Assembly (NCBI RefSeq): GCF_000430995.1
Contig: NZ_HF952018.1
Span: 698,437 to 744,095, forward strand
DNA: 45,659 nucleotides
Reading direction: 5' to 3'
Source: Thermobrachium celere DSM 8682
GTDB taxonomy: Bacteria > Bacillota > Clostridia > Clostridiales > Caloramatoraceae
In this document: positions 1 through 45,659 of the stretch, piece after piece
Layout: every line of letters begins with the position of its first letter
Numbering within the stretch: position 1 is the first letter of the stretch
Position numbers and translations under genes: made by a program
Notes under the pieces: generated by a model
What the model was told of the DNA's origin: nothing
Seen by the model: the letters and a program-made list of their open reading frames with translations, nothing else
Databases searched by the model: none

Positions 1-464
<464 letters not shown>

Positions 465-490
465 AATTAATTTTGATTATTTAAAATATA

Positions 491-518
491 TTGACAAATT
501 ACAAAATTATGTTAAAAT
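491..518 (+). promoter_or_regulatory. sigma-A promoter of tRNA-Glu
   Basis: TTGACA at 491-496, a 16-bp spacer and TAAAAT at 513-518, placing the start a few bases before the mature tRNA at 536. It begins only 27 bp inside the IS30 end, so the insertion spared the promoter. Confidence 0.75.
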
Positions 519-535
519 ATAATTGTAAGTGAAAT

Positions 536-610
536 GGCCCTATGGTCTAGTGGTTAGGACGCCGCCCTCTCACGGCGGTAGCTGGGGTTCAAATCCCCAT
601 AGGGTCACCA
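536..610 (+). tRNA. tRNA-Glu (anticodon CTC)
   Basis: The acceptor stem GGCCCTA pairs with TAGGGTC and is followed by discriminator A and an encoded CCA. The anticodon stem CCGCC/GGCGG holds the loop CTCTCAC with anticodon CTC, which reads GAG. The T arm contains GGTTCAAAT. Length is 75 nt. It has its own promoter and terminator, so it is a monocistronic tRNA unit. Confidence 0.95.
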
Positions 611-640
611 AAGAACCTTTTTAAAAGGTTCTTTTCTGTT
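611..640 (+). terminator. Rho-independent terminator of tRNA-Glu
   Basis: AAGAACCTTTT pairs with AAAAGGTTCTT and runs into TTTTCTGTTTT, starting right after the CCA end. Confidence 0.85.
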
Positions 641-719
641 TTAAAGCAAAAATACATAACACTATTTATGAATAAATCTCCCAGATTGAGAGAAAATACT
701 CATGAAGGGAGGTTTTAAT

Positions 720-1082
720 ATGGCAAGAGAAATAAGAAGAGAAGAAAATGCTGGAATTTTAAGTACATTATTAAAATTTGTTGTTAATGCAGTTGTACTT
801 TTGGCTGTTAGCTTTTTAGTACCAGGATTTGTGGTTGTGGGCTTTTGGACAGCGTTTTTAGCATCAATTGTAATTACACTTTTAGACTATTTAGCAGGAG
901 CAGTATTTAAGATTGATGCTTCTCCTTTTGGAAGAGGCTTGAGTGGTTTTATTATAGCTGCAATCATCGTATATTTAACTCAATTTTTCGTTGCAGGTGT
1001 GTCAGTTAGTATATTTGGTGCATTGATTGCAGCAGTTGTTATTGGTCTATTTGATGCATTAATTCCAACAGATGTATTTTAA
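720..1082 (+). CDS. Phage holin family 4 / YvlD-like small membrane protein
   Basis: A 120-residue, almost entirely hydrophobic protein with about four membrane segments (roughly 10-28, 30-50, 68-88 and 92-112), matching the superfamily IV holin-like (YvlD-type) proteins common on bacterial chromosomes. In chromosomal members the job is unclear; some are linked to envelope stress. GGGAGG at 708-713 fits the ATG at 720, while an in-frame ATG at 702 would place the ribosome on top of that site. It is a single-gene unit closed by the terminator at 1094. Nothing else phage-like is next to it, so lysis is unlikely to be its function. Confidence 0.75.
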   Translation: MAREIRREENAGILSTLLKFVVNAVVLLAVSFLVPGFVVVGFWTAFLASIVITLLDYLAGAVFKIDASPFGRGLSGFIIAAIIVYLTQFFVAGVSVSIFGALIAAVVIGLFDALIPTDVF

Positions 1083-1093
1083 AGTTTAATTAG

Positions 1094-1135
1094 AAGATGA
1101 TATGAATTATATTCAATTCATATCATCTTTTTTAT
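1094..1135 (+). terminator. Rho-independent terminator
   Basis: A perfect 15-bp stem, AAGATGATATGAATT at 1094-1108 with its complement at 1115-1129, followed by a T run. Confidence 0.9.
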
Positions 1136-1187
1136 GGCTAAATGTTATAACACAATTTATTAATTAATTGAAATAAGTTATACAATA

Positions 1188-1216
1188 TAGAAAATATGAT
1201 ATATATATGATATAAT
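1188..1216 (+). promoter_or_regulatory. Possible glpX promoter
   Basis: TATAAT at 1211-1216 with a weak -35 (TAGAAA, 1188-1193) 17 bp upstream. The -10 is good, but the flanks are so AT-rich that it could be chance. Confidence 0.35.
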
Positions 1217-1248
1217 AATTAACGAATTCTATGCATGGAGGTAAAGTT

Positions 1249-2223
1249 ATGGCTAATCATGATATTGCTATGGGGATTGTGAGAGTTACTGAGGCTGCAG
1301 CTTTAGCATGTTCTAATTTGTTAGGTAGAGGAGATGTTGATTTAATAGAAAAGGCTGCAGTAGATGGGGTTAGACATGCATTTGAGCTATTACCAATTAA
1401 AGGTAGAGTAGTTATAGGGGAATGCGATCTAGATAAAAAGCCTATTATGTACATAGGTGAGAAGGTAGGAACTTGGAATGATGGATTAAAGGAATATGAT
1501 GTTGCAATTGATCCACTAGATGGGCCCATTCTTGTGGCAAAGGGAAGGCCAAATGCCATTTCGGCTATAGCTGTAAGTGAAAAGGGCAAAATTTTTAAGG
1601 CACCTCAAATATATATGAAAAAGATTGCTGTAGGACCTAAGGCAAAAGGGACTATAGATTTAAATAAGAGCCTTACAGAAAACATAAAAAGAGTAGCTGA
1701 GGCTTTAAATAAGGAGATAGAAGAAGTAACTGTAATGATTCAAGACAGGCCCAGACATAAAGAGCTTATAGATGAGGCTAGAAGTGTTGGGGCTAGAGTT
1801 AAAATATTTGGAGAAGGAGATATTGCAGCAGCATTGGCAACAGCTTTTGAAGAAACTGGAGTAGATATGCTTGTTGGTATAGGTGGTGCTCCTGAAGGAG
1901 TTTTAGCAGCTGCTGCTTTAAAGTGTTTAGGAGGAGAAATATTAGTAAAGCTTATGCCAGAAAATCAAAGGCAAGTAGATATGTGTAAAAGAGCAGGACT
2001 TGATGATGTAAATAGAATATTATCTCAAGATGATTTGATAACATCAGATGATGTATATTTTGCGGCAACAGCTGTAACTGATTCAGATCTATTAAAGGGA
2101 ATTGTTTATAAGGAAAATTATGCTACAACCCATTCAGTTGTAATGAGATCTTTAAATGGTGTTGTTAGATTTGTAGATGCTATTCATAAGCTTGATACAA
2201 GCCTAATTAAGATACAGGAATAA
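1249..2223 (+). CDS. glpX: Class II fructose-1,6-bisphosphatase
   Basis: Hydrolyses fructose 1,6-bisphosphate to fructose 6-phosphate for gluconeogenesis in the cytoplasm. The 324 residues match the GlpX family over their full length. The Li-sensitive phosphatase metal motif appears as DPLDGP at 88-93, followed by the GlpX-type run around GRPNAIS, and GGAPEGVLAA near 210 is a family hallmark. GGAGG at 1238-1242 sets the ATG at 1249; the ATG at 1231 overlaps nothing useful. The gene stands alone between two terminators, so it is probably regulated separately from the folate and peptidase genes after it. Confidence 0.93.
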   Translation: MANHDIAMGIVRVTEAAALACSNLLGRGDVDLIEKAAVDGVRHAFELLPIKGRVVIGECDLDKKPIMYIGEKVGTWNDGLKEYDVAIDPLDGPILVAKGRPNAISAIAVSEKGKIFKAPQIYMKKIAVGPKAKGTIDLNKSLTENIKRVAEALNKEIEEVTVMIQDRPRHKELIDEARSVGARVKIFGEGDIAAALATAFEETGVDMLVGIGGAPEGVLAAAALKCLGGEILVKLMPENQRQVDMCKRAGLDDVNRILSQDDLITSDDVYFAATAVTDSDLLKGIVYKENYATTHSVVMRSLNGVVRFVDAIHKLDTSLIKIQE

Positions 2224-2251
2224 ATTTAATAGTGATTTAAAACTTATGTAT

Positions 2252-2291
2252 AAAAAGAAATGCTGAAAGATAATTACAGCATTTCTTTTTT
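2252..2291 (+). terminator. Rho-independent terminator after glpX
   Basis: AAAAAGAAATGCTG pairs with CAGCATTTCTTTTT around an 11-nt loop; the 3' arm itself provides the T run. Confidence 0.85.
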
Positions 2292-2372
2292 ATTATCCAT
2301 AATAAGTAGAATAGCTTAACTTATTTTGGAATTTGTATTATACTAATGTGTATAAACACTGGAGGTGATGGT

Positions 2373-2921
2373 ATGCGTACTTTTATAACATTTGATTTTG
2401 ATAGGGAAACAAAAGAGAAAATTTATAGAATTCAAAGTAAAATTAAAGAAGGTAGCATAAAGGGCAGGTTTAAATATATAGACAATTTCCATTTAACAAT
2501 TAAGTTTTTAGGAGAGACAGATGAAACTAAGATAGGCCTTATATATCAGGATTTATTAAGAAAATTAAAGGGAAAGCCAAAAATAAGTATATACTTAAAG
2601 GGATTAGGAAGCTTTGGAAAAGGAGAAGTTATAAAAACAATATATCTAAAATGCCATGGTGAATTGGATAAAGTTTATGAGATAGCAAAGGAAGTGGATA
2701 AAATAATTTCAAATTATGGTTTTAAGATGGAAAATAGCTTTACACCTCATGTAACGATTGCACAGGAGGTTTTATTAAAAGATTCATTTGAAGAGTTACA
2801 AATAAGCTTAGAAGATGAAAAAATTGATAATATTATTTTAGATAAAGTAATAATAATGAAGAGTGAACAGAAAAATGGAAAAAGGATATACACACCTCTT
2901 TATATATTACCATTAGAGTAG
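2373..2921 (+). CDS. thpR: RNA 2',3'-cyclic phosphodiesterase (2H family)
   Basis: Opens 2',3'-cyclic phosphates on RNA ends; bacterial members were first described as 2'-5' RNA ligases (LigT). The two catalytic HxT motifs are plain: HLTIKFLG at 40-47 and HVTIA at 126-130. The length of 182 residues is normal. GGAGGTGAT at 2361-2369 selects the ATG at 2373 over an upstream in-frame start. It begins a run of close-packed genes that reaches the cyclo-ligase at 4408. Confidence 0.92.
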   Translation: MRTFITFDFDRETKEKIYRIQSKIKEGSIKGRFKYIDNFHLTIKFLGETDETKIGLIYQDLLRKLKGKPKISIYLKGLGSFGKGEVIKTIYLKCHGELDKVYEIAKEVDKIISNYGFKMENSFTPHVTIAQEVLLKDSFEELQISLEDEKIDNIILDKVIIMKSEQKNGKRIYTPLYILPLE

Positions 2922-2934
2922 TGGGGATGATCAT

Positions 2935-3576
2935 GTGAGACTTAAAAGATACATAAATGTATTAATTTTATTAGTTTTAGTTTTAGTAATTTTGAAATTT
3001 AGATCACAAGTTTTAAATATGATAAAAAATCCTAGTCAAATTAGAGATTTTTTGCTTTCCTACAGGCAGTATGCTGTTTTTATTTTTCTTGTTATATCTA
3101 CAGTAAGATCAGTTTTTCTTTTGCCTGCGGGTGCTTTTGCAGTAATTTCAGGCTTGACATTTGGTAATTTTATTGGCACACTACTTACATGTGTGGGTGT
3201 AACTTTAAGTGGAATACTTGCATATCTTTTGTCTAGTTTGCTTGGTGGGGAATTTGTAGAAAACATATTAAAAGATAAAATATATAGAATTAATAAGTAT
3301 ATAAAAAACAATGGGCTTTTTTATATGGTTTCCTTAAGATTAATACCTATATTCCCATTTGATGCTGTAAGCTATGCATCAGGCTTATTAAAGATAAATT
3401 TTAAGGATTTTGTATTAGGAACGTTTTTAGGGAGCATACCAGGAGCATTTATTTATACTTTTTTAGGTAATTCTCTTTTAGATGTAGGGAGTATTAGGTT
3501 TAAAATATCTTTATTACTTGTTATAATATCCTCTATGATTCCGATTATTTATAAATATGTTCTAAAGAAAGGATGA
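2935..3576 (+). CDS. TVP38/TMEM64-family (SNARE-associated) membrane protein
   Basis: A 213-residue integral membrane protein of the DedA-like PF09335 superfamily. An N-terminal membrane segment (7-22) is followed by the family core, with the signature F(x)LPAGAFAVISGLTFG near 62-79 and the re-entrant RLIPIFPFD segment near 137-145. Relatives are proposed lipid scramblases or transporters; no substrate can be read from the sequence. The GTG at 2935 follows GGGGATGA; the overlapping ATG at 2933 stops at once. The next gene starts six bases after its stop. Confidence 0.85.
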   Translation: MRLKRYINVLILLVLVLVILKFRSQVLNMIKNPSQIRDFLLSYRQYAVFIFLVISTVRSVFLLPAGAFAVISGLTFGNFIGTLLTCVGVTLSGILAYLLSSLLGGEFVENILKDKIYRINKYIKNNGLFYMVSLRLIPIFPFDAVSYASGLLKINFKDFVLGTFLGSIPGAFIYTFLGNSLLDVGSIRFKISLLLVIISSMIPIIYKYVLKKG

Positions 3577-3581
3577 TTTTT

Positions 3582-3836
3582 ATGATAACTAAGGAACAGA
3601 TACAAAGAATAAATGAGCTTTATAGAAAGTCTCAAAATGAAGGTTTAACTGAAGAGGAAAAGAAGGAACAAGCTTATTTAAGAAGGCTTTATATTGATTC
3701 GGTAAAAGAAAGTCTAAGGGCTCAACTTGAAAGTATTAAAGTAGTTGATAAGGATGAATATGAAAGATTGATGAAGGATAAAGGATGTTCCTGTGGACAT
3801 GAACATCACAGCTGCGGATGTGGCCATAAACATTAA
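3582..3836 (+). CDS. DUF896 (UPF0291/YnzC-like) protein with Cys/His-rich tail
   Basis: Residues 1-60 form the two-helix DUF896 domain (LTEEEKKEQAYLRRLYIDS), a small cytoplasmic family typified by SOS-regulated YnzC/YneB-linked proteins of Bacillus; the biochemical role is unknown. Residues 69-84 are an added tail with four Cys (69, 71, 78, 80) and five His (73, 75, 76, 82, 84), which looks like a soft-metal binding segment. The plain family is about 60-80 residues. AAAGGATG at 3568-3575 sets the ATG at 3582. Confidence 0.85.
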   Translation: MITKEQIQRINELYRKSQNEGLTEEEKKEQAYLRRLYIDSVKESLRAQLESIKVVDKDEYERLMKDKGCSCGHEHHSCGCGHKH

Positions 3837-3856
3837 TTTTATAGGCAGTGATTATT

Positions 3857-4408
3857 ATGAAAAGCGAATTAAGAAGTAAGTTAATTGAGGTAAGGAAAAA
3901 GCTCTCTAAAGAAGATGTTGAAGCAAGAAGTAGGAAGGTAGTTGAAAATATATTAAATTGGGATGTTTTTAATAGGTGTAGTGTAGTTATGCTATATTCT
4001 TCCTATAGAAACGAGGTAGATTTAGACTATATTGCCGATGAATTAATTAGAATAAATAAGACAGTTGTTTATCCAAAATCAATAAAGGAAACATATGATA
4101 TTGTTCCCTATAAAGTTGATAGTAAAAGTCAATTGATAAAGGGTGCCTATGGGATATTAGAACCCATATCAACTGAAAAGATAGATAAGAATTTGATTGA
4201 TATAATTTTAGTTCCTGGTGTTGCCTTTGATAAAATGGGATATAGGTTAGGGTATGGTGCGGGGTATTATGATAGATTTTTAAAGGATTATAAAGGAATA
4301 AAGGTTGGTGTATGCTACGATTTTCAAATAGTCGAGGATGTATATAGGGATGATCATGATGTTAAAATGGATTATTTGGTTTGTGAAAGGGGAATATTAA
4401 AACTATAA
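3857..4408 (+). CDS. 5-formyltetrahydrofolate cyclo-ligase
   Basis: ATP-dependent conversion of 5-formyl-THF to 5,10-methenyl-THF in one-carbon metabolism. The family signature VPGVAFDKMGYRLGYGAG followed by YYDRFL lies near 118-141, and the basic N-terminal helix (KSELRSKLIEVRKKLS) is typical. The 183-residue length is normal. The ATG at 3857 is preferred because AGGCAGTG sits six bases upstream of it; an in-frame GTG at 3848 is the alternative. It closes the thpR-DUF896-cyclo-ligase run; no clear terminator follows before the peptidase promoter. Confidence 0.93.
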   Translation: MKSELRSKLIEVRKKLSKEDVEARSRKVVENILNWDVFNRCSVVMLYSSYRNEVDLDYIADELIRINKTVVYPKSIKETYDIVPYKVDSKSQLIKGAYGILEPISTEKIDKNLIDIILVPGVAFDKMGYRLGYGAGYYDRFLKDYKGIKVGVCYDFQIVEDVYRDDHDVKMDYLVCERGILKL

Positions 4409-4417
4409 ACAAAAAAA

Positions 4418-4446
4418 TTGAAAAAATTTTAAATATAATGTAAAAT
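4418..4446 (+). promoter_or_regulatory. Probable promoter of the M18 aminopeptidase gene
   Basis: TTGAAA at 4418-4423, a 17-bp spacer and TAAAAT at 4441-4446, 35 bp ahead of the start codon. Confidence 0.55.
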
Positions 4447-4480
4447 AGGTTTGAAAGGTTTGCCAAAGGGGGTACATATA

Positions 4481-5893
4481 ATGGACACAAAGGAACTTCA
4501 AAAGTTAACTAAGAAATATGAATATGTATGGGATAAGTTAACAGAAACAGATCTTAAGGATATGATGAATTTTAGTGAAGATTATAAAAAGTTTATGGAC
4601 TCTTCAAAAACAGAGCGTGAAGCATGCCATGAAATAGTAAGAAGAGCAAAGGAAAAGGGATTTGTTGATATCAATGAAGTAATTAGCCAAAATAAGAAAC
4701 TAAATGCTGGTGATAAGGTTTATGCAGTAAATAAGGATAAGGCAGTTGCTCTATTTATTATTGGTAATGAACCGATGGAAAAGGGCTTTAACATAGTTGG
4801 ATCACATATAGATTCACCAAGAATAGACTTAAAACCAAATGCATTATATGAAGATGAAGGTTTTGCAATGCTTGAAACTCACTATTATGGTGGAATTAAG
4901 AAATATCAATGGGTAACTATTCCATTAGCGATACACGGTGTAGTAGTTAAAAAGGGTGGAGAAGTTGTAAATGTTGTAATTGGTGAAGATGAGAATGATC
5001 CTGTAGTGTACATAAGTGACTTATTAATACATCTATCAGCAAATCAAATGGAAAAGAAGCTTGCAAATGGAATAGAAGGAGAAGACTTAAACGTATTATT
5101 TGGAAGCATGCCTATTGAAGATAAAGAGGCAAAGGATAGAGTTAAATTAAATATCCTAAAGCTATTAAATGAAAAATATGGTATGACAGAAGAGGATTTT
5201 GTTACAGCAGAACTTGAAATAGTACCAGCGGGTAAGGCTAGAGACGTTGGTCTTGATAGAAGTATGGTTATGGCATATGGACATGATGACAGAATTTGTG
5301 CATTTACTTCACTGGCTGCAATGCTTGAAATAGAAAACCCTCAAAAAACATGCTGTGCCCTATTTGTAGATAAAGAAGAAATAGGTAGCAATGGAGCAAC
5401 AGGAATGCATTCAAGATTTTTTGAAAATGTAGTGGCTGAAATAATGGAGCTTAAGGGAGAATATACAGAGCTTAAGTTAAGAAGAGCACTTGCAAATTCA
5501 TGCATGTTATCTTCAGACGTAACATGTGGTGTAGATCCAAACTACCCTGGCGTTGTAGAAAAGAAGAATGCAGCATATCTAGGTAAAGGAATTGTCCTTA
5601 CAAAATACACTGGTTCAAGGGGAAAATATACTTGCAATGATGCAAATGCTGAGTTTATGGGCAAGGTAAGAGATATATTTAATGATAATGGTATTGTATG
5701 GCAAACAGCTGAGCTTGGAAAGGTAGACCAAGGTGGTGGAGGAACAATAGCTTATATTTTAGCAGAGTATGGTATGGAAGTTGTAGACTGTGGAGTAGCA
5801 CTTTTAAGCATGCATGCACCATGGGAGATAGCAAGCAAGGCAGATATTTTTGAAACATATAGAGCATATAAAGCATTTTTATTAAATGCGTAA
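4481..5893 (+). CDS. M18-family zinc aminopeptidase
   Basis: A cytosolic dodecameric metallo-aminopeptidase of the aspartyl-aminopeptidase/ApeA type, removing N-terminal residues from peptides. The metal and catalytic motifs are in order: SHIDSPRIDLKP with His109 and Asp111, GHDDRICAF near 267, DKEEIGSNG at 297-305 carrying the catalytic Glu pair, and MHAPWEIAS with His445. The 470 residues match the family. AAAGGGGG precedes the ATG at 4481. It is monocistronic, with its own promoter and terminator. Confidence 0.93.
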   Translation: MDTKELQKLTKKYEYVWDKLTETDLKDMMNFSEDYKKFMDSSKTEREACHEIVRRAKEKGFVDINEVISQNKKLNAGDKVYAVNKDKAVALFIIGNEPMEKGFNIVGSHIDSPRIDLKPNALYEDEGFAMLETHYYGGIKKYQWVTIPLAIHGVVVKKGGEVVNVVIGEDENDPVVYISDLLIHLSANQMEKKLANGIEGEDLNVLFGSMPIEDKEAKDRVKLNILKLLNEKYGMTEEDFVTAELEIVPAGKARDVGLDRSMVMAYGHDDRICAFTSLAAMLEIENPQKTCCALFVDKEEIGSNGATGMHSRFFENVVAEIMELKGEYTELKLRRALANSCMLSSDVTCGVDPNYPGVVEKKNAAYLGKGIVLTKYTGSRGKYTCNDANAEFMGKVRDIFNDNGIVWQTAELGKVDQGGGGTIAYILAEYGMEVVDCGVALLSMHAPWEIASKADIFETYRAYKAFLLNA

Positions 5894-5909
5894 TTTAATT
5901 ATTTGTATT

Positions 5910-5947
5910 AGCTATGTAACGTAAAGTTACATAGCTTTTTTATTTTT
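5910..5947 (+). terminator. Rho-independent terminator after the aminopeptidase
   Basis: AGCTATGTAAC pairs with GTTACATAGCT around GTAAA, followed by TTTTTATTTTT. Confidence 0.9.
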
Positions 5948-5996
5948 TATTAAATTTTATTGATGTACAATCATATAATGCATTAGGAGTGATGGT

Positions 5997-6842
5997 ATGA
6001 GTGAAGTAGTATTTTTAACAGAAAAAACCTTAACTATTACAGACGAACAACCTGATATTAATATTAATACGGACATAATATGTTGTGGAAGTAATGGAAG
6101 ATATATTTATAGAAGCTTTGTTTATTTTGATTTATCATCATTACCTTACAATGCATTTGTAACTTCAGCTAGGTTACAATTATTTCTGTTAGAAGATTAT
6201 TTTAAGTGTTATAGTAAGAATTTATACATATATATGCTTAAAGAGGATTTTGGTGAATTTACAACATTTAACCAACAACCTAAAGTTTGTATGGAACGTG
6301 TAAATACAAATATATCATACAAGAAGTATGGGTTGATTGAAATAAACATAACTTCTTTTGTTCAAAAGTGGATAAGTGGGGAGGTAATAAACAAAGGATT
6401 GGCATTGAAATGCGATGAAAATAAAAAATCATTAGTTGCATTTGGATCTAAGAATAATAGTCAATATTCAGCAATTCCTAAATTACATATAAATTTTATC
6501 AAATCAAAGGAAGAGAGTGAGTTTTATACTAGATTCGTTGAAGTAAAAGAGGAAAGTTTTCAATTGCGTTTTGTGAATGTAGGATATAGCAGTATTTTTG
6601 ATGTTAGCAAAATTATTATTGGAAGTTTTTTTATAAAAAATATTGGGGAGAGGGATGTAAATGTACGTGTTGATGTTAGTTCAGATGGAGTAAATTGGAT
6701 AAAAGATAGTGAAAAACAAGTATATCCAAACCAATGTGATATACTTGTGCCAAAATATTATGGAAAGCACTACAGAATTGTTACATATACGCTTGGAGAA
6801 GGAAAAGTTGATATAAAATTTATATATCAGGTATATAAATAG
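5997..6842 (+). CDS. DNRLRE-like protein with C-terminal beta-sandwich (DUF6385-like)
   Basis: A 281-residue protein with no signal peptide or membrane segment. Residues 5-165 follow the DNRLRE-type carbohydrate-binding/matrix pattern: a YRSFVYFDLSSLP strand, TSARLQLFL, then INITSFVQKWISG and NKGLALK. Residues 170-281 form a second beta-rich unit (SSIFDVSKIIIGSFFIKN ... SSDGVNW) that resembles the C-terminus of the next protein and the DUF6385 family. Proteins of this kind usually belong to large surface or fibrous assemblies. Lack of a signal peptide would fit spore-surface deposition from the mother cell, but that is inference. SD AGGAGTGATG precedes the ATG. Confidence 0.65.
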   Translation: MSEVVFLTEKTLTITDEQPDININTDIICCGSNGRYIYRSFVYFDLSSLPYNAFVTSARLQLFLLEDYFKCYSKNLYIYMLKEDFGEFTTFNQQPKVCMERVNTNISYKKYGLIEINITSFVQKWISGEVINKGLALKCDENKKSLVAFGSKNNSQYSAIPKLHINFIKSKEESEFYTRFVEVKEESFQLRFVNVGYSSIFDVSKIIIGSFFIKNIGERDVNVRVDVSSDGVNWIKDSEKQVYPNQCDILVPKYYGKHYRIVTYTLGEGKVDIKFIYQVYK

Positions 6843-6853
6843 GGGGGGTATAT

Positions 6854-7741
6854 ATGCCAAACAATGCTGTTTTTACAAATAGTGCAAGTGATTTGAAGGT
6901 ACAGATTTTTGGATCAAGTACAACATTACCAATAAAAGTTGATAGCGATGGAAAATTACAGATTGCATCTATAGACAGTCCTGTAACCTTAAGCGGAGAT
7001 CTAGACATTAGAGATTTATCAAGTTCCCAAGATAGTGTGGCAGTTTATGGAAGTAGTGATGGTGGAACAACAAAAACAATTTTAAAAACAGATAGTAGTG
7101 GAGCCCTTTATGTAACAGCTGAATCTTTAACAGTAGAAGCTGAAGACCTTGACATTAGAACTTTAACTCCAAACGATAGTATATCAATTTATGGTACAGA
7201 TGGAACAAATAATGTACAAATTAAAACAGATAGCAATGGAAGAATTGAAGTAGCTTCTATTCAAAATACTATTGATGTTAATGTAACAAACAGTGATTTA
7301 GATATAAGAAACTTATCAGAAGGACAGGATTCAATATTAATTTATGGAAATGATGGTTCAAATAATGTGGTTATTGCAACTGATAGTGAAGGTTATATTA
7401 AAACAGTAAGTGCTAAAAGAAGCTTTATAAGTAGTTTGAATAGTAATTTAAGTACTGATGATGATTACACTTATTTAAGCTTTATTGATGTGTCAATGTA
7501 TTCTGATTATGTATTCTATGTAAAAAATAAAGGTAGTAACAGTGCAAGTTTTGTAGTTCAGATTAGTCCTACTGAAAATGAAAGTGATGCTATAACTCAT
7601 ATAACAGATATTGAAGTAGAAGCAGGACAAAAAGAATTGATAATACCAAGTAAATTTTTACGTTATTTAAGATTAGGTTATAAGTCAAAAAATAGTGGAC
7701 AGTCTACAACATTAGATATCTATTTCCAAGCAAGATATTAA
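6854..7741 (+). CDS. Beta-repeat protein with DUF6385-like C-terminal domain
   Basis: A 295-residue, acidic, Ser/Asp/Asn-rich protein without a signal peptide. It contains three repeats of about 50 residues, each opening with LDIR (residues 50, 99, 149), continuing through DSI-x-IYG and closing on a TDSxG turn; a degenerate unit at 9-48 (LKVQIFG, VDSDGKLQIASI) makes a fourth. From about 180 a C-terminal domain (SFISSLNSNLSTDDDYTY ... FYVKNKGSN ... KFLRYLRLGY) matches the end of the preceding protein. The ATG follows GGGGGGG at 6842-6848 by five bases, 11 bp after the upstream stop, so the two are co-transcribed. I read it as a structural surface or fibre subunit; function unproven. Confidence 0.6.
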   Translation: MPNNAVFTNSASDLKVQIFGSSTTLPIKVDSDGKLQIASIDSPVTLSGDLDIRDLSSSQDSVAVYGSSDGGTTKTILKTDSSGALYVTAESLTVEAEDLDIRTLTPNDSISIYGTDGTNNVQIKTDSNGRIEVASIQNTIDVNVTNSDLDIRNLSEGQDSILIYGNDGSNNVVIATDSEGYIKTVSAKRSFISSLNSNLSTDDDYTYLSFIDVSMYSDYVFYVKNKGSNSASFVVQISPTENESDAITHITDIEVEAGQKELIIPSKFLRYLRLGYKSKNSGQSTTLDIYFQARY

Positions 7742-7748
7742 TTAGATT

Positions 7749-7776
7749 GGGTGGGAGGGTGGGAGTTAAGGGAGGG
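7749..7776 (+). promoter_or_regulatory. G-quadruplex motif in the leader of the TPR gene
   Basis: Four GGG tracts at 7749, 7753, 7757 and 7761 are separated by single bases (T, A, T), the loop pattern giving the most stable parallel quadruplexes. Two further GGG tracts follow at 7770 and 7774, overlapping the Shine-Dalgarno site GGAGGG of the gene at 7782. It lies on the sense strand, so it would also form in mRNA. Confidence 0.7.
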
Positions 7777-7781
7777 ATTAA

Positions 7782-9596
7782 ATGAATATTTCAGGGGTAA
7801 TAATTGGGGTTTCAGATATAAATGAGAAGCTGGTAAATCAGTTGAAGAGTCTATGTAAAGAGATTATATATGTACCAATCATAAAGGCTATTAATAAATA
7901 TAAAGATGTTAAGGAAGTAAATATAAATTTTGATGGTAATATTTCTAAACTAAAAAATATTTGTTCTTCTAATGTTATTGGAGACTATGTGCTTTTTGTT
8001 TATTCAAATGAATATTTTTCAGATACAGATAGTTTTTTAAGCATAGATTTTAAACACGAAGCTTATGAATTTAATGTTGTTCAGCAGAGACCAGAAGGTG
8101 TTGTAATTGAAAAACAGATAAGATTGAATAGAAAAGAAAAAACTTATATAGGTTTTAGTGGTAAAATTATACCATCTAATGATGTTAGAGTTGTAAAATC
8201 TATTATAAATACAAGTTATACTTCAAGAGAAGAAAGGATAAAAATTTATTCACAGTTGATCAAGTATAAAAGCGACTTAAAGTATATTGATTTTATTAAA
8301 TATTTAATTGAAATTAATTATTTTATAGAGCAGTATGATGAGGTTATCAAATTGTATAGGACTATTTTAAAAGAAGTAGATGATTATACTAAAAGATTAG
8401 TAGCATTGTCCTTTTTTTATAAAAACAAATATTTAGAAGCAGAAGTATTGTTTGATGAATTGAAACAAAAAAAATATTCGGATGCTTTTTATTTTTCAGC
8501 ATTGATAAATAAAAGGCTTGGGAATTATAATGAAGCTATTGAGGATTTATTAATAAGTTTACAGGTTAAGGATTATTCAGTTTGTATATGGGGATACAAT
8601 TCATTTTTGAGTTATTATGAACTTGGAGAAATTTATTTTTATTTAGAGGATTTTAAAAAGGCATTGATGTATTATAGTTATGGGTATAATTCAAATAAAG
8701 ATTATTTATTTTTAAATAAAATGTTTATAATTTTTAAGATATTAAATTATAACACATATGTGATAGAAAGTTATTTAAGGGACAATTTAAATATAGTAGG
8801 AAGAGAGTTATATATAAATATGATGAGGGGACTTCGAGATACGTCTAGATGGGAAGAGGTTTTAAGATACAGTATATTTGAGGATGATTTGGAATCGATT
8901 GAAACTAGAATATTAGCGTATTATCATATAGGAGAATATAGTAAAGCTTTAGAATTGTTAATTATTCATTTTAAGTATCTAGATAAGGAGTTATTCTCAG
9001 CTTTAGGTATTTGTTGTGTTCTTCTAGAAAATTCATTATATTCAAGCAGATTTGCAGATTTTGTTGAAATGGTTAAGTCTCAAAACCTTAGTGAACTTAT
9101 AGAAGCACATAATTATTTTGCATTTAATACAGAATATAAAGGAAAAATAATATATCTTGAAGCTTTAATCAAGATATTGATAAGAAGTAGAAATCCAAAA
9201 GTAGCAATATTTTTACGAAAGTTGATGTCAGATGATATCAATATAAATTACTATGAGATGTTAAAAATGTGTTATGAAAATGGATTTTATGATATATGTG
9301 AGCAGATTATAGAAGAAAAATATGTAGATCAGAAATTTGATTTTAATGTACTTTCAATAAATGCAAAAATTAATTTTATAAAGGGAAATTATCAAGAATG
9401 CGAAAAATATATTTCATATGCATTGATGATTAAAGAAAGTGATGAGTTAAAAAAACTCCTCTGCATGTGCAGAATAAAAAACTGTATTTTAACGATATTA
9501 AAGTCAAAGGAGCTTAATGAAAAAACATCTTGTAAAAGATCCATAGATTATTTGGAGATTGTATATAATAATTTAAATATATTTAAATTTGAATGA
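7782..9596 (+). CDS. Degenerate glycosyltransferase-like domain plus TPR repeats
   Basis: A 604-residue cytoplasmic-looking protein. Residues 1-160 are laid out like the GT2 glycosyltransferases that precede TPRs in clostridial and SunS-like enzymes: an N-terminal beta strand (ISGVIIGV), CKEIIYV, a helix, GDYVLFV near 67-73, then IRLNRKEKTYIGFSGKI. Where active enzymes have DADE, this one reads YSNE at 74-77, so the DxD metal motif is missing. Residues 170-580 are helical TPR-like repeats (YSDAFYFSALINKRLGNYNE, SYYELGEIYFYLEDFKKALM). It is in line with the two beta-rich genes before it. A scaffold or inactive partner role is plausible; function is not known. Confidence 0.5.
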   Translation: MNISGVIIGVSDINEKLVNQLKSLCKEIIYVPIIKAINKYKDVKEVNINFDGNISKLKNICSSNVIGDYVLFVYSNEYFSDTDSFLSIDFKHEAYEFNVVQQRPEGVVIEKQIRLNRKEKTYIGFSGKIIPSNDVRVVKSIINTSYTSREERIKIYSQLIKYKSDLKYIDFIKYLIEINYFIEQYDEVIKLYRTILKEVDDYTKRLVALSFFYKNKYLEAEVLFDELKQKKYSDAFYFSALINKRLGNYNEAIEDLLISLQVKDYSVCIWGYNSFLSYYELGEIYFYLEDFKKALMYYSYGYNSNKDYLFLNKMFIIFKILNYNTYVIESYLRDNLNIVGRELYINMMRGLRDTSRWEEVLRYSIFEDDLESIETRILAYYHIGEYSKALELLIIHFKYLDKELFSALGICCVLLENSLYSSRFADFVEMVKSQNLSELIEAHNYFAFNTEYKGKIIYLEALIKILIRSRNPKVAIFLRKLMSDDININYYEMLKMCYENGFYDICEQIIEEKYVDQKFDFNVLSINAKINFIKGNYQECEKYISYALMIKESDELKKLLCMCRIKNCILTILKSKELNEKTSCKRSIDYLEIVYNNLNIFKFE

Positions 9597-9606
9597 GGAG
9601 GCAAGT

Positions 9607-10266
9607 ATGGAAAGAGAATTGATAAATTTTATAACAGAGGATGATATAAAAAGAGAAGTAGATTCCTATCAAGCTATAATTAAATTTATAAAGGAAAACT
9701 TTAGAGAGGGAGAAGATTTTGGTAAAATTGCAGATTATCCAAAGCCTAGCTTATTAAAACCAGGTGCAGAAAAATTGTGTTCTCTACTTAATTTATCTGC
9801 ACATGTTGATATTATTGAGAAGGTGGAAAACTTTAGAGAGGGTATATTCCATTATGTTTGTAAGTGTACTCTTAAAAACAATTTTGGAATAATTGTATCC
9901 GAAGGTTTAGGTTCCTGTAACAGCAAAGAAAATAAATTTTTAAATCAAAATCCATACGGAATTGCAAATACGGTTTTAAAGCTTGCAAAAAAGAGGGCGC
10001 TAGTTGATGCGATACTTACTGCTACAAGAACTTCAGGTATGTTTACTCAAGATATTGAAGATATAGATGAGGTTATTAGCTTAGAAGTGGAGAAGAATTT
10101 AGCAACATCAAGCCAAAAGGCATTTATTGCAAAGCTTGCTAAAGATAAGGGGTTAACTGAAGCTCAGTTTATTGAGTTTACAAAGAAAATAACAGGTAAA
10201 GAGAAGTCGAAGGAATGGACAAAAGAGGATGCTGCTAAAATAATTAAGACTTTAAAGAATAAATAG
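9607..10266 (+). CDS. Phage/ICE-type conserved protein, possible ssDNA-annealing family
   Basis: 219 residues. Recognisable blocks are LLKPGAEKLCSLL (49-61), VSEGLGSCNSKE (98-109) and LAKKRALVDAILTATRTS (126-143), a pattern I associate with uncharacterised prophage and conjugative-element proteins. The C-terminal 50 residues (TSSQKAFIAKLAKDKGL ... WTKEDAAKIIKTLK) resemble the small C-terminal domain seen in some phage annealing and recombination proteins. Assignment to the Rad52/Erf/RecT world is a guess. GAGGAGG at 9595-9601 overlaps the TPR gene's stop codon and selects the ATG at 9607, so the two genes are transcriptionally linked although their content is unrelated. Confidence 0.45.
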   Translation: MERELINFITEDDIKREVDSYQAIIKFIKENFREGEDFGKIADYPKPSLLKPGAEKLCSLLNLSAHVDIIEKVENFREGIFHYVCKCTLKNNFGIIVSEGLGSCNSKENKFLNQNPYGIANTVLKLAKKRALVDAILTATRTSGMFTQDIEDIDEVISLEVEKNLATSSQKAFIAKLAKDKGLTEAQFIEFTKKITGKEKSKEWTKEDAAKIIKTLKNK

Positions 10267-10314
10267 AATATAATTTTTATACATGCAGCACAATATGAAT
10301 AAAGGGGTGATATT

Positions 10315-10533
10315 GTGCTGCATAAGGATATTTTAAATTATAATAATCCAGACTTTTCACAACCAATATCAATATTAGAAGAAATTGATTTTATAAACTA
10401 CAATTACGATGAATTACCTTTACAAAGACTGCCAGAAGAATTAGATAGATATGCTAGCCTTGGAGCTATAGGTATTGCATTGAATGGACTAGGAAAAAGG
10501 ATTGAGTCTGAGCATATTTTAAAGAGGTTGTAA
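10315..10533 (+). CDS. Small hypothetical protein
   Basis: A 72-residue protein starting at GTG, preceded by an excellent AAAGGGGTGAT at 10301-10310. It has no membrane segment or cysteine, is acidic in its first half (DELPLQRLPEELDRYA) and ends in a short basic helix (LGKRIESEHILKRL). I do not recognise it. It lies 48 bp after the phage-type gene and is closed by a strong terminator, so it is probably the last gene of the island transcript. Confidence 0.6.
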   Translation: MLHKDILNYNNPDFSQPISILEEIDFINYNYDELPLQRLPEELDRYASLGAIGIALNGLGKRIESEHILKRL

Positions 10534-10541
10534 TTTAAAAA

Positions 10542-10593
10542 AGATAATGGATGGATTTTATGTTATGTTCTATAAAATCCATCCATTATTTTA
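10542..10593 (+). terminator. Rho-independent terminator ending the accessory island
   Basis: An 18-bp perfect stem, ATAATGGATGGATTTTAT at 10544-10561 with its complement at 10572-10589, followed by TTTAATAG. It separates the island from the Spo0E-like gene and the dcw cluster. Confidence 0.85.
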
Positions 10594-10655
10594 ATAGAAA
10601 AAATGGACAGATACTTGTAAATATAAGTAATTTAGATAACAAAAACATTTTTTTA

Positions 10656-10683
10656 TTGACAAAATATTCGAAAAAGATATAAA
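10656..10683 (+). promoter_or_regulatory. sigma-A promoter of the Spo0E-like gene
   Basis: A consensus -35 TTGACA at 10656-10661, 16-bp spacer and TATAAA at 10678-10683. Transcription should begin near 10690, immediately before the inverted MraZ-type boxes at 10696-10712. Confidence 0.75.
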
Positions 10684-10695
10684 ATAAAAGTCGAA

Positions 10696-10712
10696 CCTCC
10701 ACTTTTCACCAC
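10696..10712 (-). promoter_or_regulatory. Candidate MraZ operator (inverted) at the Spo0E-like promoter
   Basis: Read on the minus strand the site is GTGGTGAAAAGTGGAGG. It has two GTGG cores exactly 10 bp apart, one inside AAAAGTGG, and matches GTGGTGGAAAGTGGAG of the mraZ leader at 15 of 16 positions. It starts within about 10 bp of the predicted transcription start, a repressing position. Confidence 0.55.
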
Positions 10713-10735
10713 AAAAAATAGGGGGAGGGGTTTAA

Positions 10736-10891
10736 ATGCTTAAAGAAAAAATCGAAACTTTAAGAAATGAGTTATATGATGCTATTTTAAATAATAGATT
10801 TGATTCAATATTATTATTAAGTCAAGAATTAGATAAGCTAATAGTTGAGTATTACAATACATCAACAACAAATGCTTATCTTCCATCTTAA
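10736..10891 (+). CDS. Spo0E-like aspartyl-phosphate phosphatase
   Basis: A 51-residue protein of the Spo0E family, which dephosphorylates response regulators such as Spo0A~P and so delays sporulation. It shows the two-helix layout IETLRNELYDAI ... SILLLSQELDKLIVEYY; the SQELDxLI motif at 29-36 contains the residues that contact the receiver domain. The ATG follows GGGGGAGGGG. It has its own consensus promoter and terminator directly upstream of mraZ, and its leader holds a copy of the mraZ repeat, so MraZ control is possible. The partner Spo0A is not in the window. Confidence 0.85.
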   Translation: MLKEKIETLRNELYDAILNNRFDSILLLSQELDKLIVEYYNTSTTNAYLPS

Positions 10892-10899
10892 TCACCTAT

Positions 10900-10935
10900 T
10901 AGCCAAGGCAAATGCCTTGGCTAAAAAATTTTTTT
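10900..10935 (+). terminator. Rho-independent terminator after the Spo0E-like gene
   Basis: TAGCCAAGGC pairs with GCCTTGGCTA around AAAT, followed by AAAAAATTTTTTT. It isolates the small gene from mraZ. Confidence 0.9.
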
Positions 10936-10993
10936 GAAAAAATAAAAAATAATGTGGAAGGATTTTTATTTTTATTATAGAATATTAATTGTA

Positions 10994-11028
10994 GTGGTGG
11001 AAAGTGGAGTAAAGTGGTATAAAAGTGG
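10994..11028 (+). promoter_or_regulatory. MraZ-box direct repeats in the mraZ leader
   Basis: GTGG cores lie at 10994, 11004, 11014 and 11025 (spacing 10, 10, 11), the last three as AAAGTGG. MraZ proteins bind arrays of such short direct repeats one helical turn apart in front of their own operon; AAAGTG-type boxes are the form described in Mollicutes. The last box merges with the mraZ ribosome binding site GTGGAGG, so bound MraZ would cover both transcription and translation start regions. Confidence 0.75.
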
Positions 11029-11036
11029 AGGATAAG

Positions 11037-11465
11037 ATGTTCATAGGGGAATATACTCATGCACTTGATTCCAAAAATAGAATGATAGTACCTGCTAAAT
11101 TTAGAGAAGGTTTAGGTGGTAAATTCATAATAACCAAAGGACTTGATGGATGTCTCTATGTTTATCCTCTTGATGAGTGGAAAAAGCTTGAGGATAAGTT
11201 AAAGGAACTTCCTTTAACTAATAAAGATGCACGAGCTTTTGTTAGGTTTTTCTTTTCAGGTGCATCTGAAGTTGAGATAGACAAGCAAGGTAGAGCATTA
11301 ATTCCCCAAAATCTTATCGAATATGCAAAGATAGAAAAGGAAATAGTAAGTATAGGAGTTTCAAATAGAATTGAAATTTGGAGCAAGGAAAAGTGGATTG
11401 AATACAATGAACAAAATATAGATTATGACGAAATAGCAGAAAAAATGTCGCAGCTGGGAATATAG
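11037..11465 (+). CDS. mraZ: Transcriptional regulator and division-cluster gatekeeper MraZ
   Basis: 142 residues with the usual two SpoVT/AbrB-like swapped-hairpin halves: [19 protein letters not shown] at 5-23 and [20 protein letters not shown] near 76-95. The family forms ring-shaped oligomers that bind repeats upstream of the dcw operon and repress it. The start is the ATG at 11037, giving the canonical [12 protein letters not shown]-terminus; GTGGAGG at 11025-11031 is its SD, and an in-frame GTG there is not the start. It is the first gene of the cluster. Confidence 0.95.
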
Positions 11466-11486
11466 TAACATGAGGTGGTAAAATTT

Positions 11487-12416
11487 ATGGAATTTAAACA
11501 TGTATCAATAATGCTAAATGAATGTATAGAAGGTCTAAATATTAAGCCAAATGGTATATATATAGATGGTACTTTAGGTGGAGCAGGTCATTCAAGTGAG
11601 ATAGTAAAAAGGCTTAAAGATGGAATGTTAATTGGTATAGATCAAGATAAAGATGCTTTAAAAGCTTCAATGGAGAGGTTAAAGGGCTATGATAATGTAA
11701 AGTTTGTACATAATAATTTTGCCAATATAAAGGACGTATTGCTTGATTTAGGGATAGAAGGTGTAGATGGTATCCTTTTAGATTTAGGTGTATCATCCTA
11801 TCAGCTAGATACACCTGAGAGAGGATTTAGCTATATGCATGATGCAAAGCTTGATATGAGAATGAATAGAGATTCGGATATAACAGCTTATGATGTAGTA
11901 AATTTTTATACTAAAGAAAGGCTTACCGAAATTATCAAAGAATACGGAGAAGAAAAGTGGGCATCAAGAATAGCAGATTTTATAGTTAAACAAAGGGCTG
12001 TAAAGCCTATTGAAACTACATACGAGCTTGTAGATGTAATTAAAGCGGCAATACCTGCGTCAGCAAGGCGTGAAGGTCCACATCCAGCAAAGAGGACGTT
12101 TCAAGCAATACGTATAGAAGTTAATAGAGAGATTGAAATATTAGAGAAGGCTATTAACGATTGCTTAGATGTACTTAATCCTGAAGGAAGGTTATGTGTT
12201 ATCACCTTCCATTCGTTAGAGGATAGGATTGTAAAGAATGTATTTAAGTATAGACAAAATCCTTGTACTTGTCCTCCAAGTTTTCCCGTATGCGTATGTG
12301 GAAAAAAGCCAGATGTAGAAGTTATAACTAAAAAACCAATTGTTCCTTCGCAAGAGGAATTAGAATTAAATCCTAGATCAAGGAGTGCAAAGCTTAGAAT
12401 AGCAAAAAAAATATAG
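11487..12416 (+). CDS. rsmH: 16S rRNA (cytosine1402-N4)-methyltransferase
   Basis: Methylates N4 of C1402 in the ribosomal P site using SAM. The 309-residue protein has the SAM loop [13 protein letters not shown] near 28-40, [13 protein letters not shown] near 95-107, the [15 protein letters not shown] signature near 198-212 and [10 protein letters not shown] near 232-241. The C-terminal Cys-rich stretch ([16 protein letters not shown]) is normal for the family. GAGGTGG at 11472-11478 sets the ATG at 11487. It follows mraZ by 21 bp, the conserved order. Confidence 0.96.
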
Positions 12417-12445
12417 GTTCTAAAGGTGTATGGGGGTGAATATTT

Positions 12446-12910
12446 ATGGTAATGGCAAGAAAAAAAGGAAATTATGTTACTTCAGGTAATGTTGCATATA
12501 AAGTTCAAGTAAATGAAAAAAGGGAAGTTAAAAAAGTTCAAAAAACAAAACAAAAACAGAATAGAAACATTAAAGCCAAAGTTAAGGTTTTACAATTTAT
12601 TGGTATGCTATTTCTTTTTTCAGTATTAACATTATCAAGATTTGTAGTTATTTATAATATGAATTCACAGCTTAGAGATTTAAAGAAACAAATAGTTCAA
12701 ATACAAAAAGAAAATGAAAATTTACAAGTTGAACTTGCAAAAATTAACAACATTAAAAATATCGAAAATGTAGCAGTTACTAAGTACAATATGATAAACC
12801 CCAAGGCTGAAGAGGTTAGATTTGTAGATGTTAAGATGTTAGCTTCAACAGAGGAAAAGAAGGTTACAGCCTATGAAATATTTCAAAAGATAGTTGGATT
12901 TATATATTGA
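12446..12910 (+). CDS. ftsL: Cell division protein FtsL-type
   Basis: A 154-residue bitopic membrane protein: a strongly basic cytoplasmic N-terminus (1-47), one membrane segment (about 48-70) and an extracellular leucine-zipper coiled coil (about 73-105, LRDLKKQIVQIQKENENLQ). FtsL pairs with DivIC and DivIB and recruits the FtsW/PBP synthase. Sequence conservation is low, so the call rests on topology and on the place between rsmH and the penicillin-binding protein. GGGGGTGA suits the ATG at 12446 better than the ATG at 12452. Confidence 0.88.
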   Translation: MVMARKKGNYVTSGNVAYKVQVNEKREVKKVQKTKQKQNRNIKAKVKVLQFIGMLFLFSVLTLSRFVVIYNMNSQLRDLKKQIVQIQKENENLQVELAKINNIKNIENVAVTKYNMINPKAEEVRFVDVKMLASTEEKKVTAYEIFQKIVGFIY

Positions 12911-12937
12911 TTTTAATACTCTCTAGGGGGGATGTAT

Positions 12938-15076
12938 TTGTCTAAAACAACGCTATCTATGAAAAGAAGGATTGCTGTAGTATATGCAATCATAATATTA
13001 GTTCAAACGGTAATTGTTGGAAGATACGCATGGGTTCAACTTGTATGGTCTCCCCAATTACAAAGGATGGCACAAGAACAATGGACTAATAATGTGGTTA
13101 TTGAAGCAAAAAGAGGTAAAATATTAGATAGAAATGGGAATCCACTGGCTTTAAGTGGAAATGTAGATAGAATAGATGTATTTTTGAAGGATGTTATAAA
13201 TGCTGAGAAAAATAATAAAGTTACAAAGGATGAAATAGCTAGTAAATTAGCACCGCTGCTTGGAATGAGTAAAGAGGATATATTAAAAAAGCTTAATATG
13301 AAGTATAATGCTGTTACTATAAAAAGAAGGGTTGAAAAGGACATAGGAAATAAAGTAAGAGAACTAAAGTTGCCAGGGGTAATTGTATCTGAAGATACCA
13401 AAAGATACTATCCCAATGGCAATTTTTTAGCGCATATATTAGGTTCAACAGATTCAGATGGAAATGGCCGATCTGGTTTAGAACTATATTATAATAAGGA
13501 ACTTAAGGGGATACCAGGAAGATTAGTCGTTCAAGCAGATGCGTATCACAGGGAATTACCATATGAATCGGCAGTTTACGATCCGCCAAGAAATGGATAT
13601 GATTTAGTTTTAACTATAGACCAATCAATTCAATTTTTTGTTGAAAGAGCCCTTGAGCAGGGGTTAAAGGAATATAATGCCAAAAGAATAAGTGCAATTG
13701 TGATGGATCCAAAGACAGGAGAAATATTAGCAATGGCAAACAAACCTGACTTTGACCCTAATAATCCTGTAGGAGGATTAGATATTCAAGAGGCTTTAGC
13801 TAACTGGAGAAACAGAATGGTTCAAGAAGTTTTTGAGCCAGGTTCCATATTAAAGGTGGTAACTGCAGCAGCTGCATTAGAAGAAAATATAGTAAGTGAT
13901 AATGATAAATTTGTGTGTACTGGTGGTAAGATGGTAGCTGGACGAAGGATTAAATGTTGGAGAACATCAGGACACGGTACACAAACTTTTGCTGAAATAC
14001 TTCAAAATTCTTGTAACGTTGGATTTATGGAACTTGGTTTAGAGCTTGGTGCTGAAAAGCTTCATAAATATTTTGCACTATTTGGATTTGGTCAAAAAAC
14101 AGGTATAGATTTTCCAGGAGAAGAGAAGGGACTTTTGACACCAGTTTCAAAAATGGGACCAGTTGAAACAGCAAACCAAGCATTTGGTCAAGGTGTTGCT
14201 GTAACAGGAATTCAATATTTAACAGCACTTGCGGCTATTGCAAATGATGGTGTCATGATGAGGCCACACCTTTTAAAACAAGTTATATATACAGATGAAA
14301 ATGGCAATACTTCTGTAATAAAGGAATATATGCCACAATCTGTGAAACAGGTTGTATCAAAGGAAACAGCAATTAAATTAAGAGAAATATTAGAAAGTGT
14401 TGTAACAAAGGGTGCTGCTAAAAAGGCATATTTAGAAGGATATCATGTTGGTGGAAAGACAGGTACTGCACAAAAACCAAAGGAAGAAGGAAAAGGTTAT
14501 GCAGCAGGTAAATATATTTCATCCTTTGCAGCTATTGCACCTGCAAATAATCCTAAAATTGCTATATTGGTATCCATTGATGAACCTGATCCATCAAATT
14601 ATTATGCAGGAAGTACAGCAGCTCCACTTGCTAAAATTATAATTGAAGATATAATGAAATATTTAAATGTTGAGCCAGATAGTACAGCAGTTCAAGTTCC
14701 GGAAGTTGTTGTTCCTGAAGTTAGAGGTTTAAAGTTAGATGAGGCTATAAATATTTTAAAACAGTATAAGTTCGAAGCTGAAAAGCAGGGATCAGGAGAT
14801 ATCGTTTATGATATGAGTCCAAAGCCTGGGGTATCAGCAAAACAAAATACTAAAGTAATTCTTTACATGGGATATGAACAAAATAAGAATGCCAAGGTGA
14901 TTGTTCCTGACTTTAAGAATTTAACTAAGAAAGAAATACAGGATCTTGCAAAATCAATTGGTTTGAAAGTTAACATAAGTGGAGAAGGTATAGGAGCAAC
15001 TCAAGATATTCTTCCTGGACAAGAGGTTGACAAAAATACCACTATAAACGTATTATTAGAACAGCCAGAGGATTAA
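12938..15076 (+). CDS. Class B penicillin-binding protein, FtsI/SpoVD type, with two PASTA domains
   Basis: A septal transpeptidase of 712 residues: one N-terminal membrane anchor (about 13-33), dimerisation domain, transpeptidase domain with SILK (active Ser303, Lys306), SCN (358-360) and KTG (507-509), then two PASTA domains from about 590 and 654. In Bacillus, PbpB carries two PASTA repeats and SpoVD one. Here a single gene occupies the site, so it could serve vegetative division, spore cortex or both. AGGGGGGATG at 12925-12934 points to the TTG at 12938; an ATG at 12932 lies inside that site. FtsW at 18907 is the expected glycosyltransferase partner. Confidence 0.92.
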   Translation: MSKTTLSMKRRIAVVYAIIILVQTVIVGRYAWVQLVWSPQLQRMAQEQWTNNVVIEAKRGKILDRNGNPLALSGNVDRIDVFLKDVINAEKNNKVTKDEIASKLAPLLGMSKEDILKKLNMKYNAVTIKRRVEKDIGNKVRELKLPGVIVSEDTKRYYPNGNFLAHILGSTDSDGNGRSGLELYYNKELKGIPGRLVVQADAYHRELPYESAVYDPPRNGYDLVLTIDQSIQFFVERALEQGLKEYNAKRISAIVMDPKTGEILAMANKPDFDPNNPVGGLDIQEALANWRNRMVQEVFEPGSILKVVTAAAALEENIVSDNDKFVCTGGKMVAGRRIKCWRTSGHGTQTFAEILQNSCNVGFMELGLELGAEKLHKYFALFGFGQKTGIDFPGEEKGLLTPVSKMGPVETANQAFGQGVAVTGIQYLTALAAIANDGVMMRPHLLKQVIYTDENGNTSVIKEYMPQSVKQVVSKETAIKLREILESVVTKGAAKKAYLEGYHVGGKTGTAQKPKEEGKGYAAGKYISSFAAIAPANNPKIAILVSIDEPDPSNYYAGSTAAPLAKIIIEDIMKYLNVEPDSTAVQVPEVVVPEVRGLKLDEAINILKQYKFEAEKQGSGDIVYDMSPKPGVSAKQNTKVILYMGYEQNKNAKVIVPDFKNLTKKEIQDLAKSIGLKVNISGEGIGATQDILPGQEVDKNTTINVLLEQPED

Positions 15077-15080
15077 TTTA

Positions 15081-15114
15081 TTTAGCACAATATGGTTTTC
15101 CATATTGTGCTAAA
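15081..15114 (+). other. Perfect intra-operon hairpin between the PBP gene and murE-murF
   Basis: TTTAGCACAATATGG (15081-15095) is fully complementary to 15100-15114 across a four-T loop, giving a 15-bp stem. No T run follows: the next bases are ACATTAAGGAGG, the ribosome binding site of murE-murF. It is therefore not a standard terminator; RNA processing, mRNA protection or partial attenuation are options. Confidence 0.75.
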
Positions 15115-15133
15115 ACATTAAGGAGGTATGTAT

Positions 15134-17926
15134 ATGAGGTTGTTTGATATGCTTAAAGGGTTAGACTACGTCTTGATTAAGGGATCAGATCTAGAAATTG
15201 AACATATTACATATTCAAGTAGAGAGGTAGTAGAGGGAAGTTTATTTTTTTGTATAGAGGGGTTTAAAACAGATGGGCATCAATTTATTCAAGATGCAGT
15301 AAATAGAGGTGCTAAAGCTATTATTGTATCAAAGGATGTTAATGTAGAAGAGGATGTTACAATTGTAAAGGTTAAGGATACTAGAGAGGCAATGGCAATC
15401 GTATCATCAAACTTTTATGGAAATCCGTCTAAGTTTTTTAACGTAATAGGTGTAACTGGAACTAATGGAAAAACTACATCTACTTTCATGATTAAATCCA
15501 TTTTAGATGAATATAATAGAAAAACAGCACTTTTAGGTACTATATATAATATAATAGGTGAAAAGATAGAAGAAGCTAAAAGAACAACACCAGAATCAAT
15601 GGATTTACAGAGACTTTATAGTGAAATGAAAAATAGTGGAATTACGGATTGTATAATGGAGGTATCTTCTCACTCCCTTGAGCTTAAAAGAGTCTATGGT
15701 GTTGAATTTAAGGTAGGAATATTTACCAATTTAACTCAAGATCATCTTGATTTTCATAAAACTATGGAAAACTATTTCAATGCTAAGATGAAGCTATTTG
15801 AAAATAGTGAAAACTGCATTATAAATATAGATGATGAATATGGAAAAAGAGCAGCTGAAATGTTTAAAAATAAAAGGGTAATAACATATGGAATAGATAA
15901 CAGAGCTGATATAATGGCAGAAAATTTAAAAATAGATTCAGATGGAAGTCAATTTGATTTAGTTATTAATGGTGTTAAACGAAGAGTAAAACTTCATCTA
16001 CCTGGAAAATTTAATGTTTACAATGCTTTAGGATGCATTGGAGCAGCAATTGCTTTAAATATACCAGTTGATATTGCAATTAAAGGATTGGAAAAATTAC
16101 AGTCTGTACCAGGTAGAAGTGAAAAGATAGTTTCACATGCAGGGTTTACAGTTGTTATAGATTATGCACACACTCCAGATGGAATAGAAAATATTTTGAA
16201 GGCGGCAAGAGAATATACAAGTGGAAGGCTAATAACTCTATTTGGATGTGGTGGAGATAGGGATAAAGGCAAAAGACCACTTATGGGCAAGGCTGCTGGA
16301 GAACTTTCAGATTTTTGTATAATAACTTCTGATAATCCAAGAAGTGAAGATCCTATGGCTATAATAAATGATATTATTCCTGGTATTGAGCAGACTGGTT
16401 GTAAATATATAGTTATTGAGGATAGAAAAAAGGCTATAGAATATGCAATAAAAAATGCTAAAAAGGGAGATGTAATAGTAGTTGCAGGAAAAGGTCATGA
16501 AAAATATCAGATACTTAAAGACAGAACGATTGAATTTGATGAAAGAAAGATAGTAGAGGGTTTTTTGAAGGAAATAATTACAACAGATGACATTATTAAG
16601 GCTACTTGCGGGAAAGTGTTTAATTTAAATGAAAATATTATTATAAACAAAATAACTACAGATAGTAGAAAGGTAGAAAAAGGGGATGTATTTATAGCTT
16701 TAAAGGGAGAAAAATTTGATGGACATGATTTTTTAGGAGAGGTAAAAGATAAAGGTGCAGTTTGTGCCGTTGTTTCAAAATTTATACCAAACGTTGATAT
16801 TCCTCAGATATTAGTTGATGATACATTAAGGGCTTATAAAGAAATTGCAAGATATTATAGAAGAAGATTTGATATACCTATAGTAGCAATTACAGGAAGC
16901 TGCGGAAAAACAACAACTAAAGAGATGATTGCATCTGTATTATCTAGTAGATTAAATGTTCATAAAACTGAAAAGAACTTTAACAATGAGATAGGACTTC
17001 CAATGACAATATTAAATTTAAAGTCTAAACATGAAGCATCGGTTGTTGAAATGGGTATGAACCATTTTGGCGAAATTGAAAGTCTTTCTTATGTAGCTTT
17101 GCCTAAAATAGCTGTTATAACAAATATAGGTACAGCACATATTGAAAATTTAGGCAGCAGAGAGAACATACTAAAGGCAAAAATGGAGATTACAACATAC
17201 TTCAATGAAGAAAATATATTAGTTATAAATTCTGATGATGATATGCTCTCTACAGTTAAAACTGATAAATATAAAATAATAAAATTTGCAATAAATAGTG
17301 ATGCTGATTATAAAGCTTATGATATAATAGATTTAGGACAGGATGGAATGGAATTTAAATGTAATATATCTGGAGTTGAAAGAAGATTTAAAGTTAATTT
17401 GCCAGGACAACACAATATATATAATGCTTTATCTGCAATAGCTGTTGGAGATATACTTGGTCTACAATATGAAGATATATATAATGGAATATTAAATTTT
17501 AATCCTGGTAGCATGAGGATGAACATAGTTGAGCTTAAGGATGATATTAAGTTTATTGTAGACTGCTATAATGCAAATCCTGATTCAATGAAGGCAGCAA
17601 TTGATGTTTTAAATAAATTTAATGGGCGAAGAATTGCTGTTTTAGGAGATATGTTCGAATTAGGTGAATTTTCAAAGGCTATGCACAAGGAAGTTGGAAA
17701 TTATTTGGTTGATAAATGCGATGTATTAATTGCTATAGGAGAATTTGCAAAGGAATATTATAATGAAGCAATGGGTAAGATTGAATGCTACTACTTTATA
17801 AATAAAGAAGAGGCTTTAGATTTTATAAAGAATTTTATAAAAAGAGATGATGTAGTATTATTTAAGGCTTCAAGAGGAATGAAGCTTGAATATATATCAG
17901 ACAGCTTGATAGAGCAAAGGAAGTGA
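15134..17926 (+). CDS. murE-murF: Bifunctional MurE-MurF ligase (natural fusion)
   Basis: One uninterrupted 930-residue frame joins two consecutive peptidoglycan ligases. Residues 1-480 are MurE, which adds meso-diaminopimelate to UDP-MurNAc-L-Ala-D-Glu: ATP loop GVTGTNGKTT with Lys113 and the meso-DAP selector DNPRSEDP at 400-407. Residues 481-930 are MurF, which adds D-Ala-D-Ala: TTDSRKVEKGDVFIALKG at its N-terminus, ATP loop TGSCGKTTTKE with Lys592, and DCYNANPDSM further on. The junction (FLKEIITTDDIIKATCGK) has no linker, stop or internal start with an obvious SD. AGGAGG at 15121-15126 selects the ATG at 15134. Confidence 0.95.
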   Translation: MRLFDMLKGLDYVLIKGSDLEIEHITYSSREVVEGSLFFCIEGFKTDGHQFIQDAVNRGAKAIIVSKDVNVEEDVTIVKVKDTREAMAIVSSNFYGNPSKFFNVIGVTGTNGKTTSTFMIKSILDEYNRKTALLGTIYNIIGEKIEEAKRTTPESMDLQRLYSEMKNSGITDCIMEVSSHSLELKRVYGVEFKVGIFTNLTQDHLDFHKTMENYFNAKMKLFENSENCIINIDDEYGKRAAEMFKNKRVITYGIDNRADIMAENLKIDSDGSQFDLVINGVKRRVKLHLPGKFNVYNALGCIGAAIALNIPVDIAIKGLEKLQSVPGRSEKIVSHAGFTVVIDYAHTPDGIENILKAAREYTSGRLITLFGCGGDRDKGKRPLMGKAAGELSDFCIITSDNPRSEDPMAIINDIIPGIEQTGCKYIVIEDRKKAIEYAIKNAKKGDVIVVAGKGHEKYQILKDRTIEFDERKIVEGFLKEIITTDDIIKATCGKVFNLNENIIINKITTDSRKVEKGDVFIALKGEKFDGHDFLGEVKDKGAVCAVVSKFIPNVDIPQILVDDTLRAYKEIARYYRRRFDIPIVAITGSCGKTTTKEMIASVLSSRLNVHKTEKNFNNEIGLPMTILNLKSKHEASVVEMGMNHFGEIESLSYVALPKIAVITNIGTAHIENLGSRENILKAKMEITTYFNEENILVINSDDDMLSTVKTDKYKIIKFAINSDADYKAYDIIDLGQDGMEFKCNISGVERRFKVNLPGQHNIYNALSAIAVGDILGLQYEDIYNGILNFNPGSMRMNIVELKDDIKFIVDCYNANPDSMKAAIDVLNKFNGRRIAVLGDMFELGEFSKAMHKEVGNYLVDKCDVLIAIGEFAKEYYNEAMGKIECYYFINKEEALDFIKNFIKRDDVVLFKASRGMKLEYISDSLIEQRK

Positions 17927-17936
17927 GGTTGTAGAC

Positions 17937-18896
17937 ATGGAACTTACAATTTTTGCAACTATACTATCATTTATAATCGTATTATTAATCGGACCAATTG
18001 TTATACCTCTATTAAAAATATTTAAGTTTGGACAAAACATAAGGGAAGAGGGGCCTAAGAGCCATCTAAAGAAGGCAGGCACTCCTACCATGGGTGGATT
18101 AATGTTTATAATAAGCTTAATAATAAGCGTATTAACCCTATCTAGCAAAATAAGTAGTGCCCTATGGATTGCTCTTATTACAACTGTAGGATATGGATTA
18201 ATAGGGCTATTGGATGACAGCTTAAAAATAATAAGAAAGAAGAATTTAGGACTTAGAGCCTATCAAAAGCTTATAGGTCAAATTACGTTTGCTTTAATTC
18301 TATCAATCTATGCTTATAACAATTCCGATATTGGAAGCTTTGTTCATATACCCTATACAACAAAGTTTATAAATTTGGGTATGTTCTATATACCATTTAT
18401 GGTGTTTGTAGTAGTGGGAACTACAAATGCAGTTAACTTAACTGATGGATTAGATGGATTAGCCTCAAGTGTGACATTGATAATATGTGTGTTCTTTGCT
18501 ATTGTAACCTATGGATTAAAAAAATATGATTTATCACTATTCTGCGGAGCGTTAGCTGGAGGTCTTTTAGGCTTCTTAAAGTATAATGCGTATCCTGCAC
18601 AGGTATTTATGGGAGATACTGGTTCATTAGCATTAGGTGGGGCTATATCTGCACTTGCAATACTTTTAAAGATGCCTTTTATTCTTGTTATTGTTGGATT
18701 AATATATGTAGTTGAAGCCTTATCAGTAATAATACAGGTTGTAAGCTTTAAGCTTACAGGAAAAAGAGTATTTAAGATGGCCCCACTACATCACCACTAT
18801 GAACAGTTAGGATGGCATGAAACAAAGATAGTTGCATGGTTTAGTATATTTACAGCTATATTTTGTTTGATTGGTTTTTTAGCAATTAGTTTTTAG
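17937..18896 (+). CDS. mraY: Phospho-N-acetylmuramoyl-pentapeptide-transferase
   Basis: Transfers phospho-MurNAc-pentapeptide to undecaprenyl phosphate, making lipid I. It is a 319-residue polytopic membrane protein with the family motifs GPKSHLKKAGTPTMGG (40-55), DDSLK near 95, NAVNLTDGLDGLA near 161-173, FMGDTGSLALGG near 222-233 and the His-rich loop MAPLHHHYEQLGWHE near 279-293. It starts 10 bp after murF and is followed 10 bp later by ftsW; murD, usual here in many Firmicutes, is absent. Confidence 0.96.
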   Translation: MELTIFATILSFIIVLLIGPIVIPLLKIFKFGQNIREEGPKSHLKKAGTPTMGGLMFIISLIISVLTLSSKISSALWIALITTVGYGLIGLLDDSLKIIRKKNLGLRAYQKLIGQITFALILSIYAYNNSDIGSFVHIPYTTKFINLGMFYIPFMVFVVVGTTNAVNLTDGLDGLASSVTLIICVFFAIVTYGLKKYDLSLFCGALAGGLLGFLKYNAYPAQVFMGDTGSLALGGAISALAILLKMPFILVIVGLIYVVEALSVIIQVVSFKLTGKRVFKMAPLHHHYEQLGWHETKIVAWFSIFTAIFCLIGFLAISF

Positions 18897-18906
18897 GGGG
18901 TTAACA

Positions 18907-20019
18907 ATGAAGGAAAAAAGAGGTCCCATAGATTTTGTGCTATTTGCAGATATATTAGTGCTGTTATCAATAGGTGTTTGTATGGTTTTTAGTGCAAGTA
19001 TGCCTGAAGGGGAAAGGTTCTATGGTTCTCCATATTATTATTTAATCAGGCAAAGTATTTGGGCAACATTAGGCGTTATTGTAATGCTTTTTACATCTAA
19101 TATAGATTATAAATTTTGGAGAAATAAAAATATATTATCAATAGGATTTATAGTAGTTGTCTTGATGCTTATTGCTGTATTTTTATTTCCACCAGTAAAG
19201 GGTGCAAGAAGATGGCTGGGTTTTGGTTTTGCTAAAATTCAGCCATCAGAAATAGCTAAGATATTTATTGTTTTATTTTTATCTAATATGATTGATAAAA
19301 AAGGTCCAGAAAAAATGAAAAGTTTAACTAAAGGTCTGTTGCCAGGATTGATTGTAATGGCTATATTTGTAGGACTTATAATTAAGGAACCAAACTTAAG
19401 TACCTCTGTAATTATTGCAACTGTTTCAATGATACTTTTATTTGTGGGTGGAGCTCAAATTAAATATATGATAGGACTATTTTTACTAGGAGTTGCGGCG
19501 GTAGCAGGGGCTATTCTAGTTGAACCTTATAGATTAAGAAGACTTGTTGGTTTTATGAATCCATGGGCAGATAAGCTTGATACAGGATATCAAGCAATAC
19601 AGTCGTTGTATGCTTTAGGTTCTGGTGGATTGTTTGGAAGAGGTTTTGGATTTTCAATGCAAAAATTTCATTACATTCCTGAAGCACAGAATGACTTTAT
19701 ATTTTCAATATTAGGAGAAGAATTAGGATTTATAGGTACTTTTTTTGTGATTATATGTTTTTCAATTTTAATATGGAGAGGAATTAGGATTGCAATTAAT
19801 TGTAAAGATAAATTTGGAAGTTTAGTTGCTTTAGGAATAACTTCAATAATAGCAGTTCAGTCTTCTGTAAACTTTCTAGTTGTTTCTTCTTTTATGCCTG
19901 TAACTGGTGTAACATTACCACTAATTAGTTATGGTGGTTCATCATTACTTTTTACAATGGCAGGTTTAGGTATATTACTAAATATTTCAAGATATATAAC
20001 AAAGGATGGAGTTGATTGA
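18907..20019 (+). CDS. ftsW: SEDS peptidoglycan glycosyltransferase, FtsW/SpoVE type
   Basis: Polymerises lipid II at the septum together with the class B PBP. It is a 370-residue membrane protein with about ten segments; the SEDS signatures KGARRWLGFGFAKIQPSEIAK (near 98-118), the GLFGRGFGFSMQKFHYIPEA region and the C-terminal PLISYGGSSLLFTMAGLGIL are clear. It could equally be named SpoVE; no second copy is in the window to compare. AGGGGG precedes the ATG at 18907, and murG follows one base after the stop. Confidence 0.93.
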   Translation: MKEKRGPIDFVLFADILVLLSIGVCMVFSASMPEGERFYGSPYYYLIRQSIWATLGVIVMLFTSNIDYKFWRNKNILSIGFIVVVLMLIAVFLFPPVKGARRWLGFGFAKIQPSEIAKIFIVLFLSNMIDKKGPEKMKSLTKGLLPGLIVMAIFVGLIIKEPNLSTSVIIATVSMILLFVGGAQIKYMIGLFLLGVAAVAGAILVEPYRLRRLVGFMNPWADKLDTGYQAIQSLYALGSGGLFGRGFGFSMQKFHYIPEAQNDFIFSILGEELGFIGTFFVIICFSILIWRGIRIAINCKDKFGSLVALGITSIIAVQSSVNFLVVSSFMPVTGVTLPLISYGGSSLLFTMAGLGILLNISRYITKDGVD

Positions 20020-20020
20020 T

Positions 20021-21121
20021 ATGAAGGTAATAATTACTGGTGGGGGTACAGGAGGACATATTTATCCAGGTGTAGCAATAGCTAAAAAGCTTCAGGAAAA
20101 GTATAAAAAAGTTGAGATTTTATTCGTAGGTAGTGAAAATGGATTAGAGGGAAAACTTGTACCTAAAGAAGGGTATAAAATAAAATTGATACCTGTCGAA
20201 GGTTTGAATAAAAAATTTTCATTTAGAACAATTAAATCGGTTATTAAGGTAATTAAAGGTTTTGGCAAGGCAGGAAAAATAATAAACGAATTTAAACCTG
20301 ATATTGTGATAGGAACAGGGGGATATGTTTGTGGCCCAGTTGTTATGCAGGCTGCTTTAAAGGGTATACCTACTATTATTCATGAACAAAATGCTTTTCC
20401 TGGGGTTACAAACAAGCTATTATCACATTTTGTTGATAGAATTGCTATATCATTTGTTGAATCTGAGAAGTATTTTCCAAAAAACAAAGTTGTTTATACA
20501 GGCAATCCAGTAAGAAGCCAAATATTAAATTCAAACAAAGAAAAGGCAATACAATCCCTAGGTTTAGAAAAGAACAAACCAATACTTCTTGTGGTTGGAG
20601 GAAGTAGAGGGGCTAAAAATATCAATAATGCTGTTGTTGATATTTTAGGAGATTTAAACAATAACAATATACAGCTTATATTCATAACAGGAGAAAACAA
20701 TTATAAAGAGGTTATGGATAAAGTAAATTCTAAGTATAACCTATCTGTTATGAAGGGTATTAAGATATTACCATATGCATTTAATATGCATGATGTTCTT
20801 GCTGCAAGTGATTTAATTATAAGTAGAGCAGGTGCAACAATTATTTCTGAAATAACTGCACTAGGAAAACCTTCTATTTTAATACCTTCACCATATGTTG
20901 CAAATAACCATCAAGAATACAATGCGCGAGCACTTGAAGAAAAGGGAGCATGTATTGTAATTAAAGAGTCACAGCTTAATGGAGATATATTAAAGGATCA
21001 AATAATAAATATCATTAATAACAAAGAAATACTTAAAAATATGTCAATTGCATCAAAGAGGCTTTCAAAAATTGATGCAGCAGATAAAATTGTAAACATA
21101 ATAGAAGAATATGTAAAATGA
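20021..21121 (+). CDS. murG: UDP-GlcNAc:lipid I N-acetylglucosaminyltransferase MurG
   Basis: Converts lipid I to lipid II on the inner membrane face. 366 residues of GT28 fold: glycine-rich GGGTGGHIYPG at 7-17, GTGGYVCGP near 95-103, HEQNAFPG near 124-131, the UDP-GlcNAc site VVGGSRGAKNIN near 188-199 and SRAGATIISEITALGKPSIL near 266-285. The start is the ATG at 20021, giving MKVIITGGGTGG; an upstream in-frame ATG would overlap ftsW. A short hairpin at 21123-21144 follows. Confidence 0.96.
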   Translation: MKVIITGGGTGGHIYPGVAIAKKLQEKYKKVEILFVGSENGLEGKLVPKEGYKIKLIPVEGLNKKFSFRTIKSVIKVIKGFGKAGKIINEFKPDIVIGTGGYVCGPVVMQAALKGIPTIIHEQNAFPGVTNKLLSHFVDRIAISFVESEKYFPKNKVVYTGNPVRSQILNSNKEKAIQSLGLEKNKPILLVVGGSRGAKNINNAVVDILGDLNNNNIQLIFITGENNYKEVMDKVNSKYNLSVMKGIKILPYAFNMHDVLAASDLIISRAGATIISEITALGKPSILIPSPYVANNHQEYNARALEEKGACIVIKESQLNGDILKDQIINIINNKEILKNMSIASKRLSKIDAADKIVNIIEEYVK

Positions 21122-21122
21122 T

Positions 21123-21144
21123 GTTGCAGGATAATTCCTGCAAC
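21123..21144 (+). other. Short hairpin between murG and divIB
   Basis: GTTGCAGG pairs with CCTGCAAC across ATAATT, followed by only TTT. It is too weak for an efficient terminator and may give partial attenuation or set an mRNA end. Confidence 0.5.
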
Positions 21145-21172
21145 TTTAATACGAAGGAAAAGGATGATTAAT

Positions 21173-21922
21173 ATGGAGGCGAAATTAAAAGTTAGAAGAA
21201 AGAAAAGAAAATTGGTTTCATTTATAATAATTTTGATAATTTTATTGACATCAATTTTAACAGCACTAAAATCTGATTATTTTAAAATAAAGGAAGTAGA
21301 AGTTAAAAATAATAATTTAGTAACTAGAGATGAAATTATAATACTTGCAAATATAATAGGAGAAAATATATTTTTTCTTGACAAAAATAAGGTAAAGGCG
21401 AATATATTAAACAATCCTTATGTTAAGGATGTTAAAATAGATAGAAAGTTTCCAGCTAAGATTGTAATTAATATAGACGAAAAGGATATAAAGGGAATAA
21501 TTAGGGTGAAAAATTATTATGTTGACATAGATAGTGAAGGTAGAATGGTGCATACAGTTAATAAATTTCCAAATGGTAAGCTAATTTATCTAGAAGGTAT
21601 AGATGCAAAAGATTATGTGTATAATGATTATGTTGCAAAGGATGAAACAAAACGAAAAGCAGTTGTTGAAATGTTAAAGCTGTTTAATTATCCAGAGATA
21701 AAACAACAAATAGAGAAGGTTGATGTAGCAGACCCATTTAATGTTAAAATAATAACAAAAAGAGGAATAGACATATTAATTGGAGATTGTTCAAATCTTG
21801 ATTATAAAATATCCTTTGCATTTACTCTTCTAGAGAGTCAAGACCTAAAGGATAAAAAAGGGTGGATTGAGGTAAGTTCGGATGGTACTGCAGTATTTAA
21901 AGAACAAGAGGTGATACAATGA
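21173..21922 (+). CDS. divIB: Cell division protein DivIB/FtsQ
   Basis: A 249-residue bitopic protein: basic cytoplasmic N-terminus (VRRKKRKL), one membrane segment (about 15-35) and a POTRA domain (about 36-105, FKIKEVEVKNNNLVTRDEI ... NPYVKDVKI) followed by the FtsQ beta domain. It forms the DivIB-DivIC-FtsL divisome subcomplex. The ATG at 21173 is chosen because AAGGATG precedes it by six bases; the ATG at 21164 lies inside that site. Its stop overlaps the next start by four bases (ATGA). Confidence 0.92.
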   Translation: MEAKLKVRRKKRKLVSFIIILIILLTSILTALKSDYFKIKEVEVKNNNLVTRDEIIILANIIGENIFFLDKNKVKANILNNPYVKDVKIDRKFPAKIVINIDEKDIKGIIRVKNYYVDIDSEGRMVHTVNKFPNGKLIYLEGIDAKDYVYNDYVAKDETKRKAVVEMLKLFNYPEIKQQIEKVDVADPFNVKIITKRGIDILIGDCSNLDYKISFAFTLLESQDLKDKKGWIEVSSDGTAVFKEQEVIQ

Positions 21923-22623
21923 AAAAGATTAAATCCCAGTTAAGCTTAGCCTTTATTTGTTTGATTTTAGGTTTTATGATCACCTATCAGTATAGATTAT
22001 CCTACTCAAAGAAAAACATCATTGATACAAGGCAGATAAGTGATCTAGTTAAGCAAAATGAGCTTTTAAAGAAACAGAAGGATGAGTTAGAGGCAAAAGT
22101 TAAAGAATATCAAAGTAAAGTTGATGAAATAGAAAAGGCAGTTACAATGGGAAATGAGGCAACTGAAAAACTAAAGATTGAGCTGGATAATTTAAGAATA
22201 TTATCTGGTTTAAATGATGTTGAGGGAAGTGGAATCATTATTACACTTTCACCCGCCCAAAGTTTGCAAAGTAATTATCAAAATCAAATTTATGCAACAG
22301 ATCTTTTAGATATTGTAAATGAATTGAATGCTTCAGGTGCTGAAGCTATATCTATAAATGAAGAAAGATATACATCAAGAACACAAATAAGAGAAGCTGG
22401 GGCTTATATAAAAATAAATGATACAAAGTTTAGCCCACAGGATAAATTTATTATAAAGGCAATTGGAGATTCAAACATATTAGAGGGAGCATTTAAAATG
22501 CCTGGAAACATATTAGAACAAAACTCTGATAGAATAAGTTATAAAATAGAAAAGTCCAATGATATAAAGATAGTAAAGTTCAGCAAGAAGATAGAATACA
22601 AATATGCAAGGCCAGGAAGGTGA
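21919..22623 (+). CDS. DUF881-family protein (YlxW/YlxX-like), first copy
   Basis: 234 residues: an N-terminal membrane anchor (about 8-25), a coiled coil (about 38-90, LLKKQKDELEAKVKEYQ) and the extracellular DUF881 domain (GSGIIITLSPAQ ... LLDIVNELNASGAEAISINE ... YIKINDTKF). In Bacillus two such genes flank sbp between divIB and ftsA, as here. The biochemical function is unknown; location implies a division or sporulation-septum role. The start overlaps the divIB stop (ATGA), implying translational coupling. Confidence 0.88.
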   Translation: MKKIKSQLSLAFICLILGFMITYQYRLSYSKKNIIDTRQISDLVKQNELLKKQKDELEAKVKEYQSKVDEIEKAVTMGNEATEKLKIELDNLRILSGLNDVEGSGIIITLSPAQSLQSNYQNQIYATDLLDIVNELNASGAEAISINEERYTSRTQIREAGAYIKINDTKFSPQDKFIIKAIGDSNILEGAFKMPGNILEQNSDRISYKIEKSNDIKIVKFSKKIEYKYARPGR

Positions 22624-22627
22624 TTAT

Positions 22628-22984
22628 ATGATACCATTAATCGGATTAATAATAGGTGTTATATTGGGGATTTTTTTAAAAATTGACATACCCAATTCAT
22701 TAACAGCATATATTCCTGTTGCTATATTGGCAGCATTAGACTCAGTATTTGGTGGGGTAAGAGCATCCCTTGAAAAAAAGTTTGATTCCGACATATTTAT
22801 ATCAGGTTTTTTTAGTAATATAATTTTAGCCATTGGGCTTACTTATTTAGGAGATGCATTAAATGTTCCTATATATTTAGCAGCCGTTGTAGTTTTTGGC
22901 AGTAGATTGTTTAATAATTTTGCAATAATAAGAAGAATATTATTACAAAAGGGTAGGATTAAATTAAAGGGTAAGGAGGAGTGA
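22628..22984 (+). CDS. sbp: Small basic protein Sbp (DUF1290)
   Basis: A 118-residue membrane protein with about four segments and the conserved VAILAALDSVFGGVRASLE stretch near 34-52, ending in a basic tail (KGRIKLKGKEE). The family always accompanies DUF881 genes in the dcw region; the function is unknown. AAGGTGAT at 22617-22624 sets the ATG at 22628. Its stop lies inside the SD-start region of the following DUF881 gene. Confidence 0.9.
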   Translation: MIPLIGLIIGVILGIFLKIDIPNSLTAYIPVAILAALDSVFGGVRASLEKKFDSDIFISGFFSNIILAIGLTYLGDALNVPIYLAAVVVFGSRLFNNFAIIRRILLQKGRIKLKGKEE

Positions 22985-22986
22985 AT

Positions 22987-23705
22987 ATGAAAATAAATGA
23001 AACAAAGCTTCTCCTTATGCTTTCAGGTTTATTTACAGGTTTAGTTATAACATCTTTTTTGGTTAAATCTACACCAAATAAAACTATTGTTTTAACTTAT
23101 AAGGACTACCAAAATTTAAAGCATGATAACTTTTTATTAAATAGAGAAATATCTGTGTTATATAAAAATTTAATTGAACTACAAAGTAAATATAACGAAT
23201 ACATGTCTAGTGAAAAGACAAATAAAAAAGTATTAGAGGATTTAAAAAAGAATATAATGCTGCAAAGATGCTGTATGGAATTGAACCAGTTATAGGTCCA
23301 GGAGTTATTGTTAAGTTAGATGATGCAAAAAAATCAAATTATGAGAGTGATTTTGACTTGTGGAATAGCATAGTACACGATTTTGATATTAGGCAAATTA
23401 TAATAGATCTTAAAAATGCTGATGCAGAGGCAATAGAGGTAAATGGATATAGAGTGGTTTCTACGACTTCTATAACTTGTGAAGGACCTATAATAATGAT
23501 AAATGGAAATTATATAACTCCTCCATTTACAATAAAAGCGATTGGAGATAAGGATGCACTTTATTATGCTATGTATAATCCAGATAGCTGGTATAAAACT
23601 ATGGAATTAAGAGGTTTAAGATTAAGCTTAAAAAGAAGTGATAATATAAGTGTAAGTGGAATAAATGACGGAATTGAAATTAAATACTTAAAGCCTAAAA
23701 AATAA
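22987..23705 (+). CDS. DUF881-family protein, second copy, split by a -1 frameshift at A_AAA_AAG
   Basis: The zero frame from ATG 22987 (AGGAGG at 22974) encodes a membrane anchor and coiled coil, then runs off after 102 residues, stopping at 23293-23295. The conserved DUF881 domain (GPGVIVKLDD, LKNADAEAIEVNGYRV, IMINGNYITPPF) continues in the -1 frame to 23705. The shift point is the heptamer A AAA AAG at 23244-23250 in exact codon phase; slippage there gives DLKK-EYNAAKMLYGIEP and a normal 239-residue protein. AGAGG lies four to five bases upstream. Programmed frameshifting, transcriptional slippage, a real mutation or a missed A in the homopolymer would all explain it. Confidence 0.75.
23244..23250 (+). 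promoter_or_regulatory. Slippery heptamer A_AAA_AAG within the DUF881 gene
   Basis: Codon phase is TTA AAA AAG, the arrangement used for -1 frameshifting in bacterial dnaX and IS elements. The SD-like AGAGG at 23235-23239 is closer than the usual roughly 10 nt. I see no convincing downstream stem-loop. Confidence 0.5.
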
Positions 23706-23895
23706 ATAAAAAGTATCTAATGTTTTTTAGAAAAATTACGATAAATGTATAGAATAATAAATATGTTGATAAATACATCTTATATTTATTCTTAAAAGAT
23801 GTTACAATATATATGTATTATGCTTTAATATTATGATAATTAGAATATGAATTTAATTAAAAAATTTTATAATGTTAAAAGGGAATTTACTTTTT

Positions 23896-23923
23896 TTGTT
23901 GAATTATATTAATAATATATAAA
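23896..23923 (+). promoter_or_regulatory. Weak candidate promoter before ftsA
   Basis: TTGTTG at 23896-23901 and TATAAA at 23918-23923 with a 16-bp spacer. The 241-bp gap at 23706-23946 contains no gene and is extremely AT-rich; this is the best of several weak matches, so ftsAZ probably has its own promoter but its position is uncertain. Confidence 0.25.
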
Positions 23924-23946
23924 AAAGTTGGGAGGTTAAATTTTAA

Positions 23947-25209
23947 ATGAGCAATATAGTTGCAGCCTTAGATATAGGTTCATCTAAAGTTTGTGTAGTT
24001 ATAGCAGAAATGAAGAATAAGCAGTTTAATGTTTTGGGTGTTGGGACCTCCGAATGTAAAGGTGTTAAAAAGGGGATTATCGTAGATATAGATACAACAG
24101 TTGAAGCAATAATAAATGCTCTAAAGCAAGCAGAGCATATGTCAAATAAGAAAATCAAATCAGTTTTTGTAAATATCCCTGGAGGATATACAAATCTATA
24201 TAAAACAAAGGGCGTTATTGCTGTTTCAAGAGATGACAAGGAAATAACAAAAGAGGATGTTTCAAGAGTTCTTGAAGCTGCAAAGGTTGTAGCTATTCCA
24301 CAGGATAAGGAAATAATTGACATAATACCTGAACAATATATAGTTGACGGTTATGATGAAATAAGAGATCCTATCGGAATGGTTGGTGTTAGATTAGAGG
24401 TAGATGCAAATTTGATAGTTGCATCATGTACAACAGTTCAAAACATAATAAGAAGCATTCAAAAGGCAGGACTTCAATGTGATGGAATAATATTAGAGCC
24501 ATTAGCAACATCAAGCGTTGTTTTAAGCGATGATGAAAAGGAATTAGGAGTTGCTCTTGTAGATGTTGGTGCAGAGACAACAGATATATCTGTATTTAAA
24601 AAGGGAGCATTGGTTTATACAAAGGTGATTCCAGTTGGAGGAAATCATATAACAAATGATATTTCCATCATATGTAAGATAACTTCTACTGATGCAGAAA
24701 AAATTAAGAGACAATATGGTGTTGCTACTTCAAATTTAATACGAAATAATGATATAATAAAGATAAACAGCATCGGCGGTAAATCAGAAAAGGAAGTATA
24801 CTTAAAGGATATAGCAGAGATCATGGAAGCTAGAATTTCAGAAATGCTATATCTAGTAAGAAAAGAGCTTGAAGATAAGAACCTATATAATTCAATATCT
24901 GCTGGTGTTGTTATTACTGGAGGAGGACTTTTTAACATAAAAGGAATTCAAGATACTGCTCAGGCAAGCTTTGAATTGCCTGTTAGATTTGGATATCCTA
25001 ATTATATAGGTGTTGCAAATCCTGTTTACTCAGCATCAGCTGGTATAGCATATTATGCATTAAAGGAAAAGAAAGCAAGTACTGTAGAGTATGGACAGAC
25101 AGTTTCAAAAAAGGAGGAAGTATATCAAGTAGAAGAGGAAGAAGAAGACGTATCAAGATCATCAGGAATCATAGAAAAGATCAAAGAATTCTTTGCAGAC
25201 TTTTTCTAA
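23947..25209 (+). CDS. ftsA: Cell division protein FtsA
   Basis: Actin-like ATPase that tethers FtsZ to the membrane. 420 residues: phosphate-1 motif ALDIGSSKVCVVIAE at 7-21, the 1C domain insertion, phosphate-2 VALVDVGAETTDISV near 199-213, the adenosine motif VITGGGLFNIKG near 321-332, and a C-terminal amphipathic membrane helix (GIIEKIKEFFADFF). An acidic linker (EVYQVEEEEEDV) precedes that helix. GGGAGG at 23930-23935 sets the ATG. ftsZ follows 21 bp later. Confidence 0.95.
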   Translation: MSNIVAALDIGSSKVCVVIAEMKNKQFNVLGVGTSECKGVKKGIIVDIDTTVEAIINALKQAEHMSNKKIKSVFVNIPGGYTNLYKTKGVIAVSRDDKEITKEDVSRVLEAAKVVAIPQDKEIIDIIPEQYIVDGYDEIRDPIGMVGVRLEVDANLIVASCTTVQNIIRSIQKAGLQCDGIILEPLATSSVVLSDDEKELGVALVDVGAETTDISVFKKGALVYTKVIPVGGNHITNDISIICKITSTDAEKIKRQYGVATSNLIRNNDIIKINSIGGKSEKEVYLKDIAEIMEARISEMLYLVRKELEDKNLYNSISAGVVITGGGLFNIKGIQDTAQASFELPVRFGYPNYIGVANPVYSASAGIAYYALKEKKASTVEYGQTVSKKEEVYQVEEEEEDVSRSSGIIEKIKEFFADFF

Positions 25210-25230
25210 AATACAAAAGGGGGTATAATT

Positions 25231-26307
25231 GTGCTAGATTTTGATTTTGAAATTGAATCAGGTGCTCAAATAAAAGTAGTAGGTGTAGGCGGCGGTGGAA
25301 ATAACGCTGTTAATAGAATGATAGAGTCAGGACTTTCAGGTGTTGAATTTATTTCAGTTAATACAGATAGACAAGCATTATATCTATCAAAGGCTGGCCA
25401 AAAAATACAAATTGGAGAAAAGATGACAAAAGGGCTTGGAGCAGGAGCTAATCCTGAAATTGGTGAGAAGTCAGCAGAAGAAAGTAGAGAAGAAATTATG
25501 CAGGCTCTTAAGGGTTCAGACCTTGTATTTATAACTGCTGGTATGGGTGGAGGTACTGGTACTGGTGCAGCACCTGTAATAGCAGAAATAGCAAAAGAGA
25601 TGGGTATATTAACTGTAGGAGTTGTAACAAAGCCATTTATGTTTGAAGGTAGAGTTAGAATGATAAATGCTGAAAAGGGAATAGCTAAGCTTAAGGAAAA
25701 GGTAGATACACTTGTTACAATTCCAAATGACAGGCTTTTACATGTAGTTGATAAAAAGACACCAATTACTGAAGCATTCAGAATTGCAGATGATGTATTA
25801 AGACAAGGTGTTCAAGGTATATCAGACTTAATAGTAAAGCCAGGTTTAATTAACCTAGACTTTGCTGACATAAAAACAATTATGTTAAATAGAGGTCTAG
25901 CCCATATGGGTATAGGTAGAGCATCAGGTGAAAACAGAGCAATTGAAGCAGCAAAGATGGCTATATCAAGCCCACTTCTTGAAACAACTATAGATGGAGC
26001 AACAGGGGTATTACTAAACATTACAGGTGGTTCAAACTTAACACTATTTGAAGTAAATGAAGCCGCAGAACAAGTAAGACAGGCGGCAGACCCAGATGCT
26101 AATATCATATTTGGTACAGCATTAGATGAAAGTTTAGGAGATGAAATAAGAATAACTGTTATTGCGACTGGTTTTGACAAGATAACAGAAATAAAGGCAA
26201 CTCCAAAGAATAAAGAAGAAGTTATAGAAAAGGTTGCAGTTACTATAGAAGATGATTCAGACTTAGATATTCCTCCATTTATAAGAAATCAAAGAGCAAG
26301 AAGATAA
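25231..26307 (+). CDS. ftsZ: Cell division GTPase FtsZ
   Basis: Tubulin-like GTPase forming the Z ring. 358 residues starting at GTG, behind AAAAGGGGG. Visible are [14 protein letters not shown] at 17-30, the tubulin signature [16 protein letters not shown] near 107-122 and the T7 loop [11 protein letters not shown] near 207-217. The C-terminal peptide is [13 protein letters not shown], the tail that binds FtsA and SepF; both partners are in the window. The linker is short, so the protein is at the small end of the family. Confidence 0.97.
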
Positions 26308-26335
26308 GATGTCCAAAGGGACATCTTATTTTTTT
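26304..26335 (+). terminator. Rho-independent terminator after ftsZ
   Basis: TAAGATGTCC pairs with GGACATCTTA across a short loop, followed by TTTTTTTA. It ends the dcw transcript, so the sporulation genes that follow depend on a separate promoter. Confidence 0.92.
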
Positions 26336-26409
26336 ATGTTTTTAGACTTATTTTTATTGTATAAAAAAATCATAAAATGTATTTATTTTTTATATATATA
26401 GATTATGAT

Positions 26410-26442
26410 ATGACAAAATTTATGCTTATAAGGTTGTATAAT
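26410..26442 (+). promoter_or_regulatory. Candidate Spo0A-type promoter of spoIIGA-sigE
   Basis: ATGACA (26410-26415) and a perfect TATAAT (26437-26442) are 21 bp apart. The Bacillus spoIIG promoter is known for an abnormally long 22-bp spacer with Spo0A boxes on its -35. Here TATGACA at 26409-26415 matches the 0A box TTCGACA at 5 of 7 positions. The reading is an analogy plus a partial match. Confidence 0.4.
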
Positions 26443-26477
26443 TAAAATAAAAAGTTGTCCACGGAGGTGGGCATAAT

Positions 26478-27368
26478 ATGAATATTATATATATTGACGT
26501 TCTTTTGATTGAAAACGTTTTAATTAATTTTTTGATTTTATATGTTGTTTACAGGTTTTGCAGAGTCAAGAGAAATCTATCCTACTTGTTTTTATCATCA
26601 CTTATTGGGGCATTATATGTATTTATAGTCTTTTTCCCAGCGCTTAGTATGTTTTATTCGGCACTTATGAAGTTTTGTGTATCTATACTTATGATTATAA
26701 TAGCATTTTGGCCTAGAACATTTAGGGCATTTTTGAAGATGCTGTTAATATTTTATGGTGTTGCGTTTTTCCTGGGAGGAGCTATTATATCAATATTTTA
26801 CTTAGTAAATGATAAAATGGTTAGTTCAGTGAATGGGGTTATGCTTTTGAATAAAATTTCGTCTAAGTATTTAATATATGGAGTTATTGTGTCAATATTT
26901 GTTGTTAAGATATTATTTGATGTAGTTGATAGGTATTTTGATATAAAAAATAGGACAGTTCAAATTACAGTTATCAACAATGAAAAATCTATTAAATTAA
27001 CGGCACTTCTTGACACAGGTAATTGTTTGAAGGATCCAATTTCTGGTCATCCAATTATAATAGTTGATATTAAATATATTGCTGATATACTGCCAAATGA
27101 AGTAATTGATTTAGTTATGAATAATAGAGATATTGCTGATATAAAGGACTTTGAAATAAGTAAGAGAATAAGAATAATTCCATATATGACAATAGGTGTT
27201 GAAAACGGGCTTTTAATTGGATACAGAGTTGATTATGTTTATGTAATTTCTAAAAATAAAGTAGGAGTAATTAAAGATCCTATATTAGCTCTATCAAGAA
27301 GAAACTTGTCAACAAAGGATGATTATCAGGCAATTGCTTATCCAGAAATAATAAGTTGGGAGGTATGA
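26478..27368 (+). CDS. spoIIGA: Pro-sigma-E processing aspartic peptidase
   Basis: A membrane-embedded aspartic protease at the sporulation septum that removes the pro-sequence of sigma-E when triggered by SpoIIR from the forespore. 296 residues: five hydrophobic segments in about 5-150, then a cytoplasmic protease half with the catalytic motif ALLDTGN, Asp179, and LSRRNLS near the end. GGAGGTGG precedes the ATG. The substrate gene sigE starts 5 bp after its stop. Confidence 0.95.
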
Positions 27369-27372
27369 ATGT

Positions 27373-28098
27373 ATGGCTATATTTAATTTATTTGTTGAGT
27401 TTATAAGAAAATTATTTTCAAATATTTATAGATATATATTTGGAACTGATGAGGTTTATTATATAGGAGGTAACGATGTTCTGCCACCGCCACTTTCTAA
27501 TGAAGAGGAAAAAGAGTTGGTGGATAGATTAAAGGCAGGGGATGAAACAGTAAAAAATATATTGATTGAAAGAAACTTAAGGTTAGTTGTCTATATTGCA
27601 AGAAAATTTGAAAATACAGGTGTTGGAGTTGAGGATTTAGTTTCAATTGGTACGATAGGGCTTATAAAGGCTGTTAATACATTTGACCCTGTAAAAAAAA
27701 TAAAATTAGCAACTTATGCATCAAGATGTATTGAAAATGAAATATTGATGTATCTAAGAAGAAATAGCAGAATAAAGGCTGAGGTATCCTTTGATGAACC
27801 TTTAAATGTTGACTGGGATGGGAATGAATTGCTTTTATCTGATATTTTGGGTACAGATACAGATCTTATTTTCAATTATATTGAAGATGATGTTGAAAAA
27901 CAGCTTTTAAGAAATGCAATGGGTAAGCTTTCAAAGAGGGAACAACAAATTGTAAGCCTAAGATTTGGACTTGCAGGTGGTGGAGAAAAAACACAGAAGG
28001 AAGTTGCAGATATTTTAGGTATATCTCAATCTTATATATCAAGATTAGAAAAGAAGATAATAAGAAGACTAAGGAAAGAAATAACAAAAATGACATAA
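27373..28098 (+). CDS. sigE: Sporulation sigma factor sigma-E (pro-form)
   Basis: Directs early mother-cell transcription. 241 residues: the first roughly 25 form a membrane-binding pro-sequence ([20 protein letters not shown]) removed by SpoIIGA. Region 2 follows ([60 protein letters not shown]), then region 4 with the helix-turn-helix [20 protein letters not shown] near the C-terminus. It sits between its protease gene and sigG, the conserved arrangement. TGGGAGG lies nine bases before the ATG. Confidence 0.96.
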
Positions 28099-28117
28099 TA
28101 TATCATGAATAAATAAT

Positions 28118-28168
28118 AATCCCTTCGGAAATAATTTTAATACAAACTTCTGAAGGGGTTGATTTTTT
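28118..28168 (+). promoter_or_regulatory. Hairpin enclosing the sigG ribosome binding site
   Basis: AATCCCTTCGGAA at 28118-28130 pairs with TTCTGAAGGGGTT at 28148-28160 over 13 positions (two G-U). The 3' arm contains AAGGGG, the SD of sigG. TTTTTT at 28163-28168 then runs into the start codon, so the same structure could act as a terminator, a translation block, or both. Confidence 0.65.
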
Positions 28169-28942
28169 ATGCAGACAAATAAAGTTGAAATATGTGGAGT
28201 AAATACATCAAAACTTCCTGTACTTTCAAATGAAGAAATGCAGGAGTTGTTAATAAAAATGAAAAAAGGAGATAAAGAAGCTAGAGAAAAATTTATAAAA
28301 GGTAATCTAAGGCTTGTATTAAGTGTTATTCAAAGATTTAATAATAGAGGAGAAAATGTTGATGACCTGTTTCAAGTAGGATGCATCGGATTAATCAAAG
28401 CAATTGATAACTTTGATTTAAGTCAAAATGTGAAATTTTCTACATATGCAGTCCCAATGGTTATAGGAGAAATAAGAAGGTATCTTAGGGATAATAACTC
28501 AATAAGGGTTAGTAGATCTCTAAGGGATATTGCCTATAGGGCACTACAGGTTAGGGATAGTCTAATATCAAAAAACAATAAGGAGCCAACCGTATCAGAA
28601 ATAGCTAAGGAACTTGATGTACCTAGAGAGGAGGTAGTATTTGCTCTAGATGCAATACAAGATCCTATTTCATTGTTTGAACCTATCTATCATGATAATG
28701 GCGATGCAATATATGTTATGGACCAAATCAGTGATAGCAAGAATACAGATGATAGCTGGATAGAAAATATATCAATAAAACAAGCACTTCAGAAGTTATC
28801 AAGTAGAGAAAAGCTTATTTTGACCTTAAGATTTTTTGAAGGAAAAACTCAGATGGAGGTTGCAGAAGAGATTGGTATATCACAGGCGCAGGTGTCAAGA
28901 CTTGAAAAATCGGCACTTGCGCATATGAGGAAATACATTTAA
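28169..28942 (+). CDS. sigG: Sporulation sigma factor sigma-G
   Basis: Directs late forespore transcription. 257 residues with sigma-F/G architecture: N-terminal VEICGVNTSKLPVLSN (the SpoIIAB-contact region of sigma-G), region 2 (GNLRLVLSVIQRFNNRGENV, DDLFQVGCIGLIKAIDNFD), region 3 and region 4 (TQMEVAEEIGISQAQVSRLE). The SD lies in a hairpin and 10 bases from the ATG, so translation is probably weak. No clear sigma-F or sigma-G promoter is visible in the 70-bp gap; read-through from sigE is possible. Confidence 0.96.
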   Translation: MQTNKVEICGVNTSKLPVLSNEEMQELLIKMKKGDKEAREKFIKGNLRLVLSVIQRFNNRGENVDDLFQVGCIGLIKAIDNFDLSQNVKFSTYAVPMVIGEIRRYLRDNNSIRVSRSLRDIAYRALQVRDSLISKNNKEPTVSEIAKELDVPREEVVFALDAIQDPISLFEPIYHDNGDAIYVMDQISDSKNTDDSWIENISIKQALQKLSSREKLILTLRFFEGKTQMEVAEEIGISQAQVSRLEKSALAHMRKYI

Positions 28943-28965
28943 ATAATGTATTTATAAAACAAAAT

Positions 28966-29041
28966 TAAAAAGTCCTTTGATTGGTTTTTAGACTAATTTA
29001 AAATATAATGATGTCTAAAAACCAACTCAAGGGACTTTTTT
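28966..29041 (+). terminator. Long-stem terminator after sigG
   Basis: AAAAAGTCCTTTGA-TTGGTTTTTAGAC pairs with its complement ending at GGGACTTTTTT, with one bulge and one G-U, giving about 26 bp around an AT-rich loop. T runs at the 3' side make it terminate + strand transcription; A-rich flanks would let it work from the other side too. Confidence 0.85.
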
Positions 29042-29104
29042 AGTTGTGTTTATATTCATTTTTAATTTTATTTGTGAATATAATTTTCTAGGGGGTTGAT
29101 TACT

Positions 29105-29380
29105 ATGAAAAATAAGGATGATAAATTTATTGCTTTATCTCAACTAAGACAAATGGAGGTTATAGATGTATCTTCAGGTAAAAAATTAGGATTTATAAGT
29201 GATATTATATTTGATGATGATTTTACCAAGATAGAAAGTCTTGTACTTCCGCCAGAGGGTGGACTTTTTTCTATATTCAAAAAAAGGGAGGAGATTATAA
29301 TTCCTTGGCAGGATATAAAGACATTAGGTGTTGATGTTATATTAGTAGAAAGACACCAAGAAAATTCAAATGATAAATAG
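29105..29380 (+). CDS. YlmC/YmxH-family PRC-barrel protein
   Basis: A 91-residue PRC-barrel protein: ALSQLRQMEVIDVSSGKKLG at 9-28, a short hairpin and IPWQDIKTLGVDVILVE near the end. YlmC/YmxH family genes are linked to sporulation and division regions throughout the Firmicutes; the molecular role is unknown. GGGGGTTGAT at 29091-29100 selects the ATG at 29105. Its position right after sigG is conserved. Confidence 0.88.
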   Translation: MKNKDDKFIALSQLRQMEVIDVSSGKKLGFISDIIFDDDFTKIESLVLPPEGGLFSIFKKREEIIIPWQDIKTLGVDVILVERHQENSNDK

Positions 29381-29464
29381 ACATATGAAATTAAGAAAAA
29401 ATAAGATATATTTTGTAATATGTATTTATATATTGTTTTTCAGAAATAACAATTTTTTTTGTGT

Positions 29465-29493
29465 TAGACAAAACTATATATAGTAAATATAAT
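29465..29493 (+). promoter_or_regulatory. nrdR promoter with NrdR-box palindrome in the spacer
   Basis: -35 TAGACA (29465-29470), a 17-bp spacer and -10 TATAAT (29488-29493). Inside the spacer lies the perfect 12-bp palindrome ACTATATATAGT (29473-29484), which fits the NrdR box core (CWATATATWG). NrdR boxes usually occur in pairs; I found no convincing second box at the expected distance. Confidence 0.6.
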
Positions 29494-29532
29494 TATCACA
29501 GTACACTAAATGTTGATGTTTGGAGTGATAAA

Positions 29533-29988
29533 ATGAGATGTCCCTTCTGCAATCATATCGAAACTAAGGTATTAGATTCAAGGCATAATGAAGATCATAC
29601 GTCTATAAGAAGACGTCGAGAATGTTTAAGTTGCCTAAAGAGATTTACAACATATGAGAAAATTGAGGATTTACCTATTTATGTTATAAAAAGAGATGGC
29701 AGTAGAGAACCATTTGATAAAAGAAAAATATTAAATGGAATCTTAAAGTCATGTGAAAAAAGGCCTGTTTCAATTTCCAGTATCGAATCCATTGTAGATG
29801 ATATTGAAAGAGTAATTTTCAATTCTATGGAACAAGAAATAAATAGTAGCTTCATAGGGGAACTTGTAATGGAAAGGCTCAGAAACCTAGATGATGTTGC
29901 TTATGTTAGATTTGCCTCTGTTTATAGGCAATTTAAAGATATAAATACATTTTTAGAAGAACTTCAAAAACTACTAAAGGAAAAGTAG
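29533..29988 (+). CDS. nrdR: Transcriptional repressor NrdR
   Basis: Nucleotide-sensing repressor of ribonucleotide reductase genes. 151 residues: zinc ribbon with Cys3, Cys6, Cys31 and Cys34 (MRCPFC, CLSC), the basic SIRRRRE, then an ATP-cone domain from about 49 ([18 protein letters not shown]). The ATG at 29533 gives the standard MRCPFC N-terminus and has GGAGTGAT as SD; the longer in-frame extension starts within the promoter and is ruled out. It precedes nrdD and nrdG, its probable targets. Confidence 0.95.
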
Positions 29989-30003
29989 AAAGGGTGTTTT
30001 TTT

Positions 30004-32034
30004 ATGTTTAGCCAAATTAAAAAGAGAGACGGTAGAATAGTTAACTTTAGTAAGGAAAAGATTTCAAGGGCGATATTTATGTCAGCAAGGGAAGTTGGTG
30101 GTTCTGATTTTGCAATGGCAGACAGCATTGCAGACAAAGTTATAAATTATATGGCGACTGTTTTACCACCTGATGAAATTCCTACTGTAGAGTTTGTTCA
30201 AGATTGTGTTGAAAAGGTTCTAATAGAAGATGGACATGCTAAAACAGCTAAGGCATATATTTTATATAGAGCTAAAAGAACAAGATATAGAGAAGCAAAG
30301 ACTGAACTTATGGATATTGTAAGAGAAATATTAGTTGAAACTAGCAGAGAAAATGCAAATATAGGAAATTCTCCTTCTGCTAAGATGCTTCAAATAGCTT
30401 CTGCAGCAAGTAAACAATACTATTTATCAAATGTTATACCAGAGCACATTGCAAAGGCCCATATAAACTGTGATATACATATACACGACTTGGATTTTTA
30501 TGGTAAAACATTAAATTGTCTTCAAATAGATTTAACAAAACTATTATTAAATGGTTTTAATACAGGTTATGGTTATATTAGGCCACCTAAGAGAATATCA
30601 TCAGCAACAGCGCAGGCAGCTATAATACTTCAAAGCAACCAAAATGATATGTATGGAGGACAAAGTTTCCCTCATTTTGACAAGTCAATGGCTGAGGTTA
30701 TAAGAAACCTCAAGGAAAAACCTTCATATGAAGAAATATTCCAAGCTATGGAGGCTTTAATATATAATCTAAACAGCATGCATTCAAGAGCAGGTGCACA
30801 AGTTCCATTCAGCTCAATAAATTTAGGAACTGATACTACAGAAGAAGGAAGAATGGTTATAAAAGCTGTACTAGAGGTATTTGATAAAGGATTAGGAAAG
30901 GGAGAAAGTCCTATATTTCCTAATTTAGTGTTTAGAGTTAAAGAAGGAGTTAACCTAAATGAAGGCGATCCAAATTATGACCTATTTAAATTAGCTATAA
31001 AGGTCGCATCCCATAGAATGAATCCTACATTTAGTTTTATGGATTCAAGTTTTAATAAGAAATATGGTGATGAAATATCATACATGGGATGTAGAACAAG
31101 AACTATTCAAAATAGAAATGGTCTTGAGATTTCAGCAGGAAGAGGTAATATTGCACCTGTTACAATAAACTTACCAAGACTTGCATTAAAGGCTGGTTTT
31201 GGTAATATAGATGGCTTCTTTGAAGAATTTGATAAAATACTTGATCTTTGTAAAGAACAGCTTCTTCATAGATTTAATATACTTGCTAAACTAAAGGTTA
31301 AGGATCTACCATTTTTAATGGGACAAAAGCTATATATGGGGTCTGAAAACCTAAAGGAAGATGATGAAATATTAGAGGCAATTAAAAATGGTACATTAGG
31401 TATAGGATTTATAGGTTTAGCAGAAACTCTTGTTGCGTTAATTGGAAAACACCATGGAGAAGATGAAGAAGCATTAGATTTAGGGTTAAAAATAGTTAAG
31501 TATTTAAGAGATTACTGTGATAGAGCTAGTGAAGAAACAGGATTGAACTTTGTTGCTTATGCTACTCCAGCTGAGGGAACAGCAGGTAGATTTGTACCAA
31601 AGGATAGAGATAGATATGGACTAATAAAAGGTGTAACAGATAAGGAGTTTTATACAAATTCATTCCATGTACCAGTGTATTATGAAATAAGTATGTTTGA
31701 TAAGATAAAAATAGAGGGTAAGTTCCATAGCCTATGTAATGGTGGACATATAACATATGTAGAATTGCCATCTACTTTTGAACACAATCTTGATGCCTTT
31801 GAAAAAATTATTAAATGGATGAAGGAATGCGATGTTGGATATGCTGGAGTAAATTTCCCAATAGATGAATGTAGAGTGTGTGGCTATAGGGGAGTTATAA
31901 ATGATTCTGAATGTCCTGTATGTGAAAGTAGTGACATAAGAAGAATAAGAAGAATAACAGGATATTTATCAACAACTGATAGATTTAATGATGCAAAACT
32001 GAAGGAACTTTCAATGAGGGTTAAGCATCTATAA
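30004..32034 (+). CDS. nrdD: Anaerobic (class III) ribonucleoside-triphosphate reductase
   Basis: Makes dNTPs from NTPs by glycyl-radical chemistry. 676 residues: an N-terminal ATP cone (IKKRDGRIVNFSKEKISRAI) for allosteric control, the central catalytic barrel, and the C-terminal zinc site CRVC/CPVC (Cys623, 626, 637, 640) followed by the radical loop RRITGYL with Gly653. It is somewhat shorter than the enterobacterial enzyme. It starts 15 bp after nrdR, so both share the NrdR-box promoter. The enzyme is oxygen sensitive, which supports an anaerobic host. Confidence 0.96.
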   Translation: MFSQIKKRDGRIVNFSKEKISRAIFMSAREVGGSDFAMADSIADKVINYMATVLPPDEIPTVEFVQDCVEKVLIEDGHAKTAKAYILYRAKRTRYREAKTELMDIVREILVETSRENANIGNSPSAKMLQIASAASKQYYLSNVIPEHIAKAHINCDIHIHDLDFYGKTLNCLQIDLTKLLLNGFNTGYGYIRPPKRISSATAQAAIILQSNQNDMYGGQSFPHFDKSMAEVIRNLKEKPSYEEIFQAMEALIYNLNSMHSRAGAQVPFSSINLGTDTTEEGRMVIKAVLEVFDKGLGKGESPIFPNLVFRVKEGVNLNEGDPNYDLFKLAIKVASHRMNPTFSFMDSSFNKKYGDEISYMGCRTRTIQNRNGLEISAGRGNIAPVTINLPRLALKAGFGNIDGFFEEFDKILDLCKEQLLHRFNILAKLKVKDLPFLMGQKLYMGSENLKEDDEILEAIKNGTLGIGFIGLAETLVALIGKHHGEDEEALDLGLKIVKYLRDYCDRASEETGLNFVAYATPAEGTAGRFVPKDRDRYGLIKGVTDKEFYTNSFHVPVYYEISMFDKIKIEGKFHSLCNGGHITYVELPSTFEHNLDAFEKIIKWMKECDVGYAGVNFPIDECRVCGYRGVINDSECPVCESSDIRRIRRITGYLSTTDRFNDAKLKELSMRVKHL

Positions 32035-32042
32035 ATTTAACA

Positions 32043-32085
32043 TAAATTTAGCATGCTTTTAATATTAAAGCATGCTAAATTTTTA
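32043..32085 (+). terminator. Hairpin between nrdD and nrdG
   Basis: AAATTTAGCATGCTTT pairs with AAAGCATGCTAAATTT around a few AT bases, followed by TTAATTAT. It probably attenuates transcription so that less activase than reductase is made. Confidence 0.7.
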
Positions 32086-32115
32086 ATTATATATTATAAT
32101 GAAAGTGGTGATAGT

Positions 32116-32607
32116 ATGAAAATTAGAATAGCAGGAATAAATAGAGAAAGTTTAGTAGATGGTCCAGGTATAAGATATGTTATATTTTCTCAAGGTTGTT
32201 TCCATAACTGCAGAGGATGTCACAATAAAGAGACGCATCCACTAGATGGAGGATATGAGGTAGAATTAGATTATATATATAACGATATTATTCAAAATAA
32301 GTATATAGATGGTGTTACCTTTTCAGGTGGAGATCCTTTTGTTCAAGTTGAAAAGTTTATTCATCTTGCTAAAAGGCTTAAAGAAAAAAATATACACATA
32401 ATATGCTATACTGGATATTTATATGATGATATATTAAAAGATAGTAAAAAAAGAGAATTATTGAATTATATAGACATTTTAATTGATGGGCCCTTTGTTT
32501 TAGAACAAAGAACACTAAAAAAGCCATTTGTTGGTTCTTTAAATCAAAGGATTATAGATGTGAAAAAATCATTAAAGGAAAATAAAATAATTGAGGTTAA
32601 GTGGTGA
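32116..32607 (+). CDS. nrdG: Anaerobic ribonucleotide reductase activating enzyme (radical SAM)
   Basis: Generates the glycyl radical on NrdD from S-adenosylmethionine. 163 residues with CxxxCxxC at Cys28, Cys32 and Cys35 (CFHNCRGC), the DGPGIRYVIFSQG stretch before it and the SAM-binding GVTFSGGDPF near 68-77. AAAGTGGTGAT at 32102-32112 selects the ATG at 32116 over an upstream in-frame start. The next gene begins four bases after its stop. Confidence 0.95.
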   Translation: MKIRIAGINRESLVDGPGIRYVIFSQGCFHNCRGCHNKETHPLDGGYEVELDYIYNDIIQNKYIDGVTFSGGDPFVQVEKFIHLAKRLKEKNIHIICYTGYLYDDILKDSKKRELLNYIDILIDGPFVLEQRTLKKPFVGSLNQRIIDVKKSLKENKIIEVKW

Positions 32608-32611
32608 TGTT

Positions 32612-33373
32612 ATGGGTTTTGAGTTTGTAAGTGTAAATGGCAGTAAATATCTTAAAAATAGAGAGCTTGAGAAAATGAATGTAAAACATTTCTTTTCAAC
32701 CAGAATTGGAGGCTTTAGTAAGGGAAATTATTCAGAACTAAACCTTGGAGTTTATACAGAAGATGATGCTGATGATGTTTATAGAAATATGGAAAAGGCA
32801 TTTACAGACAACAAGATGAATTTAAATAATGCTGTGTATTTAAAACAAGTTCATAGTGATAAAATTTATATAGTAGATAGAAGTAATTTTATGGATATAA
32901 AAGGTAAATTTGGTGATGCACTTATAACAAAAGAAAGGGATTTACCTATTGGTGTATTTACAGCAGACTGTGTTCCAGCATTAGTTTATGACAGTAAAAA
33001 TAATATAATAGCCTCTGTGCATGCTGGCTGGAAGGGGACTTATAAGTGTATTTTAAAAAAGACCATTGAAATAATGGTAGAAGAGTTAAATGCAGATGTA
33101 AATTATACGTATGTGATATTGGGGCCAGCAATTGCAAAATGTTGTTTTGAAGTTAGCGTGGATGTTGCAGATAAATTTAATTTTATAGAAAAAAGAGAGG
33201 GAGTATATTTTGTAGACTTATTTTTGGAGAATAAAAAGCAGGCATTAAGTTTAGGGGTAGATGAAAAAAATATATATATATCTAATATCTGCACAAAGTG
33301 TAATAACAATTTATTCTATTCATATAGGGTAAACAATAGTACAGGAAGAATAGGCACTTTTATATCACTCTAG
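32612..33373 (+). CDS. pgeF: Purine nucleoside phosphorylase / laccase-domain protein (YlmD)
   Basis: A 253-residue protein of the YfiH/PgeF (multicopper polyphenol oxidoreductase-like) family. Members have been shown to phosphorolyse purine nucleosides, and the Escherichia coli one edits peptidoglycan precursors. Zinc-site motifs are present: QVHSDKIYIVD near 87-97, TADCVPALVYD near 119-129 and SVHAGWKGT near 137-145. GTGGTGAT at 32601-32608 sets the ATG at 32612. YlmD genes usually belong to the ylmE-sepF block; here it is tied to nrdG instead. Confidence 0.9.
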   Translation: MGFEFVSVNGSKYLKNRELEKMNVKHFFSTRIGGFSKGNYSELNLGVYTEDDADDVYRNMEKAFTDNKMNLNNAVYLKQVHSDKIYIVDRSNFMDIKGKFGDALITKERDLPIGVFTADCVPALVYDSKNNIIASVHAGWKGTYKCILKKTIEIMVEELNADVNYTYVILGPAIAKCCFEVSVDVADKFNFIEKREGVYFVDLFLENKKQALSLGVDEKNIYISNICTKCNNNLFYSYRVNNSTGRIGTFISL

Positions 33374-33385
33374 GGAGGTAAGTTT

Positions 33386-34078
33386 ATGGCTTCAGAAAAA
33401 ATATTAATCATAGACGATGAGCTTCATATTGTTGAACTAATAAAATATAATTTAGAAATGAATGGATACAAGGTTTATTATGCATTAAATGGAACTGATG
33501 GTATAAATTTAGCATATGAAAAGAAGCCGGATTTAATACTTTTAGATATTATGCTTCCTGAGATAGATGGTTTTGAGGTATGTAAGAAAATAAAAAGAGA
33601 TGATGAGCTTGCAGATATTCCTATTATAATGCTCACAGCAAAGGGAGAAGAGTTTGATAAAATACTAGGACTAGAACTGGGTGCAGATGATTATATTACA
33701 AAGCCCTTCTCTGTTAGAGAGCTTGTTGCTAGAATTAAGGCTGTATTGAGGAGAAATACGAAGGAAGAGAAACAACAAAGCGTTATAAATATAGGAAATT
33801 TAACAATAGATTTAGAAAGGCATGAGGTTTTAAAGGATGGAAGAAAAATAGAGCTTACTTTGAAGGAGTTTGAGCTGTTAAAACTTCTTGTCTTGAATAA
33901 AGGAAAGGTTATGACAAGGGACTTTTTGTTAGATAAAATATGGGGTTATGAATATTATGGAGAAACAAGGACTGTAGATGTACACGTTAGACATTTAAGA
34001 CAAAAGATAGAAGACGATGATAAAAATCCTAGATATATCGAAACAGTTAGAGGAATTGGATATAAGTTTAAGGATTAA
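33386..34078 (+). CDS. OmpR/PhoB-family response regulator
   Basis: 230 residues: receiver domain with the acidic pair IIDDE at 8-12, phosphoacceptor Asp54 (LILLDIMLPE), Thr and Lys switch residues (MLTAKG, TKPFS), then a winged-helix DNA-binding domain from about 135 (LTLKEFELLKLLVLNKGKVM, RTVDVHVRHLRQKIE). It is closest in style to the PhoP/WalR group. The partner kinase starts 10 bp downstream. The target genes cannot be read from the sequence. Confidence 0.92.
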   Translation: MASEKILIIDDELHIVELIKYNLEMNGYKVYYALNGTDGINLAYEKKPDLILLDIMLPEIDGFEVCKKIKRDDELADIPIIMLTAKGEEFDKILGLELGADDYITKPFSVRELVARIKAVLRRNTKEEKQQSVINIGNLTIDLERHEVLKDGRKIELTLKEFELLKLLVLNKGKVMTRDFLLDKIWGYEYYGETRTVDVHVRHLRQKIEDDDKNPRYIETVRGIGYKFKD

Positions 34079-34088
34079 TGGTGATTTT

Positions 34089-35486
34089 ATGAGAAAAAAG
34101 CTTATATATTTTATACTGCCTATAATAATATTTTGTGTTGTGTTTAATTTTTATCTTTTTGTTGTAATAATAAATAAATATAATCTTTCATCTGCAATAG
34201 TTGATGAACTACAATTTAAATTTGATTTTGTACAGTATGCAATTGCGAGTATAGTATTTACTACAATATTTGCAATTATAATGGTTGTATTTAAATTGGA
34301 TTTTATAATAAATCCTATAAAAAAGCTAACTAATATAGCCACAAAGATTGCTCTTGGACAATATGAAAAAAGAATAGAAGTTTATGAGGCAGATGAAATG
34401 GGGCAGTTGATTCATTCATTTAACCTAATGGCAAGTAGATTAGAGGAGACAATTAAGGACTTACATGATAAAAAGAATAAACTATATTCGATTTTAAATA
34501 GTATGGATGATGGTGTAATATTTGTTGATAATGAAAAAAACATACTGCTTATTAATCCAGCAGCAATAGATATATTTGGATTAAACCATAACGTAAAAAA
34601 TAGATATATTTTAGAGGTTATTAGAGACAAAAGAATTGAAGAGTTGATAAATAACCCTGATGAAACACCAGTAGAAATGGTAATAAATAATAACAAGCAA
34701 AGAATATTGCAGGTAAAATCAATATCAGTTACAGATTATGGAACAAACAATATGATCGGTGTACTTCTTGTGATACATGACGTTACAAAGATAAAAGCAC
34801 TTGAAAATATGAGGTCAGAGTTTGTTGCTAATGTATCACATGAACTTAAAACGCCACTTACTTCCATAAAGGGCTTTGCAGAAACTTTAAAATATGTTGA
34901 AGATAAACAAACAAGAGATAAGTTTTTAGATATTATTTATGTTGAATCAGAAAGGCTTTCAAGGCTTATAAATGACATATTAACTTTATCAGAACTTGAA
35001 AATAAAGATTATTCAATTAATTTTCAAAAAGTATGTTTAAATGAATGCTTAACAGAGGTTTATTATATAATGCATAGAATCGCTCAAGAAAAGAATATTT
35101 CACTAGAGTTAAAGAACTTTGAGGAGGATCTTTATATTTATGGTGATAGAGATAAATTTAAGCAGATGATTATAAACTTAGTAGATAATGCTATAAAATA
35201 TACTCCTCAGGGTGGAAATGTGTTTATAAAGCTTGAAAAGGAAGATATGAAGGCAAAGATAGAAGTAAAGGATACAGGTATAGGAATACCAAATCAGCAT
35301 CTACCAAGGTTATTTGAAAGGTTTTATAGGGTTGATAAAGCAAGATCAAGATCTATGGGAGGAACAGGTCTTGGACTTGCTATAGTAAAACATATAGTTA
35401 TGATTTTTAATGGTACGATTGATGTACAAAGTGAAGTAAACGTTGGTACAACCTTTACAATACATCTTCCAATATATAAACATTAA
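34089..35486 (+). CDS. PhoR/WalK-type sensor histidine kinase
   Basis: 465 residues: two membrane segments (about 5-24 and 48-72) around a very short outer loop, HAMP (about 73-125), PAS (about 135-235), HisKA with His251 in FVANVSHELKTPLTSIKG, and a HATPase domain (NLVDNAIKYTPQGG, DTGIGIPNQHLPRLFERFYR, GGTGLGLAIVKHI). The small outer loop suggests that it senses a membrane or intracellular cue rather than an external ligand. The ATG at 34089 follows GGTGATTTT and is preferred to an in-frame start inside the regulator gene. Confidence 0.92.
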   Translation: MRKKLIYFILPIIIFCVVFNFYLFVVIINKYNLSSAIVDELQFKFDFVQYAIASIVFTTIFAIIMVVFKLDFIINPIKKLTNIATKIALGQYEKRIEVYEADEMGQLIHSFNLMASRLEETIKDLHDKKNKLYSILNSMDDGVIFVDNEKNILLINPAAIDIFGLNHNVKNRYILEVIRDKRIEELINNPDETPVEMVINNNKQRILQVKSISVTDYGTNNMIGVLLVIHDVTKIKALENMRSEFVANVSHELKTPLTSIKGFAETLKYVEDKQTRDKFLDIIYVESERLSRLINDILTLSELENKDYSINFQKVCLNECLTEVYYIMHRIAQEKNISLELKNFEEDLYIYGDRDKFKQMIINLVDNAIKYTPQGGNVFIKLEKEDMKAKIEVKDTGIGIPNQHLPRLFERFYRVDKARSRSMGGTGLGLAIVKHIVMIFNGTIDVQSEVNVGTTFTIHLPIYKH

Positions 35487-35510
35487 TAAGAAATTATTAT
35501 TTCATTAACA

Positions 35511-35590
35511 AAAACCCTATGCTTGAATTTGAAGGATTACTTATTAGGTATATGAGGTGATCCTTTGAAATTCAGCATGGGGTTTTTTTA
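35511..35590 (+). terminator. Long Rho-independent terminator after the kinase gene
   Basis: AAAACCCTATGCTTGAATTT pairs imperfectly with AAATTCAGCATGGGGTTTT, with an inner GAAGGATTAC/GTGATCCTTT extension, then TTTTTTT. A structure of about 70 nt ends the nrdR-to-kinase stretch. Confidence 0.8.
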
Positions 35591-35650
35591 GAGAAATTTG
35601 AGTTTAATATAATTAGTAAAGAGTATATTTTTATCATTTTCAACTTATTA

Positions 35651-35679
35651 TTGCATATTTTGAGTTTAAATGATATTAT
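35651..35679 (+). promoter_or_regulatory. Possible promoter of the DUF512-der-gpsA unit
   Basis: TTGCAT (35651-35656) and TATTAT (35674-35679) with a 17-bp spacer, 33 bp before the start codon. Only moderate matches. Confidence 0.35.
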
Positions 35680-35711
35680 TACATAATGAAATTATAAATG
35701 GAGTGAAGTAT

Positions 35712-37049
35712 ATGAGGCCACAAAAGAAAAATATTGTTGTAACATATGTAGCAAAAAATAGCATAGCTGAGAAGTATGGAATTGAACCAAATGATGAAAT
35801 ACTTGCAATTAATGGTACAGATGTTTTAGATACGATAGAATATAGATATTTAACAGCAGACAGTAAGTTGAATATAAAGATTAAAAAGCCATCAGGAGAT
35901 ATAAAGGAAATATTAATTAAAAAACGCCCATATGAGGATATAGGAATTGAATTTGATGATCCATATATAAATAATCCAAGACGATGTTCAAATAAGTGTA
36001 TATTCTGTTTTATTGATCAGTTACCAAAGGGTATGAGGGATACACTTTATTTTAAGGATGATGATTCAAGGTTATCCTTTTTACAAGGAAATTTTATAAC
36101 ACTTACAAATATGTCAGATGAAGATATAGAAAGAATAATAAAGTTTAAAATAAGTCCAATTAATGTTTCAGTGCATACTACAAATCCTAATTTAAGGGTA
36201 AAGATGTTAAACAATAAAAGAGCTGGTAAGGTTTTAGAATATCTAAAAAAGTTAACAGATGCATCAATAAAGGTTAATTGTCAAATAGTATTATGTCCTG
36301 ATATTAATGATGGTAAAGAGCTCGAAAGGACTATTTATGATCTATTCTCTATGTATCCGAATATATCAAATGTCGCAGTGGTTCCTGTTGGAATAACAAA
36401 ATATAGAGAGGGATTATATCCTTTAAAATCCTTTGATAAAGAAACATCAAAACAAGTAATAAGACAGGTTGAAAAAATACAGCAGGATATATCACAAAGT
36501 ATTGGTTCACCTTTTGTAAGGCTAGCAGATGAGTTTTATATAATGGCAGAAGAAAAGCTACCGGAATATGAACATTATGAAGATTTTGAACAACTTGAAG
36601 ATGGTATTGGGATGATTAGATTTTTTGAAAAGTGCATAGAGGATGATCTAGAATACTTTGACTTTGATGGTAAGGGTTTAAAGTTTACAATTGCAACTGG
36701 AGTTTCAAGCTATGAATTTATAAAAGATATGGCAGAAAAAATAAATAATAAATTTAATGTCGACATTAGGGTGGTTCCAATAATAAATAATTTCTTTGGA
36801 GAAAAAATAACAGTAACAGGGCTTTTAACCTCAAAGGATATCTATGAACAAATTAAAGACAAACTTAATGGAAATATATTACTTCTTTCATCTAATATGT
36901 TTAAAGCAGATGAAGATGTGTTTTTAGATGATGTTCATATGCTTGATTTAAGCAATAGTCTTGGTGTAAAAATAGTTAAATGTAAATATACAGGAGAAGA
37001 CCTTATAGAAAATATAGAACGTGAGGTGATAAAATGGCAAAGCCGATAG
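35712..37049 (+). CDS. DUF512-family protein with PDZ and radical-SAM-like domains
   Basis: 445 residues. A PDZ-like N-terminus (about 5-70: [20 protein letters not shown]) is followed by a CxxxCxxC cluster (Cys92, Cys96, Cys99 in [12 protein letters not shown]), a radical SAM-like core ([28 protein letters not shown]) and the DUF512 C-terminal half ([17 protein letters not shown]). The family is found beside der in many clostridia and deep-branching bacteria; its reaction is unknown. GGAGTGA at 35700-35706 selects the ATG at 35712. It overlaps der by 16 bp. Confidence 0.85.
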
Positions 37050-38353
37050 TTGCAATCATAGGAAGGCCTAATGTTGGAAAGTCTACACTGTTTAATAAGT
37101 TAGCTGGAAGAAGAATTGCAATAGTAGAGGATACTCCAGGTGTTACAAGAGATAGGCTATACTGCGAAGTTGAATGGTTAAATCATAAATTCACCCTTAT
37201 AGATACAGGCGGAATTGAAATGGAAACAGAAGATGTAATTTTAAAGCAAATGAGAAGACAGGCAGAAATAGCAATTGAAACAGCTGATGTAATTCTTTTT
37301 ATGGTTGATGGGAAGACTGGCATTACAGCAGATGACTATGAAGTTGCAAACATGTTAAGAAGAACACATAAACCAATAGTATTAGCTGTTAATAAAATAG
37401 ATAATATTGAGATGGAAGCAAATAAATATGATTTTTATAATTTAGGTTTAGGAGAACCAATTACAATCTCTGCTGCTCTTGGATTAGGCCTTGGAGATAT
37501 GCTCGATGAAATCGTAAAGCATTTTAAAACAGTATCAGATGATGAAGAGGAGTCACCTGAAATTAAGGTTGCAATTATAGGCCGTCCTAATGCAGGTAAG
37601 TCAACATTGTTAAATAGAATTGTAGGAGAAGAAAGATCAATAGTTAGTGATATACCAGGAACTACAAGGGATGCAATTGATAGTTATGTAGAAATAGGTG
37701 AGGACAAATTCTTATTTATTGATACTGCTGGGATAAGAAGAAAGAGCAAGGTTAAAGAAGAAGTTGAAAAGTATAGTGTTTTAAGAACAATAGCCGCAAT
37801 AGAAAGGGCGGATGTTTGTCTTGTTATGATTGACGCACAAGAAGGTGTTACAGAGCAGGATGAAAGAATTGCAGGCTATGCTCATGAGGCAGGTAAGGGA
37901 GTTATTATAGTTGTAAACAAATGGGATGTAATAGAAAAAGACGATAAGACAATGAATGAATTTACAAAGAATATAAGAAATGATTTAGCCTTCTTAGACT
38001 ATGCACCAATAATATTTATTTCAGCAAAAACAGGTCAAAGAGTAAATAAGATGATTGAATTAATTAAATATGTTGCAAATCAACATGCAATTAGAATAAA
38101 AACAGGTGTGCTAAATGAAGTTATAAGTGAAGCTGTAATGATGAAACAACCACCAATTGAAAAGGGTAAGCCTCTAAAGATTTACTATGTAACACAGGCA
38201 TCAACTAAACCACCTACTTTTGTTTTCTTTGTAAATGATCCTGAAGTAGTTCATTTCTCATATGAAAGATACTTAGAAAATCAATTAAGACAACATTTTG
38301 GATTACAAGGAACGCCAATAAGATTTATATATAGATCAAAACAGGAGGATTAA
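37034..38353 (+). CDS. der: Ribosome biogenesis GTPase Der (EngA)
   Basis: A tandem-GTPase factor for 50S assembly. 439 residues: first G domain with [16 protein letters not shown] at 9-24 and NKID near 120, second G domain with [16 protein letters not shown] near 183-198, [10 protein letters not shown] and NKWD, then a KH-like C-terminal domain ([20 protein letters not shown]). GTGAGGTGAT inside the end of the DUF512 gene provides the SD, so the overlap implies coupling. gpsA follows one base after the stop. Confidence 0.97.
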
Positions 38354-38354
38354 T

Positions 38355-39356
38355 ATGAGGATTGCAGTTTTAGGAGCAGGAAGCTGGGGGAGCGCTATAT
38401 CAATACATCTAGCTAAAAAAGGATATGAAGTAGATGTTTGGGATAGAAATGCTGATTTATTAAATGAGATAAATAACAATCATACTAATACAAGATATTT
38501 AAAGGATATTGTATTTCCAAGTAATATTAAGGGTATACATGAGCTTAAAGATTGCATAGAGGGAAAGCAAGTAGTGATATTTGCTATTCCATCCCATGCA
38601 TTAAGATCGGTATGTGAATTGGCTAAGCCTTTTATAACTAAAGAACAGGTTTTGGTAAGTTTAGTTAAAGGCCTTGAGAACAAGACATATAAAAGAATGT
38701 CAGAGATAATTGAAGAGGAATGTCCAAATAACGAAGTTGTTGTTTTGTCAGGTCCAACGCATGCTGAGGAGGTTTCAGCTGGAATACCAACAACCATAGT
38801 AGCAGCTTCTAAAAATATTGAGGCTGCTGAGTACATACAGGATATATTTATGGATGCAAATTTTAGAGTATATACAAATAGCGATGTTGTTGGTGTGGAG
38901 ATTGGTGCTGCTGTGAAAAATATAGTTGCTCTTGCTGCAGGTATATCAGATGGATTAGGATATGGAGATAATACGAAGGCAGCTCTTATGACAAGAGGCA
39001 TTGCTGAAATTACAAGGCTTGGTGTAAAATTAGGGGCTAACCCTATGACTTTTGCAGGACTTGCTGGGATTGGAGATTTGATTGTTACATGTACTAGTAT
39101 GCATTCAAGAAATAGAAGATGTGGTATTTTGTTAGGAAAAGGAATGGATTTAAAAACTGCAATGGAAAGTATAGGTATGGTTGTTGAGGGCGTTCATGCA
39201 ACAGAAGCAGTATATAACCTTGCAAAGAGTATAGATGTTGAAATGCCAATTGTTAATGCCTTATATGATGTGCTGTTTAACAATAGAGATCCTAGGGATG
39301 CAGTAAATGAATTGATGACGAGGGATAAAAAGAGTGAAGAAGAATTTGTATTTTAA
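38355..39356 (+). CDS. gpsA: Glycerol-3-phosphate dehydrogenase [NAD(P)+]
   Basis: Reduces dihydroxyacetone phosphate to glycerol 3-phosphate for phospholipid synthesis. 333 residues: the Rossmann motif GAGSWGSAISIHLA at 7-20, SGPTHAEEVSAGIPT near 134-148, the catalytic-lysine segment GAAVKNIVALAAGISDGL near 186-203 and GLAGIGDLIVTC near 234-245. AGGAGG lies before the ATG, within the der stop region. The der-gpsA-spoIVA order is conserved in Firmicutes. Confidence 0.96.
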   Translation: MRIAVLGAGSWGSAISIHLAKKGYEVDVWDRNADLLNEINNNHTNTRYLKDIVFPSNIKGIHELKDCIEGKQVVIFAIPSHALRSVCELAKPFITKEQVLVSLVKGLENKTYKRMSEIIEEECPNNEVVVLSGPTHAEEVSAGIPTTIVAASKNIEAAEYIQDIFMDANFRVYTNSDVVGVEIGAAVKNIVALAAGISDGLGYGDNTKAALMTRGIAEITRLGVKLGANPMTFAGLAGIGDLIVTCTSMHSRNRRCGILLGKGMDLKTAMESIGMVVEGVHATEAVYNLAKSIDVEMPIVNALYDVLFNNRDPRDAVNELMTRDKKSEEEFVF

Positions 39357-39391
39357 AGTGCTGTGAATAGTTCACGGCACTTATTTTTTTA
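39356..39391 (+). terminator. Rho-independent terminator after gpsA
   Basis: AAGTGCTGTGAA pairs with TTCACGGCACTT (one G-U) across TAG, followed by ATTTTTTT. It separates gpsA from spoIVA, as needed for sporulation-specific expression of the latter. Confidence 0.88.
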
Positions 39392-39410
39392 CAATTTTTT
39401 GTTCTAAAAA

Positions 39411-39440
39411 TAATTTTTAAATAATATTATTACATAGAAG
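39411..39440 (+). promoter_or_regulatory. Candidate sigma-E promoter of spoIVA
   Basis: TAATTTTT (39411-39418), a 14-bp spacer and CATAGAAG (39433-39440). The pair fits a loose version of the sigma-E consensus (KMATATT / CATACAMT) and leaves about 16 nt before the GTG start. The -10 keeps the CATA core but lacks the final T. Confidence 0.35.
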
Positions 39441-39462
39441 GTTTGTAGAAGGAGGTAACATT

Positions 39463-40944
39463 GTGGAAGGATTGGATATATACAAGGAGATAGCTGAAAG
39501 AACACAGGGTGACATTTATTTAGGTGTAGTAGGACCTGTTAGAACAGGTAAATCTACTTTTATAAGAAGGGTTATGGAGCTATTGGTTTTACCTAATATC
39601 CCAAACCCATCTGTAAGGGACAGAGCAAAAGATACACTTCCACAGAGCGGATCTGGTAAGACAATATCAACTTTTGAACCAAAGTTTATACCAAGCGATG
39701 GTGCTGTAGAAATTGAATTAAATGACAATGCAAAGATGAGAGTAAGAATGGTTGACTGTGTAGGATACATTATTGACGGTGTCTCAGGACACATTGAAAA
39801 TGGAGAATCTAGAATGGTTAAAACACCATGGTTTGAAGAGGAAATACCATTTGTAGAAGCTGCAGAAATTGGAACAAGAAAAGTAATAAATGAGCACTCT
39901 ACAATAGGTATAGTTGTAACTACAGATGGTTCAATTGCTGATATACCTAGAGAAAATTATATATATGCTGAAGAAAAGGTTGTAAATGAACTTAAAAAGA
40001 TAAATAAGCCTTTTGTAGTTGTATTAAACACTACTCATCCATATAATCCAGACACAGTAAATTTAAGAAAGAATTTGGAAGAAAAATATAAAGTGCCTGT
40101 TTATATAGTAGATGCATTAAACATGAGACAGGAGGACATTAAAAATATATTAGAAAAGGTACTTTATGAATTCCCAGTTAAAGAAATTGGTATAAGAATT
40201 CCTGAATGGGTAGAAAAGTTACCATATGACCATTGGTTAAAGAGAAACTTTGTAAATGTAGTTAAAAATTCAATTGCAAGTCTAGAAAAGATAAAGGACA
40301 TTAAGCCAGTTGTAGCTGACTACAAACAGTATGAATTTGTAGGTGATGTTAATTTAGATGATATAAGACTTGGTGAAGGTACAGCAGTCGTATCTATGAA
40401 GGTTAAGGAAGGATTATTCTTTAGAGTTCTCGGTGAAATTGCTGGTTATGACATAAATGGAGAACATCATCTATTAGAAATAATGAAGGATCTAGCATTC
40501 GCAAAGAGAGAATATGATAAGATATCAGATGCATTAAAGGATGCAAGGGAAGTAGGATATGGATTAGTTCCACCTCAGCTTGAGGAATTAAAGCTCGAAG
40601 AACCAGAAATTGTAAGACAAGGTAATAGATTTGGTGTTAAGTTAAGAGCTAGTGCACCTTCACTCCACATTATAAGAGCAAATGTTGAAACAGAAGTTTC
40701 ACCAATTGTTGGAACTGAAAAACAGAGTGAAGAACTAGTTAAGTCAATGATGGAAGAATTCGAAAACGATCCACAAAGAATTTGGCAGTCAAATATGTTT
40801 GGTAAGTCACTTGAAGAGCTTGTTAAGGAAGGATTACAGAACAAGCTATATAAGATGCCAGAGGATGTACAAGAAAAGCTTCAAAGAGTTCTACAAAAGA
40901 TTATTAATGAAGGAAACAGTGGAGTTTTATGTATAATAATATAG
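39463..40944 (+). CDS. spoIVA: Spore coat morphogenetic ATPase SpoIVA
   Basis: Forms the basement layer of the spore coat on the outer forespore membrane by ATP-driven polymerisation. 493 residues: a TRAFAC-type N-terminal domain with Walker A GPVRTGKSTF near 24-33, MVDCVGYIIDG near 98-108, then the middle domain and the conserved C-terminus ending NSGVLCIII, which contacts SpoVM in Bacillus. It starts at GTG behind GGAGG at 39451-39455. A terminator on each side makes it monocistronic. Expression is expected in the mother cell under sigma-E. Confidence 0.97.
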   Translation: MEGLDIYKEIAERTQGDIYLGVVGPVRTGKSTFIRRVMELLVLPNIPNPSVRDRAKDTLPQSGSGKTISTFEPKFIPSDGAVEIELNDNAKMRVRMVDCVGYIIDGVSGHIENGESRMVKTPWFEEEIPFVEAAEIGTRKVINEHSTIGIVVTTDGSIADIPRENYIYAEEKVVNELKKINKPFVVVLNTTHPYNPDTVNLRKNLEEKYKVPVYIVDALNMRQEDIKNILEKVLYEFPVKEIGIRIPEWVEKLPYDHWLKRNFVNVVKNSIASLEKIKDIKPVVADYKQYEFVGDVNLDDIRLGEGTAVVSMKVKEGLFFRVLGEIAGYDINGEHHLLEIMKDLAFAKREYDKISDALKDAREVGYGLVPPQLEELKLEEPEIVRQGNRFGVKLRASAPSLHIIRANVETEVSPIVGTEKQSEELVKSMMEEFENDPQRIWQSNMFGKSLEELVKEGLQNKLYKMPEDVQEKLQRVLQKIINEGNSGVLCIII

Positions 40945-40947
40945 TAA

Positions 40948-40982
40948 AAATTTAAAGGGACTAAATGTCCCTTTAAATTTTT
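40948..40982 (+). terminator. Rho-independent terminator after spoIVA
   Basis: AAATTTAAAGGGAC pairs with GTCCCTTTAAATTT across TAAAT, followed by a short T run. Confidence 0.88.
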
Positions 40983-41039
40983 GCCTAAAAGCTAGTTATT
41001 TAGTGAAAAGTTTTGATATCCTTTATTAAAGAATGATAA

Positions 41040-41073
41040 AATTAAAAGGGACTTAAAAAGCCCCTTTTAATAT
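41040..41073 (-). terminator. Terminator of the minus-strand small genes
   Basis: On the minus strand TTAAAAGGGGCTT pairs with AAGTCCCTTTTAA (one mismatch pair) and runs into TTTTATC, starting at the stop codon of the 41-residue ORF. It could also catch read-through from spoIVA. Confidence 0.7.
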
Positions 41074-41198
41074 TAAAATGAGAAGTAATCATTCATTTTT
41101 ATGCAACCTTGTTTATCAGATATATTCTTATCTTTATTTGTAGTCTTATTTGTATCCACTAAAGTTTCTTTTACCATTTTAATGTTGCCTATATCCAT
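41073..41198 (-). CDS. Small hypothetical protein (41 residues), convergent with spoIVA
   Basis: Supported by signals rather than homology: AAAGGAGTG lies six to seven bases upstream of the ATG, and a terminator hairpin begins at the stop codon. The peptide starts MDIGNIKMVKETLV, has a Lys/Asn/Thr-rich hydrophilic middle with one Cys (residue 32) and ends MNDYFSF. It has no signal peptide or membrane segment. I do not recognise it. It lies 52 bp downstream of a 22-residue ORF on the same strand and likely shares its transcript. Confidence 0.6.
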   Translation of the reverse strand: MDIGNIKMVKETLVDTNKTTNKDKNISDKQGCIKMNDYFSF

Positions 41199-41250
41199 AA
41201 TATTCACTCCTTTCTAATTGTTTATAAGGATATGAGCTATTATGGAAGGC

Positions 41251-41319
41251 CTAATTAAATGATTCGTCATCCTTGTGGAAAACCTCTTTTATGAAGGTTA
41301 CCACTTTAAAGGAAATCAT
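41251..41319 (-). CDS. Putative 22-residue amphipathic peptide
   Basis: The ORF begins ATG 41319 behind a strong TTAGGAGG at 41327-41334 with seven bases between. The peptide starts MISFKVVTFIKEVF and ends in an acidic HKDDESFN tail. Residues 4-14 form one amphipathic turn pattern (Phe4, Val7, Ile10, Val13, Phe14 on one face), suggesting membrane association. A TATAAT-type promoter lies 42 bp upstream on the same strand. Gene reality rests on SD, promoter and downstream terminator; the ORF is too short for composition to help. Confidence 0.45.
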   Translation of the reverse strand: MISFKVVTFIKEVFHKDDESFN

Positions 41320-41360
41320 TATAAAACCTCCTAACGAGTTATTGAGTTTATATTTGTTTG

Positions 41361-41388
41361 ATTATATAATAACATGTAGTTAAGTAAA
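41361..41388 (-). promoter_or_regulatory. Candidate promoter for the minus-strand small genes
   Basis: Reading leftward, TTTACT (41388-41383), a 16-bp spacer and a perfect TATAAT (41366-41361) lie 42 bp before the 22-residue ORF. Confidence 0.45.
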
Positions 41389-41462
41389 ATACAAATTTGA
41401 AATATGGGTATAAATATTCTTAAAATTTGTTTAATCGCAATTAAAATGAATAAACTTTGTTT

Positions 41463-41502
41463 TCCTCAAAAGTCCTCAAATCTCCTCCTATCTCCTAATT
41501 GC
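41463..41502. repeat. Four-copy 10-bp direct-repeat array (TCCT core)
   Basis: TCCT occurs at 41463, 41473, 41483 and 41493, exactly 10 bp apart: TCCTCAAAAG, TCCTCAAATC, TCCTCCTATC, TCCTAATTGC. The first two units match at eight of ten positions; later units decay. One-turn spacing puts all cores on one face of the helix, as in multi-site operators. Confidence 0.7.
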
Positions 41503-41620
41503 TTTTTGTTATTAATTATATTGTTATCGTAAATGAGTTATTTTATTTTCGAAATTTAGAATGAAATTGAAGGAATTTGTACATTTTTGGAGAAAATATA
41601 TACTTTGAGGAGGAATAAAG

Positions 41621-42460
41621 GTGATTAAAAAGCAGTTTTTGATAAAATATGTAATAGTAATAGCAGTTTTGTCGGCAGTATTAGTTAGTGTTTTAGCTTT
41701 ACACGATGGGTATAAAACAGTAAAGATACAGAAAAATGTATATGAGGATAGAACGTATTTTGAGGGAATTTACTTTATGAATGAAATAGTATTAAAAACT
41801 CAAACAGTAGAAAATAAAAAATTAAAGGTTGAAAACGGTGACGTAGTTAAAAAAGGTAAGGTTATATATGAGGATATAATAAGTCCAATACAAGGGAAAG
41901 TATTACTATATGTTGATGGTAATGAAAATAAATTTAAAATAGAAAATATAAAAGCTATAAAAAAAGAGGATATTTCAAACTTAAAAAACATTAAAGTAAC
42001 AGAAGGAATAAAGGTAGTAGATAATTCAACTTGGAATCTATGTATAGTTGCCAATAAGGATGAACTTAAAACACTAAAAAAGGGTGGAGAAATATTTATT
42101 GAAGTAAATTCCAATCAATATGCATGTACTATTAAAGATTATTTTATAAAGGACGAAAATATATTTATAGTTCTAACAACAAAATATGATATACCTGAAT
42201 TTAATTTACAAAGATATTTTAATGGGTATATAATAAAGGTTAGGTATTATGGGTTTATTTTACCAAGAGATTCAGTTGTTGACTATGAAGGAAAGAGGGG
42301 AGTTTTTGTAAAAAGAGGGGAATATGTATATTTTACTCCTATTAATATAAATCATATGGATTATAAGATATGTGTAACTACAGATGAAATTTTAAAGGAT
42401 AATGATGAAGTTATTATAAATCCTAAGGGTTTGAGGGATAAGCAGAAAATAAAGAGGTGA
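41621..42460 (+). CDS. HlyD-like single-span membrane protein upstream of yggS-sepF
   Basis: 279 residues: an N-terminal membrane anchor (about 8-27) and an extracytoplasmic beta-rich region with an HlyD/lipoyl-like hairpin (VENGDVVKKGKVIYEDIISP ... GKVLLYVDG) and a C-terminal part resembling adaptor beta domains (PRDSVVDYEGKRGVFVKRGE). Clostridia often keep such a gene in front of the ylmE/sepF block. No ABC transporter is next to it, so a classic efflux role is doubtful. The GTG at 41621 follows GAGGAGG at 41607-41613 by seven bases. Confidence 0.75.
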   Translation: MIKKQFLIKYVIVIAVLSAVLVSVLALHDGYKTVKIQKNVYEDRTYFEGIYFMNEIVLKTQTVENKKLKVENGDVVKKGKVIYEDIISPIQGKVLLYVDGNENKFKIENIKAIKKEDISNLKNIKVTEGIKVVDNSTWNLCIVANKDELKTLKKGGEIFIEVNSNQYACTIKDYFIKDENIFIVLTTKYDIPEFNLQRYFNGYIIKVRYYGFILPRDSVVDYEGKRGVFVKRGEYVYFTPININHMDYKICVTTDEILKDNDEVIINPKGLRDKQKIKR

Positions 42461-42464
42461 TTTT

Positions 42465-43166
42465 ATGGGAGTTGCTGAAAATGTTTATTATATAAAGAAT
42501 AGAATTAAAGAAGTTTGTGAAAGATGTGGAAGAAACCATGATGAAATAATTTTAGTTGGAGTATCTAAAACACATCCAGTTGAAAAGTTAATTGAAGCAA
42601 AATCTGCAGGTATAGATATATTTGGAGAAAGTAAGGCTCAAGAGTTTTTAACTAAGTATGAAAAAATTGAAGGTGCAAAATGGCATTTTATAGGGCATCT
42701 TCAAAAAAATAAAGTTAAGTATATAATAGATAAAGTTGACCTTATACATTCTTTAGATGATTTAGAACTTGCAGGAGAAATAAATAAGAGGGCTCAAAAG
42801 ATAAGCAGGGTAATGGATGTTCTTATACAGATTAATATTGGCAAAGAACAAACAAAATATGGAATTTATGAAGAGGATTTATTTGAGTTTGCTGAAAGGC
42901 TTACTCAATTCAATAATATAAAAATAAAAGGTCTTATGTGTATACCTCCCGATGAGGGTGATGATAAAACAAGACAGTATTTTAAGAGGATGAAGATGTT
43001 ATTTGATGAAATTAAAAAACTTAACTATCGTAATTTTGATATTAAATATCTTTCAATGGGCATGACCCATGATTTTGAAATAGCAATAGAAGAAGGAGCT
43101 AACATAATAAGGGTAGGTACAGGTATTTTTGGAGAGAGAGATTATACAAAGGAGGAAAAGAAATGA
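42465..43166 (+). CDS. YggS-family PLP homeostasis protein (YlmE)
   Basis: Pyridoxal-phosphate binding protein of the YggS/PLPBP family, an alanine-racemase-like barrel that balances vitamin B6 and amino-acid pools without catalysis. 233 residues with the PLP lysine at Lys35 (VGVSKTHPVE), FGESKAQEF near 52-60, WHFIGHLQKNK near 70-80 and LSMGMTHDFEIAIEEG near 191-206. It starts four bases after the HlyD-like gene and overlaps sepF by four bases, so the block is one operon. Confidence 0.94.
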   Translation: MGVAENVYYIKNRIKEVCERCGRNHDEIILVGVSKTHPVEKLIEAKSAGIDIFGESKAQEFLTKYEKIEGAKWHFIGHLQKNKVKYIIDKVDLIHSLDDLELAGEINKRAQKISRVMDVLIQINIGKEQTKYGIYEEDLFEFAERLTQFNNIKIKGLMCIPPDEGDDKTRQYFKRMKMLFDEIKKLNYRNFDIKYLSMGMTHDFEIAIEEGANIIRVGTGIFGERDYTKEEKK

Positions 43167-43612
43167 GCAAGATGTTAAATAAAATATTTGGAACAATTGG
43201 CCTTGTTGATGAAGAACAAATGGAAGAAAAGGAAGTAGAGTTGCAGGAGCAAGAGGAAGAAGAGCAATTTGAAATGGTTAAGGAAACAAAGGGTAAAATT
43301 GTAAGCATAAAAAGTAAAACTATTGCACCAAAGATAGTTGTTAAAAATCCTCAAACATTAGGGGAGGATATGGAAGATTTAATAGATGCATTAAAGGTAA
43401 AAAATATAGTAATTATGAATATAGCTGATGCAGAAAAAAATATTGCAAGAAGATTGCTAGATGCGGTTTCAGGTGCTGTTTATGCACTTGATTGTACTTT
43501 ACAAAAGATTGATAATGAAAGAGGAATATATTTAATTACACCAAAAAATATTGAAATAGAAAATGAACTTAAAAATCTATTGAGTAGAAGTGACATCTTT
43601 TCAATGGAATAA
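43163..43612 (+). CDS. sepF: Cell division protein SepF
   Basis: FtsZ-bundling membrane anchor that partly replaces FtsA in Gram-positives. 149 residues: an N-terminal amphipathic membrane helix (MLNKIFGTIGLV), an acidic, Glu-rich linker (about 16-36), and the SepF core (VVKNPQTLGEDMEDLIDALK, NIADAEKNIARRLLDAVSGA). AAAGGAGG precedes the ATG, which overlaps the yggS stop. Confidence 0.95.
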   Translation: MSKMLNKIFGTIGLVDEEQMEEKEVELQEQEEEEQFEMVKETKGKIVSIKSKTIAPKIVVKNPQTLGEDMEDLIDALKVKNIVIMNIADAEKNIARRLLDAVSGAVYALDCTLQKIDNERGIYLITPKNIEIENELKNLLSRSDIFSME

Positions 43613-43626
43613 TTAGGAGGTAAATT

Positions 43627-43884
43627 ATGCTTTGGGGTTTTAAGCTTGCTTTATATAAATTTATAAACTTATTAGAGTTTTTGATTTTTTTAGATGCATT
43701 ACTATCTTGGGTTGTTCCAAATAGGCACTCTAATCAACTTGTTAGGCTGATTGGCATAATAATTGATCCAATAAAGGAACCTTTTTATAGGCTTCAGTTT
43801 AAAATTCTTCCTAATACACCTGTTGATTTCTCACCAATGTTTGCAATTTTATTTTTAGAATTTGTAAAGACTGTATTGTTATAA
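43627..43884 (+). CDS. YggT-family membrane protein (YlmG)
   Basis: An 85-residue protein with two hydrophobic segments (about 5-28 and 62-84) and the family signature LDALLSWVVPNRHSNQLVRL ahead of the conserved DPIKEPFYRL. Related proteins affect nucleoid/plastid division and membrane organisation; the exact function is unknown. AGGAGG at 43616-43621 sets the ATG. Confidence 0.92.
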   Translation: MLWGFKLALYKFINLLEFLIFLDALLSWVVPNRHSNQLVRLIGIIIDPIKEPFYRLQFKILPNTPVDFSPMFAILFLEFVKTVLL

Positions 43885-43896
43885 AATGGTGATTGC

Positions 43897-44664
43897 ATGA
43901 ATATAGAACAGTTTATCAATAAAAATATTGAAAAGAGAGATGTATATATAAAATTATTAGATGTTGTAAATAGAGTAGAAAGAACATGGCAGGAACAATT
44001 TACAGATTTTTTAACTCCAGATGAGCAATATTTTTTAAACAAGGTTGCAGAAGGTAGAGAAATTGTTATTAAATATTTTGGAGGAAAAGAAAGTTTTGAA
44101 AGGGCTGTAGCTTTAATTAGTAAAGTAGAAATGGATATAGAATTTCCAGTAGATATAATTAAGGTAAAAGGGAATTTTAAATTTGAAAAGCTAACTCATA
44201 GAGATTATTTAGGTACTCTGTTATCGTTAGGCATAAAAAGGGAAAAAATAGGAGATATAAATGTATTTGATGATGGTGCAGAAATATATATATTGAGAGA
44301 TTTTAGTGACTATGTTATATACAACATAAGTAAGATAAAACATACTGGAGTTAAGTTAGAAAAAATAACTATAGATCAGGCAAGAGAAAGGCTTGATACC
44401 TTTGAAGAAAAGATAGTTAATGTTTCATCTTTAAGACTTGATGCTATAGTTTCTGGAGCCTATAATCTTTCAAGAGCAGAAGGAGCAAATTTAGTAAAAC
44501 AGGGTAATGTTAAATTAAATTATGTACTGAATGATGATCAATCTTTTAAAGTAAATGAGGGAGATATTGTATCAGTTAGAGGCTATGGAAGATTTTTATT
44601 TAGTAAGGTTCTAGGATATACAAAAAGTCAAAGGCTTTGTGTTTTAATTAAGAAATATAAATAA
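43897..44664 (+). CDS. YlmH-family S4 RNA-binding protein
   Basis: 255 residues: an N-terminal YlmH domain and a C-terminal S4 RNA-binding domain from about 178 (SSLRLDAIVSGAYNLSRAEG ... LVKQGNVKLNY ... GDIVSVRGYGRF). Bacillus YlmH has been implicated in rescuing stalled ribosomes; the link to division is by neighbourhood only. It starts 12 bp after yggT and is followed 14 bp later by divIVA. Confidence 0.92.
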   Translation: MNIEQFINKNIEKRDVYIKLLDVVNRVERTWQEQFTDFLTPDEQYFLNKVAEGREIVIKYFGGKESFERAVALISKVEMDIEFPVDIIKVKGNFKFEKLTHRDYLGTLLSLGIKREKIGDINVFDDGAEIYILRDFSDYVIYNISKIKHTGVKLEKITIDQARERLDTFEEKIVNVSSLRLDAIVSGAYNLSRAEGANLVKQGNVKLNYVLNDDQSFKVNEGDIVSVRGYGRFLFSKVLGYTKSQRLCVLIKKYK

Positions 44665-45130
44665 GAGGAGGAGTAATAATGACTATAACACCTAATGAAA
44701 TAATAAATAAAGAATTTAAAAAAGTTTTTAGAGGATATGACGTTGATGAGGTTGATGAGTTTTTAGAGCAATTAAGTGAAGACTATGAAAAAATTTATAA
44801 AGATAATATTAATTTAAAAGAAAAGATAGAAGCACTAAATGAAAAGCTAAATCACTATGTAAATTTGGAAAATACACTACAAAATACTCTTTTACTTGCA
44901 CAAACTGCAGCAGATCAAGCAAAGGAAAGTTCAAAGAAGGAAGCAGAACTTATAATAAAAAATGCACAGGAAACTGCAAATGAAATTATTAAAAAGGCAG
45001 AAGAAAGAGTGCTTGAGATTAATAAAGAATATGAAATATTAAAAAATGAATACAACATGTTTAAGAGTAGATTTAGAGCACTTCTTCAGTCAGAACTTGA
45101 AAATTTAGATAAAGAATACATAAAAAATGA

Positions 45131-45659
<529 letters not shown>

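Follow-up and report, generated by a model that had tools for sequence, protein, structure and literature searches.

Organization of the locus

In the window, the whole 45.7-kb stretch of DNA that was analysed, a small Spo0E-like gene stands directly upstream of mraZ, and a pair of MraZ-type boxes in inverted orientation lies at the predicted transcription start of this small gene (Table 1). Its 51-residue product matches PF09388 with 46.9 bits (cut-off 23; E 2.8e-12), in agreement with the family assigned in an earlier sequence-only reading, and is related to the solved chain 2bzb_A (E 4.7e-6). The SxxxD motif, described as the signature of the Spo0E-like family (PMC11115286), is present as SQELD, and its S, Q, L, and D are invariant across nine aligned sequences (the window's protein included, the broken frame of genome G001 left out). 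The genome containing the window (G000) has four more Spo0E-like matches besides the mraZ-adjacent gene, and it encodes Spo0A (433.8 bits with TIGR02875, cut-off 200). Full-length Spo0A is found in 15 of the 17 genomes of the Caloramator family, and a sixteenth (G015) carries it in two pieces, one of them above the cut-off.

The promoter at whose predicted transcription start the same reading had placed the boxes was recovered as near-consensus, with 11 of 12 consensus letters, and its TTGACA stands 76–80 nt ahead of the start codon in all ten family genomes with the Spo0E-like gene. A promoter scan returned 6 promoter-like sites compared to 4.6 in shuffled sequences, a count that gives no support by itself; the promoter in Table 1 is the top-scoring of these sites. 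The Spo0E-like gene is set apart from mraZ by a predicted terminator. Searches of the leader region 10550–11100 for known RNA families gave two matches, both far under the gathering scores. Upstream of the Spo0E-like gene lies a 72-aa frame (10315–10533), for which no family match was found in Pfam or NCBIfam; similar sequence is likewise placed in the Caloramator loci L002 and L004.

The window's MraZ is 95–97% identical to Caloramator MraZ, its nearest named relatives, and MraZ chains are contained in PDB. The dcw cluster in the window runs on into spoIIGA, sigE, and sigG. The genes listed for this stretch in Table 1 are its identified members; other frames, as far as they were searched, had no family.

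Table 1. Features of the mraZ/Spo0E-like locus, in window coordinates
Feature	Position	Strand	Basis or remark
Predicted sigma-A type promoter of the Spo0E-like gene, TTGACA / 18 nt / TAAAAT	10656..10685	+	11/12 consensus letters
Inverted MraZ-type box pair, GTGGTGAAAAGTGG(AGG)	10696..10712	-	At predicted transcription start of the Spo0E-like gene
Ribosome-binding region, AGGGGGAGGGG	10720..10730	+	Potential pairing in the leader RNA with the box's CCTCC; folds, weak covariation
51-aa Spo0E-family (PF09388) gene, SQELD motif	10736..10891	+	Profile match and alignment of nine sequences
Predicted intrinsic terminator between the Spo0E-like gene and mraZ	10899..10924	+	1 found versus 0.2 expected
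mraZ leader boxes, GTGGTGGAAAGTGGAGTAAAGTGG, three GTGG with 10-bp period	10994..11017	+	Pattern and box model
Fourth GTGG, overlapping the mraZ ribosome-binding site	11026..11029	+	Sequence
mraZ, first gene of the dcw cluster	11040..11465	+	TIGR00242, 175 bits, cut-off 98
dcw cluster: rsmH, spoVD, murE/murF fusion, mraY, murG, ftsA, ftsZ, then spoIIGA, sigE, sigG	11487..28942	+	Family matches

Sequence specificity of the inverted box pair

The minus strand at 10696–10712 reads GTGGTGAAAAGTGGAGG, with its GTGG cores 10 bp apart. Elsewhere in the window, this sequence is best matched by the mraZ leader at 10994 (15/17 letters, 15/16 over the first 16), so that both the match and the core spacing first noted from the letters were confirmed; the third-ranking place matches at 13/17 letters. 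The final 11 letters of the minus-strand sequence, AAAAGTGGAGG, recur without mismatch in the ribosome-binding region of mraZ at 11021. There are two full boxes at the Spo0E-like gene and three to four in the mraZ array, and a further GTGG with a one-base overlap (GTGGTGG) is found in the Spo0E-like leaders of G001, G009, and G004 (in the last as ATGGTGG).

MraZ sites in Burkholderia and, as cited there, in E. coli consist of repeated GTG cores located downstream of the –10 element and over the transcription start (PMC7761207). The inverted site likewise consists of GTG(G) direct repeats one helical turn apart, with GTGG at positions 0 and 10 exact in 7 of 10 genomes and carrying one mismatch in another, and its place is past the –10 and across the transcription start, promoter and start both being predicted. 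This shared layout argues for repression of the Spo0E-like promoter by MraZ.

The pattern GTGGN6GTGG occurs three times in the window (0.32 expected; three reached in 1 of 100 shuffles), each time at the mraZ/Spo0E-like locus. Across the 2.64-Mb genome there are 17 occurrences, and the backwards control gives 16; by itself the loose pattern is therefore not significant genome-wide, and the weight rests on position and the full core. Six of the 14 other places in the genome were inspected, and all six are within frames of at least 80 aa. The stricter core GTGGNGNAAAGTGG, which was picked after the inverted site had been seen, gives 31 matches in the 17 family genomes: 24 belong to mraZ, 7 to the mraZ-linked Spo0E-like gene, and none lies elsewhere; its backwards control gives 3. 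Among the matches listed for GTGGN3AAAGTGG in G008 and G010 there are five further places, three of them within frames of at least 80 aa. Two such sites in G008, a family member without a linked Spo0E-like gene, lie outside frames of that length (L140, 1075–1088, and L141, 1092–1105) and are possible further candidate MraZ targets.

A box model was trained on 31 distinct mraZ boxes from the six family genomes without the Spo0E-like gene and from other groups, and the Spo0E-like leaders were kept out of the training to lessen circularity. Over both strands of the whole window, the model ranked the two mraZ pairs highest (25.8 and 23.1 bits), followed by the inverted site (21.9), a fourth place at 18.25 bits, and a remainder of at most 11.3. 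The fourth place, GTTGAGGGAAGTGG at 22219–22232 in the dcw-cluster frame 21919–22623, is the strongest box-like place in the window off both promoters. Seven of the ten Spo0E-like leaders scored 21.9–25.8 bits, well above this unrelated place, and G004, G003, and G002 scored 18.6, 6.6, and –7.5 bits, respectively. The box of G004 barely exceeds 18.25 bits and is marginal by itself, which does not apply to the other boxes.

Conservation in the Caloramator family

mraZ was found in 16 of the 17 family genomes, the miss being G013, which is 64% complete. In 10 of these 16, from four genera, the Spo0E-like gene is directly upstream of mraZ. Seven of the ten have an unaltered inverted core GTGGTGRAAAGTGG on the minus strand, just past the –10; G004 carries one mismatch, the site of G003 is degenerate and reduced to half by the loss of the first GTGG, and G002 has no inverted box and retains the gene, the promoter, and the mraZ boxes. 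The earlier expectation that relatives with the mraZ boxes and the small gene would keep the inverted copy was thus borne out, with at most one mismatch, in eight of ten genomes and failed in G002 and, through degeneration, in G003; four genera have conserved the box pair where the Spo0E-family gene starts. Within 1.2 kb of mraZ, no inverted pair was found in any of the six family genomes without the Spo0E-like gene. In G001 (L008) the Spo0E-like frame upstream of mraZ is apparently broken near its start next to a perfect inverted box, which appears to reflect either a draft-assembly error or decay.

When degenerate G003 and box-less G002 are set aside, five of the remaining eight genomes have an inverted core that fully agrees with their own first mraZ box pair, and in three the two differ by one letter. 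In an alignment of these eight leaders, the core columns are invariant and the flanks vary. A tree of MraZ and RsmH placed g1 and g2 as sisters (support 100), g5 with box-less g4 (86), and g6 deep with weak support. The box-bearing genera do not form one clade in this tree, whose backbone is weak, so that the site either was ancestral in the family and lost with the gene or was gained more than once. The initial description of the site as copied from the mraZ leader is not retained, since nothing in the data favours a duplication above a separate origin.

Pairing of Spo0E-like genes with mraZ in other families

A survey of the class covered 80 of 82 genomes with a Spo0E-like match, and 77 of those 80 also had mraZ. 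Upstream of mraZ and in its orientation, a Spo0E-like gene is found at a distance of up to 500 bp in 13 genomes and up to 3.5 kb in 19, which belong to five other families by tool-assigned labels (f23, f24, f49, f55, and f72); no Spo0E-like match in any other arrangement was found within 10 kb of mraZ on the same contig. The close linkages, all with no inverted box, are those of G385, G272, G490, G343, and G321 (f23), G214, G273, G366, and G247 (f24), G396 and G498 (f72), G509 (f55), and G449 (f49). In the others, G526, G302, G367, and G277 (f55) and G480 and G258 (f49), the gene is 1.5–3.3 kb upstream.

None of the 19 linked leaders contains an inverted box, with a best box-model score of 3.4; the leader of G273 was shifted, its start having been placed at an internal codon. 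A search for opposite-strand pairs of exact GTGGTGRAAAGTGG within 1 kb, of a kind that would miss boxes with other spacers, found none outside the Caloramator family in 391 genomes of the class and 225 of the order. These results indicate that the box was added locally to a gene pairing of wider occurrence, and this pairing of the Spo0E-like gene with mraZ is probably older than the box. A separate observation concerns L148 (G498, f72), a Spo0E-like leader linked to mraZ that carries three inverted GTGG cores with 14–15 bp spacing just after the –10. Since its spacing departs from 10 bp, it scores only –1.1 in the box model, and it is possibly an independent variant of the inverted-box arrangement.

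Evaluation of alternative explanations

The bases of the inverted site might also act in RNA, through mutual antisense regulation of the Spo0E-like and mraZ mRNAs. As the two boxes are located in 5′ leaders, the beginning of the Spo0E-like transcript is complementary to the leader of mraZ; this complementarity arises only from the inverted orientation and extends in Caloramator to the mraZ ribosome-binding site. Leader–leader duplexes reach –24.1 to –33.4 kcal/mol in nine of ten genomes (z –2.2 to –5.2 versus shuffled leaders) and –15.8 kcal/mol (z –1.7) in the tenth, G002, and a G-U pair remains at all three single-letter differences between the boxes. However, any inverted copy of a protein site would yield the same complementarity, the shared sequence shrinks to a 14-letter core, its flanks differing in g2 and g6, and only Caloramator (g1) shows the match to the ribosome-binding region of mraZ; mutual antisense control is considered unlikely. 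It is also improbable that the conserved bases are the 5′ arm of a hairpin hiding the ribosome-binding site of the Spo0E-like mRNA, in which case the likeness to an MraZ box would follow because GTGG resembles ribosome-binding sequences and its complement opposes them. The box bases do pair with the ribosome-binding region in nine of ten minimum-energy leader folds, two of five consensus pairs change on both sides among eight leaders, and the hairpin is retained in G003 despite the loss of half the box, but the consensus energy is only –1.27 kcal/mol (covariation term –0.44), z ranges from –0.5 to –2.8 in the nine leaders with this pairing, G009 forms a different stem, and most invariant columns fall in the loop of the consensus fold. 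Leader pairing and the hairpin could nevertheless act as a second layer on MraZ control. A G-quadruplex, proposed at the S. aureus mraZ promoter (PMC11796246), was set aside because the G-rich strand is the template strand at the Spo0E-like site.

Binding of MraZ without repression, in which the protein activates the Spo0E-like gene or is loaded by the site close to its own promoter, would fit the placement of the two sites, which in all family genomes with an exact box are on opposite strands and about 275–400 bp apart. More FtsZ accompanies MraZ overexpression in Mycoplasma gallisepticum (PMC8475190), so MraZ need not repress and the sign of control is uncertain; however, the box coincides with the transcription start predicted for its own promoter, where repressor sites are typically found, and a non-repressing role is given little credence. 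That the site is functionless, an old chance inversion carried along, would accord with the loss of the box and not the gene in G002, but 8 of 10 genomes, from four genera, retain the core with no more than one mismatch amid changed surrounding bases, which makes this a very remote prospect, and conservation together with specificity renders a chance occurrence unlikely. The points against an operator are its two full boxes only, the loss in G002, the half-lost site of G003, the marginal box of G004, the broken frame of G001, the 0/19 boxes in other families, the post hoc pattern, and the use of the same bases by the RNA readings. The inverted site is best read as a second, two-box candidate MraZ operator, and this reading is likely.

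Possible joint control of division and sporulation

To our knowledge, how spore formers link the sporulation decision to the state of the division machinery is an open question, and we know of few MraZ targets outside dcw. The model proposed here builds on the sequence, position, conservation, and specificity of the inverted site, the family of the adjacent gene, and the presence of Spo0A. MraZ, the product of the first dcw gene, would bind GTGG repeats one helical turn apart at the start of its own operon and, on inverted repeats of this kind, at the start of the Spo0E-like gene next to it. At both promoters it would block RNA polymerase. With MraZ low or inactive, the division genes and the Spo0A brake would both be on, allowing growth and no spores; with MraZ active, both would be down and Spo0A would be freed. 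From these features we infer the binding of MraZ, its repressing action, and the consequence for spore formation.

Repression of dcw by MraZ has been reported in Mycoplasma genitalium (PMC8475190) and, as cited in PMC7761207, in E. coli. That MraZ has targets beyond dcw is shown by E. coli, in which its overexpression reduces mioC (PMC4446571). The Spo0E of C. difficile binds to Spo0A and holds sporulation back, a spo0E mutant forming about twice as many spores, and it acts on RstA too (PMC11115286). The sequence-only reading had Spo0E proteins draining the sporulation phosphorelay; "phosphorelay" is Bacillus wording and is not retained.

In the heat-loving Caloramator bacteria and related genera, the conserved inverted MraZ signature suggests that one regulator may couple dividing to the decision to form spores. 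In its wider form, the proposal is that MraZ would serve as a joint division/sporulation switch in the Caloramator family, one repressor holding the dcw operon and the Spo0A brake in the same state, upon a class-wide Spo0E-like/dcw pairing that would be controlled otherwise in other families; we regard the case for this as evenly balanced. A literature search in 5.39 million papers, with few subscription papers covered, found no paper with both MraZ and Spo0E, nor one with dcw and Spo0E. The occurrence of Spo0E-like genes beside mraZ in five other families of the class, without the box, is a finding of the present analysis. The locus offers a conserved two-site, single-regulator hypothesis and points to a wider Spo0E-like/dcw pairing across Clostridia.

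Comparison with known systems

Compared to the Spo0E-family regulators of Bacillus and C. difficile (PMC11115286), the window's gene likewise encodes a small protein with the SxxxD motif in a genome with Spo0A. It differs in adjoining dcw, and control by MraZ is unmentioned in the passages considered. Compared to E. coli MraZ at the mioC promoter (PMC4446571), the likeness is the action of MraZ on a promoter outside dcw, which is predicted in the present case; the target and pathway are different, as the E. coli gene is beside the replication origin and unrelated to sporulation. A third close counterpart is the array of MraZ boxes upstream of mraZ itself, with which the inverted site shares the 10-bp period of GTGG, the placement past the –10 and over the start, and a near-identical core, whereas it lies on the opposite strand, has two full boxes instead of three or four, and would have as its target a Spo0E-like gene with its own terminator.
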